Source: Bacilli bacterium
Lineage (GTDB): Bacteria; Bacillota_I; Bacilli_A; RFN20; CAG-826
Length of the DNA stretch: 53,626 bases
Assembly (NCBI GenBank): GCA_017447305.1
Contig: JAFSNY010000051.1
Span: forward strand, 1-53,626
Reading direction: 5' to 3'
Shown: positions 1 to 53,626 of the stretch, piece by piece
Layout: every line of letters starts with the position of its first letter
Position numbering within the stretch: the stretch's first letter is position 1
Notes under the pieces: model-generated
Database searches by the model: none
What the model was told of the DNA's origin: nothing
The model's input: the letters and a program-made list of their open reading frames with translations, nothing else
Position numbers and translations under genes: made by a program

Positions 1-44
1 AAACTAAATATCAAAATGAAAGAAAATATGGGTAAATAGGTTTT

Positions 45-65
45 CGAACAATCTAAGATTGTTCG
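45..65. repeat. Near-perfect inverted repeat, 10-bp arms
   Basis: CGAACAATCT is followed by one A and its exact reverse complement, a 21-base palindrome. The word TTTTCGAACA, which overlaps the left arm, recurs at 127-136. It could be a regulator site or a small hairpin belonging to a gene left of the window. The symmetry is plain but the role is not known. Confidence 0.6.
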
Positions 66-93
66 TTAACTCCACTCTTAAAAGCATAAGAAA

Positions 94-148
94 GGGGTGT
101 CCTTTTCACTCATTTTCATTCATGAGTTTTCGAACAGCCCCATTTTTC
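94..148 (+). terminator. Possible rho-independent terminator of a gene left of the window
   Basis: GGGGTGT (94-100) can pair with ACAgCCCC (134-141) around an inner stem, ACTCAT (108-113) with ATGAGT (122-127), and the hairpin is followed by ATTTTTCTT. It would end plus-strand transcription arriving from outside the window and would face the minus-strand gene that ends at 164. The one-base bulge and long loop make this a moderate call. Confidence 0.45.
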
Positions 149-163
149 TTATACTAAGAACAA

Positions 164-1273
164 TTAGAATTTTGGTAATGAACGATATCCAAATCTCTCT
201 AAGTTAGCGAGCCATACCGCCGCGTTAACGACATATCTGTCCGTGCCGGCTTTATCCGTATCGACATATAGTCTTGTAAATCCGCCATCGACGAGTAGTC
301 TTGTTTTATTTGAGTCATCATAAGCGGTAACGATATTGCCTGCTGAACCATAAACGAGGGCTCTTAAGCCATTTTTACATGGAACAACAGAAACGGTCAC
401 ACCTTCATAGAAATTGATAATACCAGTGGAAATTGGGTGATTTGCGATAATTCCTGGACCACCCGCTCTACTTTGAATAGAAACAACCATCGCTCCAGGG
501 ATGTCTCCATATAGTTTAATGCCATGAGTTCTTTCGAGTATCGCGTTCGCGTCTGCATACCATGGGTCATTATCACCCCAGATGTATAAACCGTGTCCGG
601 CTTTATAAGCATCAATAATGACATTAATTAGTGAATTAGGTAAATTCACTCGATGTCCTGATATCAGCCAGCATTGAGTCTTATTATCATTTAATAAACC
701 TTTTAAGGTTTGTTCGCTTGGAAGATTTTTCTCAGTGTATACAACAACCTCAAATCCCTTCTTCCTTAACACTCTTATCGAGAAGTCTGTGGTTAAATAC
801 TGTGAACAGCAGTTAAGGATAACAACGCGATATCCTTTTAAACTTCCATCTTTTGCTAAATCGAATTGATCGCCTTGTGGGTTTCCGTGTTTATCAAACG
901 CGGAAGCGGGAAGGTTGGTGAGATTAACTTTGTTATAGATAGAACCAGTATCGCCTTTCGCTCCTGAATAATCGATTTCCATCTCATCACAGTAGACACA
1001 TTGGAAATCATAACGATCGGAAGCGGAGCAACTCTTCTTTTTCTTGTTGCAAGAACAATTACCAAATTTTCTTGAACGGCAATATTTACATGGAATGAGG
1101 TTTCTTCCTGTTTCGATATGTGGATCGACACTGTACTGTGGTTCAAGCATATTAAAAGCATCTTCGCTTAAATCAACAAAGTTGGTGATAACTGGCACGC
1201 CGCTAATCTTTTCAACTTCTAAACCAAATTTCTTACCGGTTTTGCGGCATACAGCTTTTAAAAATGTCTTCAT
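164..1273 (-). CDS. Cysteine-rich protein of unknown function with amidotransferase-like C-terminal half
   Basis: I do not recognise a named family for this 369-residue protein. It has no signal peptide or membrane segment. Residues about 62-95 form a metal-site-like cluster (CKYC, then CSC, a lysine run, SCS, then CVYC). The rest alternates beta/alpha elements (GYRVVILNCCSQYL near 147, then WLISGHR and LYIWGDNDPWY), which recalls flavodoxin or class I glutamine-amidotransferase-like folds; this is inference from pattern only. It begins with ATG about 10 bases after a weak GGGGAT-type ribosome site. It lies downstream of the regulator gene at 1358 on the same strand, with a weak hairpin between them. 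Confidence 0.7.
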   Translation of the reverse strand: MKTFLKAVCRKTGKKFGLEVEKISGVPVITNFVDLSEDAFNMLEPQYSVDPHIETGRNLIPCKYCRSRKFGNCSCNKKKKSCSASDRYDFQCVYCDEMEIDYSGAKGDTGSIYNKVNLTNLPASAFDKHGNPQGDQFDLAKDGSLKGYRVVILNCCSQYLTTDFSIRVLRKKGFEVVVYTEKNLPSEQTLKGLLNDNKTQCWLISGHRVNLPNSLINVIIDAYKAGHGLYIWGDNDPWYADANAILERTHGIKLYGDIPGAMVVSIQSRAGGPGIIANHPISTGIINFYEGVTVSVVPCKNGLRALVYGSAGNIVTAYDDSNKTRLLVDGGFTRLYVDTDKAGTDRYVVNAAVWLANLERFGYRSLPKF

Positions 1274-1321
1274 GGGCTAATCCCCTTTGCTAGAAAATTT
1301 ATCTACATTAATTTTACAATA

Positions 1322-1350
1322 AAAAAGAACGCATGTATGCGAACTTTTTA
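1322..1350 (-). terminator. Weak hairpin with T run after the XRE regulator gene
   Basis: On the minus strand CGCAT-AC-ATGCG forms a short five-pair stem followed by TTCTTTTTTATT. It lies just past the stop of the two-HTH gene (1358). The stem is short, so read-through into the cysteine-rich gene is quite possible. Confidence 0.4.
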
Positions 1351-1357
1351 TCTTAAT

Positions 1358-1840
1358 TTAATTTTTCCTCTTTTTTCTCATTTTTATCAGACTTTCATCA
1401 ATGCCTTCACTGACATAATAGAAATCTCGAACATCAACTTGGAAGAATTCCGCTAATTTAATTAATTCTTCAATTGAAGGAAGAGATAATTCCGTTTCCC
1501 ATTTGGAGACTTTTTTAAATGATGTACCTAAACGTTCACTTAATTCCTTTTGAGTCATCTTTCTTCTTTGTCTTAGATACGTAATGTATTTAGATAATTT
1601 AGAAGGGGAGAAGATGAGTTCTTCTTCGTATTTTTTCGCATCTAAATTCATAAAAACAAAATCATCAATATGAATATGAAAAAACTTGCAGAGAGAATCT
1701 AAATATTCGATTCCAAGTTTAATCGATCCAGATTCATATTTGGAAACTGCTTGAATAGAACAAATAAGCGCGTCAGCGACTTCGCTTTGGTAAAGCCCTT
1801 TTTCTTTTCTAAGGACTTTGATATATTCACCATATTCCAT
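1358..1840 (-). CDS. XRE-family regulator with two tandem helix-turn-helix domains
   Basis: This 160-residue cytoplasmic protein carries two Cro/C1-type HTH domains. The first spans about residues 5-60 (YIKVLRKEKGLYQSEVADAL, then QAVSKYESGSIKLG). The second spans about residues 80-140 (YITYLRQRRKMTQKELSERL, then KKVSKWETELSLPSIEELIK). Both keep the recognition-helix pattern of the family, V-S-K-Y/W-E. There is no separate ligand or dimerisation domain, and the tail is lysine-rich. Most XRE proteins of this size have one HTH, so two copies in one chain suggest binding to a longer or paired operator. A 15-base palindrome at 1932-1946 upstream of its own start is a candidate operator. Its target genes are not evident. 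Confidence 0.88.
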   Translation of the reverse strand: MEYGEYIKVLRKEKGLYQSEVADALICSIQAVSKYESGSIKLGIEYLDSLCKFFHIHIDDFVFMNLDAKKYEEELIFSPSKLSKYITYLRQRRKMTQKELSERLGTSFKKVSKWETELSLPSIEELIKLAEFFQVDVRDFYYVSEGIDESLIKMRKKRKN

Positions 1841-1931
1841 ACAAAATATTTTAGTTTATATATTTTTTTAATGTTTGAAAAAATGCTCTTTATCGACATA
1901 TCAAATAATATTGTTGCACTTCAAAGAATAC

Positions 1932-1946
1932 AGATACATTGTATCT
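1932..1946. promoter_or_regulatory. Palindrome upstream of the XRE gene, candidate operator
   Basis: AGATACA-T-TGTATCT is a perfect 15-base palindrome about 90 bases upstream of the XRE start. It sits in the 235-base gap between that gene and the end of the lactate permease gene. Autoregulation by the neighbouring HTH protein is the simplest reading, but it is inference. Confidence 0.4.
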
Positions 1947-2003
1947 TTCTATTTTCTGAAAAACTATAATCAAAGTGATGGCGGCAATGTAAAAAACAAA
2001 TTG

Positions 2004-2045
2004 TAAAAACATTGGGTGTTAAAAATGATTCATCAGAACCCAATG
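2004..2045 (-). terminator. Intrinsic terminator after lctP
   Basis: CATTGGGT (2010-2017) is the exact reverse complement of ACCCAATG (2038-2045). On the minus strand the hairpin is followed by TTTTTAC. It lies about 30 bases past the permease stop, as expected for a rho-independent terminator. Confidence 0.8.
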
Positions 2046-2075
2046 GAAATCGTTATATTTATACTTTTTTAATGG

Positions 2076-3812
2076 TTATGTCCCCACGCGAAAAACAAAT
2101 ATCAGGAATACAAAGATAATTATAATGAACATCGTGTAAATTAGCGTTGGAGTTAAAGTAATCCTTATTATTTTACCTTCCTTGCCATTTGTGCCTAAAG
2201 TCGCGCATACCGCAACAGTGTTGTTGACACAAATCATATTTCCAACAGCACCACCTATAACTTGCATAGCCACAATTAATACAGTAGGCAAACCAAGATT
2301 TAATGCTGATTGATATTGCAAGTTGGTGAACAGAGAGTTTGATACCGTGTTACTTCCAGAAACAAATGCTCCTAGTATTCCAATTATTGGAGCAAAAATG
2401 ACATATAAAACATTACCAACTTTGCTTAACGCATCAGCCATGTAAAAAATCATGCTTTTTGTGCTTTCTGAATCGACCGAATTGGATCCAGAATATCTAA
2501 GTATTTGTACAAGAGCTAAACCACTTACAATTGCAATCGCCGCGCCTATCAATTGTTTTCCGGTATTTTTCCATGCTCCAGCGAATTCTTTTCTTTTCAT
2601 TTTGTGAATAGGAATAATTAAAAATGAAACAAGGATGAAAATGGTACCCGGCAGCCACGCCCATTTGAATGTATACGACGTATTAGCAACACCAAATAAT
2701 TCCGGTATTTTAATGGCAAAAACATTTGATAAAACCCCATTACCATTTAAAGTTGATTTGATTGGTAAGAAAGGTAATCTTGTAACGACAAGAATCAACG
2801 CAATAATGACATATGGCAGCCATGCTCTAACAATGGACAGATTAGATTCTTTTGGATTGCTTGTTTTGGTTGTTGATTTCCATGATTCGTCCCATTCGGA
2901 ATAATTGGGAAAATTCCATTGCTTCTTCGGAATCAAGAACCCTTTTTTAGCGGCAAAAATAACAATTGGTAACCCAACAAGCGCCCCTAATAATGAAGGA
3001 AATTCAGGACCCAAAAAACAAGCGATTAAAACATACGGAACTGTAAAACATAAACCAGCAAAAAGAGCAAATGGCAATACCTCAAAAGCTGGTTTAAATG
3101 ATTTCTCTTTCGAAAAGAATTTACACATCACAGCCACCGCAATGAAAGGAATGAATGTGCCAACGATAGCGTGAGGTATCGACACCCAAGTTGATAAAGC
3201 CGAAGAATATGACTCGGTAGCAATATCACTTCCTAAACATGTTAATGATTGAATTGTAGGGGTTCCTATAGCTCCAAAACTAACTGCAGTGCTATCACAT
3301 ATTAAAGCCACAACCGCAGCAGCAATTGGCGGGAAACCTAAACTCACCAGTAGTGGAGCCGCTAAAGCCGCAGGAGTGCCAAATCCAGCCGCTCCTTCAA
3401 TAAACGAAGCAAACATCCATCCGATGATAATAGCTTGAATTCTAGCGTCTTTCGAAATTGACTTGAAACCATTATTAATCGAGTACGTGCCTCCACTTTC
3501 CTTTAACATATTCATTACAATAATTGCACCTGTTATCGTGATTAACACGTCAAAAGAATTAAGAATGCCGCTTAATGAATAAGCAAGAACCGAAATCCAA
3601 TCCATTTTCCAAAAGATTAGACCAAAGATACATGCAATTAGCCACGAAATAGGAAGCGAGATTTTTGCTGGTATATTGAAAACCATCATTAGTATCAAAC
3701 TAACTAGAAGCGGAAGGAAAGCTAAGATAGGTAATAAGACCAATTCCATAACAGTAACTATTCTACCATACAATTGTAAAAAAGTTTCAGTTTGTTTCTT
3801 ACTTTCTATCAT
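2076..3812 (-). CDS. lctP: L-lactate permease (LctP family)
   Basis: The 578-residue polytopic membrane protein has about a dozen or more hydrophobic segments and family-typical stretches: [25 protein letters not shown] near residue 140, then [10 protein letters not shown], and near the C-terminus [15 protein letters not shown] and VCVNN-like text in [21 protein letters not shown]. The family moves lactate, and in some members glycolate, with protons across the cytoplasmic membrane. Usual length is about 530-560. No clear ribosome site precedes ATG 3812; an internal start at residue 22 (MELVLLPIL) would give a more typical N-terminus. It is divergent from the GLUG gene at 3905. With an FAD/Fe-S/ETF dehydrogenase about 7 kb away, it could carry a 2-hydroxy acid for that system, but no operon links them. 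Confidence 0.93.
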
Positions 3813-3828
3813 AATTGAGGATAAAAAT

Positions 3829-3841
3829 GAAAATTTTTTTC
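3829..3841. promoter_or_regulatory. GAAAAT/TTTTC element abutting the -35 box of the 3905 gene
   Basis: GAAAATTTTTTTC ends one base before the -35 hexamer at 3842. It resembles GAAAATTATTTTC (26480-26492), which lies just upstream of the sugar-transporter promoter. The region is A+T-rich, so chance resemblance is possible. Confidence 0.3.
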
Positions 3842-3870
3842 TTTACAAACAAGCCCATATTTTATATGAT
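3842..3870 (+). promoter_or_regulatory. Sigma-70-type promoter of the GLUG gene at 3905
   Basis: The hexamers are TTTACA (3842-3847) and TATGAT (3865-3870) with a 17-base spacer. Predicted transcription starts near 3877, inside a palindrome. The ribosome site AAGAGG then precedes ATG 3905. Confidence 0.65.
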
Positions 3871-3883
3871 TTAACTAGTTAAA
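3870..3883. promoter_or_regulatory. Perfect 14-base palindrome over the start point, candidate operator
   Basis: TTTAACTAGTTAAA is perfectly self-complementary. It begins at the last base of the -10 hexamer and covers the expected start point, a classic repressor position. It lies in the divergent gap between lctP and the GLUG gene and could affect both. Confidence 0.45.
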
Positions 3884-3904
3884 TATTTTTTAAGAGGTAT
3901 TTTT

Positions 3905-6550
3905 ATGAAGAAAAGCGTTTTGTTTGCTTATTCTGCTGTAGCAGCAATATCAGTTTCGGCTGTCCTTTTTATCGCAAAATACAGAGATTCATCTTTCGGT
4001 AAAGAATTGGTTCGTGGGACACCACCAGATCCATATACCCTTACATTAGATGCAAGTAATGTTTCTCCTGATGGCGATGGAAAATTCTCTGTTACCACAG
4101 CAGATGGCAACACTATTAATTTTGAATCAAACGGATTAACCGTCAGCGCAGGCGTTCTTAACTTAACTCAAGATGGTTGGATTAAAAACCCTTACGAAGT
4201 TGCTGGTGATCACAATAAAATAAGTGGTCTTTTATCGATTGCTAACGACCGCACTGATGAAGAGACTACCGTTAAGGTTAGAGTAGATTACACATGGGGA
4301 GACTCGTTAGCTAGTGATTCTCCTTATTATCAAAGAAGAGATTATGTTGTTCCGAGAGCGACTACATATGCCTTTTTAGATGAGAAACCAAATTATGTTA
4401 ATATTAAAGCTGTTGCCGATGTTTCTTTAAATTCAATAACTTTAAGATATGATTGTTCTGCGGGCGCAGAAGGTGGGGATAATTTACAAATTGGAACCGC
4501 GCAAATGTTAGAAAGATTCAAAACTGTTGTAAATTTAGGAAATAGTTTTGAAGGACAAACTGTTGAATTATCAGCAGATATAGACATGGATGAAATGAGT
4601 ACCGCTCCTATCGGTAATAGCTCGAATCCATTTAAAGGTGTGTTTGAAGGAAACAATCACACGATTTCAAATTTGACTTTAAGTGGAGTTACGCTAATTG
4701 CTCCATTTGGTAATGTTGTTGGCGGAGTTGTTAAAAATGTAACTTTTGAAAACATTTCCGCTACTTCATCTGATCAAAGAGCAGCAGGTGTTGTAGCTAG
4801 AGCGGTTGATGCTTATATTGAAAATGCTCACGTTACTGGAACAAGCACGATTACTGGAACAACACAAAACGGTGGAATAGTTGCCGTAGTTGTTGCTGGA
4901 ACAGAAAAAACAACAATTAAATCATGCACAAACTCTGCCTCGGTTACTGGAACAACTGGCGGAGGTAATGGGGGCATTCTTGGATATGTTCACGGCGGCG
5001 ACGTTTTAGTTTATGATTCAACAAATAATGGTAATGTTACTTCATCAACTTCAGGAAAAACTGTTGGGGGCATTGTTGGCAGTGTTCCAGCAGATAATTT
5101 CTCTCTTGAAATAAATTTGTGTGAAGTTGGTGAAACAGCTTCTGTTCAATGTAATGGCGTAGAGGCCACTTCTGCAAGAGCAACAAACGGAATTCTTATT
5201 GGAAGCGCAAATACAACGCTTGTCACTGTTATTGCTTCTGGTAAGGTCACTAATCTTATTGGTGATTTAGACGGTTATTCTGATTTCGTAAGCGCATGTG
5301 CGTCTTCGCCATATTACCAATACAAAGTTGCAAAATTGACAGCAGATATTGATTTTGGTGGAACAGGACCAATGGTTACAACTTTCCATGGTCTTTTTGA
5401 TGGAGATGGTCATACACTCGACAATTATACTAAGAGTGGTTCAAGTCAAATTGCACTATTTGGAAATGTTCTCAATGGCGGTGTAAAAAATCTTGTTGTT
5501 GAGCACATTAGTACATCTGCTTCCACTCAAAGAGCTGCTGCAATTGCTGGTCGTTCAGAAAAAGCAAGTTATAAAAATATTGAAGTTAAATCTGGTACCA
5601 TCAGTGGCACAAAGCAAAATGGTGGAATTATCGGTGCAGTTGTCATTGCAAAGACTATGATTGTTGATTGTATCAATAGAGCTAGCGTTTCTGCTACAAA
5701 TGATTCTACTTCAAGCGTTGGTGGAATTGTTGGAATTATCACTTCCACAAATGCATGTATTGAAATGGATGGATGCAAAAACTATGGACCAGTCAGTAGC
5801 GCCGGTGGTTCATTAGGAGGTATTGTTGGATATCTTTCCGAAACCACTTCTCCAAATTTATTAACAATTAAGAACACAATTAACTATGGCACCGTTTCCT
5901 CTACTGGCACAGGTACTGGTAAAGCCGGGATTGTTGGTTATTTTGGAAAATTGTCATCTGCCACAAGAATCGAAATTACAAACTGTGAAAATAGAGGCGA
6001 TGTTTCTGGAACCGGCGAATACACAGGTGGTGTATTTGGTGGATGGGCAACAAAACCAAGTGAAACCTCATATATTGCAACAATTATCATTAGTGAAACT
6101 GACAACTATGGTGCTATTAGCGGATCTGGCAATGGTCTCGGCGGAATTTTCGGAGCATCAAACAACGTTCAAGATTACTTAATTGTTAAGTTGTTGAACT
6201 GCGACAACCATGGTGATATTTCTGGCGTTGCATATGTTGGCGGCATTGAAGGATTGATTAGAAATACTTCAACAACCAATGAATCAATCGTTGATGGTTG
6301 CAACAACTATGGAAATATTACTTCTACAGGCACAGGATGTGGCGGAATTGCTGGAACCGCAAGAATTAATGTCGTTAATTGTGGCTGCTACTATGACGCA
6401 ACATTGAAGGCAGCTTCAACAACCAAAAAAGCCTCTGCTGCTTCGGAAGTTGGAGCGCCTGGTTTCATTGCTCTTAACTATGAATCAGGATGCCCGACTC
6501 ATTCAGGTAATAGACTTATTAATTCTGATGGCAGTGACTATGCTGCATAA
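3905..6550 (+). CDS. Exported GLUG-repeat protein, two repeat blocks
   Basis: This 881-residue protein begins with a Sec signal or membrane anchor (residues about 5-24, no lipobox cysteine). A beta-rich domain (about 45-185) shared with the next gene follows. Then come two long blocks of GLUG-type repeats (about 192-430 and 445-835). Each block opens with an ADIDMDEM / ADIDFGG element, then FDGDGHTLDNYTKSG-type text, then repeats of the form GGIVG...I.NC.N.G.V. This pattern predicts a right-handed beta-helix-like rod. No catalytic motif or LPXTG sorting signal is seen. It ends with RLINSDGSDYAA, nearly the same tail as the protein at 45749. Surface binding of glycan or host is a guess; the biochemical role of GLUG proteins is poorly known. 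Confidence 0.88.
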   Translation: MKKSVLFAYSAVAAISVSAVLFIAKYRDSSFGKELVRGTPPDPYTLTLDASNVSPDGDGKFSVTTADGNTINFESNGLTVSAGVLNLTQDGWIKNPYEVAGDHNKISGLLSIANDRTDEETTVKVRVDYTWGDSLASDSPYYQRRDYVVPRATTYAFLDEKPNYVNIKAVADVSLNSITLRYDCSAGAEGGDNLQIGTAQMLERFKTVVNLGNSFEGQTVELSADIDMDEMSTAPIGNSSNPFKGVFEGNNHTISNLTLSGVTLIAPFGNVVGGVVKNVTFENISATSSDQRAAGVVARAVDAYIENAHVTGTSTITGTTQNGGIVAVVVAGTEKTTIKSCTNSASVTGTTGGGNGGILGYVHGGDVLVYDSTNNGNVTSSTSGKTVGGIVGSVPADNFSLEINLCEVGETASVQCNGVEATSARATNGILIGSANTTLVTVIASGKVTNLIGDLDGYSDFVSACASSPYYQYKVAKLTADIDFGGTGPMVTTFHGLFDGDGHTLDNYTKSGSSQIALFGNVLNGGVKNLVVEHISTSASTQRAAAIAGRSEKASYKNIEVKSGTISGTKQNGGIIGAVVIAKTMIVDCINRASVSATNDSTSSVGGIVGIITSTNACIEMDGCKNYGPVSSAGGSLGGIVGYLSETTSPNLLTIKNTINYGTVSSTGTGTGKAGIVGYFGKLSSATRIEITNCENRGDVSGTGEYTGGVFGGWATKPSETSYIATIIISETDNYGAISGSGNGLGGIFGASNNVQDYLIVKLLNCDNHGDISGVAYVGGIEGLIRNTSTTNESIVDGCNNYGNITSTGTGCGGIAGTARINVVNCGCYYDATLKAASTTKKASAASEVGAPGFIALNYESGCPTHSGNRLINSDGSDYAA

Positions 6551-6575
6551 TAATTGATTATTAAATTAAAAATTC

Positions 6576-6600
6576 AAAATCCAGTCTCGCACTGGGTTTT
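6576..6600 (+). terminator. Intrinsic terminator or attenuator between the two GLUG genes
   Basis: AAAATCCAG (6576-6584) pairs with CTGGGTTTT (6592-6600), with one G:U pair and a 7-base loop, and ends in a short T run. It lies 26 bases past the first GLUG stop and 25 before the next start. It may lower expression of the second gene rather than end transcription outright. Confidence 0.6.
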
Positions 6601-6624
6601 GTAACATTATAAGGAGGAATTGTC

Positions 6625-9600
6625 ATGAGTACTTCATGCAAAAAAAGAATCATTGTTAGTTCTATCGCTGTCGCTGGTTTTGCTGTTTCTTTAATATCTA
6701 TTAATGCAAATAAAAAGAATCCGTTTTCAGCTTTATTTGCTTCGCTATCACCATATTCATTGACGATAGATAGTGATGATTCAGTAACTGGAAGTGGAAC
6801 CTTTATTGCTAGAACTTCTTTTGGAAATGACATTAAATTTGCATATGAAGATGTTTCGGCTTCTGCTGGTAACTTCGGAGTTCTTAATGACGGTGGTTAT
6901 ATTTTAAATACGTATGAACTTGGCGCAGCGCATAGAAACGCTATTGGAAGCATTTTTTATGTCAATGTTTCTTTCAGTGGCAATTTACTCCTAGATTATT
7001 CTTGGGGCGGGGAAATATCTTCCAATGTGTACATTAGAGAAAATATAGAACTAGTTTCAGGAATAAATTACACATTTGAAAACGAACAACCTAACTATAT
7101 AAGGCTAAGAGCGGATGGCGATGTTACAATCTCCTCCATAAATATTAGTTACAATTGTGGCACAAATGAAACATATCCAGATATGTATATCGCCATTAAA
7201 AACGAAACGCAACTAAAGGCGTTTAGAGATTTAGTTAATGAAACACCTGATAGTTGCGCAGGGAAAATCGTCTATTTGACAGAAGATATAACATTGGAAA
7301 ATGTTGATTTTGGAGATCCAATAGGTAATGCGGATTCCGCTCCTTTTTCTGGAACATTTGATGGACTTGGACACACTATTACAAACTTAAAGAAAACAAC
7401 TGGTGGTTCTTTAGGGCTATTCTCTAGAGTCACAAAAGGAACAGTTAAAAATGTCAAAATGGCAAATATATCGATGATCGGGAACGCTCAAAGAACATCA
7501 GGCTTTGTTGCACGTGCGGTCGATGCGACGATAGAAAACATTGAGATACTTAGTGGATCCATCGCTGGAACAACTCAAAATGGTGGGGTTGTTGGTGTTG
7601 TTGTAGCAGGAAGTGACAAAACAGTTGTTAAAAATTGCATTAATCATGCTTCTCTCAACGCGACATCAGGAGGAGGCAATGGTGGCATTGTTGGATTTGT
7701 TCATAGTGGGACACTAGAAATTACAAACTGTCTCAATTATGGTAACATCACATCCTCAGGAAGCAATACAACTGGTGGTATTTTAGGTAGCTCATCTGGC
7801 ACTACAACCATCAATCACTCGTATAATCATGTTGACGCTGTTGTTCGAAATGGAAGTACAGTTGCATCCGCAAATAATGCAACGAAAGTTGGATATATCA
7901 ATAGTGGTTCATCGTTAGGTAATAACCTTGGGCTATTTAATGAAGCATTATCTACTGCATCAGAGTTAAGGACTTTTCTATCTGATAGTGCTTCGCGCGA
8001 AGGAGAAATCATCGTTATTTCTTCGGACATTGATTTGAATGATGTTCCAAATAATGATGACACCGATTATTCAAGAGCAAATATCTTCAAAGGAACATTA
8101 GATGGCCTTGGACATGTCATTAATAACTATAAGAGCAAGGCTGCTACAGCAGCGATGTTCAAGAGTGTAATAGGTGGCAGTATTACAAACTTTAAAATGA
8201 AAAATGTTAATGTTAATGCCACAACACAAAGAGGAGCTGCTGTTGCGTCAAGATTTGAAAGCAGTACGGTCAGTGAAATTGAAGTTATTTCAGGAAGCAT
8301 TGGAAGTGTTACACAAAATGCTGGAATTATTTCTGCAGCAACGGGAACAGTAACAATCAAAGACTGCATAAATAGGGCAAGCATTTCATCAACAGGAACA
8401 TCTACTGGTGGCATTGTTGCTGCTTCTGTTACCGCTGCAACTATCATTGATGTATATAACTGCGTCAACTATGGAACCATTACTGCTGGTGGCATTTCTA
8501 CTGGTGGAATCTTTGGCGGTTCAGTATCAAACGGAACAGGAAAAACAACTATCCACGATAATGTTAATGTTGGTGATGTAAATGGAACTGGCTACGTTGG
8601 TGGAATCATTGGTATCGCTAGAGAAAATGCTCATGCCGAATCATTATTGTCAAATTGTAAGAACTTTGGTAACGTCACTGGTTCAAGCGCAGTTTCAGCT
8701 GGCGGAATTGCCGGATTGACTAGAATTAATATTGAAGATTGTGAATGTTATAAAGATATTAATATTTCACTTAACAAAATTAGCGATAAAGCTGAAGATT
8801 TATCTGCTGTTGGCGGTGTTGTATCAGGCACTGCTGGTGGTGGCAATCATCGAGGATATATCGCCGGAACTACAGGAAACGATGCTACTGCATATGGAAG
8901 TCTTATTGATGACACTATCAGTGATTATGAAGAAAGTGTTGCTAATGCAAACACTTCAACAAATCAAGCTTATGGTAGAATTCAAACATTAAAAAATGGC
9001 CATACAATTCTCACTATGGCCAATAGAATTTCAATATCGGATAAAGAAGGTGTTGGGACATATAGCACTTTAAGAAATCGCGACACCGCGATTAGCAAAG
9101 GTGGCTGGGGAAATGATTATGTCCCTGGACACGAAGGTGACGACGATTACAAATTATGGCTAGCCAACATGGAACCATTAGTGCTACCTGATGGTAGATT
9201 GTTCATCTTCTATAGAACAGATTCTAAAGAAGCAACTAGTGGAGTTTATTATTCATCAATTAGAGCTATTGAATCACGTGATAATGGACAAACATGGTTA
9301 AATACAAGACACATTATTTTTGAAAACTATTCAACGGATTACTACAGTGATGGAAACATAAGAGGAGCGTATGAGCCATTTGCTATTCTTGATGGGGACA
9401 CATTGCAAATATTTATTGCCTTCGACGCTGCTTCTACTCGCGCAGGTGGTCTTGGTCCTAATAATTCAAGTTTTATTTGCACAGATTATTATCAAAATTT
9501 ATTAAGAATTCCTGTTGATATTTCTAATATGGGATTTGAGGTTGGTTCTGCAGCGATGGCGATTAAAGGCACATCAACATATATGAGACCTGGTATGCCG

Positions 9601-10137
9601 TCTGTTGTTAAATTAAACGATGGCAATTACGCTATGATATTAGAACACAATGGCTCAACTAGTGACTATGCAAATTATGCGATGAGAGTGGCTATTTCAT
9701 ATTCCCATGATTTAGTAACATGGACTGCCCCTCAGATTATTATCACTCCAGAAAATTCTGGAATATATGTAGGCACTACTAGATATTTATGTGGCGCACC
9801 TTATATTCAAATGTTAAACAATGGCAGAATCGCCGTATCATATACCACAAATGACTACTACAACTATAGTAGCGTTGATATGCGCGATAAGTGTGATCAA
9901 TCATATTTTAAGACTGTTGAACTCGCGATTAGTGATGACGTGGTCTCTTATGGCGATACACCAAACATGACTCATCAATCAGCAATTAATTATAACGATG
10001 ATACTGGGGCAAGATATGGTGGATGTGCAGTCATTGGTAATAAGATTATTCTCATTGCTAACGAATATACATTTAACGAGAGCTACTCAAGAGTCGTGGG
10101 AAGAGGAACAGTCTTCTCAACCGCAACGTATTACTAG
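6625..10137 (+). CDS. Exported two-block GLUG protein with C-terminal sialidase-fold (GH93-like) domain
   Basis: The 1170-residue protein has an N-terminal hydrophobic segment (about 10-30), the same beta-rich domain as its upstream neighbour (about 45-180), and two GLUG blocks (about 190-420 and 440-690). From about 735 to the end lies a beta-propeller domain. That domain shows ESRDNGQTWLNT, an Asp-box-like motif of sialidase folds, then RGAYEPFAIL, MRPGMPSVVKLNDGNYAMIL-E and SYSHDLVTWTAP. These recall GH93 exo-arabinanases, in which two Glu residues are catalytic. The two visible candidates are the Glu in AYEPF and the one after YAMIL. The lipoprotein at 22380 has the same GLUG + propeller pairing. 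A GGAGG site precedes ATG 6625. Exact substrate is not provable here. Confidence 0.85.
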   Translation: MSTSCKKRIIVSSIAVAGFAVSLISINANKKNPFSALFASLSPYSLTIDSDDSVTGSGTFIARTSFGNDIKFAYEDVSASAGNFGVLNDGGYILNTYELGAAHRNAIGSIFYVNVSFSGNLLLDYSWGGEISSNVYIRENIELVSGINYTFENEQPNYIRLRADGDVTISSINISYNCGTNETYPDMYIAIKNETQLKAFRDLVNETPDSCAGKIVYLTEDITLENVDFGDPIGNADSAPFSGTFDGLGHTITNLKKTTGGSLGLFSRVTKGTVKNVKMANISMIGNAQRTSGFVARAVDATIENIEILSGSIAGTTQNGGVVGVVVAGSDKTVVKNCINHASLNATSGGGNGGIVGFVHSGTLEITNCLNYGNITSSGSNTTGGILGSSSGTTTINHSYNHVDAVVRNGSTVASANNATKVGYINSGSSLGNNLGLFNEALSTASELRTFLSDSASREGEIIVISSDIDLNDVPNNDDTDYSRANIFKGTLDGLGHVINNYKSKAATAAMFKSVIGGSITNFKMKNVNVNATTQRGAAVASRFESSTVSEIEVISGSIGSVTQNAGIISAATGTVTIKDCINRASISSTGTSTGGIVAASVTAATIIDVYNCVNYGTITAGGISTGGIFGGSVSNGTGKTTIHDNVNVGDVNGTGYVGGIIGIARENAHAESLLSNCKNFGNVTGSSAVSAGGIAGLTRINIEDCECYKDINISLNKISDKAEDLSAVGGVVSGTAGGGNHRGYIAGTTGNDATAYGSLIDDTISDYEESVANANTSTNQAYGRIQTLKNGHTILTMANRISISDKEGVGTYSTLRNRDTAISKGGWGNDYVPGHEGDDDYKLWLANMEPLVLPDGRLFIFYRTDSKEATSGVYYSSIRAIESRDNGQTWLNTRHIIFENYSTDYYSDGNIRGAYEPFAILDGDTLQIFIAFDAASTRAGGLGPNNSSFICTDYYQNLLRIPVDISNMGFEVGSAAMAIKGTSTYMRPGMPSVVKLNDGNYAMILEHNGSTSDYANYAMRVAISYSHDLVTWTAPQIIITPENSGIYVGTTRYLCGAPYIQMLNNGRIAVSYTTNDYYNYSSVDMRDKCDQSYFKTVELAISDDVVSYGDTPNMTHQSAINYNDDTGARYGGCAVIGNKIILIANEYTFNESYSRVVGRGTVFSTATYY

Positions 10138-10153
10138 AATAGCTAAAACATAC

Positions 10154-10191
10154 AAAAACCGCAGGACCATTAGAAATCAACTGCGGTTTTT
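10154..10191. terminator. Bidirectional terminator between convergent genes
   Basis: AAAAACCGCAG (10154-10164) is the exact complement of CTGCGGTTTTT (10181-10191). The A run on one side and T run on the other let it serve both the plus-strand GLUG gene and the long minus-strand operon that ends at 10210. Confidence 0.9.
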
Positions 10192-10209
10192 ATTATGTCG
10201 ATTGTTAGA

Positions 10210-11607
10210 TTATTCTTCAATCGGATCAAATATTAAGTCTTCGTATTTAGCAAATTCTTTCAATACTCCGACGTAATTGCCAGGAACTTCACTCATGTGG
10301 TGGATATATGGTCCTTCAACGAGTTTGCGTTCGACTTTTGGTAAATCTTTAAACTTTGCCCACATGTAAGTGCCAAATGTCTTTGGTCCTTCACAAGTAT
10401 TAAATGAGCCAGCAAGCAAATAATAATTGCCTCTATCAACTTGGAAACGAGAAATAGTGTATTCCCCATCTCTTATTTTAAATGACGGTTTAGTGTTATA
10501 TAAGAATGGCTTAACGCTTGGATCCTTGTATTTTAGTGGGAATGGTCCGCAATGCCATAAAAGCTCGCTATTATCGTCGTTTGGGTTGCGGCATGTAAAT
10601 TCTCCTTGAATTGGTTTTTCTTTGCCTCTAGAGGCCGATAATAGCAAAACATTTGTGATTGTCATATGAATATCCCATTCACATGTTACGTAGATGTCTT
10701 TATCAGCGAGTAAACACATGGATAAACATGGATTGGCGCCCCAAGCAAGATTAATGCCAGTCCAGCATTCACTAGAAATAATATTACAATCGTTTGATTT
10801 GGCTAGATTCTCATAATAATAGACAATCGCTAACATTTTCTTTAAATAAACATCATCCAAAGAACCGACATCGAATATTTCTTTTAATTTAATTAAATCT
10901 TTATCTAACACATCTTGTTTTTCTTCCCAGATTTTACTTAAATCTTGGACAGCTTCTCCTAAATTAAAGATACGGATATCGATACCGAATTTTTCGCACA
11001 ATTCGAGTTCATTATACATGATAGATTTAAATGGTTTGATTCTTGTTCCAACTTGTAAAATTCTCATATTTTTAAAGTTTTTGACCATACAAGCAACGGA
11101 AAAGAAATCCCTTATTCCCTTATCGAAAACAGACGACTCTATATCGCAGTTCTCAATATAAGTAAACTTTATATTATTTCTCTTTAATTGTTTGCTCATA
11201 GCGAATAATCCGCATTGAGTATCGGTATATCTAATATCATCTTTAAAATTCCTGTCTCTTGGTCCCCAGAGAAGTGTTGGTAAATGAAGCTCTCTTGCAA
11301 CTAAACCAGCGCAGTTTTCCATACCAAAATTACAGTTGATAATAAATAAAGCATTGATTTTCTTCTCTTTAAAATATTCAACAACTTTTGGACAGTCGTC
11401 TTCTAAACAAAGTAAACCCTCTTCATTTAAGAAATCGATGTCGACAAACTCCGTAATTTCATCGGAGTAGTGGTCTTTAATATATTTAACAATTACCTTT
11501 TTATTATCGACTGCGTAATCACTCTGAAAAATACCAATTCTTTTTGGTGGTTCTTTAATCCATCTTCTGATTGGACATAATCCGATTCTAAGTTTGTAAT
11601 CTAACAT
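10210..11607 (-). CDS. L-fucose/L-arabinose isomerase-like protein
   Basis: This is a 465-residue cytoplasmic protein. The central part (FIINCNFGMENCAGLVARELHLPTLLWGPRD) and the C-terminal half (SSECWTGINLAWGANPCLSMCLLADKDIYVTCEWDIHMT, then GEFTCRNP and HCGPFPLKY) follow the layout of L-fucose isomerase C-terminal-like and arabinose-isomerase-fold proteins, in which Glu, Asp and His residues hold a divalent metal. Such enzymes interconvert aldoses and ketoses, but many relatives have no known substrate. It is shorter than FucI (about 590) and close to AraA (about 500). It is the last gene of the nine-gene operon, with GAAAGGAG before ATG 11607. Its product could feed the xylulokinase-type kinase. 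Confidence 0.72.
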   Translation of the reverse strand: MLDYKLRIGLCPIRRWIKEPPKRIGIFQSDYAVDNKKVIVKYIKDHYSDEITEFVDIDFLNEEGLLCLEDDCPKVVEYFKEKKINALFIINCNFGMENCAGLVARELHLPTLLWGPRDRNFKDDIRYTDTQCGLFAMSKQLKRNNIKFTYIENCDIESSVFDKGIRDFFSVACMVKNFKNMRILQVGTRIKPFKSIMYNELELCEKFGIDIRIFNLGEAVQDLSKIWEEKQDVLDKDLIKLKEIFDVGSLDDVYLKKMLAIVYYYENLAKSNDCNIISSECWTGINLAWGANPCLSMCLLADKDIYVTCEWDIHMTITNVLLLSASRGKEKPIQGEFTCRNPNDDNSELLWHCGPFPLKYKDPSVKPFLYNTKPSFKIRDGEYTISRFQVDRGNYYLLAGSFNTCEGPKTFGTYMWAKFKDLPKVERKLVEGPYIHHMSEVPGNYVGVLKEFAKYEDLIFDPIEE

Positions 11608-11613
11608 AAATAA

Positions 11614-12513
11614 TTAACTCCTTTCATTTAGGAAAGATATAACTTCATCTTTATTTGGAAGAGCAATTCTTGCTCCTGCTTTTTGACACTTTATCGCACT
11701 TGTTGCGCTTGCAAATCTAACGCATTCTTTAATAGACTTGCCTTCTAAATATGCAACCAAAAACGCCCCATGGAAAGTATCGCCTGCGCCATTTGAGTCA
11801 ACGCATTCAATCTTAAACGCATCATAATGATATTCTTTATCACCTTCTAGATACATCCCACCCTTGCTACCTTGGGTAACAACAAGCACCTTTGGATGAT
11901 ACATATGATTCAATTTTTTTATTGCATCAGAAACATTGCTCTGTTTGGTGAATTTTAAAGCGAATTCTTCACTAGGAATTAGGATATCGATATATGGCAT
12001 AATTATTTCGATATTAGGATAGACGCTTCCTGCATCTAATGACACTAAAACGCCATGCTTTTTTGCTTCCTTTATTGCTTCTAAAGCAATATTAAGATAA
12101 TTCCCATCTAAATGAAGAATGTCATAGTCTTTTATCATAGAAAAATCTAAAAGTGATGGATCATCAGGAACATTTCCTGCGTGAGCCACGCAGGTTCTAG
12201 TCCCACTTTTTTTAGCTAAGACGATATATGAGACAAAAGCGGTAGTGTTTTCTACCATTCTTATATTGCGTGTCTTAACTCCATATTGATCAAATTCGTT
12301 TATTAATCTCTCGCCACTGCTATCTTTACTTAACAATCCAAGATACTCGCTTTCTAATCCAAGTTTAGAAATGCATACTAAAGCATTGCTGACCGGACCA
12401 CCTCCAGAAGAGAAAATATTATTTGCTCTAATTTTAATATCTTCCTTAGGATATTCATCCATCTCAATCAGTGTGTCTAATACGCATGCACCGACGCCAA
12501 TTATTTTCTTCAT
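11614..12513 (-). CDS. PfkB-family sugar kinase (possible IolC-type)
   Basis: The 299-residue protein has both ribokinase/PfkB signatures. Near residue 36 is SSGGGPVSNALVCISKLG, the substrate-binding GG motif. Near residue 240 is DSNGAGDTFHGAFLVAYLEG, which holds the catalytic Asp and anion hole. It would phosphorylate a sugar or sugar acid in the cytoplasm with ATP. Its start overlaps the stop of the class II aldolase gene as ATGA, implying translational coupling. Beside IolB and that aldolase, the natural guess is 5-dehydro-2-deoxygluconate kinase (IolC), followed by cleavage by an IolJ-type aldolase. Ribokinase, fructokinase or tagatose-6-phosphate kinase activity cannot be excluded. Confidence 0.88.
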   Translation of the reverse strand: MKKIIGVGACVLDTLIEMDEYPKEDIKIRANNIFSSGGGPVSNALVCISKLGLESEYLGLLSKDSSGERLINEFDQYGVKTRNIRMVENTTAFVSYIVLAKKSGTRTCVAHAGNVPDDPSLLDFSMIKDYDILHLDGNYLNIALEAIKEAKKHGVLVSLDAGSVYPNIEIIMPYIDILIPSEEFALKFTKQSNVSDAIKKLNHMYHPKVLVVTQGSKGGMYLEGDKEYHYDAFKIECVDSNGAGDTFHGAFLVAYLEGKSIKECVRFASATSAIKCQKAGARIALPNKDEVISFLNERS

Positions 12514-13337
12514 GCTTTATTTCTACTACCTAAGACATCAATTTTTGACAAACAGAAAGCTTTAACTTTTTCAATTGGTTCTTTCATTATTAAATCAATA
12601 GCAATTTTATTTTTATCCTGTTCTTGAACAGATTCAATAAATGTGTAACATAAATCAGTTGAAAAATTCATTTTTCTGATTCCGGCCTGGACAGCCATCT
12701 TGATTTGATCATCAGGAACACCGCTTCCTCCGTGAAGAACGAGATGGACTCCTGTTGCTTCTTTGATTTCCTTTATTCTATCTATAGCTAAGACTGGCGC
12801 TTGTTTATATCTTCCGTGTGCAGTTCCAACTTGAACAGCCAAAGCAGTAACCCCGGTTTCTTTTACATATTTAACAGCGTCCTTAACTTCGGTGAATTGA
12901 TTAGTAACACCATCAATAGCCTTGCCGATATGTCCTAATTCTCCTTCGACTTGAACATTGACAAGATTGCACATATCGACAACCTCTTTGGTTCCTTTAA
13001 TGTTTTCTTCTAAATCCAATGTTGAATAATCGATCATAATTCCAGTCATACCATTTCTTAAAGCAATAGTAACGGCGTCTTTTCCGCTCCCGTGATCGAG
13101 GTGTAAACAAACTGGAACGGTTGCTCTTTTTGCTGCTTCTAAAACAATTGGACATACGTAATCAGAATTTCCGCTTGTAACTAGTCTTGAATATAGTTGC
13201 ATGATTACAGGCGACCTGGCTTCTTCCGCTGCTTGAAGGACACCCATGACTGTTTCCAAATTGTAAACATTAAAAGCAGGGACGGCATATCCATCTTTTT
13301 CCGCTAAATCAAGAATTCTTTTTAAATCGTATAGCAT
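12510..13337 (-). CDS. Class II fructose-bisphosphate aldolase family (possible IolJ/GatY-type)
   Basis: This 275-residue Zn-dependent aldolase starts MLYDLKRILDLAEKDGYAVPAFNVYN. It has the metal site text CLHLDHGSGKD (near residue 78), QVEGELGHIGK (near 130), VGTAHGRYK (near 175) and VLHGGSGVPD (near 205), which carry the His/Asp/Glu ligands and the phosphate-binding GGSG loop. I start at 13337 because AAAGGAG stands before it and the protein then begins as the family does; reading further upstream adds a non-family extension. The family cleaves phosphorylated ketoses or keto acids to DHAP plus an aldehyde. With IolB and a PfkB kinase beside it, DKG-6-phosphate (giving malonic semialdehyde) is one candidate; fructose- or tagatose-bisphosphate are the others. 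Confidence 0.9.
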   Translation of the reverse strand: MLYDLKRILDLAEKDGYAVPAFNVYNLETVMGVLQAAEEARSPVIMQLYSRLVTSGNSDYVCPIVLEAAKRATVPVCLHLDHGSGKDAVTIALRNGMTGIMIDYSTLDLEENIKGTKEVVDMCNLVNVQVEGELGHIGKAIDGVTNQFTEVKDAVKYVKETGVTALAVQVGTAHGRYKQAPVLAIDRIKEIKEATGVHLVLHGGSGVPDDQIKMAVQAGIRKMNFSTDLCYTFIESVQEQDKNKIAIDLIMKEPIEKVKAFCLSKIDVLGSRNKA

Positions 13338-13351
13338 ACATAGTTTCTCCT

Positions 13352-14719
13352 TTATAAATCTTTTATATCCATAACAATTCCATAATCTGAAAAACAAAAT
13401 ATTTGTTCTTTTTTGTTATTATTAATGGCAATGATAGTGGTGGATTTATTTATTCCCACAACATGTTGAATAGCACCGCTTGTTCCTAAGGTGATACAAA
13501 CTTTAGGAGTAATGGTGATACCTGTTAATCCAACCTGAGTTTCATACGGGAGGAAATTAGAATCGGCAAGAGGTCTTGTTGAATATATCTTGGCATGATA
13601 TTTGTTTGCTAAATTCAGAATTTTATCAAAATGATTTATCGCTCCCCTTCCTATTGTAATAGCAACATCTTCCTTGGTTTCGCTAGTTGCTTTAATGGTT
13701 GCCATAGAAATTGAAGAATTGGAAACGATGGTTGCAATAATATTTCCTCCTAAGGCCGGTCGTATCATCACAAATCTATTATTACGATAATCAAATGATA
13801 CACAATCAGCACATAGTCCTTGATTCATTCTCATAGCGACCCGTGAGGCTAGCGGCTTATATTTTTCATTTTCTTCCCATAGGATGATTGGTGGTTTTAA
13901 TTCTTCAATCTTTTCAATTATTTCTTGAATAGTGAGGTTATCGACTTTAATTTCAATTGCTTTTTCGCCAAAACGAGTGGCGATATCATATAGTTTTCCT
14001 ACGTAGTAAATAATTGGGGCTCTATTGATTTCTTCTTTTCTTTCGGTGATGTTTTTTGTTAATGAATGAGAAACGACCTCATCTAATTGTTCATAATTAA
14101 TAAATTCGCATATACGACGATCATTCTCGTTGGTGTAAATTTCAATAACTCTTGTCGGCGAAGCTATTAATCCAACTTCATCCTTTGAAAATCCTAAATA
14201 ATTATTATCAACAATCTTAACTTCTTTCTTTTTTGAGAACATTGATGGGGAAGACAGTAATTTAAACTTTTCAAAAGTGACTATTTGATGACTGCTAAGT
14301 TGAACTTTATCAGTATTTCTAAGCAAAGCCACATTATTATCAAGCGACATAACTCTATCGACCAAGGTATAACCAGTGAGCTCTGAAAGCATTAAAGGAA
14401 CTTGCCCTGTATTCCCATCAAGGCTCTCTCTTCCTGCAAAAATCAAATCTGGCTTCTCTTTTTCTAAGAATCTTCCTAATATCTTCGCAGTAACAATGGT
14501 ATCGCTGCCTGCATACATATTATCGCTAATGATAATCGCGTTTGCGCCTAATCTAGTGAGGTTTTCTAGCGTTTCAATTTGAGATAGAGGAGCCATAGCA
14601 ACAAGAGTGACTTCACTTTCAGGAAAAGATAATGCGCATTCGATCGCGCATTCATCAAAAGGAGAAATATCCCCTTTATATATCTTTAACAAAACGAAGA
14701 TCCTTTTATTCTTTTCCAT
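13352..14719 (-). CDS. Single-chain electron transfer flavoprotein (EtfB-EtfA fusion)
   Basis: The 455-residue protein joins both ETF subunits. Residues about 1-190 look like EtfB: FVLLKIYKGDISPFDECAIE, then LTRLGANAIIISDNMYAGSDT and PDLIFAGRESLDGNTGQVPLML, the AMP/FAD nucleotide-binding pattern. From about 225 the EtfA pattern follows. It ends in the FAD domain with TRPLADSNFLPYETQVGLTG, ITLGTSGAIQHVVGINKSTTIIAIN and CFSDYGIVMDI, matching the conserved SGAIQH-G and DYGIVGD signatures. Separate subunits are normally about 260 and 320-340 residues, so the chain is a shortened fusion. ATG 14719 overlaps the kinase stop by 14 bases. It likely takes electrons from the FAD oxidase / Fe-S pair in the same operon. 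Whether it bifurcates electrons is unknown. Confidence 0.9.
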   Translation of the reverse strand: MEKNKRIFVLLKIYKGDISPFDECAIECALSFPESEVTLVAMAPLSQIETLENLTRLGANAIIISDNMYAGSDTIVTAKILGRFLEKEKPDLIFAGRESLDGNTGQVPLMLSELTGYTLVDRVMSLDNNVALLRNTDKVQLSSHQIVTFEKFKLLSSPSMFSKKKEVKIVDNNYLGFSKDEVGLIASPTRVIEIYTNENDRRICEFINYEQLDEVVSHSLTKNITERKEEINRAPIIYYVGKLYDIATRFGEKAIEIKVDNLTIQEIIEKIEELKPPIILWEENEKYKPLASRVAMRMNQGLCADCVSFDYRNNRFVMIRPALGGNIIATIVSNSSISMATIKATSETKEDVAITIGRGAINHFDKILNLANKYHAKIYSTRPLADSNFLPYETQVGLTGITITPKVCITLGTSGAIQHVVGINKSTTIIAINNNKKEQIFCFSDYGIVMDIKDL

Positions 14720-16169
14720 AATAATTGACAATGAAATCTGCAATTTTCTTGTAATTCTTGAATATCTCCATATATTTATCGTGATTATCCATATTTGGAG
14801 TTATAACGCTAACAATCTTTTGTGTTTTTCTAAGAGCGCTTTCTAAACTATTAAATCTTTTTGAAGCCACCAAAGCACATAAACAATCGCCAAATGATGA
14901 ATCATTATTTTCGGTGACATAAAGTTTGATACCTAAGACATCAGAAACAATTTGTCTCCAGAGTGGTGATTTGCTTCCTCCGCCCAAAACAAACGCTTCT
15001 TTTGAAAGTGGTAATCCGGCTTTATTTAGATATGAGTAACAATCATATAGTGAGTATGCGACACCCTCTAATAATGCTCTTATAAAATGACCCTTACTAT
15101 GTAAAGAAGATATTCCAAAATAACTGCCCTTAATTAATGGATTTCCATATGGAGTCAATTCTCCCATTAAATATGGAAGGAAGATTAATCCATCACTTCC
15201 TAGAGGAACATCTTTTGCCATTTTATCCAAATCTTTGTAATTTCCTCCAAAAGTATCTCTAAACCAACGAAGCGAGGCGGCGCATGATTTAGTGCCGCTT
15301 CCTGGATAATATAAGCCCTTATTAAGGTGAGAATAATTAATAATATTTTTATCTGGATAAACTTTATCGGTGACTAGACATATTCTTCCTGCAGTGGCGA
15401 GTTTTAAGGTCATATCGCCTTTTTTAACTCCACCTGACGCTAATACTTCCATAGCAGTATCGGTTGAACCACAGATGACTTTTGTTTTAGTTGATAATCC
15501 GCTTAGTTTGCTTGCTTCTTCAGATACATGTCCTACTTCATCAAGAGGAGAAATGATTTTAGGCATCATCTCTATTGTTAAATGAGCAAGCTTTAATAGT
15601 GTTTGGTCCCACGTTTTTTTATCTACATCAAACAGCATGCTTCCTTCTGCTTCAATATAATCGGTAACTAAACCAGGGCAGAACATGTGCCTTACATAAT
15701 CTTTTGCAAAAATAACATGTTTGATGCGTTTATATAAATCTGGTTCGTTGTTATGTAAAAACATCAACTCAGGAAGGGTCCAAATCGTATCTGGCAAATG
15801 GTTGCACTTAAAGAAAATGTATTCTCTATATTCTTCTTGCAACAATTTTGTTTCTTTGACGCTTCTAGTATCTGTCCAGTATATTGAATCGCAAACAACA
15901 TTTTCTTTTTCATCTAATAATACTGCGGTATGCGTGGCAGCGCTAAAGCACAAACATTCTATTTCTTTAGGATTAATGCCCTTATTAAGAATTGCTTTGA
16001 TGTTAATTAAAGCAGCATTAAACCAATCGATAGGTTTTTGTGTTGCTAACCCGTTTTCTTTATAAATCGTGGGATATTCACTAGATGCAGTGAATAATAC
16101 ATTTCCCTTTTCATTAACTAATGTGGCCTTTGATGAACCGCCACCAAAATCAATTCCTAAATAATACAT
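14706..16169 (-). CDS. FGGY-family carbohydrate kinase, xylulokinase-like
   Basis: The 487-residue protein starts YYLGIDFGGGSSKATLVNEKG, the phosphate-1 loop of the ASKHA fold. It continues with CLCFSAATHTAVLLDEKENV, IYWTDTRS (the family W-x-D-x-R element with substrate-contact Asp), KVICGSTDTAMEVLASGGV and the adenosine-region text VLGGGSKSPLWRQIVSDVLG near residue 400. Length and motif order fit xylulokinase (XylB, about 490-510). It phosphorylates a ketose with ATP. Partners in the operon are an aldose epimerase just upstream and an isomerase-like protein downstream, a set that would take an aldose to a ketose phosphate. Ribulose or another ketose is possible. Confidence 0.88.
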   Translation of the reverse strand: MYYLGIDFGGGSSKATLVNEKGNVLFTASSEYPTIYKENGLATQKPIDWFNAALINIKAILNKGINPKEIECLCFSAATHTAVLLDEKENVVCDSIYWTDTRSVKETKLLQEEYREYIFFKCNHLPDTIWTLPELMFLHNNEPDLYKRIKHVIFAKDYVRHMFCPGLVTDYIEAEGSMLFDVDKKTWDQTLLKLAHLTIEMMPKIISPLDEVGHVSEEASKLSGLSTKTKVICGSTDTAMEVLASGGVKKGDMTLKLATAGRICLVTDKVYPDKNIINYSHLNKGLYYPGSGTKSCAASLRWFRDTFGGNYKDLDKMAKDVPLGSDGLIFLPYLMGELTPYGNPLIKGSYFGISSLHSKGHFIRALLEGVAYSLYDCYSYLNKAGLPLSKEAFVLGGGSKSPLWRQIVSDVLGIKLYVTENNDSSFGDCLCALVASKRFNSLESALRKTQKIVSVITPNMDNHDKYMEIFKNYKKIADFIVNYYGKE

Positions 16170-16171
16170 AT

Positions 16172-17026
16172 CTAATCCACCTTAATTGAATGATAGAAGT
16201 GGTATGATTTGCTTGACTCTAACTTTATAATGTTGTCTTTTTTAGTAATGTCCTTTGGACTATCGATATAATCTCCTACCGCAGTCCAAGGCTCAATACA
16301 AATGTATTTTGCGCCAATTTTAGTCCAAGTAACGATATTTGAAGCATGAGGAAATTCTACCGTTAGTATCTTTCCTTTGCTTACATGCATCAAAGAAAGT
16401 TTTCTTGAATTGACATTCTGAAAAACCAAAGCATCTACCTTATAATCATCATACCTTAGAGGTAGGTGATTATTAAATGAGGAAAAATCTTTTAATTTGT
16501 GAGAAAGAAGACTACCAACCACTTCGTTAGACATTAATGCCTCGTCTTTTTCAAATTCTATATAATAGTTTTCAAAATCGTCATCTAGAAGATATCCTTC
16601 GTGACTTCCGATGGAAAAATACATCGAATCCGTACCTAAATTGATGACTTTATAATCAATTTCCAGTTTATCGGTAAGAATATATTTAACAATGATTTGA
16701 AACTTGAATGGGAAAGATTTTCTTGTTTCTTCGTTTCCTAGAAAACTAAATATTGCATAATCTGTTCCGGAAGAAAGAATATTGAAATCTTTAAATCTTA
16801 TGAATCCGTGCTTTGTCATTGGATAATTTTTTCCGTTGATGGAATATTCTTCATCAATAAGGCCGCTGCAAACAGGGAAAAGAATTGGGGCGTGAGCTTT
16901 CCAATACTTTTCATCTCCAATCCAAATATATTCTTTGTTGTTTTTCTTGAGACTTAGAAGTTCTGCTCCTCTAAGAGTGATAGTGGCTTCTAAATTCTTA
17001 TTTCTAATAACTATTTGACGATCCAT
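16172..17026 (-). CDS. Aldose 1-epimerase family protein (LacX-like)
   Basis: The 284-residue cytoplasmic protein has the galactose-mutarotase fold pattern: ATITLRGAELLSLKKNNKEYIW at the start, WKAHAPILFPVCSGL, then FSIGSHEGYLL with the likely catalytic His, and TVEFPHASNIVTWT...YICIEPW with the likely catalytic Glu. The usual family text around the His is GGHPAF; here it is GSHEGY. Such enzymes interconvert alpha and beta anomers of aldoses. Its start overlaps the iolB stop by 16 bases and the kinase follows two bases after its own stop, so the three genes are tightly coupled. Confidence 0.85.
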   Translation of the reverse strand: MDRQIVIRNKNLEATITLRGAELLSLKKNNKEYIWIGDEKYWKAHAPILFPVCSGLIDEEYSINGKNYPMTKHGFIRFKDFNILSSGTDYAIFSFLGNEETRKSFPFKFQIIVKYILTDKLEIDYKVINLGTDSMYFSIGSHEGYLLDDDFENYYIEFEKDEALMSNEVVGSLLSHKLKDFSSFNNHLPLRYDDYKVDALVFQNVNSRKLSLMHVSKGKILTVEFPHASNIVTWTKIGAKYICIEPWTAVGDYIDSPKDITKKDNIIKLESSKSYHFYHSIKVD

Positions 17027-17802
17027 TTATGGCATTCCTCACTTGTAGAAAGTAGACCTCTACGTGGTCCAGCCATAACCCATAAGGTATAGTTTTTGTA
17101 TCCTGGAGCGACTGCCATTGGGTGATATCCACGTGGAATTTCAACAGCGTCACCATGTTCTATACGATAAGCTTCATTAATGGTTTTATCACTGGTATAC
17201 ACCATTTGAATACCAAATCCCTGTGGCTTATCAAATTCATAGTAATAGATTTCATCTAATGCCCCTTCGACACCATCTTCGACATCATGCTTATGTGGTG
17301 GGAAAGAGGCCCAGAATCCATTTTCAACCCAATACTCACCAATGTATAAATAATTGGCTTTCATCGTTTCTGGGAATGTGAAAGCAACATCTCTAACAAA
17401 TGTCTCTTTGCCAAATCTAGCCATCTTAACTTCATCGTGGCGAATTAATTGCGGAGGATAAAGTTTTGGAGCAGGTGCTTTACAAACCGCTATACGAACA
17501 TCTCCTTCAACAGCTTTAACCATGAATGGAGTGTTTTTTCCAACATAGACAGATTCTGCACCAACGATTTCCATTGTGGATTTTCGATATCCAACTTTTT
17601 CAAATTTGAATTCTTTTCCAAAGACATCACATTTTCCTTCTAAAACGATAAGGACAAATTCTTTTTCAACTTCATCGATGACAAATTCTTGTTTATCTTT
17701 GAGTTTAAGCATATCCATTTCCGCGAAGGTAAGTGGAGAATTACGAGAAGTAATCATCCTCTCGTAACCATATTTTTCATGATATGTTTTCTTTAAATTC
17801 AT
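17011..17802 (-). CDS. iolB: 5-deoxy-glucuronate isomerase (IolB)
   Basis: This 263-residue protein is a two-cupin-domain isomerase. It is recognisable by WASFPPHKHDVEDG (metal-binding His and Glu residues near position 165), DEIYYYEFDKPQGFGIQMVY, then DAVEIPRGYHPMAVAPGY and LWVMAGPRRGL near the C-terminus. In myo-inositol breakdown IolB turns 5-deoxy-D-glucuronate into 5-dehydro-2-deoxy-D-gluconate, the substrate of the PfkB-family kinase IolC. Start 17802 is chosen because AAGGAGG stands seven bases before it. The other inositol genes iolG, iolE, iolD and iolA are not in this window, yet a PfkB kinase and class II aldolase are. It either acts on an intermediate made elsewhere or has a changed substrate. 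Confidence 0.92.
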   Translation of the reverse strand: MNLKKTYHEKYGYERMITSRNSPLTFAEMDMLKLKDKQEFVIDEVEKEFVLIVLEGKCDVFGKEFKFEKVGYRKSTMEIVGAESVYVGKNTPFMVKAVEGDVRIAVCKAPAPKLYPPQLIRHDEVKMARFGKETFVRDVAFTFPETMKANYLYIGEYWVENGFWASFPPHKHDVEDGVEGALDEIYYYEFDKPQGFGIQMVYTSDKTINEAYRIEHGDAVEIPRGYHPMAVAPGYKNYTLWVMAGPRRGLLSTSEECHKWIVK

Positions 17803-17812
17803 AATTTCCTCC

Positions 17813-18910
17813 TTATGCAAGATTATCTAAAACCATCTCTTCGACAGTAATGACTTTATATCCTTCCGGAACATTTTCTTTTAACAAGACATGTTCATCT
17901 GGGTTTTCTGTAACAAGTGTTTTGCAGCCCATATTCATTGCATTCATCCAGCGATTTTTTGCCACAAGTTTCATGGTGTTTGGCATATACTCGTTCATGA
18001 TTAATTGACCAGCAAGGTTTGCTTCTTTATTAATGAGAAGCATATCTTTAACAATCCCAACTTTCTCAATTAATTGTCTTCCGCTTGTAACATCATCAAG
18101 TTCGCGGGCGTAAGCAAAATTGTCTTGTAATGAATATTCAATATCAGATTTTCTAACCTTAAGTTTATCATTATTGATTAAATCTAATAATTCTTCATTT
18201 AATCCAACAACTCTTGCTTTTAAGGTGATTCCCCATTCTTTCCATTCGTGACGAATAAATGATAGTTCGACAGGGTTGTAAACAACTACTTTCTCGTATT
18301 TATTCAATGCTTCAGCACATTTCCTTGCACATTCAACTGTTTCTTTTGTTTTTCCTGTTAAATACCATAAGGAATAGCCTGTATTATCCGCAGATTTGTC
18401 TAAACAAATTGATTCAGATCCTTTGCTTAATAATTTCAGGGTCTTTTCCAAGGATTCAGCATCTTTATTGACAGCCATTTCGCCAGCAAGTAAAAGTACT
18501 TTTCCATCGGAATATTCTTCTTGCATTTTTTGTAATAATTGTTGTGCTCCTTTGTCCATTTTTCCGAAAACGGCGCCACAAGATGAATAATTATCTAAAA
18601 GTTTACGAATATATTCTGGCTCCTTGCCTTCTAATATAATTTGGGTCTTGACTTCTTGAATGAAAAGTCGTGGATCCCATCCTGTTTTACAGTTATTAGC
18701 ACAAGCACCACACAATGAGCATTCATACATGTTAGTGGCGATATCTTCTAGTTTTTCTGTTCCTCTAATGACATATGAAACCATTAACGCTCTTGCTCTG
18801 GCATTATTTCTTTCTTGTCCATCAGCGTTCCCAATTGGACAAACGTGACGGCACATCCAACAAAATCTACATGACTCTGCTTGTTGTCTAGCTTTATCTG
18901 AAATTTTCAT
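17813..18910 (-). CDS. Fe-S oxidoreductase subunit with two 4Fe-4S clusters
   Basis: The 365-residue protein opens with two ferredoxin-type cysteine sets: CRFCWMCRHVCPIG (residues about 16-29) and CSLCGACANNCKTG (about 64-77). The rest resembles the C-terminal half of glycolate-oxidase (GlcF) or heterodisulfide-reductase-like subunits, with YSSCGAVFGK near 110, but the usual CCG motifs are largely missing. It should pass electrons between the FAD oxidase encoded just upstream (18929, 18 bases away) and the ETF protein farther down the operon. It is cytoplasmic, with no membrane segment. AGGAGG precedes its start, as it does that of iolB. Confidence 0.88.
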   Translation of the reverse strand: MKISDKARQQAESCRFCWMCRHVCPIGNADGQERNNARARALMVSYVIRGTEKLEDIATNMYECSLCGACANNCKTGWDPRLFIQEVKTQIILEGKEPEYIRKLLDNYSSCGAVFGKMDKGAQQLLQKMQEEYSDGKVLLLAGEMAVNKDAESLEKTLKLLSKGSESICLDKSADNTGYSLWYLTGKTKETVECARKCAEALNKYEKVVVYNPVELSFIRHEWKEWGITLKARVVGLNEELLDLINNDKLKVRKSDIEYSLQDNFAYARELDDVTSGRQLIEKVGIVKDMLLINKEANLAGQLIMNEYMPNTMKLVAKNRWMNAMNMGCKTLVTENPDEHVLLKENVPEGYKVITVEEMVLDNLA

Positions 18911-18928
18911 CGTCTTTTCCTCCTTAGA

Positions 18929-20347
18929 TTAAAGACCAAGTTTAAATGGATTCATAATTCCATTTGGATCTAAAGATTTTTTAAGTCCTTCAAATACTTG
19001 CATAGCAGGACCATATTGCTCTTTCATTAATCGACCTAATTTAATGCCAACACCATGATGGTCATTAACGACACCACCATGTGCCAAGGCAGTTCTGACA
19101 CCAGTTGTCCAAACTTCATTATGAAGTTTCATGGCTTCGATAGGATCTTGTGGTGGGTTGTCACAAATAAATCTATCGTAAATCATTGCTCCCCATTCGT
19201 ACCAGTGAGAGAAGTGAGCAATAAATTTAATGTTTGGATATTTGGTTTCGATAGCCTTTTTCATCGCCCAATAGATTTCTTCTATTTTGTCGTATGGAGC
19301 GATGGTGTCCATGGTTCCAAACATTTGTGGCAAATCCATCATGTGACCAGGATAGAAGAATGTAATCTTTTCTTCCCACCATTTTTCGCCATATTCACTG
19401 CCTAAGTCTTCAGCACCATATTTAGCGAATGTTTCTAAAAGAATCTTTTCTTCGACATCGACTAATTCTTTTTTGCCTTCATAAGCAATATTCATGAACG
19501 CACCAGGTTTAGCAACGCCAACAATCTTTTTAATTAATGAAGCTGTTTCCGCATCATCGTATAGACGCATGACAGAAGGTTTAAATATTTGAAGCAATTC
19601 TCTGCTTGCTTCAAATGCTGCGTGCATGTTTTTGAATAAGAATCCCCTGAATCTTCTAACTTCAGGCTGAATATAAATTCTTATTTGAGCTTTGGTGATA
19701 ATGCCGAGAGTTCCTTCAGAACCAATGAAGATTTGGTTCAAATCAGGACCGGCAGCATGTTTAGGAGCGCTTGATGTATTGATGATATCTCCATTTGGTA
19801 ATACAACTTCCATTTGGAGAACCATATCATCGATTTTGCCGTATTTAGTGGAAACGACACCGATGCCTCGATGTGCCAAGAAACCACCAACGGTGGAACA
19901 TGTTAACGAAGATGGGAAATGCATAGTGGAATAGCCTCTTTCATTAGCGGCCCACTCAATGTGTTTGTAGATAGCGCCTGCGCCACATTCGATATACATT
20001 CCTTGTTCGTTGATATCGTAAATTTGATTCATTCTTTTGGTGTCAAGAAGAATACCTCCACAAACAGGAATGGCTCCTCCTTGTGTGCCTCCTCCTCCGC
20101 CCCAAGTGGTCACAGGAATTTTATAATAATTTGCAATCTTTAAAACTTTTGAGACTTCTTGAGCGTCCTTTGGAGAAACAATGAAATCACCCATAGGCAT
20201 TTCCCTTCCTCTATCAGCCCACATTCTTGAAAGCCAAAAGTAATCAACACTATGTGCAACCTTATCTACTAACTTCGTGGAACAGTTTTCTTTTCCTACT
20301 GCATCTTCAAGTTCGGTAAGGATTTGTGTAAATAAAAATTCATTCAT
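18929..20347 (-). CDS. FAD-linked oxidase of the VAO/PCMH family (GlcD / alkyl-DHAP synthase-like)
   Basis: The 472-residue protein has the FAD-binding PCMH domain: IVSPKDAQEVSKVLKIANYY, then TWGGGGGTQGGAIPVCGGI near residue 85, FPSSLTCSTVGGFLAHRGIGVVS and FIGSEGTLGIITKAQIRIY. The C-terminal FAD oxidase domain follows, ending KKSLDPNGIMNPFKLG. A VVNDHHGVGIKLG motif near residue 430 carries the His pair seen in alkylglycerone-phosphate synthases and some 2-hydroxyacid dehydrogenases. It probably oxidises a hydroxy acid or sugar acid and hands electrons to the Fe-S and ETF proteins. The start is ATG 20347: AGGAG stands 11 bases before it, while a GTG 12 bases upstream would overlap that site. 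It is the first gene of the operon. Confidence 0.88.
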   Translation of the reverse strand: MNEFLFTQILTELEDAVGKENCSTKLVDKVAHSVDYFWLSRMWADRGREMPMGDFIVSPKDAQEVSKVLKIANYYKIPVTTWGGGGGTQGGAIPVCGGILLDTKRMNQIYDINEQGMYIECGAGAIYKHIEWAANERGYSTMHFPSSLTCSTVGGFLAHRGIGVVSTKYGKIDDMVLQMEVVLPNGDIINTSSAPKHAAGPDLNQIFIGSEGTLGIITKAQIRIYIQPEVRRFRGFLFKNMHAAFEASRELLQIFKPSVMRLYDDAETASLIKKIVGVAKPGAFMNIAYEGKKELVDVEEKILLETFAKYGAEDLGSEYGEKWWEEKITFFYPGHMMDLPQMFGTMDTIAPYDKIEEIYWAMKKAIETKYPNIKFIAHFSHWYEWGAMIYDRFICDNPPQDPIEAMKLHNEVWTTGVRTALAHGGVVNDHHGVGIKLGRLMKEQYGPAMQVFEGLKKSLDPNGIMNPFKLGL

Positions 20348-20377
20348 ATCAAAAGACACTCCTATAGTTCTACTATA

Positions 20378-20406
20378 ATTCTATAAAACATTAAAAATAT
20401 TTTCAA
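20378..20406 (-). promoter_or_regulatory. Promoter of the nine-gene catabolic operon
   Basis: Read on the minus strand, TTGAAA (20406-20401) and TAGAAT (20383-20378) are separated by 17 bases. The expected start is near 20371, about 24 bases before ATG 20347, leaving room for the AGGAG site. No other promoter is obvious within the operon, whose genes overlap or abut. Confidence 0.65.
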
Positions 20407-20444
20407 TATTAAAGGTTAAAAAATGAAAAATATGATAAAAAAGT

Positions 20445-20461
20445 AAAAATAATTTTCATAA
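20445..20461. promoter_or_regulatory. 17-base motif shared by three promoter regions, candidate RpiR operator
   Basis: AAAAATAATTTTCATAA occurs here between the operon and the divergent rpiR-family gene. It recurs exactly at 42796-42812 and with one change at 26428-26444. The core AAAATWATTTTC is close to an inverted repeat, which suits a dimeric regulator. The RpiR protein encoded beside it is the obvious candidate binder. The A+T-rich setting is the main caveat. Confidence 0.45.
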
Positions 20462-20539
20462 TTTCCAAGCAAATTTTCTTGTTTAAAAACGAGATAAAAA
20501 ATGCAAAAATATTAATAGAAACGATAAGGAAAATGAAAA

Positions 20540-21388
20540 ATGGGAAAACTTTTAATAAATATTAAATCAGCTTATCAAAAAATGAGCAAAACTGAAAAAA
20601 AGATTGCTGATTATATTTTACATAACCAAAATAATGTCCCAATGACAATTACAGAACTTGCTAAGGCGACAGGAACTAGCGAAGCTACTATTGTAAGATT
20701 CGCAAAAAAGATTGGATGTAACGGATATCAACAATTAAAAATCATGCTCGCTAAGGAAGAGCATCACATCGTTAACCGCTCTATTGACGAAAAAGATGAT
20801 TTTATTCAGATTTTTAGCAAAATTAGTGATGATGTCTATTCCACGCTTATTAAAACGAGAGAAATTAATACTGATGAAGAATTTGAATACGCCTATAACC
20901 TTATTTCTAAGGCCAAGGAAATCATTGTTATTGGTGTTGGCAATTCCTATGCTATTTCACTAGATCTTTATCATAAATTATTAAGATTAGGTTTTAATGT
21001 TGCTTCGGTTCCTGATTCTCACTTTCAACTTATCGAAATGTCTAAAGCTAAGCCTTCAACACTTGTCATTGCAATCAGCCATTCAGGATGTACAAAAGAA
21101 ATTATTGATTCCGTTACACTAGCTAAAGAAAGTAACGCAAAAGCGATGACAATTACAAGTGATAGGAAATCACCATTAGCAAAAAAATGCGATTTATCTT
21201 TATGCACAGTTTCTGAAGAAATTAATTATCGTATGTTAGGTCTATCTTCTAGGTATGGTCAATTGGCAATCATTGATACTTTATATACCTACATCGCTAT
21301 GAAGAATCCAGATTCACAAAAGACCATCGAAAAAATTGAAGATAACGTCTTATTGAATCGTGTTCAGCCAAAGAAAAAGAATAATTGA
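20540..21388 (+). CDS. RpiR-family transcriptional regulator
   Basis: The 282-residue protein has an N-terminal RpiR HTH domain (about 1-80: YQKMSKTEKKIADYILHNQ, then MTITELAKATGTSEATIVRFAKKIGCNGYQQLKIML) and a SIS sugar-phosphate-binding domain (about 120-260: IIVIGVGNSYAISLDLYHKL, then LVIAISHSGCTKEIIDSV and AMTITSDRKSPLAKKCD). Members sense phosphosugars and control sugar or amino-sugar genes. It diverges from the operon that begins at 20347, so control of that operon by a phosphorylated intermediate is the natural reading. Shared motifs at 20445, 26428 and 42796 suggest a wider regulon. A purine-rich AAGGAAAA site lies before ATG 20540. Confidence 0.95.
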   Translation: MGKLLINIKSAYQKMSKTEKKIADYILHNQNNVPMTITELAKATGTSEATIVRFAKKIGCNGYQQLKIMLAKEEHHIVNRSIDEKDDFIQIFSKISDDVYSTLIKTREINTDEEFEYAYNLISKAKEIIVIGVGNSYAISLDLYHKLLRLGFNVASVPDSHFQLIEMSKAKPSTLVIAISHSGCTKEIIDSVTLAKESNAKAMTITSDRKSPLAKKCDLSLCTVSEEINYRMLGLSSRYGQLAIIDTLYTYIAMKNPDSQKTIEKIEDNVLLNRVQPKKKNN

Positions 21389-21407
21389 TTTATAGCCGAA
21401 TTAATAT

Positions 21408-21432
21408 AAACAGCGGAGAAACCCCGCTGTTT
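21408..21432. terminator. Bidirectional terminator between convergent genes
   Basis: AAACAGCGG (21408-21416) pairs perfectly with CCGCTGTTT (21424-21432) around a 7-base loop. A run before and T run after serve both the rpiR gene and the minus-strand gene whose stop codon overlaps the right arm. Confidence 0.9.
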
Positions 21433-22355
21433 TAATATCTTTTTTTCCTGAAGAATATTAATCTCGTTACCACAATTGAAATTGATAGATAAACCGCGGA
21501 CGTAATCGAAATAGCAAGGATAAAGTCCGTTGTTCTTAATACAATAGTTTTTGATGGCTTGGCGATATATTTATCACTATTTGATTTTGTAATGTTGTCA
21601 ATTTTATCGAGTAAAGCTTGCTTTCTTTCAAATGTAGTAACACTATGAGCCTCACCATATTGGAGAATATAGTCACGATAGTTCTGACACGCTTCTCTAT
21701 ATAAAATACCCATTGGATTATTGAACGATGCATCATCGTTTAATTCCTGATTGACCAAAACAATTCCGTTTCCATCAATCAAAGAAATTTGATCAATCGA
21801 CACATTAGCATCATCTGTAAAGGCTATAAAATCGTTGTATGTAACGTATATATTTAAAGAATAGTATTGGTCAATAAAGTCAGGGAAATTAATGTGAAAA
21901 TTCGGAGCGTTTTCCTCTAAGTCGGCATTGTTGAGATATAAATGATATTGATTACCGTTATTTAGTGATAAAAGAACCTCTGATTTAACATCTTTATCGG
22001 TAAATGCAAATGTTTTTGGTAGATGAAAGAACGAAAAACCAATTGCCTCCTCAACTATATCGTATGCAACACCATACTTATTTGTTGACTTTTCTATTTT
22101 GAAATATGGTTGCTTTACCAAACACGGATAAATTTCAAAATGGACATCGTCATCATCTTTAATTAGAAATTTTTCTTTATCAATTGGAGTGGTGTAATTA
22201 AAAAAACTTTCGACCAATGCATATTGATGATTTTTAACTCCGTTTTTTAATAGATTCTTTGATAACGAATTAAATGTGATGGAGCCACTCAATGTGATTA
22301 TTCCAATTCCAAGAACAATGACAAGTAAAAAATAGAGAAGTTTTTTCCACCACAT
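21432..22355 (-). CDS. Unknown membrane protein with two terminal transmembrane segments
   Basis: I do not recognise this 307-residue protein. A hydrophobic segment lies at residues about 5-26 (LLYFLLVIVLGIGIITLSG) and another near the C-terminus (about 273-298), followed by the basic tail FFRKKRY. The region between is acidic and beta-rich and should face outside, so both ends would sit in the cytoplasm. It is the last gene of the minus-strand arm that starts with the transporter ATPase, 24 bases after the GLUG + GH93-like lipoprotein gene. A role in handling or anchoring that lipoprotein, or in polysaccharide capture, is a guess from context. Confidence 0.75.
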   Translation of the reverse strand: MWWKKLLYFLLVIVLGIGIITLSGSITFNSLSKNLLKNGVKNHQYALVESFFNYTTPIDKEKFLIKDDDDVHFEIYPCLVKQPYFKIEKSTNKYGVAYDIVEEAIGFSFFHLPKTFAFTDKDVKSEVLLSLNNGNQYHLYLNNADLEENAPNFHINFPDFIDQYYSLNIYVTYNDFIAFTDDANVSIDQISLIDGNGIVLVNQELNDDASFNNPMGILYREACQNYRDYILQYGEAHSVTTFERKQALLDKIDNITKSNSDKYIAKPSKTIVLRTTDFILAISITSAVYLSISIVVTRLIFFRKKRY

Positions 22356-22379
22356 ACTTATAACTATTTATAACAAATC

Positions 22380-24668
22380 TTATTTGAGTTCTTCAATGCC
22401 TAAATTATTGTATAAGTCTAAATAATAGATTGATGAAATTAAGACCCAATCAGTAGGAGAAGCTAAAGTTCCATCGACTTTAAGATAATTGACGCCTTGC
22501 AGTCCTGAAACATAAATTCTTCCATCAATAACTGCAACAGATGCCCATACACAATACTCATTAGTACTGTATTTGTAGTTACCAACTTGAATGAAGTCTC
22601 TATCCCTTTCTAAATCTGCTCCATAAGCAACTTTTTCTTTTGAAATAAAACAAATCTCATGTTTATAGTGGGCATCATCGTTTGGATAGTATCCTTCATA
22701 ATCTTCATCTGTTGCACAAGTCACAACGATTCTTCCATCAGGAAGAGTGGAAATAAATGGGGCACAGCACTTAAACTGCTTACCGCATCCATTTAATGAA
22801 CCGCCACTTTGGTGTGGACGAATAATGGTCTTGGGAGCGGTCCATGTTAAACCATCTCTCGAATATGTTATTTGTGTTACTAAATTGTATCCAGGATTAT
22901 GTTGTTCGGTTGAATTCTCTAAAATCATCGCATAACTACCATCATATAACTGAGTTACAACGGTCATACCAGGACGTGAATTTTCATGTCCAAACATACT
23001 TGTGTTTGAACCTTGGAAGATCAATTTTGGTTCACCTATTTCAATTTTGCCTTCCCCAACTTCGGTGGCTCCAGGCGCAATTTTGATAGGAATCATTACT
23101 GTATCTTGACTTCCTCCTGCACAAATGAGCTTGTCATCTAATTTCTTAATTTTATATGAGCCATTATCAAATTCTTGGCTGTAGTGGACGTCTTCTGAAA
23201 TATAAACAGCTAAAGAACCATCGTCTAAAACAATAGGATATGGTTCATAAAACGCCCCGGCTTTACCGGTATTTGGGGTATAATTTTCAATTAAAATGAT
23301 TGGTTCGTCACTTGAATTAAAAACTCCATTTTCATCGGATATTCTCATTCTTAATGACCCATAAGAGAAGCTAGTGGAAACTCTGATTGCACGATACATC
23401 ATGATGATTCTTCCATCTTCTAGAACCCATGGCTGGGTGTTTCCTGTATCGGTGGATGCTTCTTGATCAATTGGGCATGTTTCTGTGGCCTTAGAACTTA
23501 CGGTCGTAAAAGCACCAAATGTGTGTCCTCCGTCTTCGCTAACTGCATATTTGTTAGTGGCAGCAAAGAGCATAACCTTATCTTTAAATTTAATAATGCG
23601 CGTACACCCAGCTGGATCATTGATTCCTGTAATAGCAAAACCGTATTGATTTTGACATTCAATTAACTCACCATACTCATTGATTGATGTGTTATACAAA
23701 AGGTGTCCACATAAAATGGAACAATATGGAGAGGCAAAACTCGTTAACGTTATTGCCTCAATTTCTTCTTCGTCTTTAATTTGATATACTTTTGATTCTA
23801 AACCAGCACCACATCTAATAAGTTGGGCGCTACTTAAACCAACTACACCGCCTGTATAAGTTTGTCCTTTGACAAGCCCGTAGTTGAAACATTGATATAA
23901 GTTGTAATCATTAACCTCAGAAGTGGAGTGCGTCAAACTTGCGATAACTCCCCCAACGGTGTCACCTCTTCCTATAACTGTTGCGCAGTTTGAACTATCA
24001 GAAATATTTGTTTTAAAAGTCTTATTAGCGCCGATTAATCCGCCTACATAACTGCTACCAAGAATGACAGCTCTATTAACACATCCGACCATTTTAACTG
24101 ATCCACCGGAAATAGAGCCAATTATTCCACCGATGTTATTTGGAGCTTCAAGTTTTCCTTCAACGGTTACACCAACAAATGTGCATTGCCCCAAAGAATA
24201 TCCACTAACAATACTGGATGTATCTCCGGCTTTGATGTTTCCCTCAAAGATAATTTCACCTATTTTTGCCCCATCTATATATGAGAAAAAGCCTCTCTTT
24301 GTTTTATCACTGTTTATTGTGATATTGCTTATTTTGTGGCCCTTGCCATTTAGTTGGCCTTTGAATCCGTTAATTGGTGTCCATTCATTAGATAAAACGA
24401 TATCGCTTGATAATTCAAAATATCCTGTGACATATTCATTATCTTTTGTGTTAACTTTATTTGCAAATTCCACCAATTCGTCTTCGTTAGAGATTGTTTT
24501 AACTGTGTCTTTACTTCTTTCGTCGACATCGTCAAAAGAGTAGACCATTCCACTAGGGGTTTTGGCATCTAATATTACGTAATCGTCCTTTTTTTCATCA
24601 CTTTTTTTACATGATGGGAGAAGGATGACTGATAATATGATGGTGGTTATTAATGGAGTCTTTTTCAT
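22380..24668 (-). CDS. Lipoprotein with GLUG repeats and sialidase-fold (GH93-like) domain
   Basis: The 762-residue protein has a lipoprotein signal ending LLPSC (Cys about 20). GLUG-type repeats fill about 55-300 (ELSSDIVLSNEWTPINGFKGQLNGKGH, then IGGIIGSISGGSVKMVGCVN). A beta-propeller spans about 330-755, with an Asp-box-like SEDGGHTFG, then FYEPYPIVLDDGSLAVY, SRPGMTVVTQLYDGSYAMIL-E and YSRDGLTWTAPKTIIRPHQSGG. This matches the C-terminal domain of the protein at 6625 motif for motif and resembles GH93 exo-arabinanases. The Glu in FYEPY and the Glu after YAMIL are the likely catalytic pair. It is anchored outside, in the operon of the sugar transporter ATPase, so it may trim arabinose-containing chains before uptake. 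The substrate is inferred. Confidence 0.85.
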   Translation of the reverse strand: MKKTPLITTIILSVILLPSCKKSDEKKDDYVILDAKTPSGMVYSFDDVDERSKDTVKTISNEDELVEFANKVNTKDNEYVTGYFELSSDIVLSNEWTPINGFKGQLNGKGHKISNITINSDKTKRGFFSYIDGAKIGEIIFEGNIKAGDTSSIVSGYSLGQCTFVGVTVEGKLEAPNNIGGIIGSISGGSVKMVGCVNRAVILGSSYVGGLIGANKTFKTNISDSSNCATVIGRGDTVGGVIASLTHSTSEVNDYNLYQCFNYGLVKGQTYTGGVVGLSSAQLIRCGAGLESKVYQIKDEEEIEAITLTSFASPYCSILCGHLLYNTSINEYGELIECQNQYGFAITGINDPAGCTRIIKFKDKVMLFAATNKYAVSEDGGHTFGAFTTVSSKATETCPIDQEASTDTGNTQPWVLEDGRIIMMYRAIRVSTSFSYGSLRMRISDENGVFNSSDEPIILIENYTPNTGKAGAFYEPYPIVLDDGSLAVYISEDVHYSQEFDNGSYKIKKLDDKLICAGGSQDTVMIPIKIAPGATEVGEGKIEIGEPKLIFQGSNTSMFGHENSRPGMTVVTQLYDGSYAMILENSTEQHNPGYNLVTQITYSRDGLTWTAPKTIIRPHQSGGSLNGCGKQFKCCAPFISTLPDGRIVVTCATDEDYEGYYPNDDAHYKHEICFISKEKVAYGADLERDRDFIQVGNYKYSTNEYCVWASVAVIDGRIYVSGLQGVNYLKVDGTLASPTDWVLISSIYYLDLYNNLGIEELK

Positions 24669-24682
24669 GTCTAATGTTCTCC

Positions 24683-25021
24683 TTATTCGATGTACATCTC
24701 TAATTTATCTCTCAAAAACATCATCAATTCTTTTAGATTTTTTTTAATTTTTAATGGTGTTTTCTCACTAAATGCGAGTATGGATAGGTGTGTTTTTCCA
24801 AAATCTTCTATGAAAGAAAATGTATATTCGATTGTCCCTTTCACAGCGTATATTTCGTGATAGTCAGGTCTATCTCTAACAATGTCAAAACAGAATCCTG
24901 GAAGTGTGTCAAAAGTAGTTTTTAATGCCATATCTGCACCCAAACGAAGAGTAATAGGCTTTAACAAGGCATCTTTTTGTTGACTATTTGTTCTTTTTGA
25001 TCCGTTTCTAAATAATCCCAT
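24683..25021 (-). CDS. Small protein of unknown function
   Basis: The 112-residue protein is not recognised. It has no signal peptide. It is mixed alpha/beta, with a central FCFDIVRDRPDYHEIYAVKGTIEYTFSFIED and a charged C-terminal helix (KIKKNLKELMMFLRDKLEMYIE). It lies three bases after the transporter ATPase stop and 14 before the lipoprotein start, so it is cotranscribed with both. Its place suggests a cytoplasmic role tied to the transporter, but there is no direct evidence. Confidence 0.65.
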   Translation of the reverse strand: MGLFRNGSKRTNSQQKDALLKPITLRLGADMALKTTFDTLPGFCFDIVRDRPDYHEIYAVKGTIEYTFSFIEDFGKTHLSILAFSEKTPLKIKKNLKELMMFLRDKLEMYIE

Positions 25022-25024
25022 TTT

Positions 25025-26365
25025 TTATAAATCAATTCTTTTTTGTGTATCTAAATCAAAGAAGTGGACTTTGTCTTCGTTAAAGCTAATATTGAAAACA
25101 TCTTCTGATTTCATTTCTACATTTGCAGATACTTTAATGATGATTCTTTGCCCGCAAATGTCACTATAAATAATCAATTCATGACCTAACAATTCAGATA
25201 ATTCTGCTTGCACTTTAAAGGCTTTATTTTGTTTACCTTGTTTAGTAATTGTGATATCTTCTGGTCTAATTCCAGTTACGAAATCAAATCTGCCTTCCTT
25301 TAATTCTTCCAGTTCACTTCCGTATCTTTCTTTTAAAGCAGCGAGTTTATTTATTCTTTCTTCTAATTTTGCTCTGTCGTTTTTATTTAATTTCTTTGTT
25401 ATTGGCTTTTGCTCTTCATTTTCAGATGAAGAAACAACGATGCATTCGTTATTCAATGATTCTTGGAGTTGACTAGATAACTCATCAATCTTCACAAGCA
25501 TTTCTTTAAGGTCAGACTCTTTTATTTCTTTATATTTTTTTAAAGATGTTAATTGAGTATCACTAATGTTATATTCAACTGAATCGTCATCATCTTTTCC
25601 TAAAATATAAACTTTATTATTATCGAAATGGCAGTTCAAAAAGTTCATTGCTGGGGATCCGATAAAGCCCCCAACAAACATATTGCTTGGGCAATTATAT
25701 ACTTCTTTAGGAGTGCCAATTTGTTGGATATAACCATCTTTCATAATGACAATACGATCCGCCATAGTCATAGCTTCTGTTTGATCATGAGTAACATAAA
25801 TGGTGGTGGCATTAACTTTCTTATGAATTCTAGTAATTTCACTTCTCATTTGAACACGCAACTTGGCATCTAAGTTGGATAATGGTTCATCCATCAAGAA
25901 TACCTTTGGAGTTCTAACAATTGCTCTACCTAAAGCAACACGTTGTCTTTGACCCCCAGATAGGGCTTTTGGCTTTCTATTTAAGTATTCTTCTAATGCC
26001 AATACCTTAGCAGCCTCTCTAACTCTGTTATCTATTTCTTCCTTCGGAAGGTGTTTCATTTTTAAAGCAAAGGCCATGTTATCATACACTGTCATGTGAG
26101 GATACAAAGCATAGTTTTGGAAGACCATAGCAATACCCCTGTTTTTAGGCAAAACATCATTAACAACGACATCATCGATGATAATGTCCCCAGATGTGAT
26201 ATCTTCAAGCCCAGCTAACATTCTAAGGGTAGTACTTTTTCCACATCCAGAAGGTCCAACAAGAACGATAAATTCTTTATCAGCAACTTCTAAATTGAAA
26301 TCAAAAACAGCTTGAACATTGTTGTCATAAATTTTGTTGACATTGACAAATTTGACAGTGGACAT
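25025..26365 (-). CDS. Carbohydrate ABC transporter ATPase (MsmK/UgpC type) with coiled-coil insertion
   Basis: The 446-residue protein has Walker [15 protein letters not shown] (near residue 37), Q-loop [10 protein letters not shown], signature [14 protein letters not shown], Walker [13 protein letters not shown] and switch His in [10 protein letters not shown]. Its C-terminal MOBE/TOBE region includes GIRPEDI. Members run about 360-380 residues; here a charged, coiled-coil-like block (about 265-350, [20 protein letters not shown] through [12 protein letters not shown]) is inserted in the regulatory region. Start 26365 is chosen because AGGAAGG precedes it. It energises the permeases encoded divergently at 28093 and 29058, though in this type one ATPase can serve several importers. 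Confidence 0.95.
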
Positions 26366-26427
26366 ACTAAAAACCTTCCTATTCATATTTTATTTTATAA
26401 ATATTAAAGGAAAAAGGAAATAAAAAT

Positions 26428-26444
26428 AAAAATAAATTTCATAA
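26428..26444. promoter_or_regulatory. Copy of the shared 17-base motif in the transporter divergent promoter region
   Basis: AAAAATAAATTTCATAA matches the motif at 20445 and 42796 in 16 of 17 bases. It lies between the ATPase gene and the sugar-binding-protein gene. A related perfect palindrome, GAAAATTATTTTC, stands at 26480-26492 just upstream of the -35 box. Confidence 0.4.
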
Positions 26445-26479
26445 AAATCGAAAAAAATGAAAAAAAATGCAAGAAAATA

Positions 26480-26492
26480 GAAAATTATTTTC
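26480..26492. promoter_or_regulatory. GAAAATTATTTTC palindrome before the transporter promoter
   Basis: GAAAAT-T-ATTTTC is an exact inverted repeat ending seven bases upstream of the -35 hexamer. Its arms match the core of the shared 17-base motif. It is a candidate regulator site for the transporter operon. Confidence 0.4.
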
Positions 26493-26499
26493 AAAAATA

Positions 26500-26528
26500 T
26501 TGAGGATTGAAAAGACCTTTGCTATAAT
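26500..26528 (+). promoter_or_regulatory. Promoter of the sugar-uptake operon
   Basis: TTGAGG (26500-26505) and consensus TATAAT (26523-26528) are spaced by 17 bases. A CTGGAGG ribosome site follows before ATG 26562. This is the best-looking promoter in the window. Confidence 0.8.
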
Positions 26529-26561
26529 TCATGTGAAATAGAATATTTCTGGAGGCAATTT

Positions 26562-28091
26562 ATGAGCAAGAGACATTTAACAATGTTAGGAGTATTACCT
26601 TTTATCGTTTTTTCTACCACTGGATGTCAAGTTTCTAAAATCGAAACGAACGCCAATATTGATCAATGGTATGATAAGTCTACTGGCGAAATTAATATTG
26701 ATGAAGAAGTTGAAATTGAATGGTGGACTTGGGGTGGTCAAGCAGCGAACGAAATTTTCACCAATATTGCTAAAACCTTCTCCACAAAAGTATGCCCAAA
26801 TATTAAAGTTAAATACTCTAATTTCCCTAGTTCAAGCTATTTGAACACTCTTGCCAACTCATCTAACCATTTACCAGATCTATTCTTCATGCCTGATACA
26901 GACTTTTATGAATACGCCTTCAATGGTGTTGTTTGGGATTTTTCTAAATATCTCACTAGTGAAGAACTAAGTGATGTTTGGGAAGCCGGATATGAAAGAT
27001 ACATGTATAATCCTCAAACAAAGATTGTTGGTAACACTGAAGGAGCAGGGCTTTATGCTCTTCCAAAAGATATTTCCACTTTTTCTCTTTGCTACAATGA
27101 AAATTTAATGAAGGAATCTTGCACTAATCTTGGGCTTGATTATACAGAAATTAGAAATGAATATCTTAATGATAAAAAACCTATTAGCTGGGAAAAATTT
27201 ATCGAATTAGGACTAAAAATTAAACCTTATTTAGACCAAAAAGGTAACAAATTCTTCTTATCTCACTATGAACTTAACGCGGCGTTATTTTCAAACAACG
27301 CTGATTTCTTCTCTGATGATGGAAGGGAATCAAGAATTGAAGAGCCACAATTTGCTGGAGCTCTCGACTTCATGCATTCGCTAGCTCACGAATATGGCTT
27401 AATGGCTGGTGCTTCAGGTAGCAATACCACAACTGGCTACAATTCCTTTGTTGGAAAGAACTCTGTGTTCTCATTCTTTGGACCATGGGACTGTGAAGTC
27501 TTCTGGGGTGTAACAAGTACCGAAGAAGCAAAAGATTTTACCGTCAAAATGGTTCCAGTTCCTTATGGACCAGGTGCTGATGGTGTTTATAATACCGCTG
27601 ATGATGGAATGAGCACCGCTCAAATTGGTTCTGCAGGCTACTGTATTTCTAACAAGACATCAACCACAAACCTCCAAAGAGCAGCAGCTTTAAAATTCTG
27701 CAAATGGTTAACCATTAGTGAAGATGCTCAAAGACAACTTTATCAAATGGGTACACAACTTCCTAACTTAATTTCCATGAAAGATGAATACATCCAATTT
27801 GGACAAGGTATGGTTACAACTTATTCAGGTAAAAAGATTCCTGTTAACCCAAGTAATTTAGGTGCTTTTATCGATGTCGTTGATGGAAGTAGTGAAACCG
27901 ATCGTATCACTGGTAGAGCTAAACCAGAAACCCGTATCTTAACAAACGAATTCAAGACCGACTGGAGTAGAGTGGTCACCCAAACTAGATTCTGGGCCGA
28001 TGAGGATATGACTGGTGCTAGACTAGTTGAAGCTTATAAAGACATTTTGCAATCAAGAATAAATGACTCTAATGCCAAATTAGGAAGATAA
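26562..28091 (+). CDS. Sugar ABC transporter substrate-binding lipoprotein
   Basis: The 509-residue protein has a lipoprotein signal (FSTTGC, Cys about 23). The mature part starts with EVEIEWWTWGGQAANEIF, then LPDLFFMPDTDFYEYA, ALPKDISTFSLCYNENLM and FFGPWDCEVFW, the layout of family 1 extracellular solute-binding proteins that bind oligosaccharides. It is longer than the usual 420-450 residues. The N-terminal stretch NIDQWYDKSTGEINI is repeated in the broken gene at 47170. It is first in a plus-strand operon with two permeases directly after it. The bound sugar cannot be read from sequence; neighbouring GH43-fold genes suggest arabinose- or xylose-containing oligosaccharides. Confidence 0.95.
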   Translation: MSKRHLTMLGVLPFIVFSTTGCQVSKIETNANIDQWYDKSTGEINIDEEVEIEWWTWGGQAANEIFTNIAKTFSTKVCPNIKVKYSNFPSSSYLNTLANSSNHLPDLFFMPDTDFYEYAFNGVVWDFSKYLTSEELSDVWEAGYERYMYNPQTKIVGNTEGAGLYALPKDISTFSLCYNENLMKESCTNLGLDYTEIRNEYLNDKKPISWEKFIELGLKIKPYLDQKGNKFFLSHYELNAALFSNNADFFSDDGRESRIEEPQFAGALDFMHSLAHEYGLMAGASGSNTTTGYNSFVGKNSVFSFFGPWDCEVFWGVTSTEEAKDFTVKMVPVPYGPGADGVYNTADDGMSTAQIGSAGYCISNKTSTTNLQRAAALKFCKWLTISEDAQRQLYQMGTQLPNLISMKDEYIQFGQGMVTTYSGKKIPVNPSNLGAFIDVVDGSSETDRITGRAKPETRILTNEFKTDWSRVVTQTRFWADEDMTGARLVEAYKDILQSRINDSNAKLGR

Positions 28092-28092
28092 T

Positions 28093-29061
28093 ATGTCCAC
28101 CTTTGTCAACGAGTTTGAACTGGATCAAGTAGCTTATAAGCCTAAAACAAAGATTAAAAAAAGACCTAATAAGCTATTGAAACGCGAAAGAGGAGTAGCA
28201 TTTCTCTTCATTTTGCCACCAGTCATTAGTTTTAGTGTATTTACTGTCATCCCATTGCTCGTCACATTAGTTTTGGCTTTTGGAGATTTTAATATTCTTA
28301 CATTTGAATACAAATTTGTTGGCTTTCAAAATTTTGCCACCCTCTTAAATAACAATACAGTCGCCGGAAGAACCTTCCTTGATAGTGTGGTTACTACCTT
28401 GTGTTTTATCATTGAAGTTCCAATCGCTATCTTTTTAGGTCTTTTATGTGCGACACTTGCTAACTCTAAGGGATGTAAAAAAACAAATACCGTCTATCGT
28501 ATTTTGTTATATTTGCCAACCGTTTGTAGTGCGGTTGCAGCAAATATCATCTGGAGAATTATCTTTTTAGATGGTGCCTCCCCTGATTCTAGCGGTGTCA
28601 TTAACAACATTTTTGACATCACTGTTCAATGGACCAAGGAAAAAGTCCCTCTCATTACTGCAATTATTATCAAAAACTCTATTAACGGCATGGGTAGCGC
28701 AATGATTCTCTATTATGCTTCTATGTGTAACATTTCTAAAGAATACTACGAAGCTGCAGAAATGGATGGCGCAAACGGATTTCAAAGATTTGCGCATATC
28801 ACATTCCCTATGCTCACTCCTGTAACATTCTATTTATTAATCATGAGGATGTCGGGTTGTTTGCAAAGCTATGCCGATTCAGCAATCTTTGCAAACGGAA
28901 ATGCTAATGCACAGACTGTTGTTTACTATATTTGGTTCTATGGATTACACGAATATAACTACTCTCTAGCTTCTGCCGCGGCTATTTTGTTAGGTGTTGT
29001 TATTATGTCAATCACCATTGTTCAATTCAGATTATCTAATAAGTGGGTTTTAGATCTATGA
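28093..29061 (+). CDS. Sugar ABC transporter permease, MalF/UgpA type
   Basis: The 322-residue protein has six predicted membrane segments. The cytoplasmic EAA loop reads EYYEAAEMDGANGFQRFAHITFPML near residue 220, the site that docks the ATPase. The N-terminal FLFILPPVISFSVFTVIPLL is typical of the first permease of family CUT1. It begins one base after the binding-protein stop, and its own stop overlaps the next start as ATGA. It forms the channel together with the permease at 29058. Confidence 0.95.
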   Translation: MSTFVNEFELDQVAYKPKTKIKKRPNKLLKRERGVAFLFILPPVISFSVFTVIPLLVTLVLAFGDFNILTFEYKFVGFQNFATLLNNNTVAGRTFLDSVVTTLCFIIEVPIAIFLGLLCATLANSKGCKKTNTVYRILLYLPTVCSAVAANIIWRIIFLDGASPDSSGVINNIFDITVQWTKEKVPLITAIIIKNSINGMGSAMILYYASMCNISKEYYEAAEMDGANGFQRFAHITFPMLTPVTFYLLIMRMSGCLQSYADSAIFANGNANAQTVVYYIWFYGLHEYNYSLASAAAILLGVVIMSITIVQFRLSNKWVLDL

Positions 29062-30014
29062 AATACGTCGATGAAACAATACTAAGATTCCCTCTCGTTG
29101 GAAATAATAATTCAAGTCGCAGAAAAAATGTCGGTGCGGATGAGTTAACCGAAAAAGATATTCGAGACAGGAAAGATAAGATTAAAGGTATTATCGGTGG
29201 AATAATATCAAATTTAATCTTAGCTTTTCTTGCTTTCTTAGTATTATTTCCGCTTATCTTTATGGTTTTATCATCATTAAGAACATCGGATGAATACTTT
29301 GCACGTATTGCTTTCATGTTCCCAGAAAATTGGTTCAATTTCGATAACTATAAAAGAGTAATCGTTAATGCAAACTTACTTGTTGGGTATAAAAATACTT
29401 TAATTATTGTCGTCGCAGTTATTCCGTGTGGCACATTGTTTGCTGCGATGTCTGCCTTCTCGTTTGCAAAATTAAAACTCCGTCATAAACAATTTTGGTT
29501 GTTATTCCTTTTGAGTGGAATGATGGTTCCTGGCGCAGTTTTATTAATGCCAAGATATATTGCTTACCAAACAATTGGATGGATTGATACATTGTTGCCA
29601 CTTATCATTCCTCATTTGTTTATCCATGTTGGTACCATGTTTTTCTTCATCCAATACATGAAAGGCATTCCTTCTGAATTATTTGAAGCAGCGAAAATTG
29701 ATGGGTGTTCAACCTTTAGAATGTTCCTTCAAATTATGTTCCCTTTATTATTACCAGCTGTTGCCGCGCAAGATATCTTCTGGTTTATGGGAATCTGGAA
29801 TGATTATTTTGCTCCTTCCATTTATCTTAGATCATCAGAAAATATGACACTTCAAGTCATGATGGCATCACTAAATAGTTCATATATGGGTAGTGGAAAT
29901 CAAACCATCGTTTTTGCAGGCGCCGTTCTCAGTTGCTTACCAATGATTATTGTCTATTTAATATTACAAAAATTCTTTATCAAGTCGATGTCTATCGGCG
30001 CCGTCAAAGGATAG
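29058..30014 (+). CDS. Sugar ABC transporter permease, MalG/UgpE type
   Basis: This 318-residue partner permease has six membrane segments. Its EAA loop is ELFEAAKIDGCSTFRMFLQIMFPLL near residue 215, and it ends KFFIKSMSIGAVKG, a typical C-terminus for this subunit. I start at ATG 29058 (MKYVDETILRF), which overlaps the preceding TGA stop, rather than at an upstream GTG. The long N-terminal charged tail (about 55 residues before the first membrane helix) is somewhat longer than usual. Confidence 0.95.
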   Translation: MKYVDETILRFPLVGNNNSSRRKNVGADELTEKDIRDRKDKIKGIIGGIISNLILAFLAFLVLFPLIFMVLSSLRTSDEYFARIAFMFPENWFNFDNYKRVIVNANLLVGYKNTLIIVVAVIPCGTLFAAMSAFSFAKLKLRHKQFWLLFLLSGMMVPGAVLLMPRYIAYQTIGWIDTLLPLIIPHLFIHVGTMFFFIQYMKGIPSELFEAAKIDGCSTFRMFLQIMFPLLLPAVAAQDIFWFMGIWNDYFAPSIYLRSSENMTLQVMMASLNSSYMGSGNQTIVFAGAVLSCLPMIIVYLILQKFFIKSMSIGAVKG

Positions 30015-30018
30015 TACT

Positions 30019-32592
30019 ATGTCATTTCTAGGTTTTAGTAAATTATCAAAACTATCAGCTCTCATTGTTAAGGGCGCGCCTTTACTTTTGATGGCAACTT
30101 TATCAACTACTTATATAAACTATTCAAGCAACAAAGAAGTCGGACGCGACCAATTTGATTTTATAGCAAATGATATTAGTGAAAGCGAAATTGTTTTGGA
30201 TGGAGTTAAAGACAATGTATACGCTCCATTGGCGGTTGATTTTGGACTTAAATCAACATCGGCCGGATATGATTGTCGTTTATTCACATATCATGGAGAT
30301 CAAGCTTTATACCTATTTTTCGACGTGATTGACAAATATGTTACTAAGAGAGCAATTGGTAGTAATAATGCCCAAGATGAGGACGGCGTAGAAATATCTA
30401 TTGACTGTCTCCTTAATGGGGGAACCACTCCTCAAACAGATGATTTAAAAATTTATATCGATGTTTCTGGTTTTACTAAAGTATTAAGAGGAACCGGAAC
30501 TGCTTGGGGAAGTAGTGAAATTGGTTTCGGTGGTTCTCTAAAAAGCAAATTAAAAGACAACACCACTCCAAACGATAATAGTGATATTGATGAAGGGTAT
30601 TGCATGGAATATAGAATTCCTTACAGTTCCATCTCTGGCGAGGCAAATAAAGAAACTCCTCTTGCGTTTGCCTTTGTTCATGCTTCATTAAACGATGTAA
30701 CTGGTTCAAGAACCAGAACCGGTATGTCTGGCCATCCAAAATTCAAAGTTCCTACAGCAGATCAACCAGGTAGTTTCCCTGTCTTAACTAGCGATGATTG
30801 CTTCTATACGAGAAATGATTATAGAAACTTAAATGAAAACATGCCGACAGTGTTAGGAAAGGTTGTAAATAATAACAATGAGCCGTTAGAAAACGTTAAC
30901 ATCAACGGATATTACTCTAAAAAGCCTCGACAAATATATTCTAGAAAAACCGATAAAAATGGGTATTTCACCTTTGAAGACGTTAAAACCGATGACGATT
31001 TCATTGTAACTGCAAAAAAGAATGGATTATTGTCATATACGCTTAAATACGATTCCAGTAATTTGGTTAACGCAAATGGAGCGGAATATTATCAAGAATT
31101 CAAAATGATTTCTCAAACAACCGCTACCTCATCTTTATCAGGGAGCATTGCTGCACCCAATAACCAACCATTAAGCGGCTTTAAAGTTTCGCTTTTAGGA
31201 TATCTTGATTCCATGGTTACAACTGATGATCAGGGAAGATTCAATATCGATATTTACAAAAATAATGAAAATGTTTTAATTGCTGAAAAAGCAGGATTCG
31301 AAACAAAGCTATTTGAAGTAGATGAGCAAAAACTAACTGGTAATACCATAAAAATGTTCAGCAAGACGATAACGCTTGCTAAACCAGTCACTACAACATT
31401 AATTCATAACTATGTTAATGCAGGTATTTCTCGTGATGAAACTGGAATATATCTAAAAGCGGAATCGCCATATATCATTAAAGATAATGAGGTCTTGTCC
31501 TTATATTTAAATACAGGAAACAAGTCATCTTTTGATAACGATTACGCGAATGGTGATTATCGAATTGATTACGTAAATGAGTCACTTGAGATTTATAAAT
31601 TTAGTGAGGATACACATCAGTTTTCATTGCTAAATAACGTTGGAAAAGATGTTGAAGTTAATGTCACATATAAGGTTTTATACGAAACGGCATTTTATCT
31701 TCCATACGATTTATTTGAATTAGATAGTAACGACACCATTGGCGCAGCTATTGGATTCTTTGATGGAAATGACTATCAAGATAATTTTATTGGAGACGAA
31801 ATTGCTAAAGATGGTGAATTAGATACTTCCTCCACCGCAACATATTTAAGATTTGACAGTGAAGGGAATGTCTATTTCGGAAACAATAATGTCGATACTA
31901 ATTTCTTATACTATTACCATGGTGTAGATGGTGCAGTAGCAGAAGACATCCCTAATAACGCCGACAGAATTTACATGACATATGAGAGAGATGATAGTGG
32001 TATTGAAATGAAAGTCGTAGTTAATGGTAATTTTTCAACGCACTTCAACACTTCATATAACATTGCGGGTATTGAGGCTATTAATATCTTATTTAACATT
32101 GATGGTTTAGATTTGACAGCATGGGCTTTGTCCCAAAAAGGATCATCTTGTTATGACTTTAACTTGAGGATTTATAGCGACGACACTATTTGTTATGTCA
32201 ATTCTGGCGATTTAAAGAATCAAGGTAGTAACCAAATGTGGTGGTCTGATGCCGCTCATAACAATGGAGTAGCAAAAAACTTCACTCTAAATTCTAAAAC
32301 TGTCTCCAAAGACAAATATGAAATTGAAAAACATGCAGGATATTCAGTCTATACACTTAAGTTTTCATATGACGATTTACTCTTATTTGGTGGAGCTCCA
32401 AGTAATACGACATTAACTGCTTCTGATTCAATTGGAACACTAATATATGAAGTAAGTGAAACAAGCAAAACAACTATTAGATTTTATACCAGCAGTGGTG
32501 ATGCTTGGCTATTTAAAAATAAATCTCTTCAAAAGACCATTGGTGTATTTTCTTCACAAGCCAATTATGTGTCTTTAGAAATGAACAAATAG
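30019..32592 (+). CDS. Exported multidomain protein with CBM9-like and carboxypeptidase-regulatory-like domains
   Basis: The 857-residue protein has an N-terminal hydrophobic segment (about 18-32) but no lipobox cysteine. Residues about 50-270 look like a family 9 carbohydrate-binding or related beta-sandwich domain (EIVLDGVKDNVYAPLAVDFG, then ALYLFFDVIDKYVTKRA and DGVEISIDCLLNG). Two carboxypeptidase-regulatory-like beta-sandwiches follow (about 285-360, VLGKVVNNNNEPLENVNING; and about 375-450, SLSGSIAAPNNQPLSGFKVS). The C-terminal 400 residues are again beta-rich and may hold two more sandwiches of the first type. No catalytic motif is seen. Four bases separate it from the permease, so it belongs to the uptake operon, probably as a surface polysaccharide binder. 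Confidence 0.82.
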   Translation: MSFLGFSKLSKLSALIVKGAPLLLMATLSTTYINYSSNKEVGRDQFDFIANDISESEIVLDGVKDNVYAPLAVDFGLKSTSAGYDCRLFTYHGDQALYLFFDVIDKYVTKRAIGSNNAQDEDGVEISIDCLLNGGTTPQTDDLKIYIDVSGFTKVLRGTGTAWGSSEIGFGGSLKSKLKDNTTPNDNSDIDEGYCMEYRIPYSSISGEANKETPLAFAFVHASLNDVTGSRTRTGMSGHPKFKVPTADQPGSFPVLTSDDCFYTRNDYRNLNENMPTVLGKVVNNNNEPLENVNINGYYSKKPRQIYSRKTDKNGYFTFEDVKTDDDFIVTAKKNGLLSYTLKYDSSNLVNANGAEYYQEFKMISQTTATSSLSGSIAAPNNQPLSGFKVSLLGYLDSMVTTDDQGRFNIDIYKNNENVLIAEKAGFETKLFEVDEQKLTGNTIKMFSKTITLAKPVTTTLIHNYVNAGISRDETGIYLKAESPYIIKDNEVLSLYLNTGNKSSFDNDYANGDYRIDYVNESLEIYKFSEDTHQFSLLNNVGKDVEVNVTYKVLYETAFYLPYDLFELDSNDTIGAAIGFFDGNDYQDNFIGDEIAKDGELDTSSTATYLRFDSEGNVYFGNNNVDTNFLYYYHGVDGAVAEDIPNNADRIYMTYERDDSGIEMKVVVNGNFSTHFNTSYNIAGIEAINILFNIDGLDLTAWALSQKGSSCYDFNLRIYSDDTICYVNSGDLKNQGSNQMWWSDAAHNNGVAKNFTLNSKTVSKDKYEIEKHAGYSVYTLKFSYDDLLLFGGAPSNTTLTASDSIGTLIYEVSETSKTTIRFYTSSGDAWLFKNKSLQKTIGVFSSQANYVSLEMNK

Positions 32593-32603
32593 GAGGAAGA
32601 CAA

Positions 32604-35114
32604 ATGAATAAAAGATTACCGATTATATTTGTTAGTTTAATCCTCTTGTTAAGTGGATGTAATAAACCCAATGACCAAAAGGGAGATAGCGAAACCCCAA
32701 ATTTGGATGATGTTTCATTCCCTGATGATGGTGATGAAAGTGATGTTACTCCGCCAGCTGAAGTTCTACCAAATGAAGGCGATGAAGCTATCCAACCATT
32801 ATCGATTGATATCAATCCAAACTATTTTGATAATACTTCCCTACATAATTTATCCGGGCAATGGAGTGGATATGGTGTCCATTATCCATCGGTTTTGAAA
32901 TATGACGATACATATTATCTCTATCAATCAACTCCAGATAGCAACGTAGGAATTAGAGCCTTTAAATCTTATGATCTTTTGAACTGGGAATTTACAACAA
33001 GAGCAGGATTCCCATTAGGTTACATTACCAAGGATAAACTTACTTATGGTGCAAAGGCCCCACAAGTTTTAAGAATCGATGAAGCGTTCTACTTATCGTA
33101 TAAATCATCGGATGGGTATTATATTTTTTCATCTGATTCACCAGAAGGCCCGTTTAATTATTATGACAAATTGAATTTTGATTCAGAATATATTTGCCGT
33201 TACTATAAGGCTCCTACAGGAAAATTATTCTTAATTACTGGCGGTGACTTTGAAGTTGAAATATATGAAATGAAATCATTAACCGAGGTTGATCAAAATA
33301 GTAAAGCCATCGTTAGTTCAACAGCGTTGAGCTCACACTATGGGGCTAAGGCCAAGGCTGATTTCCCTTCATTGTTTGATTATAACGATACGCTTTATTT
33401 AACATATTCATCACAAATTGAATCGTTAGTTAGTTATCGTACATATTTGGTTTCCGCATTTAGTCCTGATTATTCATCAAGCGCTAGTCTTGCTTCTTCT
33501 TTTTATAATCAAAACATGGGTCCGTTATTAATTAACACCAATGAAGATAATGGCTCACGTGGTCTTGGTGATTTATCCATTATCGAAGGGAATGATTTAG
33601 TTTCACACTATGCCGTGTATTCTTCGTATGAAACCGCTAATGTAAGAAGACTCAACATTTCCCCAATTTTCTTTGATAAGGCCAACGTATCAATCTCACA
33701 TCGTGATGAAAGATCATTTATCATTGATAACGAAAGATACTATGTTGAAGATAAAAACGAAGAGATTGTTTTATCTGATAATCAAACGTCAGATAAGTTT
33801 AATGCTTACTACCACACTAATGCCGTGGAACAAATCTACTTTGGATACACCTCTAAGAACAACAACTATTCTCTAAAATTTAGCGAAAATCTTGTCTCGT
33901 TACTATTAAGAGAAAACGGACTTGAATCCACCTTAACAAGTAAAAAAATAAATGGAAAAGAACACGAAATCGTCGTGGAGTATGACGGTGAATTGTCTAT
34001 TGATATTGATGGCGAAATATTTGTAAAGAATCTTTTCTTAAACAAAATTCCAACCGGAAAGATTGGCTATAGAAAGGGTAGTGGAGTTATTGGGAAAGTA
34101 TTTTATGTAAACGCCACCAAAGAAGAGAACAATCAAGAAATGGTTAAATATGCAGAAAGCAATATCCATGCTGACATGTATTTAGCTAGTGAATCCAATA
34201 TTCAAAATGAAGAAAAGGTAAAAACTATTGGAGATAAATATCAAGATTTATTTGGCTCTTCATACCTGAATATGAAAAATAATAAGGATTACGCCAGATT
34301 CCTTGTTGATATAAAAGAAGATGGAAGATATGGTGTTGAACTTGTCTATAATGCTTCATTTGGCAAACATCAATCGACATTAGGACTTAGGTTAGGACTC
34401 AACCAAGAAATGATGTTCAAAACATCCTATGTTGCTGAAAAAGGATATGTGAGAACGTTAACTGCCGAGTTTAATGTTGACCAAGGAGTTAACGAGTTAT
34501 TAATTGAAAACCTTTCAAATGACGCCTTGCGCCTTGTTAGTGTTAGAGTTGTTAAGGTGTCAAATGTCCTTCCATCATATGAAAACAAACTTGATGCTTA
34601 CGCTGAAAGTGGTGTTAAGTACGTTACAGATTTTAGAATTAATAGTTTTTATAAAGCTCACGAAACATATGAAGGCGCTCGTTGTTTTGCATATATCGGA
34701 GATAATACTATTACCGATTTTACCATGAATATCGAAGTTGGGTTCTTAGGTGGTATATCAACCGAGGGATATGTTGGGCTAGGATTTAGATGTGATAATT
34801 TTGCATCTTCGAGCTTAGATGATGATGAAAGTTTGGTTGGATATTATTTAGAAATTTCACAATATCAAACCCGATTAATGAAACATAACTATGGATATGG
34901 ACAAACTATTGGAGTAGTAGATCTTGTTAACTCTATTGGTGACTTTTATAACTACAAGTTAGTCATGAAAGGAAACACAATGAGAATATATAAAGAAGAA
35001 ACATTGATTTTCACGTTTACTGATCAATTTGCTTTTTCATCTGGACATCTAGCGATTGGCTCAAATGACACGAATGGATTAATTAGAAAACTTCGTGTTT
35101 CACCAGCGGAATAG
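32604..35114 (+). CDS. GH43-fold lipoprotein, active site lost
   Basis: The 836-residue lipoprotein (lipobox LLSGC, Cys about 19) has a GH43-type five-bladed propeller at about 75-385, aligned by eye with its two downstream neighbours. All three catalytic positions are changed. The DP base motif reads VHYPSV, the DGTL motif reads CRYYKAP, and the EGP acid motif reads ADFPS. The metal/water His in GLGH is Asp (GLGD). After the propeller come a CBM6-like sandwich (about 565-655, YARFLVDIKEDGRYGVEL) and a LamG/DUF1080-like domain (about 670-836). Hydrolysis is unlikely, and a surface binding role is more plausible. AGGAGGAAG precedes ATG 32604. Confidence 0.85.
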   Translation: MNKRLPIIFVSLILLLSGCNKPNDQKGDSETPNLDDVSFPDDGDESDVTPPAEVLPNEGDEAIQPLSIDINPNYFDNTSLHNLSGQWSGYGVHYPSVLKYDDTYYLYQSTPDSNVGIRAFKSYDLLNWEFTTRAGFPLGYITKDKLTYGAKAPQVLRIDEAFYLSYKSSDGYYIFSSDSPEGPFNYYDKLNFDSEYICRYYKAPTGKLFLITGGDFEVEIYEMKSLTEVDQNSKAIVSSTALSSHYGAKAKADFPSLFDYNDTLYLTYSSQIESLVSYRTYLVSAFSPDYSSSASLASSFYNQNMGPLLINTNEDNGSRGLGDLSIIEGNDLVSHYAVYSSYETANVRRLNISPIFFDKANVSISHRDERSFIIDNERYYVEDKNEEIVLSDNQTSDKFNAYYHTNAVEQIYFGYTSKNNNYSLKFSENLVSLLLRENGLESTLTSKKINGKEHEIVVEYDGELSIDIDGEIFVKNLFLNKIPTGKIGYRKGSGVIGKVFYVNATKEENNQEMVKYAESNIHADMYLASESNIQNEEKVKTIGDKYQDLFGSSYLNMKNNKDYARFLVDIKEDGRYGVELVYNASFGKHQSTLGLRLGLNQEMMFKTSYVAEKGYVRTLTAEFNVDQGVNELLIENLSNDALRLVSVRVVKVSNVLPSYENKLDAYAESGVKYVTDFRINSFYKAHETYEGARCFAYIGDNTITDFTMNIEVGFLGGISTEGYVGLGFRCDNFASSSLDDDESLVGYYLEISQYQTRLMKHNYGYGQTIGVVDLVNSIGDFYNYKLVMKGNTMRIYKEETLIFTFTDQFAFSSGHLAIGSNDTNGLIRKLRVSPAE

Positions 35115-35123
35115 GAGAATATT

Positions 35124-37700
35124 ATGAAGAAAAAGATTATTATTTCTACTCTATTCCTTGCTTGTTTGATTATTTCTAGTTGTCAAACAAACAATCGCCA
35201 ATCTTCTGAATCTGATGATGTCGAAAGACCAAATAGCCAGGGAAGCGTTATTGATTATGATGTTGAGTATTATAACAATAATGATTTTAACAACTACGTT
35301 TTAAACGGCAATTCTATTATTGACAATCAATGGGAAAATTATGGAATTTCTTCTCCATATATTCTCCGTTATAACGGAATGTATTATCTATACTCATCAA
35401 CAACGGTTAATGACACTGTAAGTGGTGTTCGTGCATGGAAATCTAGGGATTTAATTCATTGGGAAAAAGTGATAACCGAAGGACTTAAACCGGGGTATGT
35501 TGTTGCTCATACTGTCGGCGCTACTTTAAATGCCCGCGCTCCTGAAGTGTATTACTATGCCGGAAGTTTTTACATGTTCGAGTCCTACAATAAAGGAAGT
35601 GGGCATTTTGTTTTAAAAAGCGATTCTCCAGAAGGGCCATTTGTTTCATTAACCAACGGAGCTATTGATTCACTTTATGATGGAACATTGGTTTTTGACA
35701 AAGATGAAAACCCATATTTTGTTACCGCTCATAAAAACAACATTAATATTTCCACCATGGAAAGTATCAATTCCATTATTGAGACTGAATTAGTGGTCAA
35801 AGGAACTGATTCTTATAGCGGTTTATATGCTGAATCACCATCTATATTTGAACATATAGGTAAATATTATTTGCTTTATTCGTCCGGATACAGCACAACG
35901 GATGGTTATCAAATTAATTATGCTGTTAGTGATGGATGGGAAAATGAAACTCCAGGCGGATTTGCTCAGTCATTTAAAAAGGGTGCCTCAGATAGATTAT
36001 TGCTGAACGCGGATAAGAATAATGGTTTTACTGGTTTAGGACATCCTTCTGTATTTTTAGGACCAGATTTAGATAGCTACTATGTTACTTACGATTGTTT
36101 AGATGATAATTTATCTAATCGTTTCAGTATGAATATTGATCGATTAATCATGGATGGCGATTTATTATCAACTTCTCATAACCGATATAATTCTATTAGA
36201 CCAAAAATGGCTGATTTTGTAAGTGAAGATGGTTCTAATTTGGTCGATGATGGCGATTTCTTGCTTTCAGATGTTACTAGCGACAGCACATTCTCCGTTG
36301 AGTATAACTTTAAAAATGCTGATAAATCCAAACTAGTGTTCTCTTATGTTGACAGAGACAACTATGGTTATGTTGCTGTTAATATGAATTCTTCTATCGC
36401 CCTACACAAAGTTAGCAATGGTAATGATGAGTTAATTGAAGAAGTTGAATTTTATCATTATTTTTCCAATGGCGATTTGCATACAATTCGTCTATCTTAT
36501 CGCGATAAGAAGTTTGACTTGCATTTTGAAAATTCACTTAAGATTTCCAACTTAGATGTAGAGTTAAGCGGAGGAAAAATCGGTTATTTAAAGAGCGACG
36601 AATTAGAAATCAATTACACATGTTTTTCAAATGTAGCTAGAGGGCTAAGCGATCAAATTGAAATTAAACAATCAAATATGACTATTCCTGCTAATGCATA
36701 TATGAAAGATAATCAAATTGATGGATTGTCTTCTTATTTGTTCAACCATGAAAGCGGAGTTTATTCTCGTGAAGAAGATGAATACAAAAATGTCGGGGAA
36801 TTAAAGTTTAACCAGAAATATGATTACGCAAGATACTTAGTTAATTTCAATAAATCTGGTAGGTATGCCCTCGAGATGACCATGGACAAAGATAATCTAG
36901 ACAAAGATATCATTTTTGAAATTGATGATAAAAAGGATGTTGAACTACATATTCCAAACATCAATGAAGTTGACAAAGATGTTGTCACTATTAGGCTTGG
37001 CGATTTCAATATCGAACAAGGCATCCATCAATTTAAGATTCAAAACAATAGCCACGAGTTATCGTTTATTTCATTTAGATTTGTTCCTCAAAGTGAAAAA
37101 GGATATTCATTATTAGCGACACTTAAAAATGAAAAATCAGTCAGAGGAATGGTTTTTGGCACAGATTCTAGATGGAACTTTATCGATGAGAAGATGGTTT
37201 CTTACGACAATCACAGAAATATCGCTTTAACCGAAGAGAATGGTTTGAGTGATTTAAATATGAGTGTAGATATCGCTTTGACTGGCAGCAGTTCTATCTT
37301 CGCAGAATCTAAACAGTCTGGAATCATCTTTAGATGTAATAATTATGTATCTTATAAAGATTATCTTGATAAATATTCTGATTTAGCAATGTGGAACAAT
37401 CGTTTCTATGAACTTCAAGGGTATTATTTAGCTTTTACCTCTAGGAAGATTGAGCTCTATCGTTTCAATGGCGATTTTAATCACTACAATATTCTTGATT
37501 CACTCGATTATGATTTCGGAAGCCGCGTGAATAGAAATGTCATTATGAAAATCAAAGGTAATCAGTTTGATTTATTTATTGATAACCAATTTGTTAAGTC
37601 TTATTACGACGCTCAAGCATTTACTTCTGGATCGGTTGGGGTATACACCACTGGCGCAGAAGTGACATATCAAAATTTAAAAATACAATCAACATTCTAA
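35124..37700 (+). CDS. GH43-fold lipoprotein, catalytic base replaced
   Basis: The 858-residue lipoprotein (ISSC lipobox, Cys about 20) shares the domain order of its neighbours: GH43 propeller (about 65-380), CBM6-like sandwich (about 570-655) and LamG-like domain (about 670-858). The conserved ADPYI of the catalytic base reads SSPYI, so the Asp is Ser. The pKa-setting Asp remains (YDGTLVFDKD), as does the acid Glu (YAESPSI) and the His of GLGHPS. It is thus half-preserved between the intact enzyme at 37715 and the eroded one at 32604. It may bind or hold substrate; weak activity cannot be excluded. It begins nine bases after the preceding stop. Confidence 0.87.
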   Translation: MKKKIIISTLFLACLIISSCQTNNRQSSESDDVERPNSQGSVIDYDVEYYNNNDFNNYVLNGNSIIDNQWENYGISSPYILRYNGMYYLYSSTTVNDTVSGVRAWKSRDLIHWEKVITEGLKPGYVVAHTVGATLNARAPEVYYYAGSFYMFESYNKGSGHFVLKSDSPEGPFVSLTNGAIDSLYDGTLVFDKDENPYFVTAHKNNINISTMESINSIIETELVVKGTDSYSGLYAESPSIFEHIGKYYLLYSSGYSTTDGYQINYAVSDGWENETPGGFAQSFKKGASDRLLLNADKNNGFTGLGHPSVFLGPDLDSYYVTYDCLDDNLSNRFSMNIDRLIMDGDLLSTSHNRYNSIRPKMADFVSEDGSNLVDDGDFLLSDVTSDSTFSVEYNFKNADKSKLVFSYVDRDNYGYVAVNMNSSIALHKVSNGNDELIEEVEFYHYFSNGDLHTIRLSYRDKKFDLHFENSLKISNLDVELSGGKIGYLKSDELEINYTCFSNVARGLSDQIEIKQSNMTIPANAYMKDNQIDGLSSYLFNHESGVYSREEDEYKNVGELKFNQKYDYARYLVNFNKSGRYALEMTMDKDNLDKDIIFEIDDKKDVELHIPNINEVDKDVVTIRLGDFNIEQGIHQFKIQNNSHELSFISFRFVPQSEKGYSLLATLKNEKSVRGMVFGTDSRWNFIDEKMVSYDNHRNIALTEENGLSDLNMSVDIALTGSSSIFAESKQSGIIFRCNNYVSYKDYLDKYSDLAMWNNRFYELQGYYLAFTSRKIELYRFNGDFNHYNILDSLDYDFGSRVNRNVIMKIKGNQFDLFIDNQFVKSYYDAQAFTSGSVGVYTTGAEVTYQNLKIQSTF

Positions 37701-37714
37701 TTGGAGGTTTCGTT

Positions 37715-40186
37715 ATGCCTGAAAAAAATATTTTAGATGAATCCAAAGGTTACAAAATTAAAGACAACAAAGTCCGCTATTTTGATAATATTCGCTTTAA
37801 TAATTTCGATAATGGTGGATTTGATACTAGTGTTGTCAAAGGACAATTCCCTACAGGGTGTGCTGATCCATACATTATGAGATATAACGGCATGTACTAT
37901 CTTTATGTAACCACCAGTGGTCTTACCAATTACGGATTGCGTGCATGGAAATCAAGAGATTTGCTCAATTGGGTACAATGTCAAGGAAAAGGACTCCCTC
38001 TAGGCTATGTTATTGATAACAAAGATGAAAATGGAAGATATACGCAAAATGCCTATGCTCCAGAAGTTTATTATTTTAATGGGAAATTCTATATGATTAT
38101 TTCTCCGGGTCCAGAAGCGGTTTCCGAGTTTCGTGGTCATCGTATATTGGTGGCCGATAATCCTGAGGGGCCATTCGAAGCTCATAGTGAACAAATTGAT
38201 CGTCGAATTGACGGAACGTTGTTAATTGATGATGATGAATCGATATATTTTGGCCATGCCACCCCATTTGGCATTACCATCCATGAAATCAGTAACATGA
38301 AAGATCTTGGCGATGGTGCATTAATTAAAGCAAGTGATGGCACCGGAGCGTGGACTGAAGGACCGGGATTTTTAAAGGTTAGAGGTCATTATTATTTAAC
38401 TTATACTGGATGTCATTATCAAACACCTGGATATCAAGTTATTTATGCTGAAACAGATAGATTAGATAAAACTGATATCCAAACTGTTGCTGATTCGTTT
38501 AAAAGAGGGGCAAACCGTGTTGTTTTATTAAACTGCGATAAGGATGAAGGACATGTTGGACTAGGACACTCCATAAATTTCATGGGCCCAGATTTAGATA
38601 GCTATTATATTTGTTATCACAATCTCGATGTCTTATATAAAGATGGAATGACACATCGTTCATTTAATATTGATAGGCTGTTAATTAAGGACGGATTGAT
38701 GACTTCTGCGCAAAACCTAAAGGGAACCGTTTATCCACGTTGGCCTATGTTTGAATCTTATGGACTTGATGGATTTGAACAATCTAAGCACCTCTTATTA
38801 TCAAAAAAAGATGGTAAAAGAAGATTCTCTGCTGAATTCAACTCTAAAGGTGGAAAAGACATCAAATATTTATTCTCATATATTGACGAAAAGAACTATT
38901 GTTATATCCACCCTCTATACAATGACCATCTAATCAAGTGCGTTGAAGTTAAAGATGGAAAAGAAAAATTATTAGGCGAAGGAAAACTTAAATATTTATA
39001 TTCCATTGATGATAATCAAACGATTCGTATAGCCTATGATGGAAAATTAAATGTATATTTCAATAACCTATTAAAAATTTCATTGGATATCAATGTTTCA
39101 AAAGGAAAGATTGGATACATGTATTTATCTGATGATATTGAAATTGGTTACAGCGCAATTTCTGATGAAGCAAATGGAAGTTCGGATAGACACGAATATA
39201 AACAAGCGTTAGGAGAAATCCCGGCCTCTTTATATCTTGACGAGGAAGGGCAATATCAATTAAAAGAAAAAGAACCCCAACCATTAGAAGGTCTTAACAG
39301 CGAATATAGCTACACCAAAGAGGTCGTTTTTAAAGATAAATATGATTTTGTAAGGTATTTACTTAACTTCAAAGAAGATGATAATTACGGCCTTGTTTTA
39401 GCGTTAAGAAAGGAACATCTAGGAAAATCATTACTAATAGAATTTGATGATGAGCCAGATCAAATAATCAAACTGCCTGAACCATTCCAAACCAGCGAAG
39501 ATATTGTAAAAGTATTTATCAAGTTAGATAAGAAGATTAAAAAAGGTCTTCACTTATTAAAGATTCAGAGTGTTGAAGAAGGATTCTCTCTTATTTCCTT
39601 TAGATTCTCGCCATATCTTACTCAATTTGACTACGATAGCAAACTAAAGGAAGACACATTTGGTATTCATTTTGTCACCCCGGGTTATTGCCATAATAAG
39701 GAAGATGCTGAACTAGTAGTGGAAGGAAGAAGAGATTTTGCCTTCATTTCTCATCAAAGATTAATTGATGTCACTATGGAGGCAGATATTCGTCTCGACT
39801 CAGTTACAGAAGAAAAAGGATCTATCGGATTAATGATTAGGCAAAATAATTACGCTTATTCTGATGTCCCAAAACAAAACTTTAAAGATGCAAATACACA
39901 TATTCAGGGTTATTATTTGGAAGTAAAACCGAATAAAGTTGCTCTTAACAGATATAACTTTGGAGATGTCAAGTCTTATGAATTGATTCATAAAGATTTT
40001 GACAATCTCTTAGGTCAATATCATCACTATCAAATTGATGTTATAGGCAATGTTTTTACCATTTATATGGATAAAAAATTACTGTTTAGCGTTTCTGATC
40101 CACTTGCTTTTGAGACGGGAGCAGCAAGTTTATATTCGTATAGATGTAAAGGCGCCTACAAGAATATAAAAGTTAGAGGCAAATAA
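37715..40186 (+). CDS. Cytoplasmic GH43 glycoside hydrolase with intact active site
   Basis: The 823-residue protein has no signal peptide. Its GH43 domain (about 35-350) keeps the base Asp (TGCADPYIMRYNGMYYLY), the modulating Asp (RRIDGTLLIDDDE), the acid Glu (WTEGPGFLKV) and the His in VGLGHSINFMGPDLDSYY. CBM6-like (about 540-630) and LamG-like (about 650-823) domains follow, as in the two paralogues before it. GH43 enzymes are mainly beta-xylosidases, alpha-L-arabinofuranosidases or arabinanases. Being cytoplasmic, it should cut the oligosaccharides brought in by the ABC transporter. A TTGGAGG site precedes ATG 37715. Binding modules on an intracellular enzyme are unusual and suggest descent from a secreted one. 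Confidence 0.92.
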   Translation: MPEKNILDESKGYKIKDNKVRYFDNIRFNNFDNGGFDTSVVKGQFPTGCADPYIMRYNGMYYLYVTTSGLTNYGLRAWKSRDLLNWVQCQGKGLPLGYVIDNKDENGRYTQNAYAPEVYYFNGKFYMIISPGPEAVSEFRGHRILVADNPEGPFEAHSEQIDRRIDGTLLIDDDESIYFGHATPFGITIHEISNMKDLGDGALIKASDGTGAWTEGPGFLKVRGHYYLTYTGCHYQTPGYQVIYAETDRLDKTDIQTVADSFKRGANRVVLLNCDKDEGHVGLGHSINFMGPDLDSYYICYHNLDVLYKDGMTHRSFNIDRLLIKDGLMTSAQNLKGTVYPRWPMFESYGLDGFEQSKHLLLSKKDGKRRFSAEFNSKGGKDIKYLFSYIDEKNYCYIHPLYNDHLIKCVEVKDGKEKLLGEGKLKYLYSIDDNQTIRIAYDGKLNVYFNNLLKISLDINVSKGKIGYMYLSDDIEIGYSAISDEANGSSDRHEYKQALGEIPASLYLDEEGQYQLKEKEPQPLEGLNSEYSYTKEVVFKDKYDFVRYLLNFKEDDNYGLVLALRKEHLGKSLLIEFDDEPDQIIKLPEPFQTSEDIVKVFIKLDKKIKKGLHLLKIQSVEEGFSLISFRFSPYLTQFDYDSKLKEDTFGIHFVTPGYCHNKEDAELVVEGRRDFAFISHQRLIDVTMEADIRLDSVTEEKGSIGLMIRQNNYAYSDVPKQNFKDANTHIQGYYLEVKPNKVALNRYNFGDVKSYELIHKDFDNLLGQYHHYQIDVIGNVFTIYMDKKLLFSVSDPLAFETGAASLYSYRCKGAYKNIKVRGK

Positions 40187-40201
40187 AAGGAGGAGTTTTT
40201 A

Positions 40202-42697
40202 ATGAAAAAAGCGATTAAAAACCTATTTATTATCTTAACAAGCACTTTGGTGACTCTTTCGATGACTTCCTGCAATAAGAAAGCGCCGACACCTAGTGAA
40301 TCAACTGTTTCTGAGTCGAAAGAATCAGAATCTAATGAATCGACAGAATCGAAACCTGATGAATCAACAGAGCCAAAATCTGAAGAATCAACAGAATCGT
40401 CACACAGCGACGGCACTTCAGAAGTTCACGACCACACATATGATGGGTATGAACATGATGAAACAAGTCACTGGCAAGTGTGTTCTATTTGTGGCGAAAG
40501 TACAGCAAAAGAAAACCATAGAGGTGGTACAAGCACCTGCACACAAAAAGCGATTTGTGATGTTTGCGGAGCAGAATATGGTGAATTAGACGAACACCAA
40601 TATGGTGAATGGGAATTTGTTGATGGTGAAGAAAATCACTTTAAAGAATGCTCTGTTTGTCATGATAAAGTTTATGAACAGCATAGTTTTGTTCTTGAAG
40701 TAGTTTCTGAAGATGCATTGAAAGGCGAACTTGATACTTCTTGTGATGGTTCAAATACATATTACAAGTCCTGTGTCTGTGGTGCTCATTCACATAACGA
40801 AGAAGATACATTTGTTGTTGATAATCACCACGAATATACAGTGGAAGAGGTGCTAGAAGGAGATGTGAATCTCATTTCTCCTGCCACATGTGAAGAGGCA
40901 GCTGTTTATGGAAAGGTTTGTGAACATTGTCACACCGCATTCTCTACTGAATTAACCTTTGAGAGTGGTGATCCAAAAGGACACACATTAGAACATTTTG
41001 AAGAATTATTATCATTCTCTCAATATCATTCTGAATATTATCACTGTAAAGAATGCGATAAATATTTTGCTGATGCTGACGGAACTATTGAAAAAGATAT
41101 CGACGAAATATTTGATGATACAAAGGCTCAATATGGAGATGATGAATATGGAACAGAAGAAAAACCATATTTAATTGCTGACAAAGCAGACTTATCTGCG
41201 ATGAGAAGTGAAATCAATGGTTCTAAAGATACTTTTGAAGGGAAATATATCAGCCTAGTTGCAGACCTAGATTATGAAGAAGAGGAATTCACAAGCGTTA
41301 TTGGTGTCGGAACCAAAAACAACTGTTTCAAAGGGACCTTTGATGGTCAAAACCACATCATTTCTGGATTATCATTAACAAGAGAAGCTGGATGTTTAGC
41401 CTTATTTGGTAATGCTATTGGCGCAACTATTAAAAATCTTAAATTAGATAATATTGATTTCTATGCTAATTCTGAAACAGCAAACACTGCTCAAAGAGTA
41501 GCTGGATTTGTTGGAAGAGCCGAGAATGTCACCATCGAAAACTGTCACGTCTTAGGCGGAAGTATTAATGGTTCTAAACAAAATGGCGGCATCGTTGGTG
41601 TCCTCATTAATGGTGGCGTTATTAGAAATTGCTCTAACGCTGCTTCCGTATCAACAAGCGACATTGGTTCTGGCGGTATCGTTGGTGTTATTTTAAGAAC
41701 TGGCGATTTAGGCGGAGAAGCGATAATTGAAAATTGCACTAATTATGGCGTAATCACTGCAGGCACAAAAGGTGTTGGCGGAATCCTCGGTATCGTTATG
41801 CGTAACAGCGATAAAGATCAAGTAGGAGTGACCAATGTTGTTGGCTGCAAAAACGAAGGAGCCATCAATGCCGGTAATTCCGATGGCGCAGCAGGTATTG
41901 TTGGATGGCATAATGAACCTGCTGGAGTATTAAATGTCTCCTACTGTTCTAATGCTGGAAGAGTTTATCGCGCCGCGGGTGGTTATGGTACTGCTGGTAT
42001 TCTAGGAATTAATATTAATAACGCCGTTGTTCATATTTCTAAATGTAAAAATACAGGAGATATTTCTGCACTAGGTGCCCAGTATGTTGGTGGAATTATC
42101 GGATTAGGAAGAGTTCCAAATGATAACACCATCACAGATTGCTATAATTCAGGCAATGTTGAAGGTTCGCAGAAAGCTAATGTCGGTTTTATTGCTGGCT
42201 GTAATAGAAACACAATTAGTAATGTTGAAGTCGATAAAAGTGCTGTTGCTAAATCCTCTGATGGATTAGAAATCACTGCAGGAGAAGCCATTGATCCTAA
42301 GGCAACAGGCAATGCTTCATACAACTATGTCTATGGCGCCCAGGATAATAATGGCAAAACTGTAGTGGAATCCACTCGTACTATTACTCCTATAGAAGTA
42401 TCATTTACTATCAACTATGCCACTGAATTTGGCTATTCTGTTTATCTAATTGGTAGTTTCAATAGATGGAGCGATGAAAGCGAAAAGGCCGATAATAGAT
42501 ATCAATTAACTTGGAACGAAGGTAATGATTGGACTGGAACATTCGTCTTTGCAGAAGGCGACACTATTGAATTTAAAGCAGTAATTGCAGGTAGTGGATT
42601 TGATCAAGCCATTACTACTTGGGAAAGCGGTTCAAATAGAACCTTGGTTATATCCTCTGAAATGGAAAGAAACCAAGTTCTAAATTGGCAAGCATAA
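40202..42697 (+). CDS. Lipoprotein with Ser/Glu linker, Cys-rich domain, GLUG repeats and CBM20
   Basis: The 831-residue lipoprotein (SMTSC, Cys about 24) is followed by an acidic Ser/Glu-rich linker (about 33-75). A cysteine/histidine-rich part (about 78-300) holds repeated pairs: CSIC, CDVC, CSVC, CVC, CEHC and CKEC, each near HxxxxW or HY text, a zinc-ribbon-like pattern of bacterial surface proteins. GLUG repeats (about 310-690) share the block layout of the other paralogues. The C-terminus (about 730-831: YSVYLIGSFNRWSDESEK, then FKAVIAGSGF and WESGSNRTLVI) matches CBM20, the starch-binding module. It closes the uptake operon just before a strong terminator. It is probably a cell-surface glycan binder; no catalytic domain is visible. 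Confidence 0.88.
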   Translation: MKKAIKNLFIILTSTLVTLSMTSCNKKAPTPSESTVSESKESESNESTESKPDESTEPKSEESTESSHSDGTSEVHDHTYDGYEHDETSHWQVCSICGESTAKENHRGGTSTCTQKAICDVCGAEYGELDEHQYGEWEFVDGEENHFKECSVCHDKVYEQHSFVLEVVSEDALKGELDTSCDGSNTYYKSCVCGAHSHNEEDTFVVDNHHEYTVEEVLEGDVNLISPATCEEAAVYGKVCEHCHTAFSTELTFESGDPKGHTLEHFEELLSFSQYHSEYYHCKECDKYFADADGTIEKDIDEIFDDTKAQYGDDEYGTEEKPYLIADKADLSAMRSEINGSKDTFEGKYISLVADLDYEEEEFTSVIGVGTKNNCFKGTFDGQNHIISGLSLTREAGCLALFGNAIGATIKNLKLDNIDFYANSETANTAQRVAGFVGRAENVTIENCHVLGGSINGSKQNGGIVGVLINGGVIRNCSNAASVSTSDIGSGGIVGVILRTGDLGGEAIIENCTNYGVITAGTKGVGGILGIVMRNSDKDQVGVTNVVGCKNEGAINAGNSDGAAGIVGWHNEPAGVLNVSYCSNAGRVYRAAGGYGTAGILGININNAVVHISKCKNTGDISALGAQYVGGIIGLGRVPNDNTITDCYNSGNVEGSQKANVGFIAGCNRNTISNVEVDKSAVAKSSDGLEITAGEAIDPKATGNASYNYVYGAQDNNGKTVVESTRTITPIEVSFTINYATEFGYSVYLIGSFNRWSDESEKADNRYQLTWNEGNDWTGTFVFAEGDTIEFKAVIAGSGFDQAITTWESGSNRTLVISSEMERNQVLNWQA

Positions 42698-42720
42698 CGA
42701 TATAAACAAACAATTCTAGG

Positions 42721-42745
42721 AAGGCGGCGAACCCGCCTTTCTTTT
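42721..42745 (+). terminator. Intrinsic terminator of the sugar-uptake operon
   Basis: AAGGCGG (42721-42727), loop CGAAC and CCGCCTT (42733-42739) form a G+C-rich hairpin followed by TCTTTT. It lies 24 bases past the stop of the CBM20 lipoprotein gene and ends the 16-kb plus-strand operon. Confidence 0.9.
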
Positions 42746-42795
42746 AGGTTTATAAAAAACTATGATTAATTTTTTATAAAAAACAACAAAATAAG

Positions 42796-42812
42796 CAAAA
42801 ATAATTTTCATA
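42796..42812. promoter_or_regulatory. Exact copy of the shared 17-base motif upstream of the SGNH lipoprotein gene
   Basis: AAAAATAATTTTCATAA here is identical to 20445-20461. It lies 131 bases before ATG 42944. I see no convincing -35/-10 pair for that gene; weak TATATT and TATAAG boxes occur at 42912 and 42925. The rest of the 246-base gap holds only the terminator. Confidence 0.4.
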
Positions 42813-42943
42813 AAAATAGTCTTTGTATCTTCAAATAGTGACTAAAAATGAAAAAATATTTCTAAATTATTTATCGCATGTTATCATTGAATTGAAAAAA
42901 AGTTTAAAAATTATATTTTTAGATTATAAGAGAGGTCATTTAT

Positions 42944-45733
42944 ATGAAATGTAAAATACCAATCATTCTTGCGACTATTTTTTGTCTTGTTTCATGTGGT
43001 CGCCCACACAACAATTCTGGAAGCAGCGATAAGGACACTACTAGCTCCGAATTGTCTGAAGAAAGTGTTAAATCTGAAGTAAGTGAAGAAAGCATTTATA
43101 GCGAAGAAAGCACTAGTTCCGAAGCGAGTCATGAAAGCGTCGAGAGCCTTGAACCTATTGAATCCGAAACAACCGAAATTAGTATCCACAGCGAAGAAAT
43201 CGTAGAATCTGAGGATGGTTCTGAAAGCATTGAGAGTGTTGAATCAATCGAATCAGAAGAAACTGAAGAAAGCGTTAAACCTTTCGATTCCGAATCTATG
43301 GAAGAAAGTATCGAGTCTTTCGAATCTGAACTAAGCGAAGGTAATTCTGAAAGTGCTATAGAGAGCAACACTTCTGAAGTTGCTATTGCTTCGATAAATG
43401 CAAGTTTAGGAAAAACATCGTATGATGAATTTGAATCACTTGATTTATCATCCTTTGCTCTTTTGATTAATTATAGTGATGGAAGTCACGTAACTATTAA
43501 TTATTCACAATTAGGGCAATATGGTTTTGCTCTTAAGCTTTTAGACACTTCTAGTAAAGAAGTTGCTTTAAATACAACACTAGTCTTTGGCCAATATAAA
43601 TTGATAGTCTTTTCCACCGATAACGAATTTGAAGATGAAATAGATATTATTGTTGCCGAAGAAGAGCTTGGAAATATCGGTGAAGAAGCATTAGATTCTT
43701 TAAGCGATTATTTTAAACATGAAAATAATAGTTATGTTGCGGAAGAGTATAGATCCTTAAAACTCTTTGATGGTAGTTTTAATAAAGGAACGTATAAAGT
43801 TAGCTTATCTAGAGGCGAAAAAGGATATGATGACCATCTAATCTTTGCTTATAACCAAAACAATAAGTCATATTATTCGTTTGGCTTGAATATGATGAGC
43901 AAACCACAAATAACATATTTTGATGGGACAAAATTAAATCTTGTTAAATCTTTTGACACAGTCGTTTTAGAAAAAGCATCATTTGGAGTTGCTTTTGATA
44001 GCGAGAGTGGCGCGGTAGATTACTATCTAAACGATAGATTCATCTATTCCAACAACATTAGTACGAACGGAGATTTAAGATATGGTTTTTATGCAGGAAC
44101 GAAAGGCTGCATCTTTAGTGATATTATGATTGACGACGACGATACCATTTATGATAATGACCCAGATTCTTATCAAACCGCAAATGGAACAATTACATAC
44201 ACTAATAATTCCTTTGTTGTTAGTACTACCAATGGACTAAACTACCACACACATAAAACATTCAAATATGGAACCATTGAAGCAACATTTAACGAAAAAG
44301 ATGCGACAAATGTTGCGGGAATTGCCTTCTGCTTAGATAACGATGGCAATACCACTTTCTTTAGACCAGAAGGTGTTACATATTACTATCTATGTGTCAC
44401 CATCAACGGAACTGTTGCTTTATATAGAATAGCTAATACAGTCGCAACATTAGTAAAAAATGTTAATACTAAATCTTTCTATAGAGATGTTAATCATACG
44501 ATTAAAGCGGTTAGAGATAGACATAATACAATCCACGCATTCTTAGATGGAGTGTATTGCTTCTCATATGTTGATAGACATCCATTAAAAGGCGATAAAT
44601 TTGGCATTAGTACATCAAGCGCTGGATGTGTTTATTACCATTTCTCTGCTAAAGAAACTATTCCAGTAGTTGACAACGTTATAACAAAATACGATGTCGT
44701 TTCTGGTTCATTCTATCAAAATAATGATCTCATTGTTTCTAACAAAGCCAATTCAATGCTTGTTAGAAAGACCCCAGGCTCATTAAATGGTACGATTGAG
44801 GCCGAAATATCTATGGGCAAAAACTATGGAACAGGTTTGATTTTTAGATTAACAAAACCTGAATCTGATACTTTCTATGAAAAAGAGAGTGGTCTTTCAT
44901 ATTATTGGTTAGATGTTAAGAGCAGTAATCGCATTATTTTTGGAAAAGTTAAAGATGGTAATGTTTCCTGGACAATAGAAAAATATATGCCATATTTCAT
45001 GAGTCATGGTGCGAAATTTAAAATCGTCATGGATGGCAATGACATATATGCGTATTTTACGAATATTTTGACATTCCATTATGTCGATAGTGATCCGCTA
45101 ACTGGCCTTTATTATGGATTTAGAAGCGATAGTGAAGGCGCCTCAATCTATAAAGATATTTCATTCACATCATCATCTGCTCATGAACAAAATCAATATT
45201 TAATCTTTGGCCATTCTTACACTCAATTATGGCACCACTATAAAGAAGATTTCAGTGAATTAGGCGAAGACATCAATGACATTGGTATTGGTGGCTCACA
45301 AACAGGTAACTGGAGCAAACAATATAAAGACGAAGTTGCGTGTTACAATCCGGAATGGGGCATTTATTGGAATGGTATTAATGATATTGATGCGGATGTT
45401 GCTGTTAACACAATTATTACCAACTATACAAATTGCCTTCTTGGCATAAAAGAAAAAGTACCTAACTTCAAATGCGTTGTTCTTTCTGTTTCACGCTGCA
45501 CTCATGAAAAACCAATGGCAAGATTTGAACAGATAGCAGAAACCAATCAGAGATTAAAAGAACTATGCGACACTTATAGTTGGTTGGTTTTTGTTGATGT
45601 CGAAAAGATTTTCTGCGATAGCGAAGGCAATCCTATTGATTCATATTTTGTTGATAAATTACACCCGACTGCGGAAGGATATAGGCTTGTTGCTCCACTG
45701 GTGGTCGAGGCAATTAAAAACTATCAAGAGTAA
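42944..45733 (+). CDS. Lipoprotein with Ser/Glu-rich stalk, LamG-like domains and SGNH esterase
   Basis: The 929-residue lipoprotein (LVSC, Cys about 18) has an about 120-residue stalk of Ser and Glu (about 25-145), then an Ig-like domain (about 147-240). Three beta-sandwich, LamG/DUF1080-like units follow (about 245-400, 410-570 and 575-745), and an SGNH hydrolase ends the chain (about 755-929). Its blocks are visible: nucleophile Ser in IFGHSYTQLW (GHS instead of the usual GDS), Gly in IGGSQTG, Asn in WNGIND and the Asp-x-x-His pair in DKLHPTAEGY. Such enzymes often remove acetyl groups from xylan or pectin. The stalk should carry the domains through the cell wall. It starts a new unit after the terminator at 42721. 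Confidence 0.88.
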   Translation: MKCKIPIILATIFCLVSCGRPHNNSGSSDKDTTSSELSEESVKSEVSEESIYSEESTSSEASHESVESLEPIESETTEISIHSEEIVESEDGSESIESVESIESEETEESVKPFDSESMEESIESFESELSEGNSESAIESNTSEVAIASINASLGKTSYDEFESLDLSSFALLINYSDGSHVTINYSQLGQYGFALKLLDTSSKEVALNTTLVFGQYKLIVFSTDNEFEDEIDIIVAEEELGNIGEEALDSLSDYFKHENNSYVAEEYRSLKLFDGSFNKGTYKVSLSRGEKGYDDHLIFAYNQNNKSYYSFGLNMMSKPQITYFDGTKLNLVKSFDTVVLEKASFGVAFDSESGAVDYYLNDRFIYSNNISTNGDLRYGFYAGTKGCIFSDIMIDDDDTIYDNDPDSYQTANGTITYTNNSFVVSTTNGLNYHTHKTFKYGTIEATFNEKDATNVAGIAFCLDNDGNTTFFRPEGVTYYYLCVTINGTVALYRIANTVATLVKNVNTKSFYRDVNHTIKAVRDRHNTIHAFLDGVYCFSYVDRHPLKGDKFGISTSSAGCVYYHFSAKETIPVVDNVITKYDVVSGSFYQNNDLIVSNKANSMLVRKTPGSLNGTIEAEISMGKNYGTGLIFRLTKPESDTFYEKESGLSYYWLDVKSSNRIIFGKVKDGNVSWTIEKYMPYFMSHGAKFKIVMDGNDIYAYFTNILTFHYVDSDPLTGLYYGFRSDSEGASIYKDISFTSSSAHEQNQYLIFGHSYTQLWHHYKEDFSELGEDINDIGIGGSQTGNWSKQYKDEVACYNPEWGIYWNGINDIDADVAVNTIITNYTNCLLGIKEKVPNFKCVVLSVSRCTHEKPMARFEQIAETNQRLKELCDTYSWLVFVDVEKIFCDSEGNPIDSYFVDKLHPTAEGYRLVAPLVVEAIKNYQE

Positions 45734-45748
45734 AGGAGGAGAGTAATT

Positions 45749-47128
45749 ATGAAAAAGAAGTATTTAATTATCCCATTCGTTCTTGGACTATTTATACCAC
45801 TCACTTTAGCTTCTATCAGTAGGAACAAAGTTGAAAGTGCACCGCCTATTTCTTCATACTCTTCAAGGATAGAAAAATATCGTCAGCAAGCTATTGCAAG
45901 CCTTGTTGAAGTTGATTTAACTAAATATCGTGACGAACAAAAAGAAGAAATATTATCCTTAAAAGAAGAAACGATAAATAACATTAATAAAAGCGAAGAT
46001 TACGCTGAAATTGATTCAATTGTTTCAAGTTACAATAGATATGTTTTAACTATTAAAACCGATGAACAATTAACAATCGAAGAACAAGAAGCCCATGAAG
46101 CCATCGGCGACATCTATTATATTTCTTCCCTTGATGATTTATTAGAATTCAGGGACGATGTTAACTCTGGTTACAGCTATAAGGGTGACACAGTTATATT
46201 AACTGAAGATATTACTATACCTAGTAACGTATCGTTTGGTGATCCAATCGGAAACACTGATGGTAAACCATTTAGTGGTGTATTTGATGGAAATAATCAT
46301 ACAATTACTGGCCTAACCTTATCTGGCCACGATTCAATCGCTCTATTCTCTAGAGTAACAGGCGGCACAGTTAAGAATTTAAAGATGGCCGAGGTTGATA
46401 TTTCCCTTACTTCTTCTGGCACTCAAAGAAGCGCTGCAGTTGTAGCAAGAGCCAATAATGCTGTCGTTGATAATGTTCATGTATTATCTGGTACTATTTC
46501 TGGTATTACACAAACTGGTGGAGTAGTGGCATTTGCCATGGAAACAGTTGTTATTCAAAATTGTTCAAATGCAGCATCAGTTTCTAGCACCGGAACTAGC
46601 GCTGGCGGTATTTTAGGCACAACTCACACTGACGCTACCTCTAAAATGGTTAGAAATTGCGTTAACACTGGTTCTATCACAAGCACAAGTGATGGAATTG
46701 GCGGTATTGTTGGTGGTAATTCTAGTAAAACGACCGCCACATTTAACGTCATTGATTGCATCAACGAAGGTGTCGTTTCTGGACGAAACTATGTCGGTGG
46801 AGTAATTGGCATCGCAAGAGAAGCAATTCAAGCTGAATCTGGCGTTACTAATTGTGTTAATAGAGGTAATGTTGTTGCATCAGGAAAAACTGGTATTGGC
46901 GGCGTTGCTGGATTTGCTAGATTAAACGTCACTAATTGTTCCATAGTTTATTCTGTTTTGATTAAAGGTGCTGCGGCAAGTACATACCCAGATATTGGTT
47001 GCACGGTTGATGGATCCGTTGGCTCTACTTCAGGGAAATATGGCTATATTTCTGGAGGAATGGGCTGGGGTGCCACTCAATCAGGTGGCAAGCTAATCAA
47101 TCCTGACGGCAGTGATTATAATTCATAA
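45749..47128 (+). CDS. Exported GLUG protein with N-terminal helical domain
   Basis: The 459-residue protein has a signal or anchor segment (about 5-22). A helical, charged region (about 35-115: YRQQAIASLVEVDLTKYRDE, then EEILSLKEETINNINKSED) recalls helical-bundle repeats of Gram-positive surface proteins. One GLUG block follows (about 120-420: FGDPIGNTDGKPFSGVFDGN, then GGTVKNLKMAEVD and repeated GGI-G...NC-N units). It ends GGKLINPDGSDYNS, nearly the same as the end of the protein at 3905. No lipobox, LPXTG or catalytic motif is present. AAAGGAGGAG precedes ATG 45749, 15 bases after the SGNH gene stop, so the two genes are cotranscribed. Confidence 0.88.
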   Translation: MKKKYLIIPFVLGLFIPLTLASISRNKVESAPPISSYSSRIEKYRQQAIASLVEVDLTKYRDEQKEEILSLKEETINNINKSEDYAEIDSIVSSYNRYVLTIKTDEQLTIEEQEAHEAIGDIYYISSLDDLLEFRDDVNSGYSYKGDTVILTEDITIPSNVSFGDPIGNTDGKPFSGVFDGNNHTITGLTLSGHDSIALFSRVTGGTVKNLKMAEVDISLTSSGTQRSAAVVARANNAVVDNVHVLSGTISGITQTGGVVAFAMETVVIQNCSNAASVSSTGTSAGGILGTTHTDATSKMVRNCVNTGSITSTSDGIGGIVGGNSSKTTATFNVIDCINEGVVSGRNYVGGVIGIAREAIQAESGVTNCVNRGNVVASGKTGIGGVAGFARLNVTNCSIVYSVLIKGAAASTYPDIGCTVDGSVGSTSGKYGYISGGMGWGATQSGGKLINPDGSDYNS

Positions 47129-47169
47129 AATATCTATGTAGAATTTGATGTTTTGTTTGTGAGGCGTTT

Positions 47170-47550
47170 ATGAAAAAGAGATTTATTGGTTCGATGGTTC
47201 TAAGTTGGTGATGCCTACCATCTTGTAATAGCGCTACTAATTCTTCAAATTCTGGAAATAATCAATCATCTACCGAAGAACAATCGATTATCGAATCGTC
47301 TTTGCCAACACACGAGCATACTTTTTCGTCTTCTTGGACATATGATGACACTTATCATTGCCACACTTGTATTGATAGTGGATACGAAAACTTAAGGATT
47401 GATGAAGAAGCACACTTTGGTGGATATCACACTACTGATAGTAGAGCGATTTGTGTTGTTTGTGGCGCAGAATATGGTTCATCATTAAGCATTAATCAAT
47501 GGTATGATAAGTCAGCTGGCGAAATTAGGAAGATAACTAATAATTGTTGA
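47170..47550 (+). pseudogene. Broken lipoprotein gene: Cys/His-rich part joined to a binding-protein start
   Basis: Reading from ATG 47170 gives MKKRFIGSMVLSW, then an in-frame TGA at 47209, then CLPSCNSATNSSNSG with a good lipobox, so the signal peptide is interrupted by one codon. The frame stays open to 47550. It first encodes a Ser/Glu-containing linker, then HTFSSSWTYDDTYHCHTC and AICVVCGAEYG, text very like the Cys-rich domain of the protein at 40202. It ends SINQWYDKSAGEI, which matches the start of the sugar-binding lipoprotein at 26562, before losing similarity and stopping. It looks like a truncated and nonsense-mutated solute-binding lipoprotein. TGA is used as a true stop elsewhere here, so recoding is unlikely. 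Confidence 0.8.
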
Positions 47551-47683
47551 TAGATATCATCAGTTATGTAACGCTGTATTCTTGCTTAAAAAATCCACTG
47601 AAACTTAATTTTAAAGTAAATTATGTCAGGGATGTCTTTTGAACGTATGATTCGCTTTGTCTTTTTTATTAAACATGCATGGA
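47551..47683. other. Gene-poor remnant after the broken lipoprotein gene
   Basis: No supported gene is seen between the end of the broken lipoprotein frame and the ktrA terminator. The stretch may be the eroded remainder of the deleted part of that gene. I found no clear similarity in it to the binding protein at 26562. Confidence 0.4.
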
Positions 47684-47727
47684 TAAAAAAAGAGGGCGTT
47701 ATTCACCAGTTAGGTTTAAAACGTCCC
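47684..47727 (-). terminator. Intrinsic terminator after ktrA
   Basis: On the minus strand GGGaCGTT pairs with AACGCCC (one bulged A) and is followed by TCTTTTTTT. It lies about 20 bases past the ktrA stop. Confidence 0.7.
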
Positions 47728-47748
47728 CAAATTTATTTGAGGAATACC

Positions 47749-48489
47749 TTATTCCTCTTCTTTATCTTTAGCTTTTTTTGCCTTCTTCGCGGCCTTACGA
47801 TCTTCCTTAGCTTTGAGTTTATTACCAGCTTCGTTGATATCAACCCCAAATCTTTGAATATCTTTGGTCGTGCCAACACAGAAGATATCATCATTCGCTA
47901 AAATGGAATCTCTTCCTGAAGGAACGAATGAGTGCCCGTTTCTCACGATTAAGACGATAGAGACACCATACTTAAAGTTAGGGTTCATCGCCATAATGGT
48001 CATGCCTGGATAATTCTCATCGACCTTAATGGAAACGATGGAGTATTTTTCGTCTAATTTATAGAAGTCTTTATAGTCATCATTCCAAATACGGTTCGCT
48101 AAAGACTCGCCCGCCATCTTTTGAGGAGCGATAACTTCACTCGCGCCTAACTTAAGCATAACGCGTGCGTAATGCTCGTTATCGACACGAACAACGATTC
48201 TCTTAACTCCAAGTTCCTTAAGTAAAATTGTTGTTAAAACGCTACCTTCTTGGTTTCCGCCAAAGGCGACAATCGCAACGTCAACTTCGTCAATACCAAG
48301 TTCCTTTAAAGCATCTTCGTTTGTGCTATCAGCGATAAATGCGGTTGGAAGAAGTGGAGCAATACGACGAACTGCATCTTCATCTGTGTCAATTGCAATA
48401 ACATCCATCCCGTTATTCACGAGTTCTTCAACGATTGCACGTCCGAATTGTCCTAAACCTAAGACTGCGACTGAAATTTTCTTTGCCAT
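47749..48489 (-). CDS. ktrA: KtrA/TrkA-type potassium channel regulatory subunit
   Basis: The 246-residue cytoplasmic protein has an RCK N-terminal Rossmann domain with AVLGLGQFGRAIVEELVNNG (nucleotide loop GxGxFG), the acidic strand end VIAIDTDEDAV, and ADSTNEDALKELGIDEVDVAIVA. A TrkA-C domain follows near 135-215, and a Lys/Glu-rich tail is added (KAKEDRKAAKKAKKAKDKEEE). It binds adenine nucleotides and gates the membrane subunit encoded just upstream. AGGAGG precedes the start. The charged tail is longer than in typical KtrA proteins (about 220 residues). Confidence 0.93.
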   Translation of the reverse strand: MAKKISVAVLGLGQFGRAIVEELVNNGMDVIAIDTDEDAVRRIAPLLPTAFIADSTNEDALKELGIDEVDVAIVAFGGNQEGSVLTTILLKELGVKRIVVRVDNEHYARVMLKLGASEVIAPQKMAGESLANRIWNDDYKDFYKLDEKYSIVSIKVDENYPGMTIMAMNPNFKYGVSIVLIVRNGHSFVPSGRDSILANDDIFCVGTTKDIQRFGVDINEAGNKLKAKEDRKAAKKAKKAKDKEEE

Positions 48490-48508
48490 AAATAGTACCT
48501 CCTATTAA

Positions 48509-49987
48509 TTAGCCAATTAAGAAGTCTTCTTCGACATAGCGATAGTGTAATTTTGACTTCTTATCCATATTAGTTTGGAAAACCTGGAACATCGTCATTG
48601 GTCCTAGTCTTCCAAGGAACATCAAGAGAGTGATAATAATTTTGCTTCCCCAACGTAAGTTTGGTGTGACATCCGCAGTTAAACCGACAGTGCCGAAAGC
48701 GGAAAAACATTCAAAGAAGAGGAAACCAGATTTATTTCCTGCTGGGATATTAGCGTTTCCTGCCTCGATAGCGGCGATCGCTCCATAAGACATGATGACA
48801 ACCGCAATCGCGATTGTAACAACGCTCATCGCCTTTAAGACCATACGAGAGGAATATGAACGTTTAAACGCTGTAACTTCGCGACCAGTAACATAGCTAA
48901 CAAGGGCTAAACCGACCATGAAGATTGTCGTTGTCTTAATACCACCAGCGGTGCTGAGAGGTGAACCACCAATAAACATTAATAAGCATGAAGTAATTCT
49001 TCCACCGATGGATAAATCTGCTTGTGAATAAGTAGCAAATCCCGCTGTTCTACAGGTGACTGATTGGAACAAAGCATCAAGGAATGACATAGGATTTGTG
49101 CTTTTTGTCATATCAAAGAGACAGAAGAGAAGGGTTCCTGTCACAAGTAAAATTGAGGTCGTTAATAAAACGATTTTTGTAAAAACTTTGTATTGACTAA
49201 ATTTTTTGAATGAAAGGATATCGAGAATAACTAAGAAGGAAAGACCGCCGACAATGATTAACACCATCGTGACAATTAACAAGTAGTTGTATGCCCATGT
49301 TGGGATGTTAGCGAGATCGCTTCCTGCTACTCTAATAAGAGAAGTGCTTCCTAAGATATCAAATCCAGCATTATTGAATGAGGAAATAGAATGGAATATT
49401 GAAGGCCAGATAGCTTTCCCTACGCATTGTTGAATGCTTAATGATGTATCAAGTTTTGCCATTTCAAAGAAAACTGGGAAAGAGGCAAGCGCTCCAGCAA
49501 GTTCCATGACAAAGGAAATAGCAATAATCTTTCTTACGAAAGAAACAACCTGTCCAAAAGAAGTGGAGTTTGTTGCTTGAGTGAGGAATAAACGATCCTT
49601 AAATTTAATATGTCTCGCAAATAGTGTGAGGAAGAATGATAAAACGGTAATGAATCCAAGACCACCGATTTGAATCATCGCTAAGACAACGATTTGTCCA
49701 AAGAGATTAAAGGTTCCCACTAATCCACCAGAGAAAGTGTTAAGACCTGTCACACAAGTTGCACTAGTGGCAACAAAGAAACAATCCAAAAGATGATTCC
49801 ACCAATGGGAATAATCAATAACATATCCCTTTGCGGCGGCAAAAGGCATAAACAAAAGAATGGTTCCAAGTAAAATGACAGCAGCAAAGCTAACAATAAC
49901 TAAAAGAAATGGATTAAGTCCTTTTCCGCGACGCAAAACCGTATCAACTTTGTCTTCGATATTATCGACAGTCATCGTTCTTCTCAT
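48509..49987 (-). CDS. ktrB: KtrB/TrkH-family potassium transporter membrane subunit
   Basis: This integral membrane protein of about 492 residues has the SKT layout with four pore-loop repeats. The selectivity elements are visible as FVATSATCVTGLN, SSFNNAGFDILG, QSVTCRTAGFATYS and FSAFGTVGLTADV, each holding the conserved Gly. It mediates K+ (or Na+/K+) uptake. I start at MRRTMTVDN (49987) because an upstream GTG would place the first codons on the -10 box; MTVDN (49975) is an alternative. Eighteen or so bases separate it from ktrA, which it precedes in one operon. Confidence 0.93.
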   Translation of the reverse strand: MRRTMTVDNIEDKVDTVLRRGKGLNPFLLVIVSFAAVILLGTILLFMPFAAAKGYVIDYSHWWNHLLDCFFVATSATCVTGLNTFSGGLVGTFNLFGQIVVLAMIQIGGLGFITVLSFFLTLFARHIKFKDRLFLTQATNSTSFGQVVSFVRKIIAISFVMELAGALASFPVFFEMAKLDTSLSIQQCVGKAIWPSIFHSISSFNNAGFDILGSTSLIRVAGSDLANIPTWAYNYLLIVTMVLIIVGGLSFLVILDILSFKKFSQYKVFTKIVLLTTSILLVTGTLLFCLFDMTKSTNPMSFLDALFQSVTCRTAGFATYSQADLSIGGRITSCLLMFIGGSPLSTAGGIKTTTIFMVGLALVSYVTGREVTAFKRSYSSRMVLKAMSVVTIAIAVVIMSYGAIAAIEAGNANIPAGNKSGFLFFECFSAFGTVGLTADVTPNLRWGSKIIITLLMFLGRLGPMTMFQVFQTNMDKKSKLHYRYVEEDFLIG

Positions 49988-49996
49988 GTTGACCGA

Positions 49997-50025
49997 ATTA
50001 TACACCACTATTTTTCACTTGTCTA
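49997..50025 (-). promoter_or_regulatory. Promoter of the ktrBA operon
   Basis: On the minus strand TAGACA (50025-50020) and consensus TATAAT (50002-49997) are 17 bases apart. The start point falls near 49990, only a few bases before ATG 49987, so the mRNA is leaderless or nearly so unless ATG 49975 is used. Confidence 0.75.
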
Positions 50026-50362
50026 TTTTTTGAAATTATCACTCGTGCTAATTTACAAAAATTCTCTCGATGTACGCGCATCTTTTCCTAGAATAAATCG
50101 CTTTAATATCCCTTATTCAGCGAAAGATATGGCAGACCTCATTTTCCAGCGAAAAACCCAATTTGTTAAAAGAAAATAGCCTCTATTTCGACGTGGATTT
50201 TTGATCATCTATTTCCAAATGATTAAAAAACAAAAGCAATGGAGATACCATATAGTTTTCTTTCGTAATTCACTAGTTAAATTTAACAAGATAAAATAAG
50301 AAAAAGGCGATTCTAGTTATACCTATGTTAAATACATCTTCAAAAAATAATTAAAATTATTC
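50026..50362. other. Intergenic region between ktrB and the ribosomal protein operon
   Basis: I see no gene, tRNA or strong terminator here. A loose direct repeat, TTCAGCGAAAG / TTCCAGCGAAAA (near 50115 and 50150), is the only structure noted. The region separates two divergent promoters. Confidence 0.5.
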
Positions 50363-50392
50363 TTGCACTCGTATGCCTATATTTGATATTAT
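50363..50392 (+). promoter_or_regulatory. Promoter of the rplKAJL operon
   Basis: TTGCAC (50363-50368) and TATTAT (50387-50392) are spaced by 18 bases. Transcription should begin near 50399, at the foot of the long leader hairpin. Confidence 0.7.
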
Positions 50393-50395
50393 AAG

Positions 50396-50482
50396 CGATC
50401 ATGTCGTCTTCATGCGTATTAGAGCAACGCGTGTAGAGATGACAGATCGTGGTAGGGATTGATGAGCCCGATATAAACCACG
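50396..50482 (+). promoter_or_regulatory. Structured rplK leader, candidate L1 autoregulation site
   Basis: A long imperfect hairpin (50396-50449) stacks CGATC/GATCG, TGTCGTC/GATGACA and CATGCGT/ACGCGTG with small internal loops. It is followed by a second hairpin, CGTGGT (50448-50453) with ACCACG (50477-50482), enclosing GGG...GATGAGCCC. L1 is known to repress its own operon by binding an mRNA mimic of its rRNA site, and the GGG/GATGAGCCC element recalls that site; this link is inference. The two hairpins overlap by two bases, so they may compete. Confidence 0.5.
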
Positions 50483-50518
50483 ACGCTTAAAAACCTAGAA
50501 AAAAGGAGGAAAAGTTAA

Positions 50519-50929
50519 GTGAGTAAAAAAATCGCTAAAGTAGTGAAGATGGAACTCCCTGGTGGCGATGCCAAACCAGGACCAAAACTTGCTTCTGCTG
50601 GTGTCAATATGGCCAAGTTCTGCACAGACTTCAATGCCAAGACCGCCGATAGAAGAGGACAAATCGTTCCAGTTCTTATTACTGCTTATGAAGACAAATC
50701 CTATGATTTCGTCATCAAGACCTCCCCAGCCGCAGGTCTCATTCTCAAAGCTGCTGGAATAGCTAAGGGTGCTGCAAACCCAAAACAAAAAGTTGGCTCA
50801 ATCACAAAAGCACAACTTAAAGAAATCGCTGAATACAAACTTCCAGACTTAAACTGTGAAGATATCGAAGCAGCGATGAGAGTTATCGAAGGTACTGCCC
50901 GCAATATGGGTATTACCATTAAGGACTAA
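50519..50929 (+). CDS. rplK: 50S ribosomal protein L11
   Basis: The 136-residue protein starts at GTG 50519 after AAAAAGGAGG. It reads [34 protein letters not shown], the conserved N-terminal domain with the proline-rich linker-type PGP segment, and ends in the rRNA-binding domain with [13 protein letters not shown]11 forms the GTPase-associated stalk base with 23S rRNA. Family length is about 141. A few canonical residues near the start differ ([10 protein letters not shown] for GPALGQ-GVN). It heads the operon. Confidence 0.97.
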
Positions 50930-50944
50930 GGAGGCTCATAAAGT

Positions 50945-51628
50945 ATGAAGAGAAGTAAGAAATATAGAGCAGCCATTGAACTTATTGATAGCTCCAAAAT
51001 CTATTCTGTTGAAGAAGCCGTCGCTCTCGTCAAAAAGACAAGTACTGTCAAATTTGATGCCACTGTCGATCTCTCCTTCAGACTCGGTATCGATCCAAAG
51101 AAAGCCGATCAACAAGTTAGAGGTACCATCGTCCTTCCACACGGAAACGGTAAGACCAAAACTGTCTTAGCAATTACTGATAAGACCGAAGAAGCCTTAG
51201 CCGCTGGTGCAGATTACGCTGGTGGTAAAGAAATGCTTGAAAAGATCCAAAAGGAAAACTGGTTCGCTTTCGATGTATTAGTCGCTACCCCAAACATGAT
51301 GGGTGAAATTGGTAAATTAGGCCGTGTTTTAGGTCCTAAAGGATTAATGCCAAACCCAAAGACAGGTACAGTCTCCCCAGACATTGCTAAAGCTGTCAAA
51401 GATATCAAAGCCGGTAAGGTTGAATACCGTGTTGACAAAGAAGCCAATATGCACGTCTCTATCGGACGCGTCAGCTTCGAAGATGCTAAGCTCGTCGATA
51501 ACGTCAATGCTCTAACTGAAGCTATCGTCAAAGCTAAACCAGCTGCCTGCAAAGGTACCTATATCAAGAATGCTGTGATCCACACGACCATGGGTCCATC
51601 AATCAAATTTACATTTGTTGGTCGATAA
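50945..51628 (+). CDS. rplA: 50S ribosomal protein L1
   Basis: The 227-residue protein begins [26 protein letters not shown]. It contains [57 protein letters not shown] and a C-terminal [13 protein letters not shown], all L1 signatures. It binds 23S rRNA at the E-site stalk and in many bacteria represses its own operon through the mRNA leader. It starts 15 bases after rplK with AAGGAGG before it. The N-terminus lacks the usual 5-10 residue basic lead. Confidence 0.97.
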
Positions 51629-51634
51629 TTAAAT

Positions 51635-51758
51635 CTAGATTTCAATATACCGAAGACCGCAACGGGGATGGCCCTTAATAATGTTGCCGAGGTGTACGAA
51701 TAAAATTAAATATTCCACCATCGTATATTGGAGCCTCAAACACTCATTTTAAAAGAAA
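51635..51758 (+). promoter_or_regulatory. L10 leader (rplJ autoregulatory element)
   Basis: The 144-base gap between rplA and rplJ contains CCGAAGACCGCAACGGG and TGCCGAGGTGT, the conserved words of the L10 leader of Firmicutes. There the L10-L12 complex binds a kink-turn-containing hairpin to repress rplJL. The remaining part before the ribosome site is A+T-rich. This is a recognised RNA element by its conserved sequence and place. Confidence 0.88.
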
Positions 51759-51772
51759 AGGAGGTCAAGAAG

Positions 51773-52267
51773 ATGAATAACGAAAAAGTCCAAGCTTTAA
51801 AGTCAGCCGTTGTTGATGAAATCGTGGAAAAAGCTAATAGCAATAAAGCTCTTGTTGTTGTTACATATCACGGCTTATCAGTAGCGAAATTAGAAGAACT
51901 CCGTAGAGCCCTTCATAAAGAAGCTTGCAGATTACATGTTTACAAGAACACTCTTGTTGCTCGTGCTGCAGACAAACTCGGATATGAAGAACTCAAGCCA
52001 CTTCTCGAAGGTCCAAATGCATTTATCTTTTGTGAAGATCCTACCCAAGGATTGAAAACAATCGTTAAATACTCCAAGAGATACAAGGATATCTTCGCCA
52101 TTAAAGGCGCTGTCATCGAAGGTTCATTTGTTAAGGAAAACGACTTAGTCGCCCTCAGCAAGATTCCAGGTGGCAAGCAAGGTCTCTTATCCATGTTCTT
52201 ATCAGTGCTTCAAGCACCAATCCGTCAATTTGCATGCGCAGTCAAGGCAGTGGCGGACGCCAAATAG
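51773..52267 (+). CDS. rplJ: 50S ribosomal protein L10
   Basis: The 164-residue protein starts MNNEKVQALKSAVVDEIVEKANSNKALVVVTYHGLSVAKLEELRR. It continues VYKNTLVARAAD and ends with the helical tail that binds L7/L12 dimers. ATG 51773 is chosen because AAAAGGAGG lies just upstream; a TTG farther up would run through that site. L10 anchors the stalk to L11 and 23S rRNA. Confidence 0.96.
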   Translation: MNNEKVQALKSAVVDEIVEKANSNKALVVVTYHGLSVAKLEELRRALHKEACRLHVYKNTLVARAADKLGYEELKPLLEGPNAFIFCEDPTQGLKTIVKYSKRYKDIFAIKGAVIEGSFVKENDLVALSKIPGGKQGLLSMFLSVLQAPIRQFACAVKAVADAK

Positions 52268-52295
52268 TGCCAATTATTAGGAGGAAAATTCAATT

Positions 52296-52673
52296 ATGGC
52301 AAAATTAACTATCGAAGAAATCGTCGCAGCATTAAGTGAAATGACTGTTGTCGAACTCAATGAACTCGTCAAAGCCGTCGAAGAAAAATTCGGCGTTACC
52401 GCAGCTGCTCCAGTCGGCGTTGCTGCAGCCCCACAAGAAGAAGAAGAAGTCCAACAAGGACCAACCGAAGTCAGCTTAATCTTAAAGTCTGTCGGCGGAA
52501 GCAAAGTTGCTGTTATCAAAGCAGTCCAAGCTATCACAGGTTTATCCTTAATCGAAGCCAAGAAACTCGTTGACGGCGCACCAGTCGCAGTCAAAGAACA
52601 CATCTCACCAGTCGAAGCAGAATCCCACAAGGAAGCTCTCGTTGCCGCTGGCGCAGAAGTCGAAATTAAGTAA
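52296..52673 (+). CDS. rplL: 50S ribosomal protein L7/L12
   Basis: The 125-residue protein has the N-terminal dimer domain ([32 protein letters not shown]), an Ala/Glu-rich hinge (about 35-55) and the C-terminal factor-binding domain ([39 protein letters not shown]). It is the flexible stalk protein that recruits translation factors. Codon use is more C-rich than in the surface-protein genes, as expected of a very highly expressed gene. TAGGAGG precedes the start. Confidence 0.97.
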
Positions 52674-52699
52674 TTAACTCAAACATTTAGAGGTGATTA

Positions 52700-53305
52700 A
52701 TGTCTCATTATTATGATCGAGAACCAACTAGTATCTCTAATGAGAGATTCATTAGTTTCGAAATTTATGATAAGAAAATCACGTTAATTACCGACAATGG
52801 AGTGTTTTCTAAAAATAAAGTTGATGAGGGGAGTTTGTACTTTTTAAGGACAATTATCCCCCTCGACTTAGGAAACAAAATCCTCGATCTAGGCTGTGGT
52901 TATGGCACGATAGGTCTAACCATCGCTACGTTCAAATTAAAGGCGAGTATTGATCTCGCCGATATAAATACGCGCGCCCTTGCATTATGTGAGAGGAACG
53001 CGCAAAACCTTAATGTTAAAGATAGAGTCAATATCATATGTAGCGACGTTTATTCCAACATTAAGGATCAATATGAGTCAATTGTTGTCAACCCACCGAT
53101 ACGAGCAGGCAAAATCGTTACCTATGCGATGTATGAGGGGGCCAAACAACGCTTAATTGATGGCGGGTGTCTCTACGTGGTCATCAGGAAAGCCCAAGGA
53201 GCGGATTCAGCAAGTGAATACATTAAAGAATTATTCGGAAATGTTGAAATGCTTGACCGTCACAAAGGCTATCATGTGTATCGCGCGATGAAGACACAAA
53301 ATTAA
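52700..53305 (+). CDS. Class I SAM-dependent methyltransferase (RsmC/YbxB-like)
   Basis: The 201-residue protein has the RsmC-type small methyltransferase domain: ITLITDNGVFSKNKVDEGSLYFLR, the SAM-binding loop ILDLGCGYGTIGLTIA (near residue 60), the acidic D in DLADINTRALALCERNA, and IVVNPPIRAGK, the catalytic NPPxRxGK motif of 16S rRNA guanine-N2 methyltransferases. Between rplL and rpoB this gene (ybxB in Bacillus) is common in Firmicutes. The substrate is presumed to be rRNA but is unproven for this member. GAGGTG precedes ATG. Confidence 0.93.
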   Translation: MSHYYDREPTSISNERFISFEIYDKKITLITDNGVFSKNKVDEGSLYFLRTIIPLDLGNKILDLGCGYGTIGLTIATFKLKASIDLADINTRALALCERNAQNLNVKDRVNIICSDVYSNIKDQYESIVVNPPIRAGKIVTYAMYEGAKQRLIDGGCLYVVIRKAQGADSASEYIKELFGNVEMLDRHKGYHVYRAMKTQN

Positions 53306-53327
53306 TTCGATTAAAGGAGCCATTACA

Positions 53328-53626
53328 TGACAAGAAATATAAAAAACTTAAAAAAATTAAACAATGATCGTTATGACTACTCCAGCGTTTCAGGAGAATT
53401 ACCACTTCCTGATTTAGTTGAAGTTCAAAGAGCGTCATATGAAGAATTCAGAACCAAAGGTCTCGATGATGTCTTCAGAGAATCATTCCCTATTCCAAAC
53501 TATTCTGACACTCTTTCATTAGAGTATGTCTCTTGCCGCATTGGAGATGAAAAGCACACTCCACAATATTGTAAAGAACGTGGTCTTACTTACTGTGCTC
53601 CAATTTATGCAACCCTTAAAATCAAC
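53328..53626 (+). CDS. rpoB: RNA polymerase beta subunit, N-terminal part (runs off the window)
   Basis: ATG 53328 follows AAAGGAG. The 99 complete codons present read LPLPDLVEVQRASYEEFRTKGLDDVFRESFPIPNYSDTLSLEYVS, the beta1 lobe start of RpoB, then CKERGLTYCAPIYATLKIN. The reading frame continues beyond the window end, so the gene is partial only because of the cut. Its place after rplKAJL and the methyltransferase is the standard bacterial order. Confidence 0.97.

Follow-up and report, generated by a model that had tools for sequence, protein, structure and literature searches.

A conserved gut Firmicutes cassette joining an IolB-like cupin to an FGGY kinase and an ETF-linked flavoprotein: a candidate sugar or sugar-acid pathway

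Bacteria of the herbivore, chicken and rumen gut carry a compact, strongly co-inherited gene cassette that stands as a so far unnamed pathway candidate. Its smallest unit across lineages consists of an FGGY kinase, a flavoprotein, an Fe-S protein, an electron-transfer flavoprotein (ETF) and a cupin of the IolB family, to which an isomerase, a mutarotase, a PfkB kinase and an aldolase are usual yet separable additions. We read the whole, tentatively and with somewhat less than even confidence, as a conserved but seldom found operon with which anaerobic gut Firmicutes would break down a free reducing sugar or a sugar acid. In the open-access papers searched, no described cassette with these genes was found.

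The cassette lies in a window of 53,626 nucleotides (the whole stretch of DNA that was analysed) from a Bacilli bacterium, where nine tightly packed minus-strand genes occupy positions 10210-20347. All nine proteins listed in a preliminary description of this DNA are in place, and its reading of them as one operon is upheld, because the intergenic gaps within the set run only from +18 to -16 nt. Gene starts were adjusted to the Shine-Dalgarno position and the length of homologues, and the cassette genes and their two relevant neighbours are as follows:

18929..20347, minus strand: FAD flavoprotein, alkyl-DHAP-synthase-like (PF01565 + PF02913, Pfam)
17813..18910, minus strand: Fe-S subunit with two [4Fe-4S] motifs (PF13183)
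17011..17802, minus strand: IolB-family cupin isomerase, cassette-specific subfamily (TIGR04378, 219.8 bits)
16172..17026, minus strand: aldose 1-epimerase (mutarotase) family (PF01263)
14706..16169, minus strand: FGGY carbohydrate kinase, XylB-like (XylB TIGR01312, 346 bits)
13352..14719, minus strand: single-chain electron-transfer flavoprotein, EtfB-EtfA fused (PF01012 + PF00766)
12510..13337, minus strand: class II aldolase without the second-phosphate Arg (PF01116)
11614..12513, minus strand: PfkB-family sugar kinase (PF00294)
10210..11607, minus strand: sugar isomerase, L-arabinose/L-fucose isomerase (AraA/FucI) fold (Foldseek and SftI model)
20540..21388, plus strand: divergent RpiR/MurR-family regulator, HTH + SIS (PF01418 + PF01380)
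2076..3812, minus strand: LctP-family hydroxyacid permease (TIGR00795, 354.5 bits, cut-off 341)

The RpiR regulator, and often the LctP permease, are part of the cassette neighbourhood. The regulator keeps an identical divergent placement at many cassette loci, and the permease adjoins the cassette at two of them (L026 and L028, with neighbours 88% and 74% identical), which makes it a probable accessory transporter. A promoter scan returned fewer promoter-like sites than shuffled sequence, and a PDB search with the sialidase-like protein at 22380-24668 gave no relative. Glycosidases near the cassette vary by lineage (GH43, GH127-like, GH2, GH31). GH43 genes flank the Bacilli cassettes, while GH2 GalA-like, GH31, GH127-like, rhamnosidase-type and NagA/NagB-like genes surround the Clostridial loci, none of them common to all, so that the substrate is not named by them.

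When co-occurrence was looked for across genomes, the nine-gene type recurred at about 16 loci in MAGs of gut Bacilli and Clostridia, where the gene composition is conserved and the order nearly so. This recurrence argues that the grouping is not due to chance, and it bears out the earlier proposal of one conserved pathway-like unit. Nearly all the cassette genomes are fragmented MAGs; the viral contigs searched contained no relatives. Among 396 genomes of one Clostridial order, the flavoprotein was present at 50% identity or more in only 8, all of which fall within the 10 that carry a strong IolB (p about 3e-15).

The loci that depart from this arrangement delimit the core. PfkB and aldolase are absent beside it in two genomes (G542 and G558), the first of which also lacks the isomerase, and the pieces could therefore be two partly independent modules. 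In L091 and L115, which have neither aldolase nor isomerase, the FGGY kinase remains with the flavoprotein and IolB, and in L090, L092 and L094 neither isomerase nor mutarotase adjoins the core; of 10 core genomes, 9 have a relative of the isomerase, linked or not. The view of IolB, PfkB and aldolase as constant partners is thus not supported: G542 and G558 indicate that the constant partners of IolB are the FGGY kinase and the flavoprotein, Fe-S and ETF proteins. The mutarotase and the fucose-isomerase-like gene, also listed as members of the set, are indeed present here, but the slot of the former can be taken by another family and the latter stays outside the invariant core.

The flavoprotein is the most conserved gene of the cassette, with mostly 81-95% identity among Bacilli and Clostridia and with the stretches HFSHWYEWG and NDHHGVG invariant. 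It had been described as a VAO-type FAD oxidase, and the FAD-binding VAO fold stands, but its sequence is nearest to alkyl-DHAP synthase and not to GlcD: the nearest solved structure is AGPS (2uuu/4bby, 6.6e-43), followed by D-LDH (1.5e-35) and LctD (1.5e-28). An AlphaFold2 model of this protein was poor (mean pLDDT 52) and was left out of the analysis. In the Fe-S subunit, each of the 20 cassette proteins has the 8 cluster Cys at every one of these positions that its sequence covers, the remaining Cys not being conserved, and the ETF is split into EtfB and EtfA in G558 and G848. Either direction of the electrons (oxidation, or NADH-driven reduction through the ETF) would be compatible with the sequence.

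The FGGY kinase scores 346 bits with the XylB model, under the cut-off of 380, and an FAD oxidoreductase adjoins all of its 15 nearest plasmid homologues. The same kinase-flavoprotein pair occurs in Alphaproteobacteria (Mesorhizobium, Roseibium, Shinella, Sinorhizobium, Paracoccus); this pairing, together with the persistence of the kinase beside flavoprotein and IolB, makes it a member of the redox core rather than a partner of the isomerase. The core may perform an undescribed sugar-phosphate redox step, where the kinase product would be oxidised beside its phosphate or would undergo reductive deoxygenation, the ETF supplying the electrons, and the cupin would isomerise the product. We consider this specific role possible, though on the unlikely side; if true, it would give gut anaerobes a new way into central metabolism. 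In any case, the cassette supplies a defined enzyme set for testing ETF-linked sugar oxidation or reduction.

With respect to the separable genes, the isomerase matched L-arabinose isomerase in Foldseek (4r1q, TM 0.78, E 4.7e-20), from which the fold was assigned, as phmmer against the PDB gave no match. Glu280, Glu310, His352 and His436, invariant in 14 orthologues, are by analogy candidate metal ligands. In several Clostridia the mutarotase slot is occupied by DUF4867/SqvB (PF16161 in L032 and L034, relatives in L036, L039 and L091), and the alternation between two unrelated families points to a reducing sugar. The usual neighbours of DUF4867 are FGGY kinases and isomerases of PF02952 (PMC11968277).

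In the sequence of steps that we infer for the catabolic operon, the mutarotase, or DUF4867, would carry out ring opening or anomer exchange, the metal isomerase would convert the aldose to a ketose, and the FGGY kinase the ketose to a ketose phosphate. The alkyl-DHAP-synthase-like flavoprotein would next catalyse a two-electron redox step, with electrons passing via the two-cluster Fe-S protein and the ETF, after which the IolB-like cupin could shift the new carbonyl in an aldehyde/ketone isomerisation. PfkB would then form a ketose-1-phosphate, which the class II aldolase would split into DHAP and a short unphosphorylated aldehyde or semialdehyde, and the resulting acid may exit via the LctP permease. 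Two kinases and an aldolase that seemingly releases an unphosphorylated aldehyde are awkward for a single linear route, as are the cores of G542 and G558 without adjoining PfkB and aldolase, or without isomerase in G542; the varying glycosidases give it no substrate support. Replacement of the uronate pathway was also considered, and of 19 cassette genomes 11 have UxaC, which the window's genome lacks, with no clear exclusion pattern.

These same gaps invite an alternative with two modules in one operon. One, an ordinary aldose module of mutarotase, isomerase and FGGY kinase, would feed the pentose phosphate pathway; the other, for a sugar acid, would comprise the flavoprotein/Fe-S/ETF set, IolB, PfkB and aldolase. 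The two would serve the halves of one glycan, for example a uronate-pentose disaccharide. DUF4867, isomerase and FGGY kinase form a known aldose/ketose combination (PMC11968277), the cores of L090, L092 and L094 have no adjoining isomerase or mutarotase, and the GH43 flanks of the Bacilli cassettes agree with it. We nonetheless judge it unlikely, as the FGGY kinase is still found beside flavoprotein and IolB in L091 and L115, where aldolase and isomerase are absent, and pairs with the flavoprotein in Alphaproteobacteria.

The preliminary description had proposed a lower inositol pathway, that is, a new route into true 5-deoxyglucuronate, DKG and DKG-6-phosphate, and thence to DHAP and malonic semialdehyde. 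Like the IolB-IolC-IolJ half of the iol pathway, the cassette combines an IolB-family protein over the curated cut-off (219.8 bits against 205 for TIGR04378, a threshold that IolB passes in 15 of the 17 genomes searched), a PfkB kinase and a class II aldolase that lacks the second-phosphate Arg. The nearest solved relatives of this aldolase are YdjI (6ofu the closest) and KbaY-type aldolases; at the T-[DE]-x-R site of bisphosphate aldolases it reads TDLC, IolJ TECL and YdjI TELC. The Arg of FBP/TBP aldolases is missing from all three, and an SDRLV/YSRLV stretch is common to the cassette enzyme and Priestia IolJ; the cassette enzyme does not resemble the usual bisphosphate aldolases of the fructose or tagatose type.

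The upper iol genes, sought with curated family cut-offs, are missing genome-wide as had been claimed from the window, whose genome is 92% complete, and no complete iol operon was found elsewhere in it. Over cut-off there was no IolD ring-opening hydrolase in 17 genomes, including the window's, and neither IolE dehydratase nor IolA malonate-semialdehyde dehydrogenase in 19; for the IolG inositol dehydrogenase, those 19 genomes gave only sub-cut-off Gfo/Idh relatives. The IolB and the kinase fit the proposal less well. The cassette IolBs retain His176/His178/Glu190/His233 of the family, but they form a clade separate from canonical IolBs and have replaced residues invariant in six of these: Arg206 (QRVY) in 22 of 23, Arg136 and Asn247 in all. 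5-Deoxyglucuronate is hence a doubtful substrate. By score the PfkB kinase is not IolC-like either (145 bits with the ribokinase model; 92.7 with IolC TIGR04382, cut-off 300), and the IolB core, tied to the FGGY kinase and redox proteins, occurs without PfkB and aldolase. The conserved unit, the absence of upper genes and the aldolase traits shared with IolJ remain from the proposal; its literal chemistry is possible, not favoured, and the inositol route as a whole seems to us quite improbable. Of the 10 strong 'IolB' genes in the Clostridial order, 9 lie in the cassette, or in a genome sharing parts of it, and not in an inositol operon, so that pipelines labelling these genes as inositol catabolism are probably in error for that order.

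A still fainter prospect is that the substrate is D-apiose or some related branched sugar of pectin, the cassette standing in for the transketolase or aldolase that ends apiose catabolism. In G558 and G579, relatives of the isomerase (35-39% identity) have an FGGY kinase and a split transketolase as neighbours, as in the AptAB clusters of D-apiose catabolism (ApsI, FGGY kinase and AptAB; pathway in PMC13001218), and in G558 an apiosidase-domain protein as well. The cassette itself, however, contains no transketolase, and no apiosidase was observed beside it; at that level of identity the sugar could be another one. A sulfoglycolysis variant resembling sulfo-EMP2 or sulfo-TAL (SqvD/SftI, SqvB/SftX, SqiK, SqiA), in which isomerase, kinase and class II aldolase would turn sulfoquinovose or a related sulfo-sugar into DHAP and sulfolactaldehyde, shares the broad isomerase family (SftI/SqvD being the closest named one), a class II aldolase of PF01116, as in SqiA, and, in several Clostridial loci, DUF4867/SqvB (PMC9594981), but seems very improbable: the isomerase reaches 75.5 bits against a cut-off of 700 (NF048012), the kinases are PfkB (PF00294) and FGGY instead of the PfkA-type SF kinase SqiK (PF00365), no sulfoquinovosidase or sulfolactaldehyde reductase/dehydrogenase lies within the operon, and the reviewed routes have no place for IolB, FGGY kinase or flavoprotein/ETF (PMC9594981).

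Among known systems, the Alphaproteobacterial clusters (LacI-FAD-xylulokinase-ABC-GldA-SDR) share the kinase-flavoprotein pair with the cassette, but lack IolB, PfkB, aldolase and isomerase; that of Mesorhizobium also encodes a protein with hardly any Cys, whose relation to the cassette Fe-S subunit is weak. No paper establishing their function was found in the open-access literature, and the cassette places the AGPS-like flavoproteins that several phyla pair with FGGY kinases in a functional setting for the first time. The 2-hydroxyacid dehydrogenases LctBCD and GlcDEF have in common with it the VAO fold (FAD_binding_4 + FAD-oxidase_C) and Fe-S or ETF partners; in the flavoprotein, however, HFSHWYEWGAMIY and NDHHGVG replace HxGDGNxH and EHGVG, which we take to be the metal-site motifs of LDH/D2HGDH-type enzymes. 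AGPS, its closest solved relative, is a redox-neutral ether-lipid synthase, whereas the cassette flavoprotein has Fe-S and ETF partners and is hence presumably a dehydrogenase or reductase.

Nine genes on the minus strand are packed with spacings of +18 to -16 nt, most of them with a good ribosome-binding site, and share with a regulator gene a divergent promoter region that is AT-rich and about 190 nt long. Spacing and Pfam/NCBIfam matches confirm the packed genes and families first noticed in the preliminary description:

10210-20347, minus strand: nine-gene cassette, comprising
flavoprotein, FAD_binding_4/FAD-oxidase_C
Fe-S protein, dicluster
IolB, passing TIGR04378 (219.8 bits, cut-off 205)
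mutarotase, aldose epimerase PF01263
FGGY kinase, below the XylB cut-off (346 bits, cut-off 380)
ETF, fused
class II aldolase
PfkB kinase, 145 bits with the ribokinase model and 93 bits with IolC
isomerase, sole match sulfoquinovose isomerase SftI (75 bits, cut-off 700)
20540-21388, divergent from the cassette: RpiR/SIS regulator

The cassette brings known enzyme families together in a new combination, in which the chemistry of the core is putative. The isomerase is predicted to adopt the L-arabinose/L-fucose isomerase fold (AlphaFold2 and Foldseek; pLDDT 77, TM 0.78). Inverted repeats within the AT-rich region at 20360-20539, ATGAAAA...TTTTCAT and AATATTTTCAATATT, are possible RpiR sites.

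Isomerase orthologues (73-91% identity) occur at 16 loci in gut MAGs of the genome contig collection, with other cassette genes nearby at 14 (exceptions L029 and L035, the latter's genome carrying the core at a separate locus, L092). Close orthologues are rare: of 146 genomes from the family 3 have them, as do 2 of 392 drawn from the phylum. MAG labels are uncertain: L028 is labelled Cloacimonadota, yet its neighbourhood is Bacilli-like. Cores at L090, L092 and L094 have no isomerase alongside, and L091 holds only flavoprotein, Fe-S, IolB, DUF4867, FGGY and ETF genes; for unlinked cores, an isomerase was still found elsewhere in 9 of 10 genomes tested, at only 37-39% in G579 and G558. The divergent L084 (flavoprotein 51%, IolB 36%, FGGY 43%) has no ETF in the stretch. 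In G558, flavoprotein-Fe-S and FGGY-EtfB-EtfA-IolB lie at two matching contig ends, which we infer to join, and in G848 EtfB-EtfA-IolB lies at a contig end. Among 396 genomes of one Clostridial order, all eight with a flavoprotein of at least 50% identity are among the ten with an IolB of at least 199 bits (hypergeometric 3e-15, overstated since related genomes are not independent). From these varied loci and this co-occurrence, the smallest unit is therefore FGGY, flavoprotein, Fe-S, ETF and IolB. Two Clostridial cassettes also encode a protein of about 670 residues between IolB and DUF4867 (L034:4530-6545, L036:2778-4796); a Pfam/NCBIfam search with the former gave no match. NagA-like deacetylase and NagB-like deaminase genes lie beside three Clostridial cassettes (L036:13996-16060, L092:12430-14690, L094:2052-4030).

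The mutarotase slot holds PF01263 in the window and related proteins in L023/L027 and L028. DUF4867 (PF16161) fills it in L032 and L034, as do its relatives in L036, L039 and L091, and some loci have neither; this occupancy supports a reducing sugar as input. An association of DUF4867 with PF02952 isomerases plus FGGY kinases has been described, and a role as mutarotase or ring-opener proposed, although activity was not detected (PMC11968277). GH43-type lipoproteins adjoin the cassette in the window, L027 and L028, and a sugar ABC transporter lies near it in the first two. Large lipoprotein/BNR/GH43-type surface proteins and the transporter flank the window's operon (3905-10137, 22380-24668, 26562-47128), with similar GH43-type sets in L027 and L028. 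A GH127-like gene, recognised by eye, follows the cassette in L030/L031, and a GH43 gene near the isomerase of G712. The cassettes of the window, L026 and L028 each have an LctP permease gene nearby, which suggests that a small hydroxyacid is imported or exported. The isomerase relatives of G558/G579 lie in apiose-like clusters; L109:5415-10052 and L110:3999-10160, probably D-apiose clusters, combine an isomerase relative, a split transketolase and an FGGY kinase, with an apiosidase-domain protein in L110.

The earlier proposal, that IolB, PfkB and the aldolase perform lower inositol steps joined to the oxidoreductase, holds in part: IolB exceeds its cut-off and the aldolase, like IolJ, lacks the second-phosphate Arg, but IolB forms a separate branch, PfkB scores poorly as IolC and the core also occurs with no PfkB/aldolase pair alongside. 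That branch (full support, 100/99) parts cassette IolBs from six plasmid-borne references, five of them beside iol genes. Cassette IolBs retain His176, His178, Glu190 and His233, which makes isomerase chemistry credible, but replace Arg206, Arg136 and Asn247, invariant in the references, so that 5-deoxyglucuronate would not be an assured substrate. No IolD, IolE, IolG or IolA exceeded cut-off in 17-19 genomes, the window's included; Anaerostipes, a characterised anaerobic inositol user, retains iolBCDEGJ (PMC8355322).

The aldolase site reads TDLC, against T-[DE]-x-R in bisphosphate aldolases, TELC in YdjI and TECL in IolJ. The Arg of bisphosphate aldolases contacts the second phosphate; judged by its loss, the substrate would probably be a ketose-1-phosphate with a non-phosphorylated tail, DHAP being one product.

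The best plasmid matches of the FGGY kinase adjoin an FAD oxidoreductase in 15 of 15 cases, many being sister strains. Such pairs occur without the cassette in Mesorhizobium, Roseibium/Labrenzia, Shinella, Sinorhizobium and Paracoccus, and kinase and flavoprotein therefore probably act on consecutive intermediates. In several Alphaproteobacteria (L050:16495-20576, L098, L100, L101), FGGY ('xylulokinase') and FAD oxidoreductase genes are accompanied by genes for LacI and an ABC transporter, and often by GldA and an SDR, in what looks like a polyol or sugar pathway. At the Fe-S position in Mesorhizobium (L050:19452-20576), the protein shows weak similarity to that subunit (E 1.8e-4, small set) but is nearly Cys-less, lacking almost all eight cluster cysteines, which cassette Fe-S subunits conserve. 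Across cassettes Fe-S (36-73%) and ETF (33-60%) drift, whereas the flavoprotein is the most conserved protein (81-95%, divergent L084 left out). Its nearest relative is alkyl-DHAP synthase (6.6e-43), followed by D-LDH (1.5e-35) and LctD (1.5e-28), and in place of the HxGDGNxH and EHGVG motifs of 2-hydroxyacid dehydrogenases it carries HFSHWYEWGAMIY and NDHHGVG.

Follow-up and report, generated by a model that had tools for sequence, protein, structure and literature searches.

Several lines of evidence in the present study reveal that damage to the active site among three tandem GH43 genes of a gut-type Bacilli bacterium is long-standing, has been maintained and is confined to this triple. The genes lie within a stretch of 53,626 nucleotides (the window), which is contig 46 of a draft genome of 1.59 Mb (92% complete), and a profile search of this draft genome returned three GH43 matches, all of them copies 1-3. 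The genes are arranged head to tail with intergenic gaps of 9 and 14 bases. Copy 1 (32604..35114, +; 836 aa) encodes a degenerate GH43 propeller followed by beta-sandwich, CBM6-like and CBM66-like domains and is a predicted lipoprotein, as assigned with PF04616, the residue table and an AF2 model; copy 2 (35124..37700, +; 858 aa), assigned with PF04616 and the residue table, is a predicted lipoprotein and a GH43 homologue that lacks the base Asp and keeps the modulator, acid, His and Arg; and copy 3 (37715..40186, +; 823 aa), assigned with PF04616, a GGAGG site before its ATG and an AF2 model, is an intact GH43 without a signal peptide that is predicted to be cytoplasmic. The PF04616 scores are 63.5, 99.1 and 112.6 bits for copies 1, 2 and 3, each above the cut-off of 32.2, and the three neighbouring paralogues described in an earlier sequence-only reading are present with the motifs quoted there. 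Automatic annotation would label all three copies as active GH43, implying secreted hydrolysis.

The subsite -1 set of copy 3 is complete by alignment and comprises the general base Asp51 (37865..37867, +), the pKa modulator Asp166 (38210..38212, +), the general acid Glu215 (38357..38359, +), the conserved His285 (38567..38569, +) and the conserved Arg321 (38675..38677, +; also from the residue table), each of which corresponds to a conserved residue of 4qqs. Asp51, Asp166 and Glu215 align with both 4qqs and 3kst, and all five orthologues conserve them, giving copy 3 the GH43 catalytic set of Asp base, Asp modulator and Glu acid; the earlier description of this gene as intact, based on ADPYI, IDGTL, TEGP and GLGH, is consistent with the match of D51, D166, E215 and H285 to 4qqs. 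Compared with copy 3, copy 2 carries SSPYI (D to S at the base) and retains DGTL, AESP and GLGH, and among the five subsite -1 sites only the base is altered (Ser77; 35352..35354, +; residue table and conserved-column comparison), as had been noticed from the SSPYI motif. In copy 1, the residue table places Tyr94 in VHYPS (D to Y) at the general-base position (32883..32885, +; Asp in intact members), Ile197 in SEYICRY (D to I) at the pKa-modulator position (33192..33194, +), Asp253 in ADFP (E to D) at the general-acid position (33360..33362, +; Glu in intact members), Asp323 in GLGD (H to D) at the conserved-His position (33570..33572, +) and Pro354 (R to P) at the conserved-Arg position (33663..33665, +; Pro in all five copy-1 orthologues). 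The sequence-only reading had already listed VHYPS, ADFP, GLGD and the missing DGTL, and the change of Arg to Pro is found in addition. In a solved GH43 xylosidase, the -1 sugar is held directly by the base, modulator, His and Arg and through water by the acid (PMC5919610). Because the lost residues hydrogen-bond the -1 sugar in that enzyme, whose residues were equated with the sites of copies 1-3 by order and spacing, copy 1 appears to have lost the sugar-holding subsite as well as catalysis, and any binding would therefore have to take place in a rebuilt funnel or through domains at the C-terminus. Judged by these residues, copy 1 is very probably non-catalytic, which we hold with strong confidence, and copy 2 is probably non-catalytic, which we hold with moderate confidence.

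The same graded pattern was observed beyond the host. Among the 224 family genomes searched, triples occur in five genomes from four genera, namely the host, G029 (reindeer MAG contig CAJOLV010000017), G242 (RUG14619 contig CADCGC010000002), G162 and G044. The residue and leader table covers 45 sequences, including 30 homologues outside the triples, which come from Clostridia and from Bacilli both within and beyond this family. First, the copy 3 orthologues are leaderless and complete for D/D/E/H/R in five of five genomes. Second, the copy 1 orthologues have lost the base, modulator, acid, Arg and the APEV Glu in all five genomes (and thus three of three members of the GH43 catalytic set) and the His in four, such that copy 1 keeps 1 of the 25 subsite -1 cells formed by five positions in five genomes. 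The replacement letters across the five genomes are T, S, S, H and Y at the base, N, T, E, L and I at the modulator and Q, T, T, D and D at the acid, and this variation fits relaxed constraint and speaks against the fixation of a new catalytic residue there. Third, the copy 2 orthologues carry Ser at the base in four of five genomes, with the modulator kept in all five and the acid Glu in four (the acid is Asp in RUG14619), and copy 2 of G044 keeps the base and has Ser in place of the His. Outside the triples, the base, modulator, acid and His are kept in 30 of 30 homologues, the single exception being a row truncated at the N-terminus that falls short of the base, and the Arg is kept apart from one Lys and one truncated row. 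The pattern is beyond chance: the homologues outside the triples are intact and the split recurs in five genomes. No member of the copy-1 lineage was found beyond the family in 279 genomes of the order or 395 sampled genomes of the class. A candidate second case of pseudo-GH43 lipoproteins in G065, G193 and G196 was rejected, since the lipoproteins of 556-561 aa that adjoin the GH43s there are themselves GH43 proteins, and in the two compared with copy 3 the base Asp and the acid Glu are both retained. Elsewhere in the family, leaderless intact GH43 proteins of about 700 aa adjoin intact lipoprotein GH43s at five loci (L042, L048, L076, L077 and L078), some of them accompanied by a GH2 gene, an inside and outside pairing without pseudoenzymes.

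The loss of the base Asp alone is no proof of inactivity in copy 2, because the GH43_24 exo-beta-1,3-galactanases (Pc1,3Gal43A, BT3683 and Ct1,3Gal43A), which like copy 2 have the GH43 fold without the general-base Asp, remain active with a conserved Gln, Gln263, as the base (PMC7939473). By analogy, copy 2 might still be hydrolytic in the absence of the canonical base, with Asp324 or some other residue, or a water relay, in its place, and the loss of one base could be tolerated through another mechanism with the acid, modulator, His and Arg kept. The four base-less copy-2 orthologues retain the modulator, His and Arg, with Glu as the acid in three and Asp in one, and all four keep Asp324 (36093..36095, +), which stands in place of an otherwise invariant core His (H302 in copy 3) and is the only new conserved acid at a core site of the copy 2 GH43 domain. 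However, the sequence columns show no conserved Gln gained by the base-less copy 2 and none specific to it, core residues near the acid have also changed (W213, G216, T229, G232 and H302), and the appearance of Asp as the acid in one orthologue, together with a G044 copy that keeps the base yet has lost the His, looks like decay at varying points. We therefore regard hydrolysis by copy 2 as unlikely, and favour a non-catalytic copy 2 whose old active site could still bind.

The predicted fold is meanwhile kept in copies 1 and 3. PF04616 identifies the GH43 domain in copies 1-3, and the AF2 models give a five-bladed propeller for copy 1 (pLDDT 88.2, pTM 0.87) and copy 3 (pLDDT 89.6, pTM 0.91), which match the GH43 structure 4qqs in Foldseek with a TM of 0.76 and an rmsd of 3.4 for copy 1 and a TMt of 0.78 for copy 3. 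The triple thus resembles GH43 (PF04616; nearest solved members 4qqs and 3kst) in the propeller of all three copies by profile and in the D/D/E/H/R set of copy 3, and differs in the absence of every catalytic residue from copy 1 and of the base from copy 2, and in the presence of three extra beta-sandwich domains. One of these, a beta-sandwich at about residues 388-502 of copy 1, was revealed by the secondary structure of the model, where it separates the propeller from the CBM6-like domain, and it gave no meaningful match in Pfam or PDB sequence searches; at the C-terminus lies a domain akin to levanase CBM66, with a PF06439 match below its cut-off. A shared order of propeller, CBM6-like and LamG-like domains had been described previously, and the single architecture across the three copies stands, but the number of domains is four, the middle beta-sandwich having been overlooked.

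The predicted locations of the copies follow from their N-termini. Copy 1 has a hydrophobic leader with the lipobox LSGC at Cys19 and copy 2 has one with ISSC at Cys20, and a lipobox, called by pattern without a trained predictor, is present in 10 of 10 copy 1 and copy 2 orthologues. The ATG of copy 3 lies just behind a GGAGG site and is followed by a polar N-terminus without a hydrophobic leader. An alternative upstream start that would give copy 3 a leader was rejected, as no in-frame ATG, GTG or TTG follows the preceding stop and a strong GGAGG stands at the ATG. These features agree with the earlier suggestion that the intact copy is cytoplasmic and the damaged pair are lipoproteins, the cytoplasmic location of copy 3 being predicted from the absence of a leader alone.

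In the phylogeny, each copy forms its own clade with 100/100 support and with the same branching order, in which G044 branches first and the host groups with G162, so the duplications and the loss in copy 1 predate the split of the five genomes. Support for the grouping of copies 1-3 to the exclusion of 16 intact homologues is 95/95, and was 88/81 in an earlier tree that included more distant rows; the root of copies 1-3 was taken from the outgroup. The base of copy 2 was lost either after the split from G044 or independently. Most full-length homologues outside the triples have lipoprotein leaders, and two further class-level homologues, L083 and L085, were likewise read by eye as intact lipoproteins. 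Because most of the full-length outgroup proteins with intact sites are lipoproteins, the ancestor in the simplest history was probably an active surface enzyme, from which the intact copy lost its leader and the surface copies lost catalysis. The duplication and graded loss proposed in the sequence-only reading are upheld by these trees and by the five genomes, but the order of events is revised, in that it was probably the intact copy that lost its signal peptide. The change of surface copies into binding proteins, also suggested there, is plausible.

The constraint on the three copies differs between domains. Orthologue identity in the GH43 domain is 80% for copy 3, 58% for copy 2 and 47% for copy 1, and in the C-terminal domain it is 52%, 43% and 48%, respectively; relaxed constraint is strongest in the former catalytic domain. 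Likewise, 99% of the propeller core columns are kept in copy 3, 82% in copy 2 and half in copy 1. Copies 1 and 2 are nevertheless selected proteins and not pseudogenes, because in both the second codon position shows roughly half as many differences as the third. The loss of catalytic residues by itself would fit decaying genes kept by chance alone, but full-length frames, leaders and lipoboxes persist in five genomes at 37-59% identity and the codon-position bias points to purifying selection; the frames and the bias led us to reject this explanation, which is barely credible. Conserved columns also reveal new invariant residues, H93, Y172, E273 and P354 in copy 1 and D324 in copy 2, and these could mark a new site. 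A different use of the new residues would be a catalytic site acquired anew through residue migration and acting on a different linkage, for which the conserved new acids D230 and E273 of copy 1 and D324 of copy 2 might be candidates. The former catalytic positions of copy 1 drift freely, however, its conserved propeller core is broadly lost and no paired acid/base set is conserved across copies 1 and 2, and we consider such a gain very improbable. In another scenario, copies 1 and 2 would be surface scaffolds, sensors or partners in protein complexes and not propeller-based glycan binders, in line with the complete loss of subsite -1 residues in copy 1, its four new invariant residues, and the partner roles described for many pseudoenzymes (PMC5106787 and PMC11266112). 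Because their C-terminal lectin-like domains are under about the same constraint as that of copy 3 and the genes lie in a glycan importer operon, we judge this scenario fairly unlikely, and glycan binding remains the reading that we prefer.

The genes upstream of the triple, identified by profile and synteny, encode an ABC importer comprising an SBP_bac_1 solute-binding lipoprotein (26562..28091, +) and two permeases (28093..29061, + and 29043..30014, +), followed by an exported protein with CarboxypepD_reg domains (30019..32592, +) that lies directly upstream of copy 1 in five of five genomes; a sugar-ABC ATPase (TOBE_2; 25025..26386, -), identified by profile, is divergent from the importer. 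The order from the solute-binding protein through the two permeases and the exported protein to copies 1, 2 and 3 recurs in the other four genomes, that of G044 being split by a contig break before copy 3, which lies at the end of a separate contig (C69), so that its adjacency to copy 2 was deduced from the contig ends. In G044, the block of importer and triple continues directly, on one strand, from a sugar catabolic cluster corresponding to 10210-18910 of the window. AraA (PF02610) and XylA (TIGR02630) gave no match in the five triple-bearing genomes, and an arabinose or xylose product processed by the usual isomerases was therefore rejected; the released sugar may be neither arabinose nor xylose, or may be used by another route.

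The catabolic cluster beside the triple is itself conserved (10210-20359 in the window; also L081, L082 and L040). It encodes an AGE-type isomerase with a weak match to sulfoquinovose isomerase, a PfkB kinase, a class II aldolase, a fused electron-transfer flavoprotein, an XylB-like FGGY kinase, an aldose epimerase, IolB (above the NCBIfam cut-off), an Fe-S protein and an FAD oxidase, the last with 91-95% identity between genera, exceeding most neighbours. A search for solved relatives of the product of 10210-11607 found none. A predicted lipoprotein of 762 aa (22380-24668) is conserved in the cluster, with about 51-70% identity over the parts seen in relatives, and had no match in Pfam, NCBIfam or PDB. 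The regions 40202-47128 and 3905-10137 encode large exported proteins that belong to this set, among which CBM20 and a GDSL esterase domain occur in one protein each and M26-like stretches in two, and homologues of both groups occur together downstream of the triple in RUG14619 (L080), in an order that differs from that of the window.

Herein, we propose an explanation for the triple which we favour with slightly more confidence than doubt. First, an ancestral surface lipoprotein GH43 enzyme of an ABC-importer operon would have been duplicated twice before the five genomes diverged. Copy 3 would then have shed its signal peptide and become a cytoplasmic exo-enzyme that cleaves imported oligosaccharide, and the surface copies would have become pseudoenzymes, copy 1 without the whole of subsite -1 and copy 2 mainly without the general base. 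Copies 1 and 2 may capture or retain glycan at the surface and feed the neighbouring solute-binding protein and permeases, with hydrolysis taking place inside the cell so that sugar is not set free. As a hypothesis, the likeliest role of copies 1 and 2 is to capture glycan for the adjacent ABC importer. A more specific version, a conserved Gram-positive system of capture outside and cutting inside in which copy 2 would bind with the former active site and copy 1 with a newly formed surface, is offered more tentatively and falls a little short of an even chance. The SusD-like and other surface glycan-binding proteins of Bacteroidota PULs capture glycan at the surface for an importer, the same work as is proposed for copies 1 and 2; the analogy is functional only, as the fold of SusD-like proteins is unrelated and the importer beside the triple is a Gram-positive-type ABC system.

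Pseudoglycosidases themselves are a known kind, and some keep glycan binding (PMC7828330). YKL-39 (GH18), klotho (GH1) and CyRPA (GH33-like), which bind glycans or sugar-mimics, have, as copies 1 and 2 appear to have, a glycosidase fold with lost catalysis and a possible binding role, but these are eukaryotic, whereas copies 1 and 2 are bacterial lipoproteins with an intact, predicted cytoplasmic paralogue in one operon. The GH28 polygalacturonase pseudoenzymes of beetles are also inactive paralogues beside active family members; however, they come from the insect gut and are reported to lack pectin binding (PMC8213348). This lack of substrate binding, together with the absence of -1 sugar-binding residues in copy 1, counts against the capture role. 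In a limited search of the open-access literature, bacterial pseudoglycosidases of carbohydrate loci seemed little described, and no bacterial operon combining graded surface GH43 pseudoenzymes with a relocated active paralogue was found. If the proposed explanation is true, the surface proteins of this operon do not cut and hydrolysis stays private to the cell. The triple would then represent, within one operon and across five genomes, a natural series for the change from a glycosidase to a binding protein, running from the intact copy through the loss of one residue to the loss of all.
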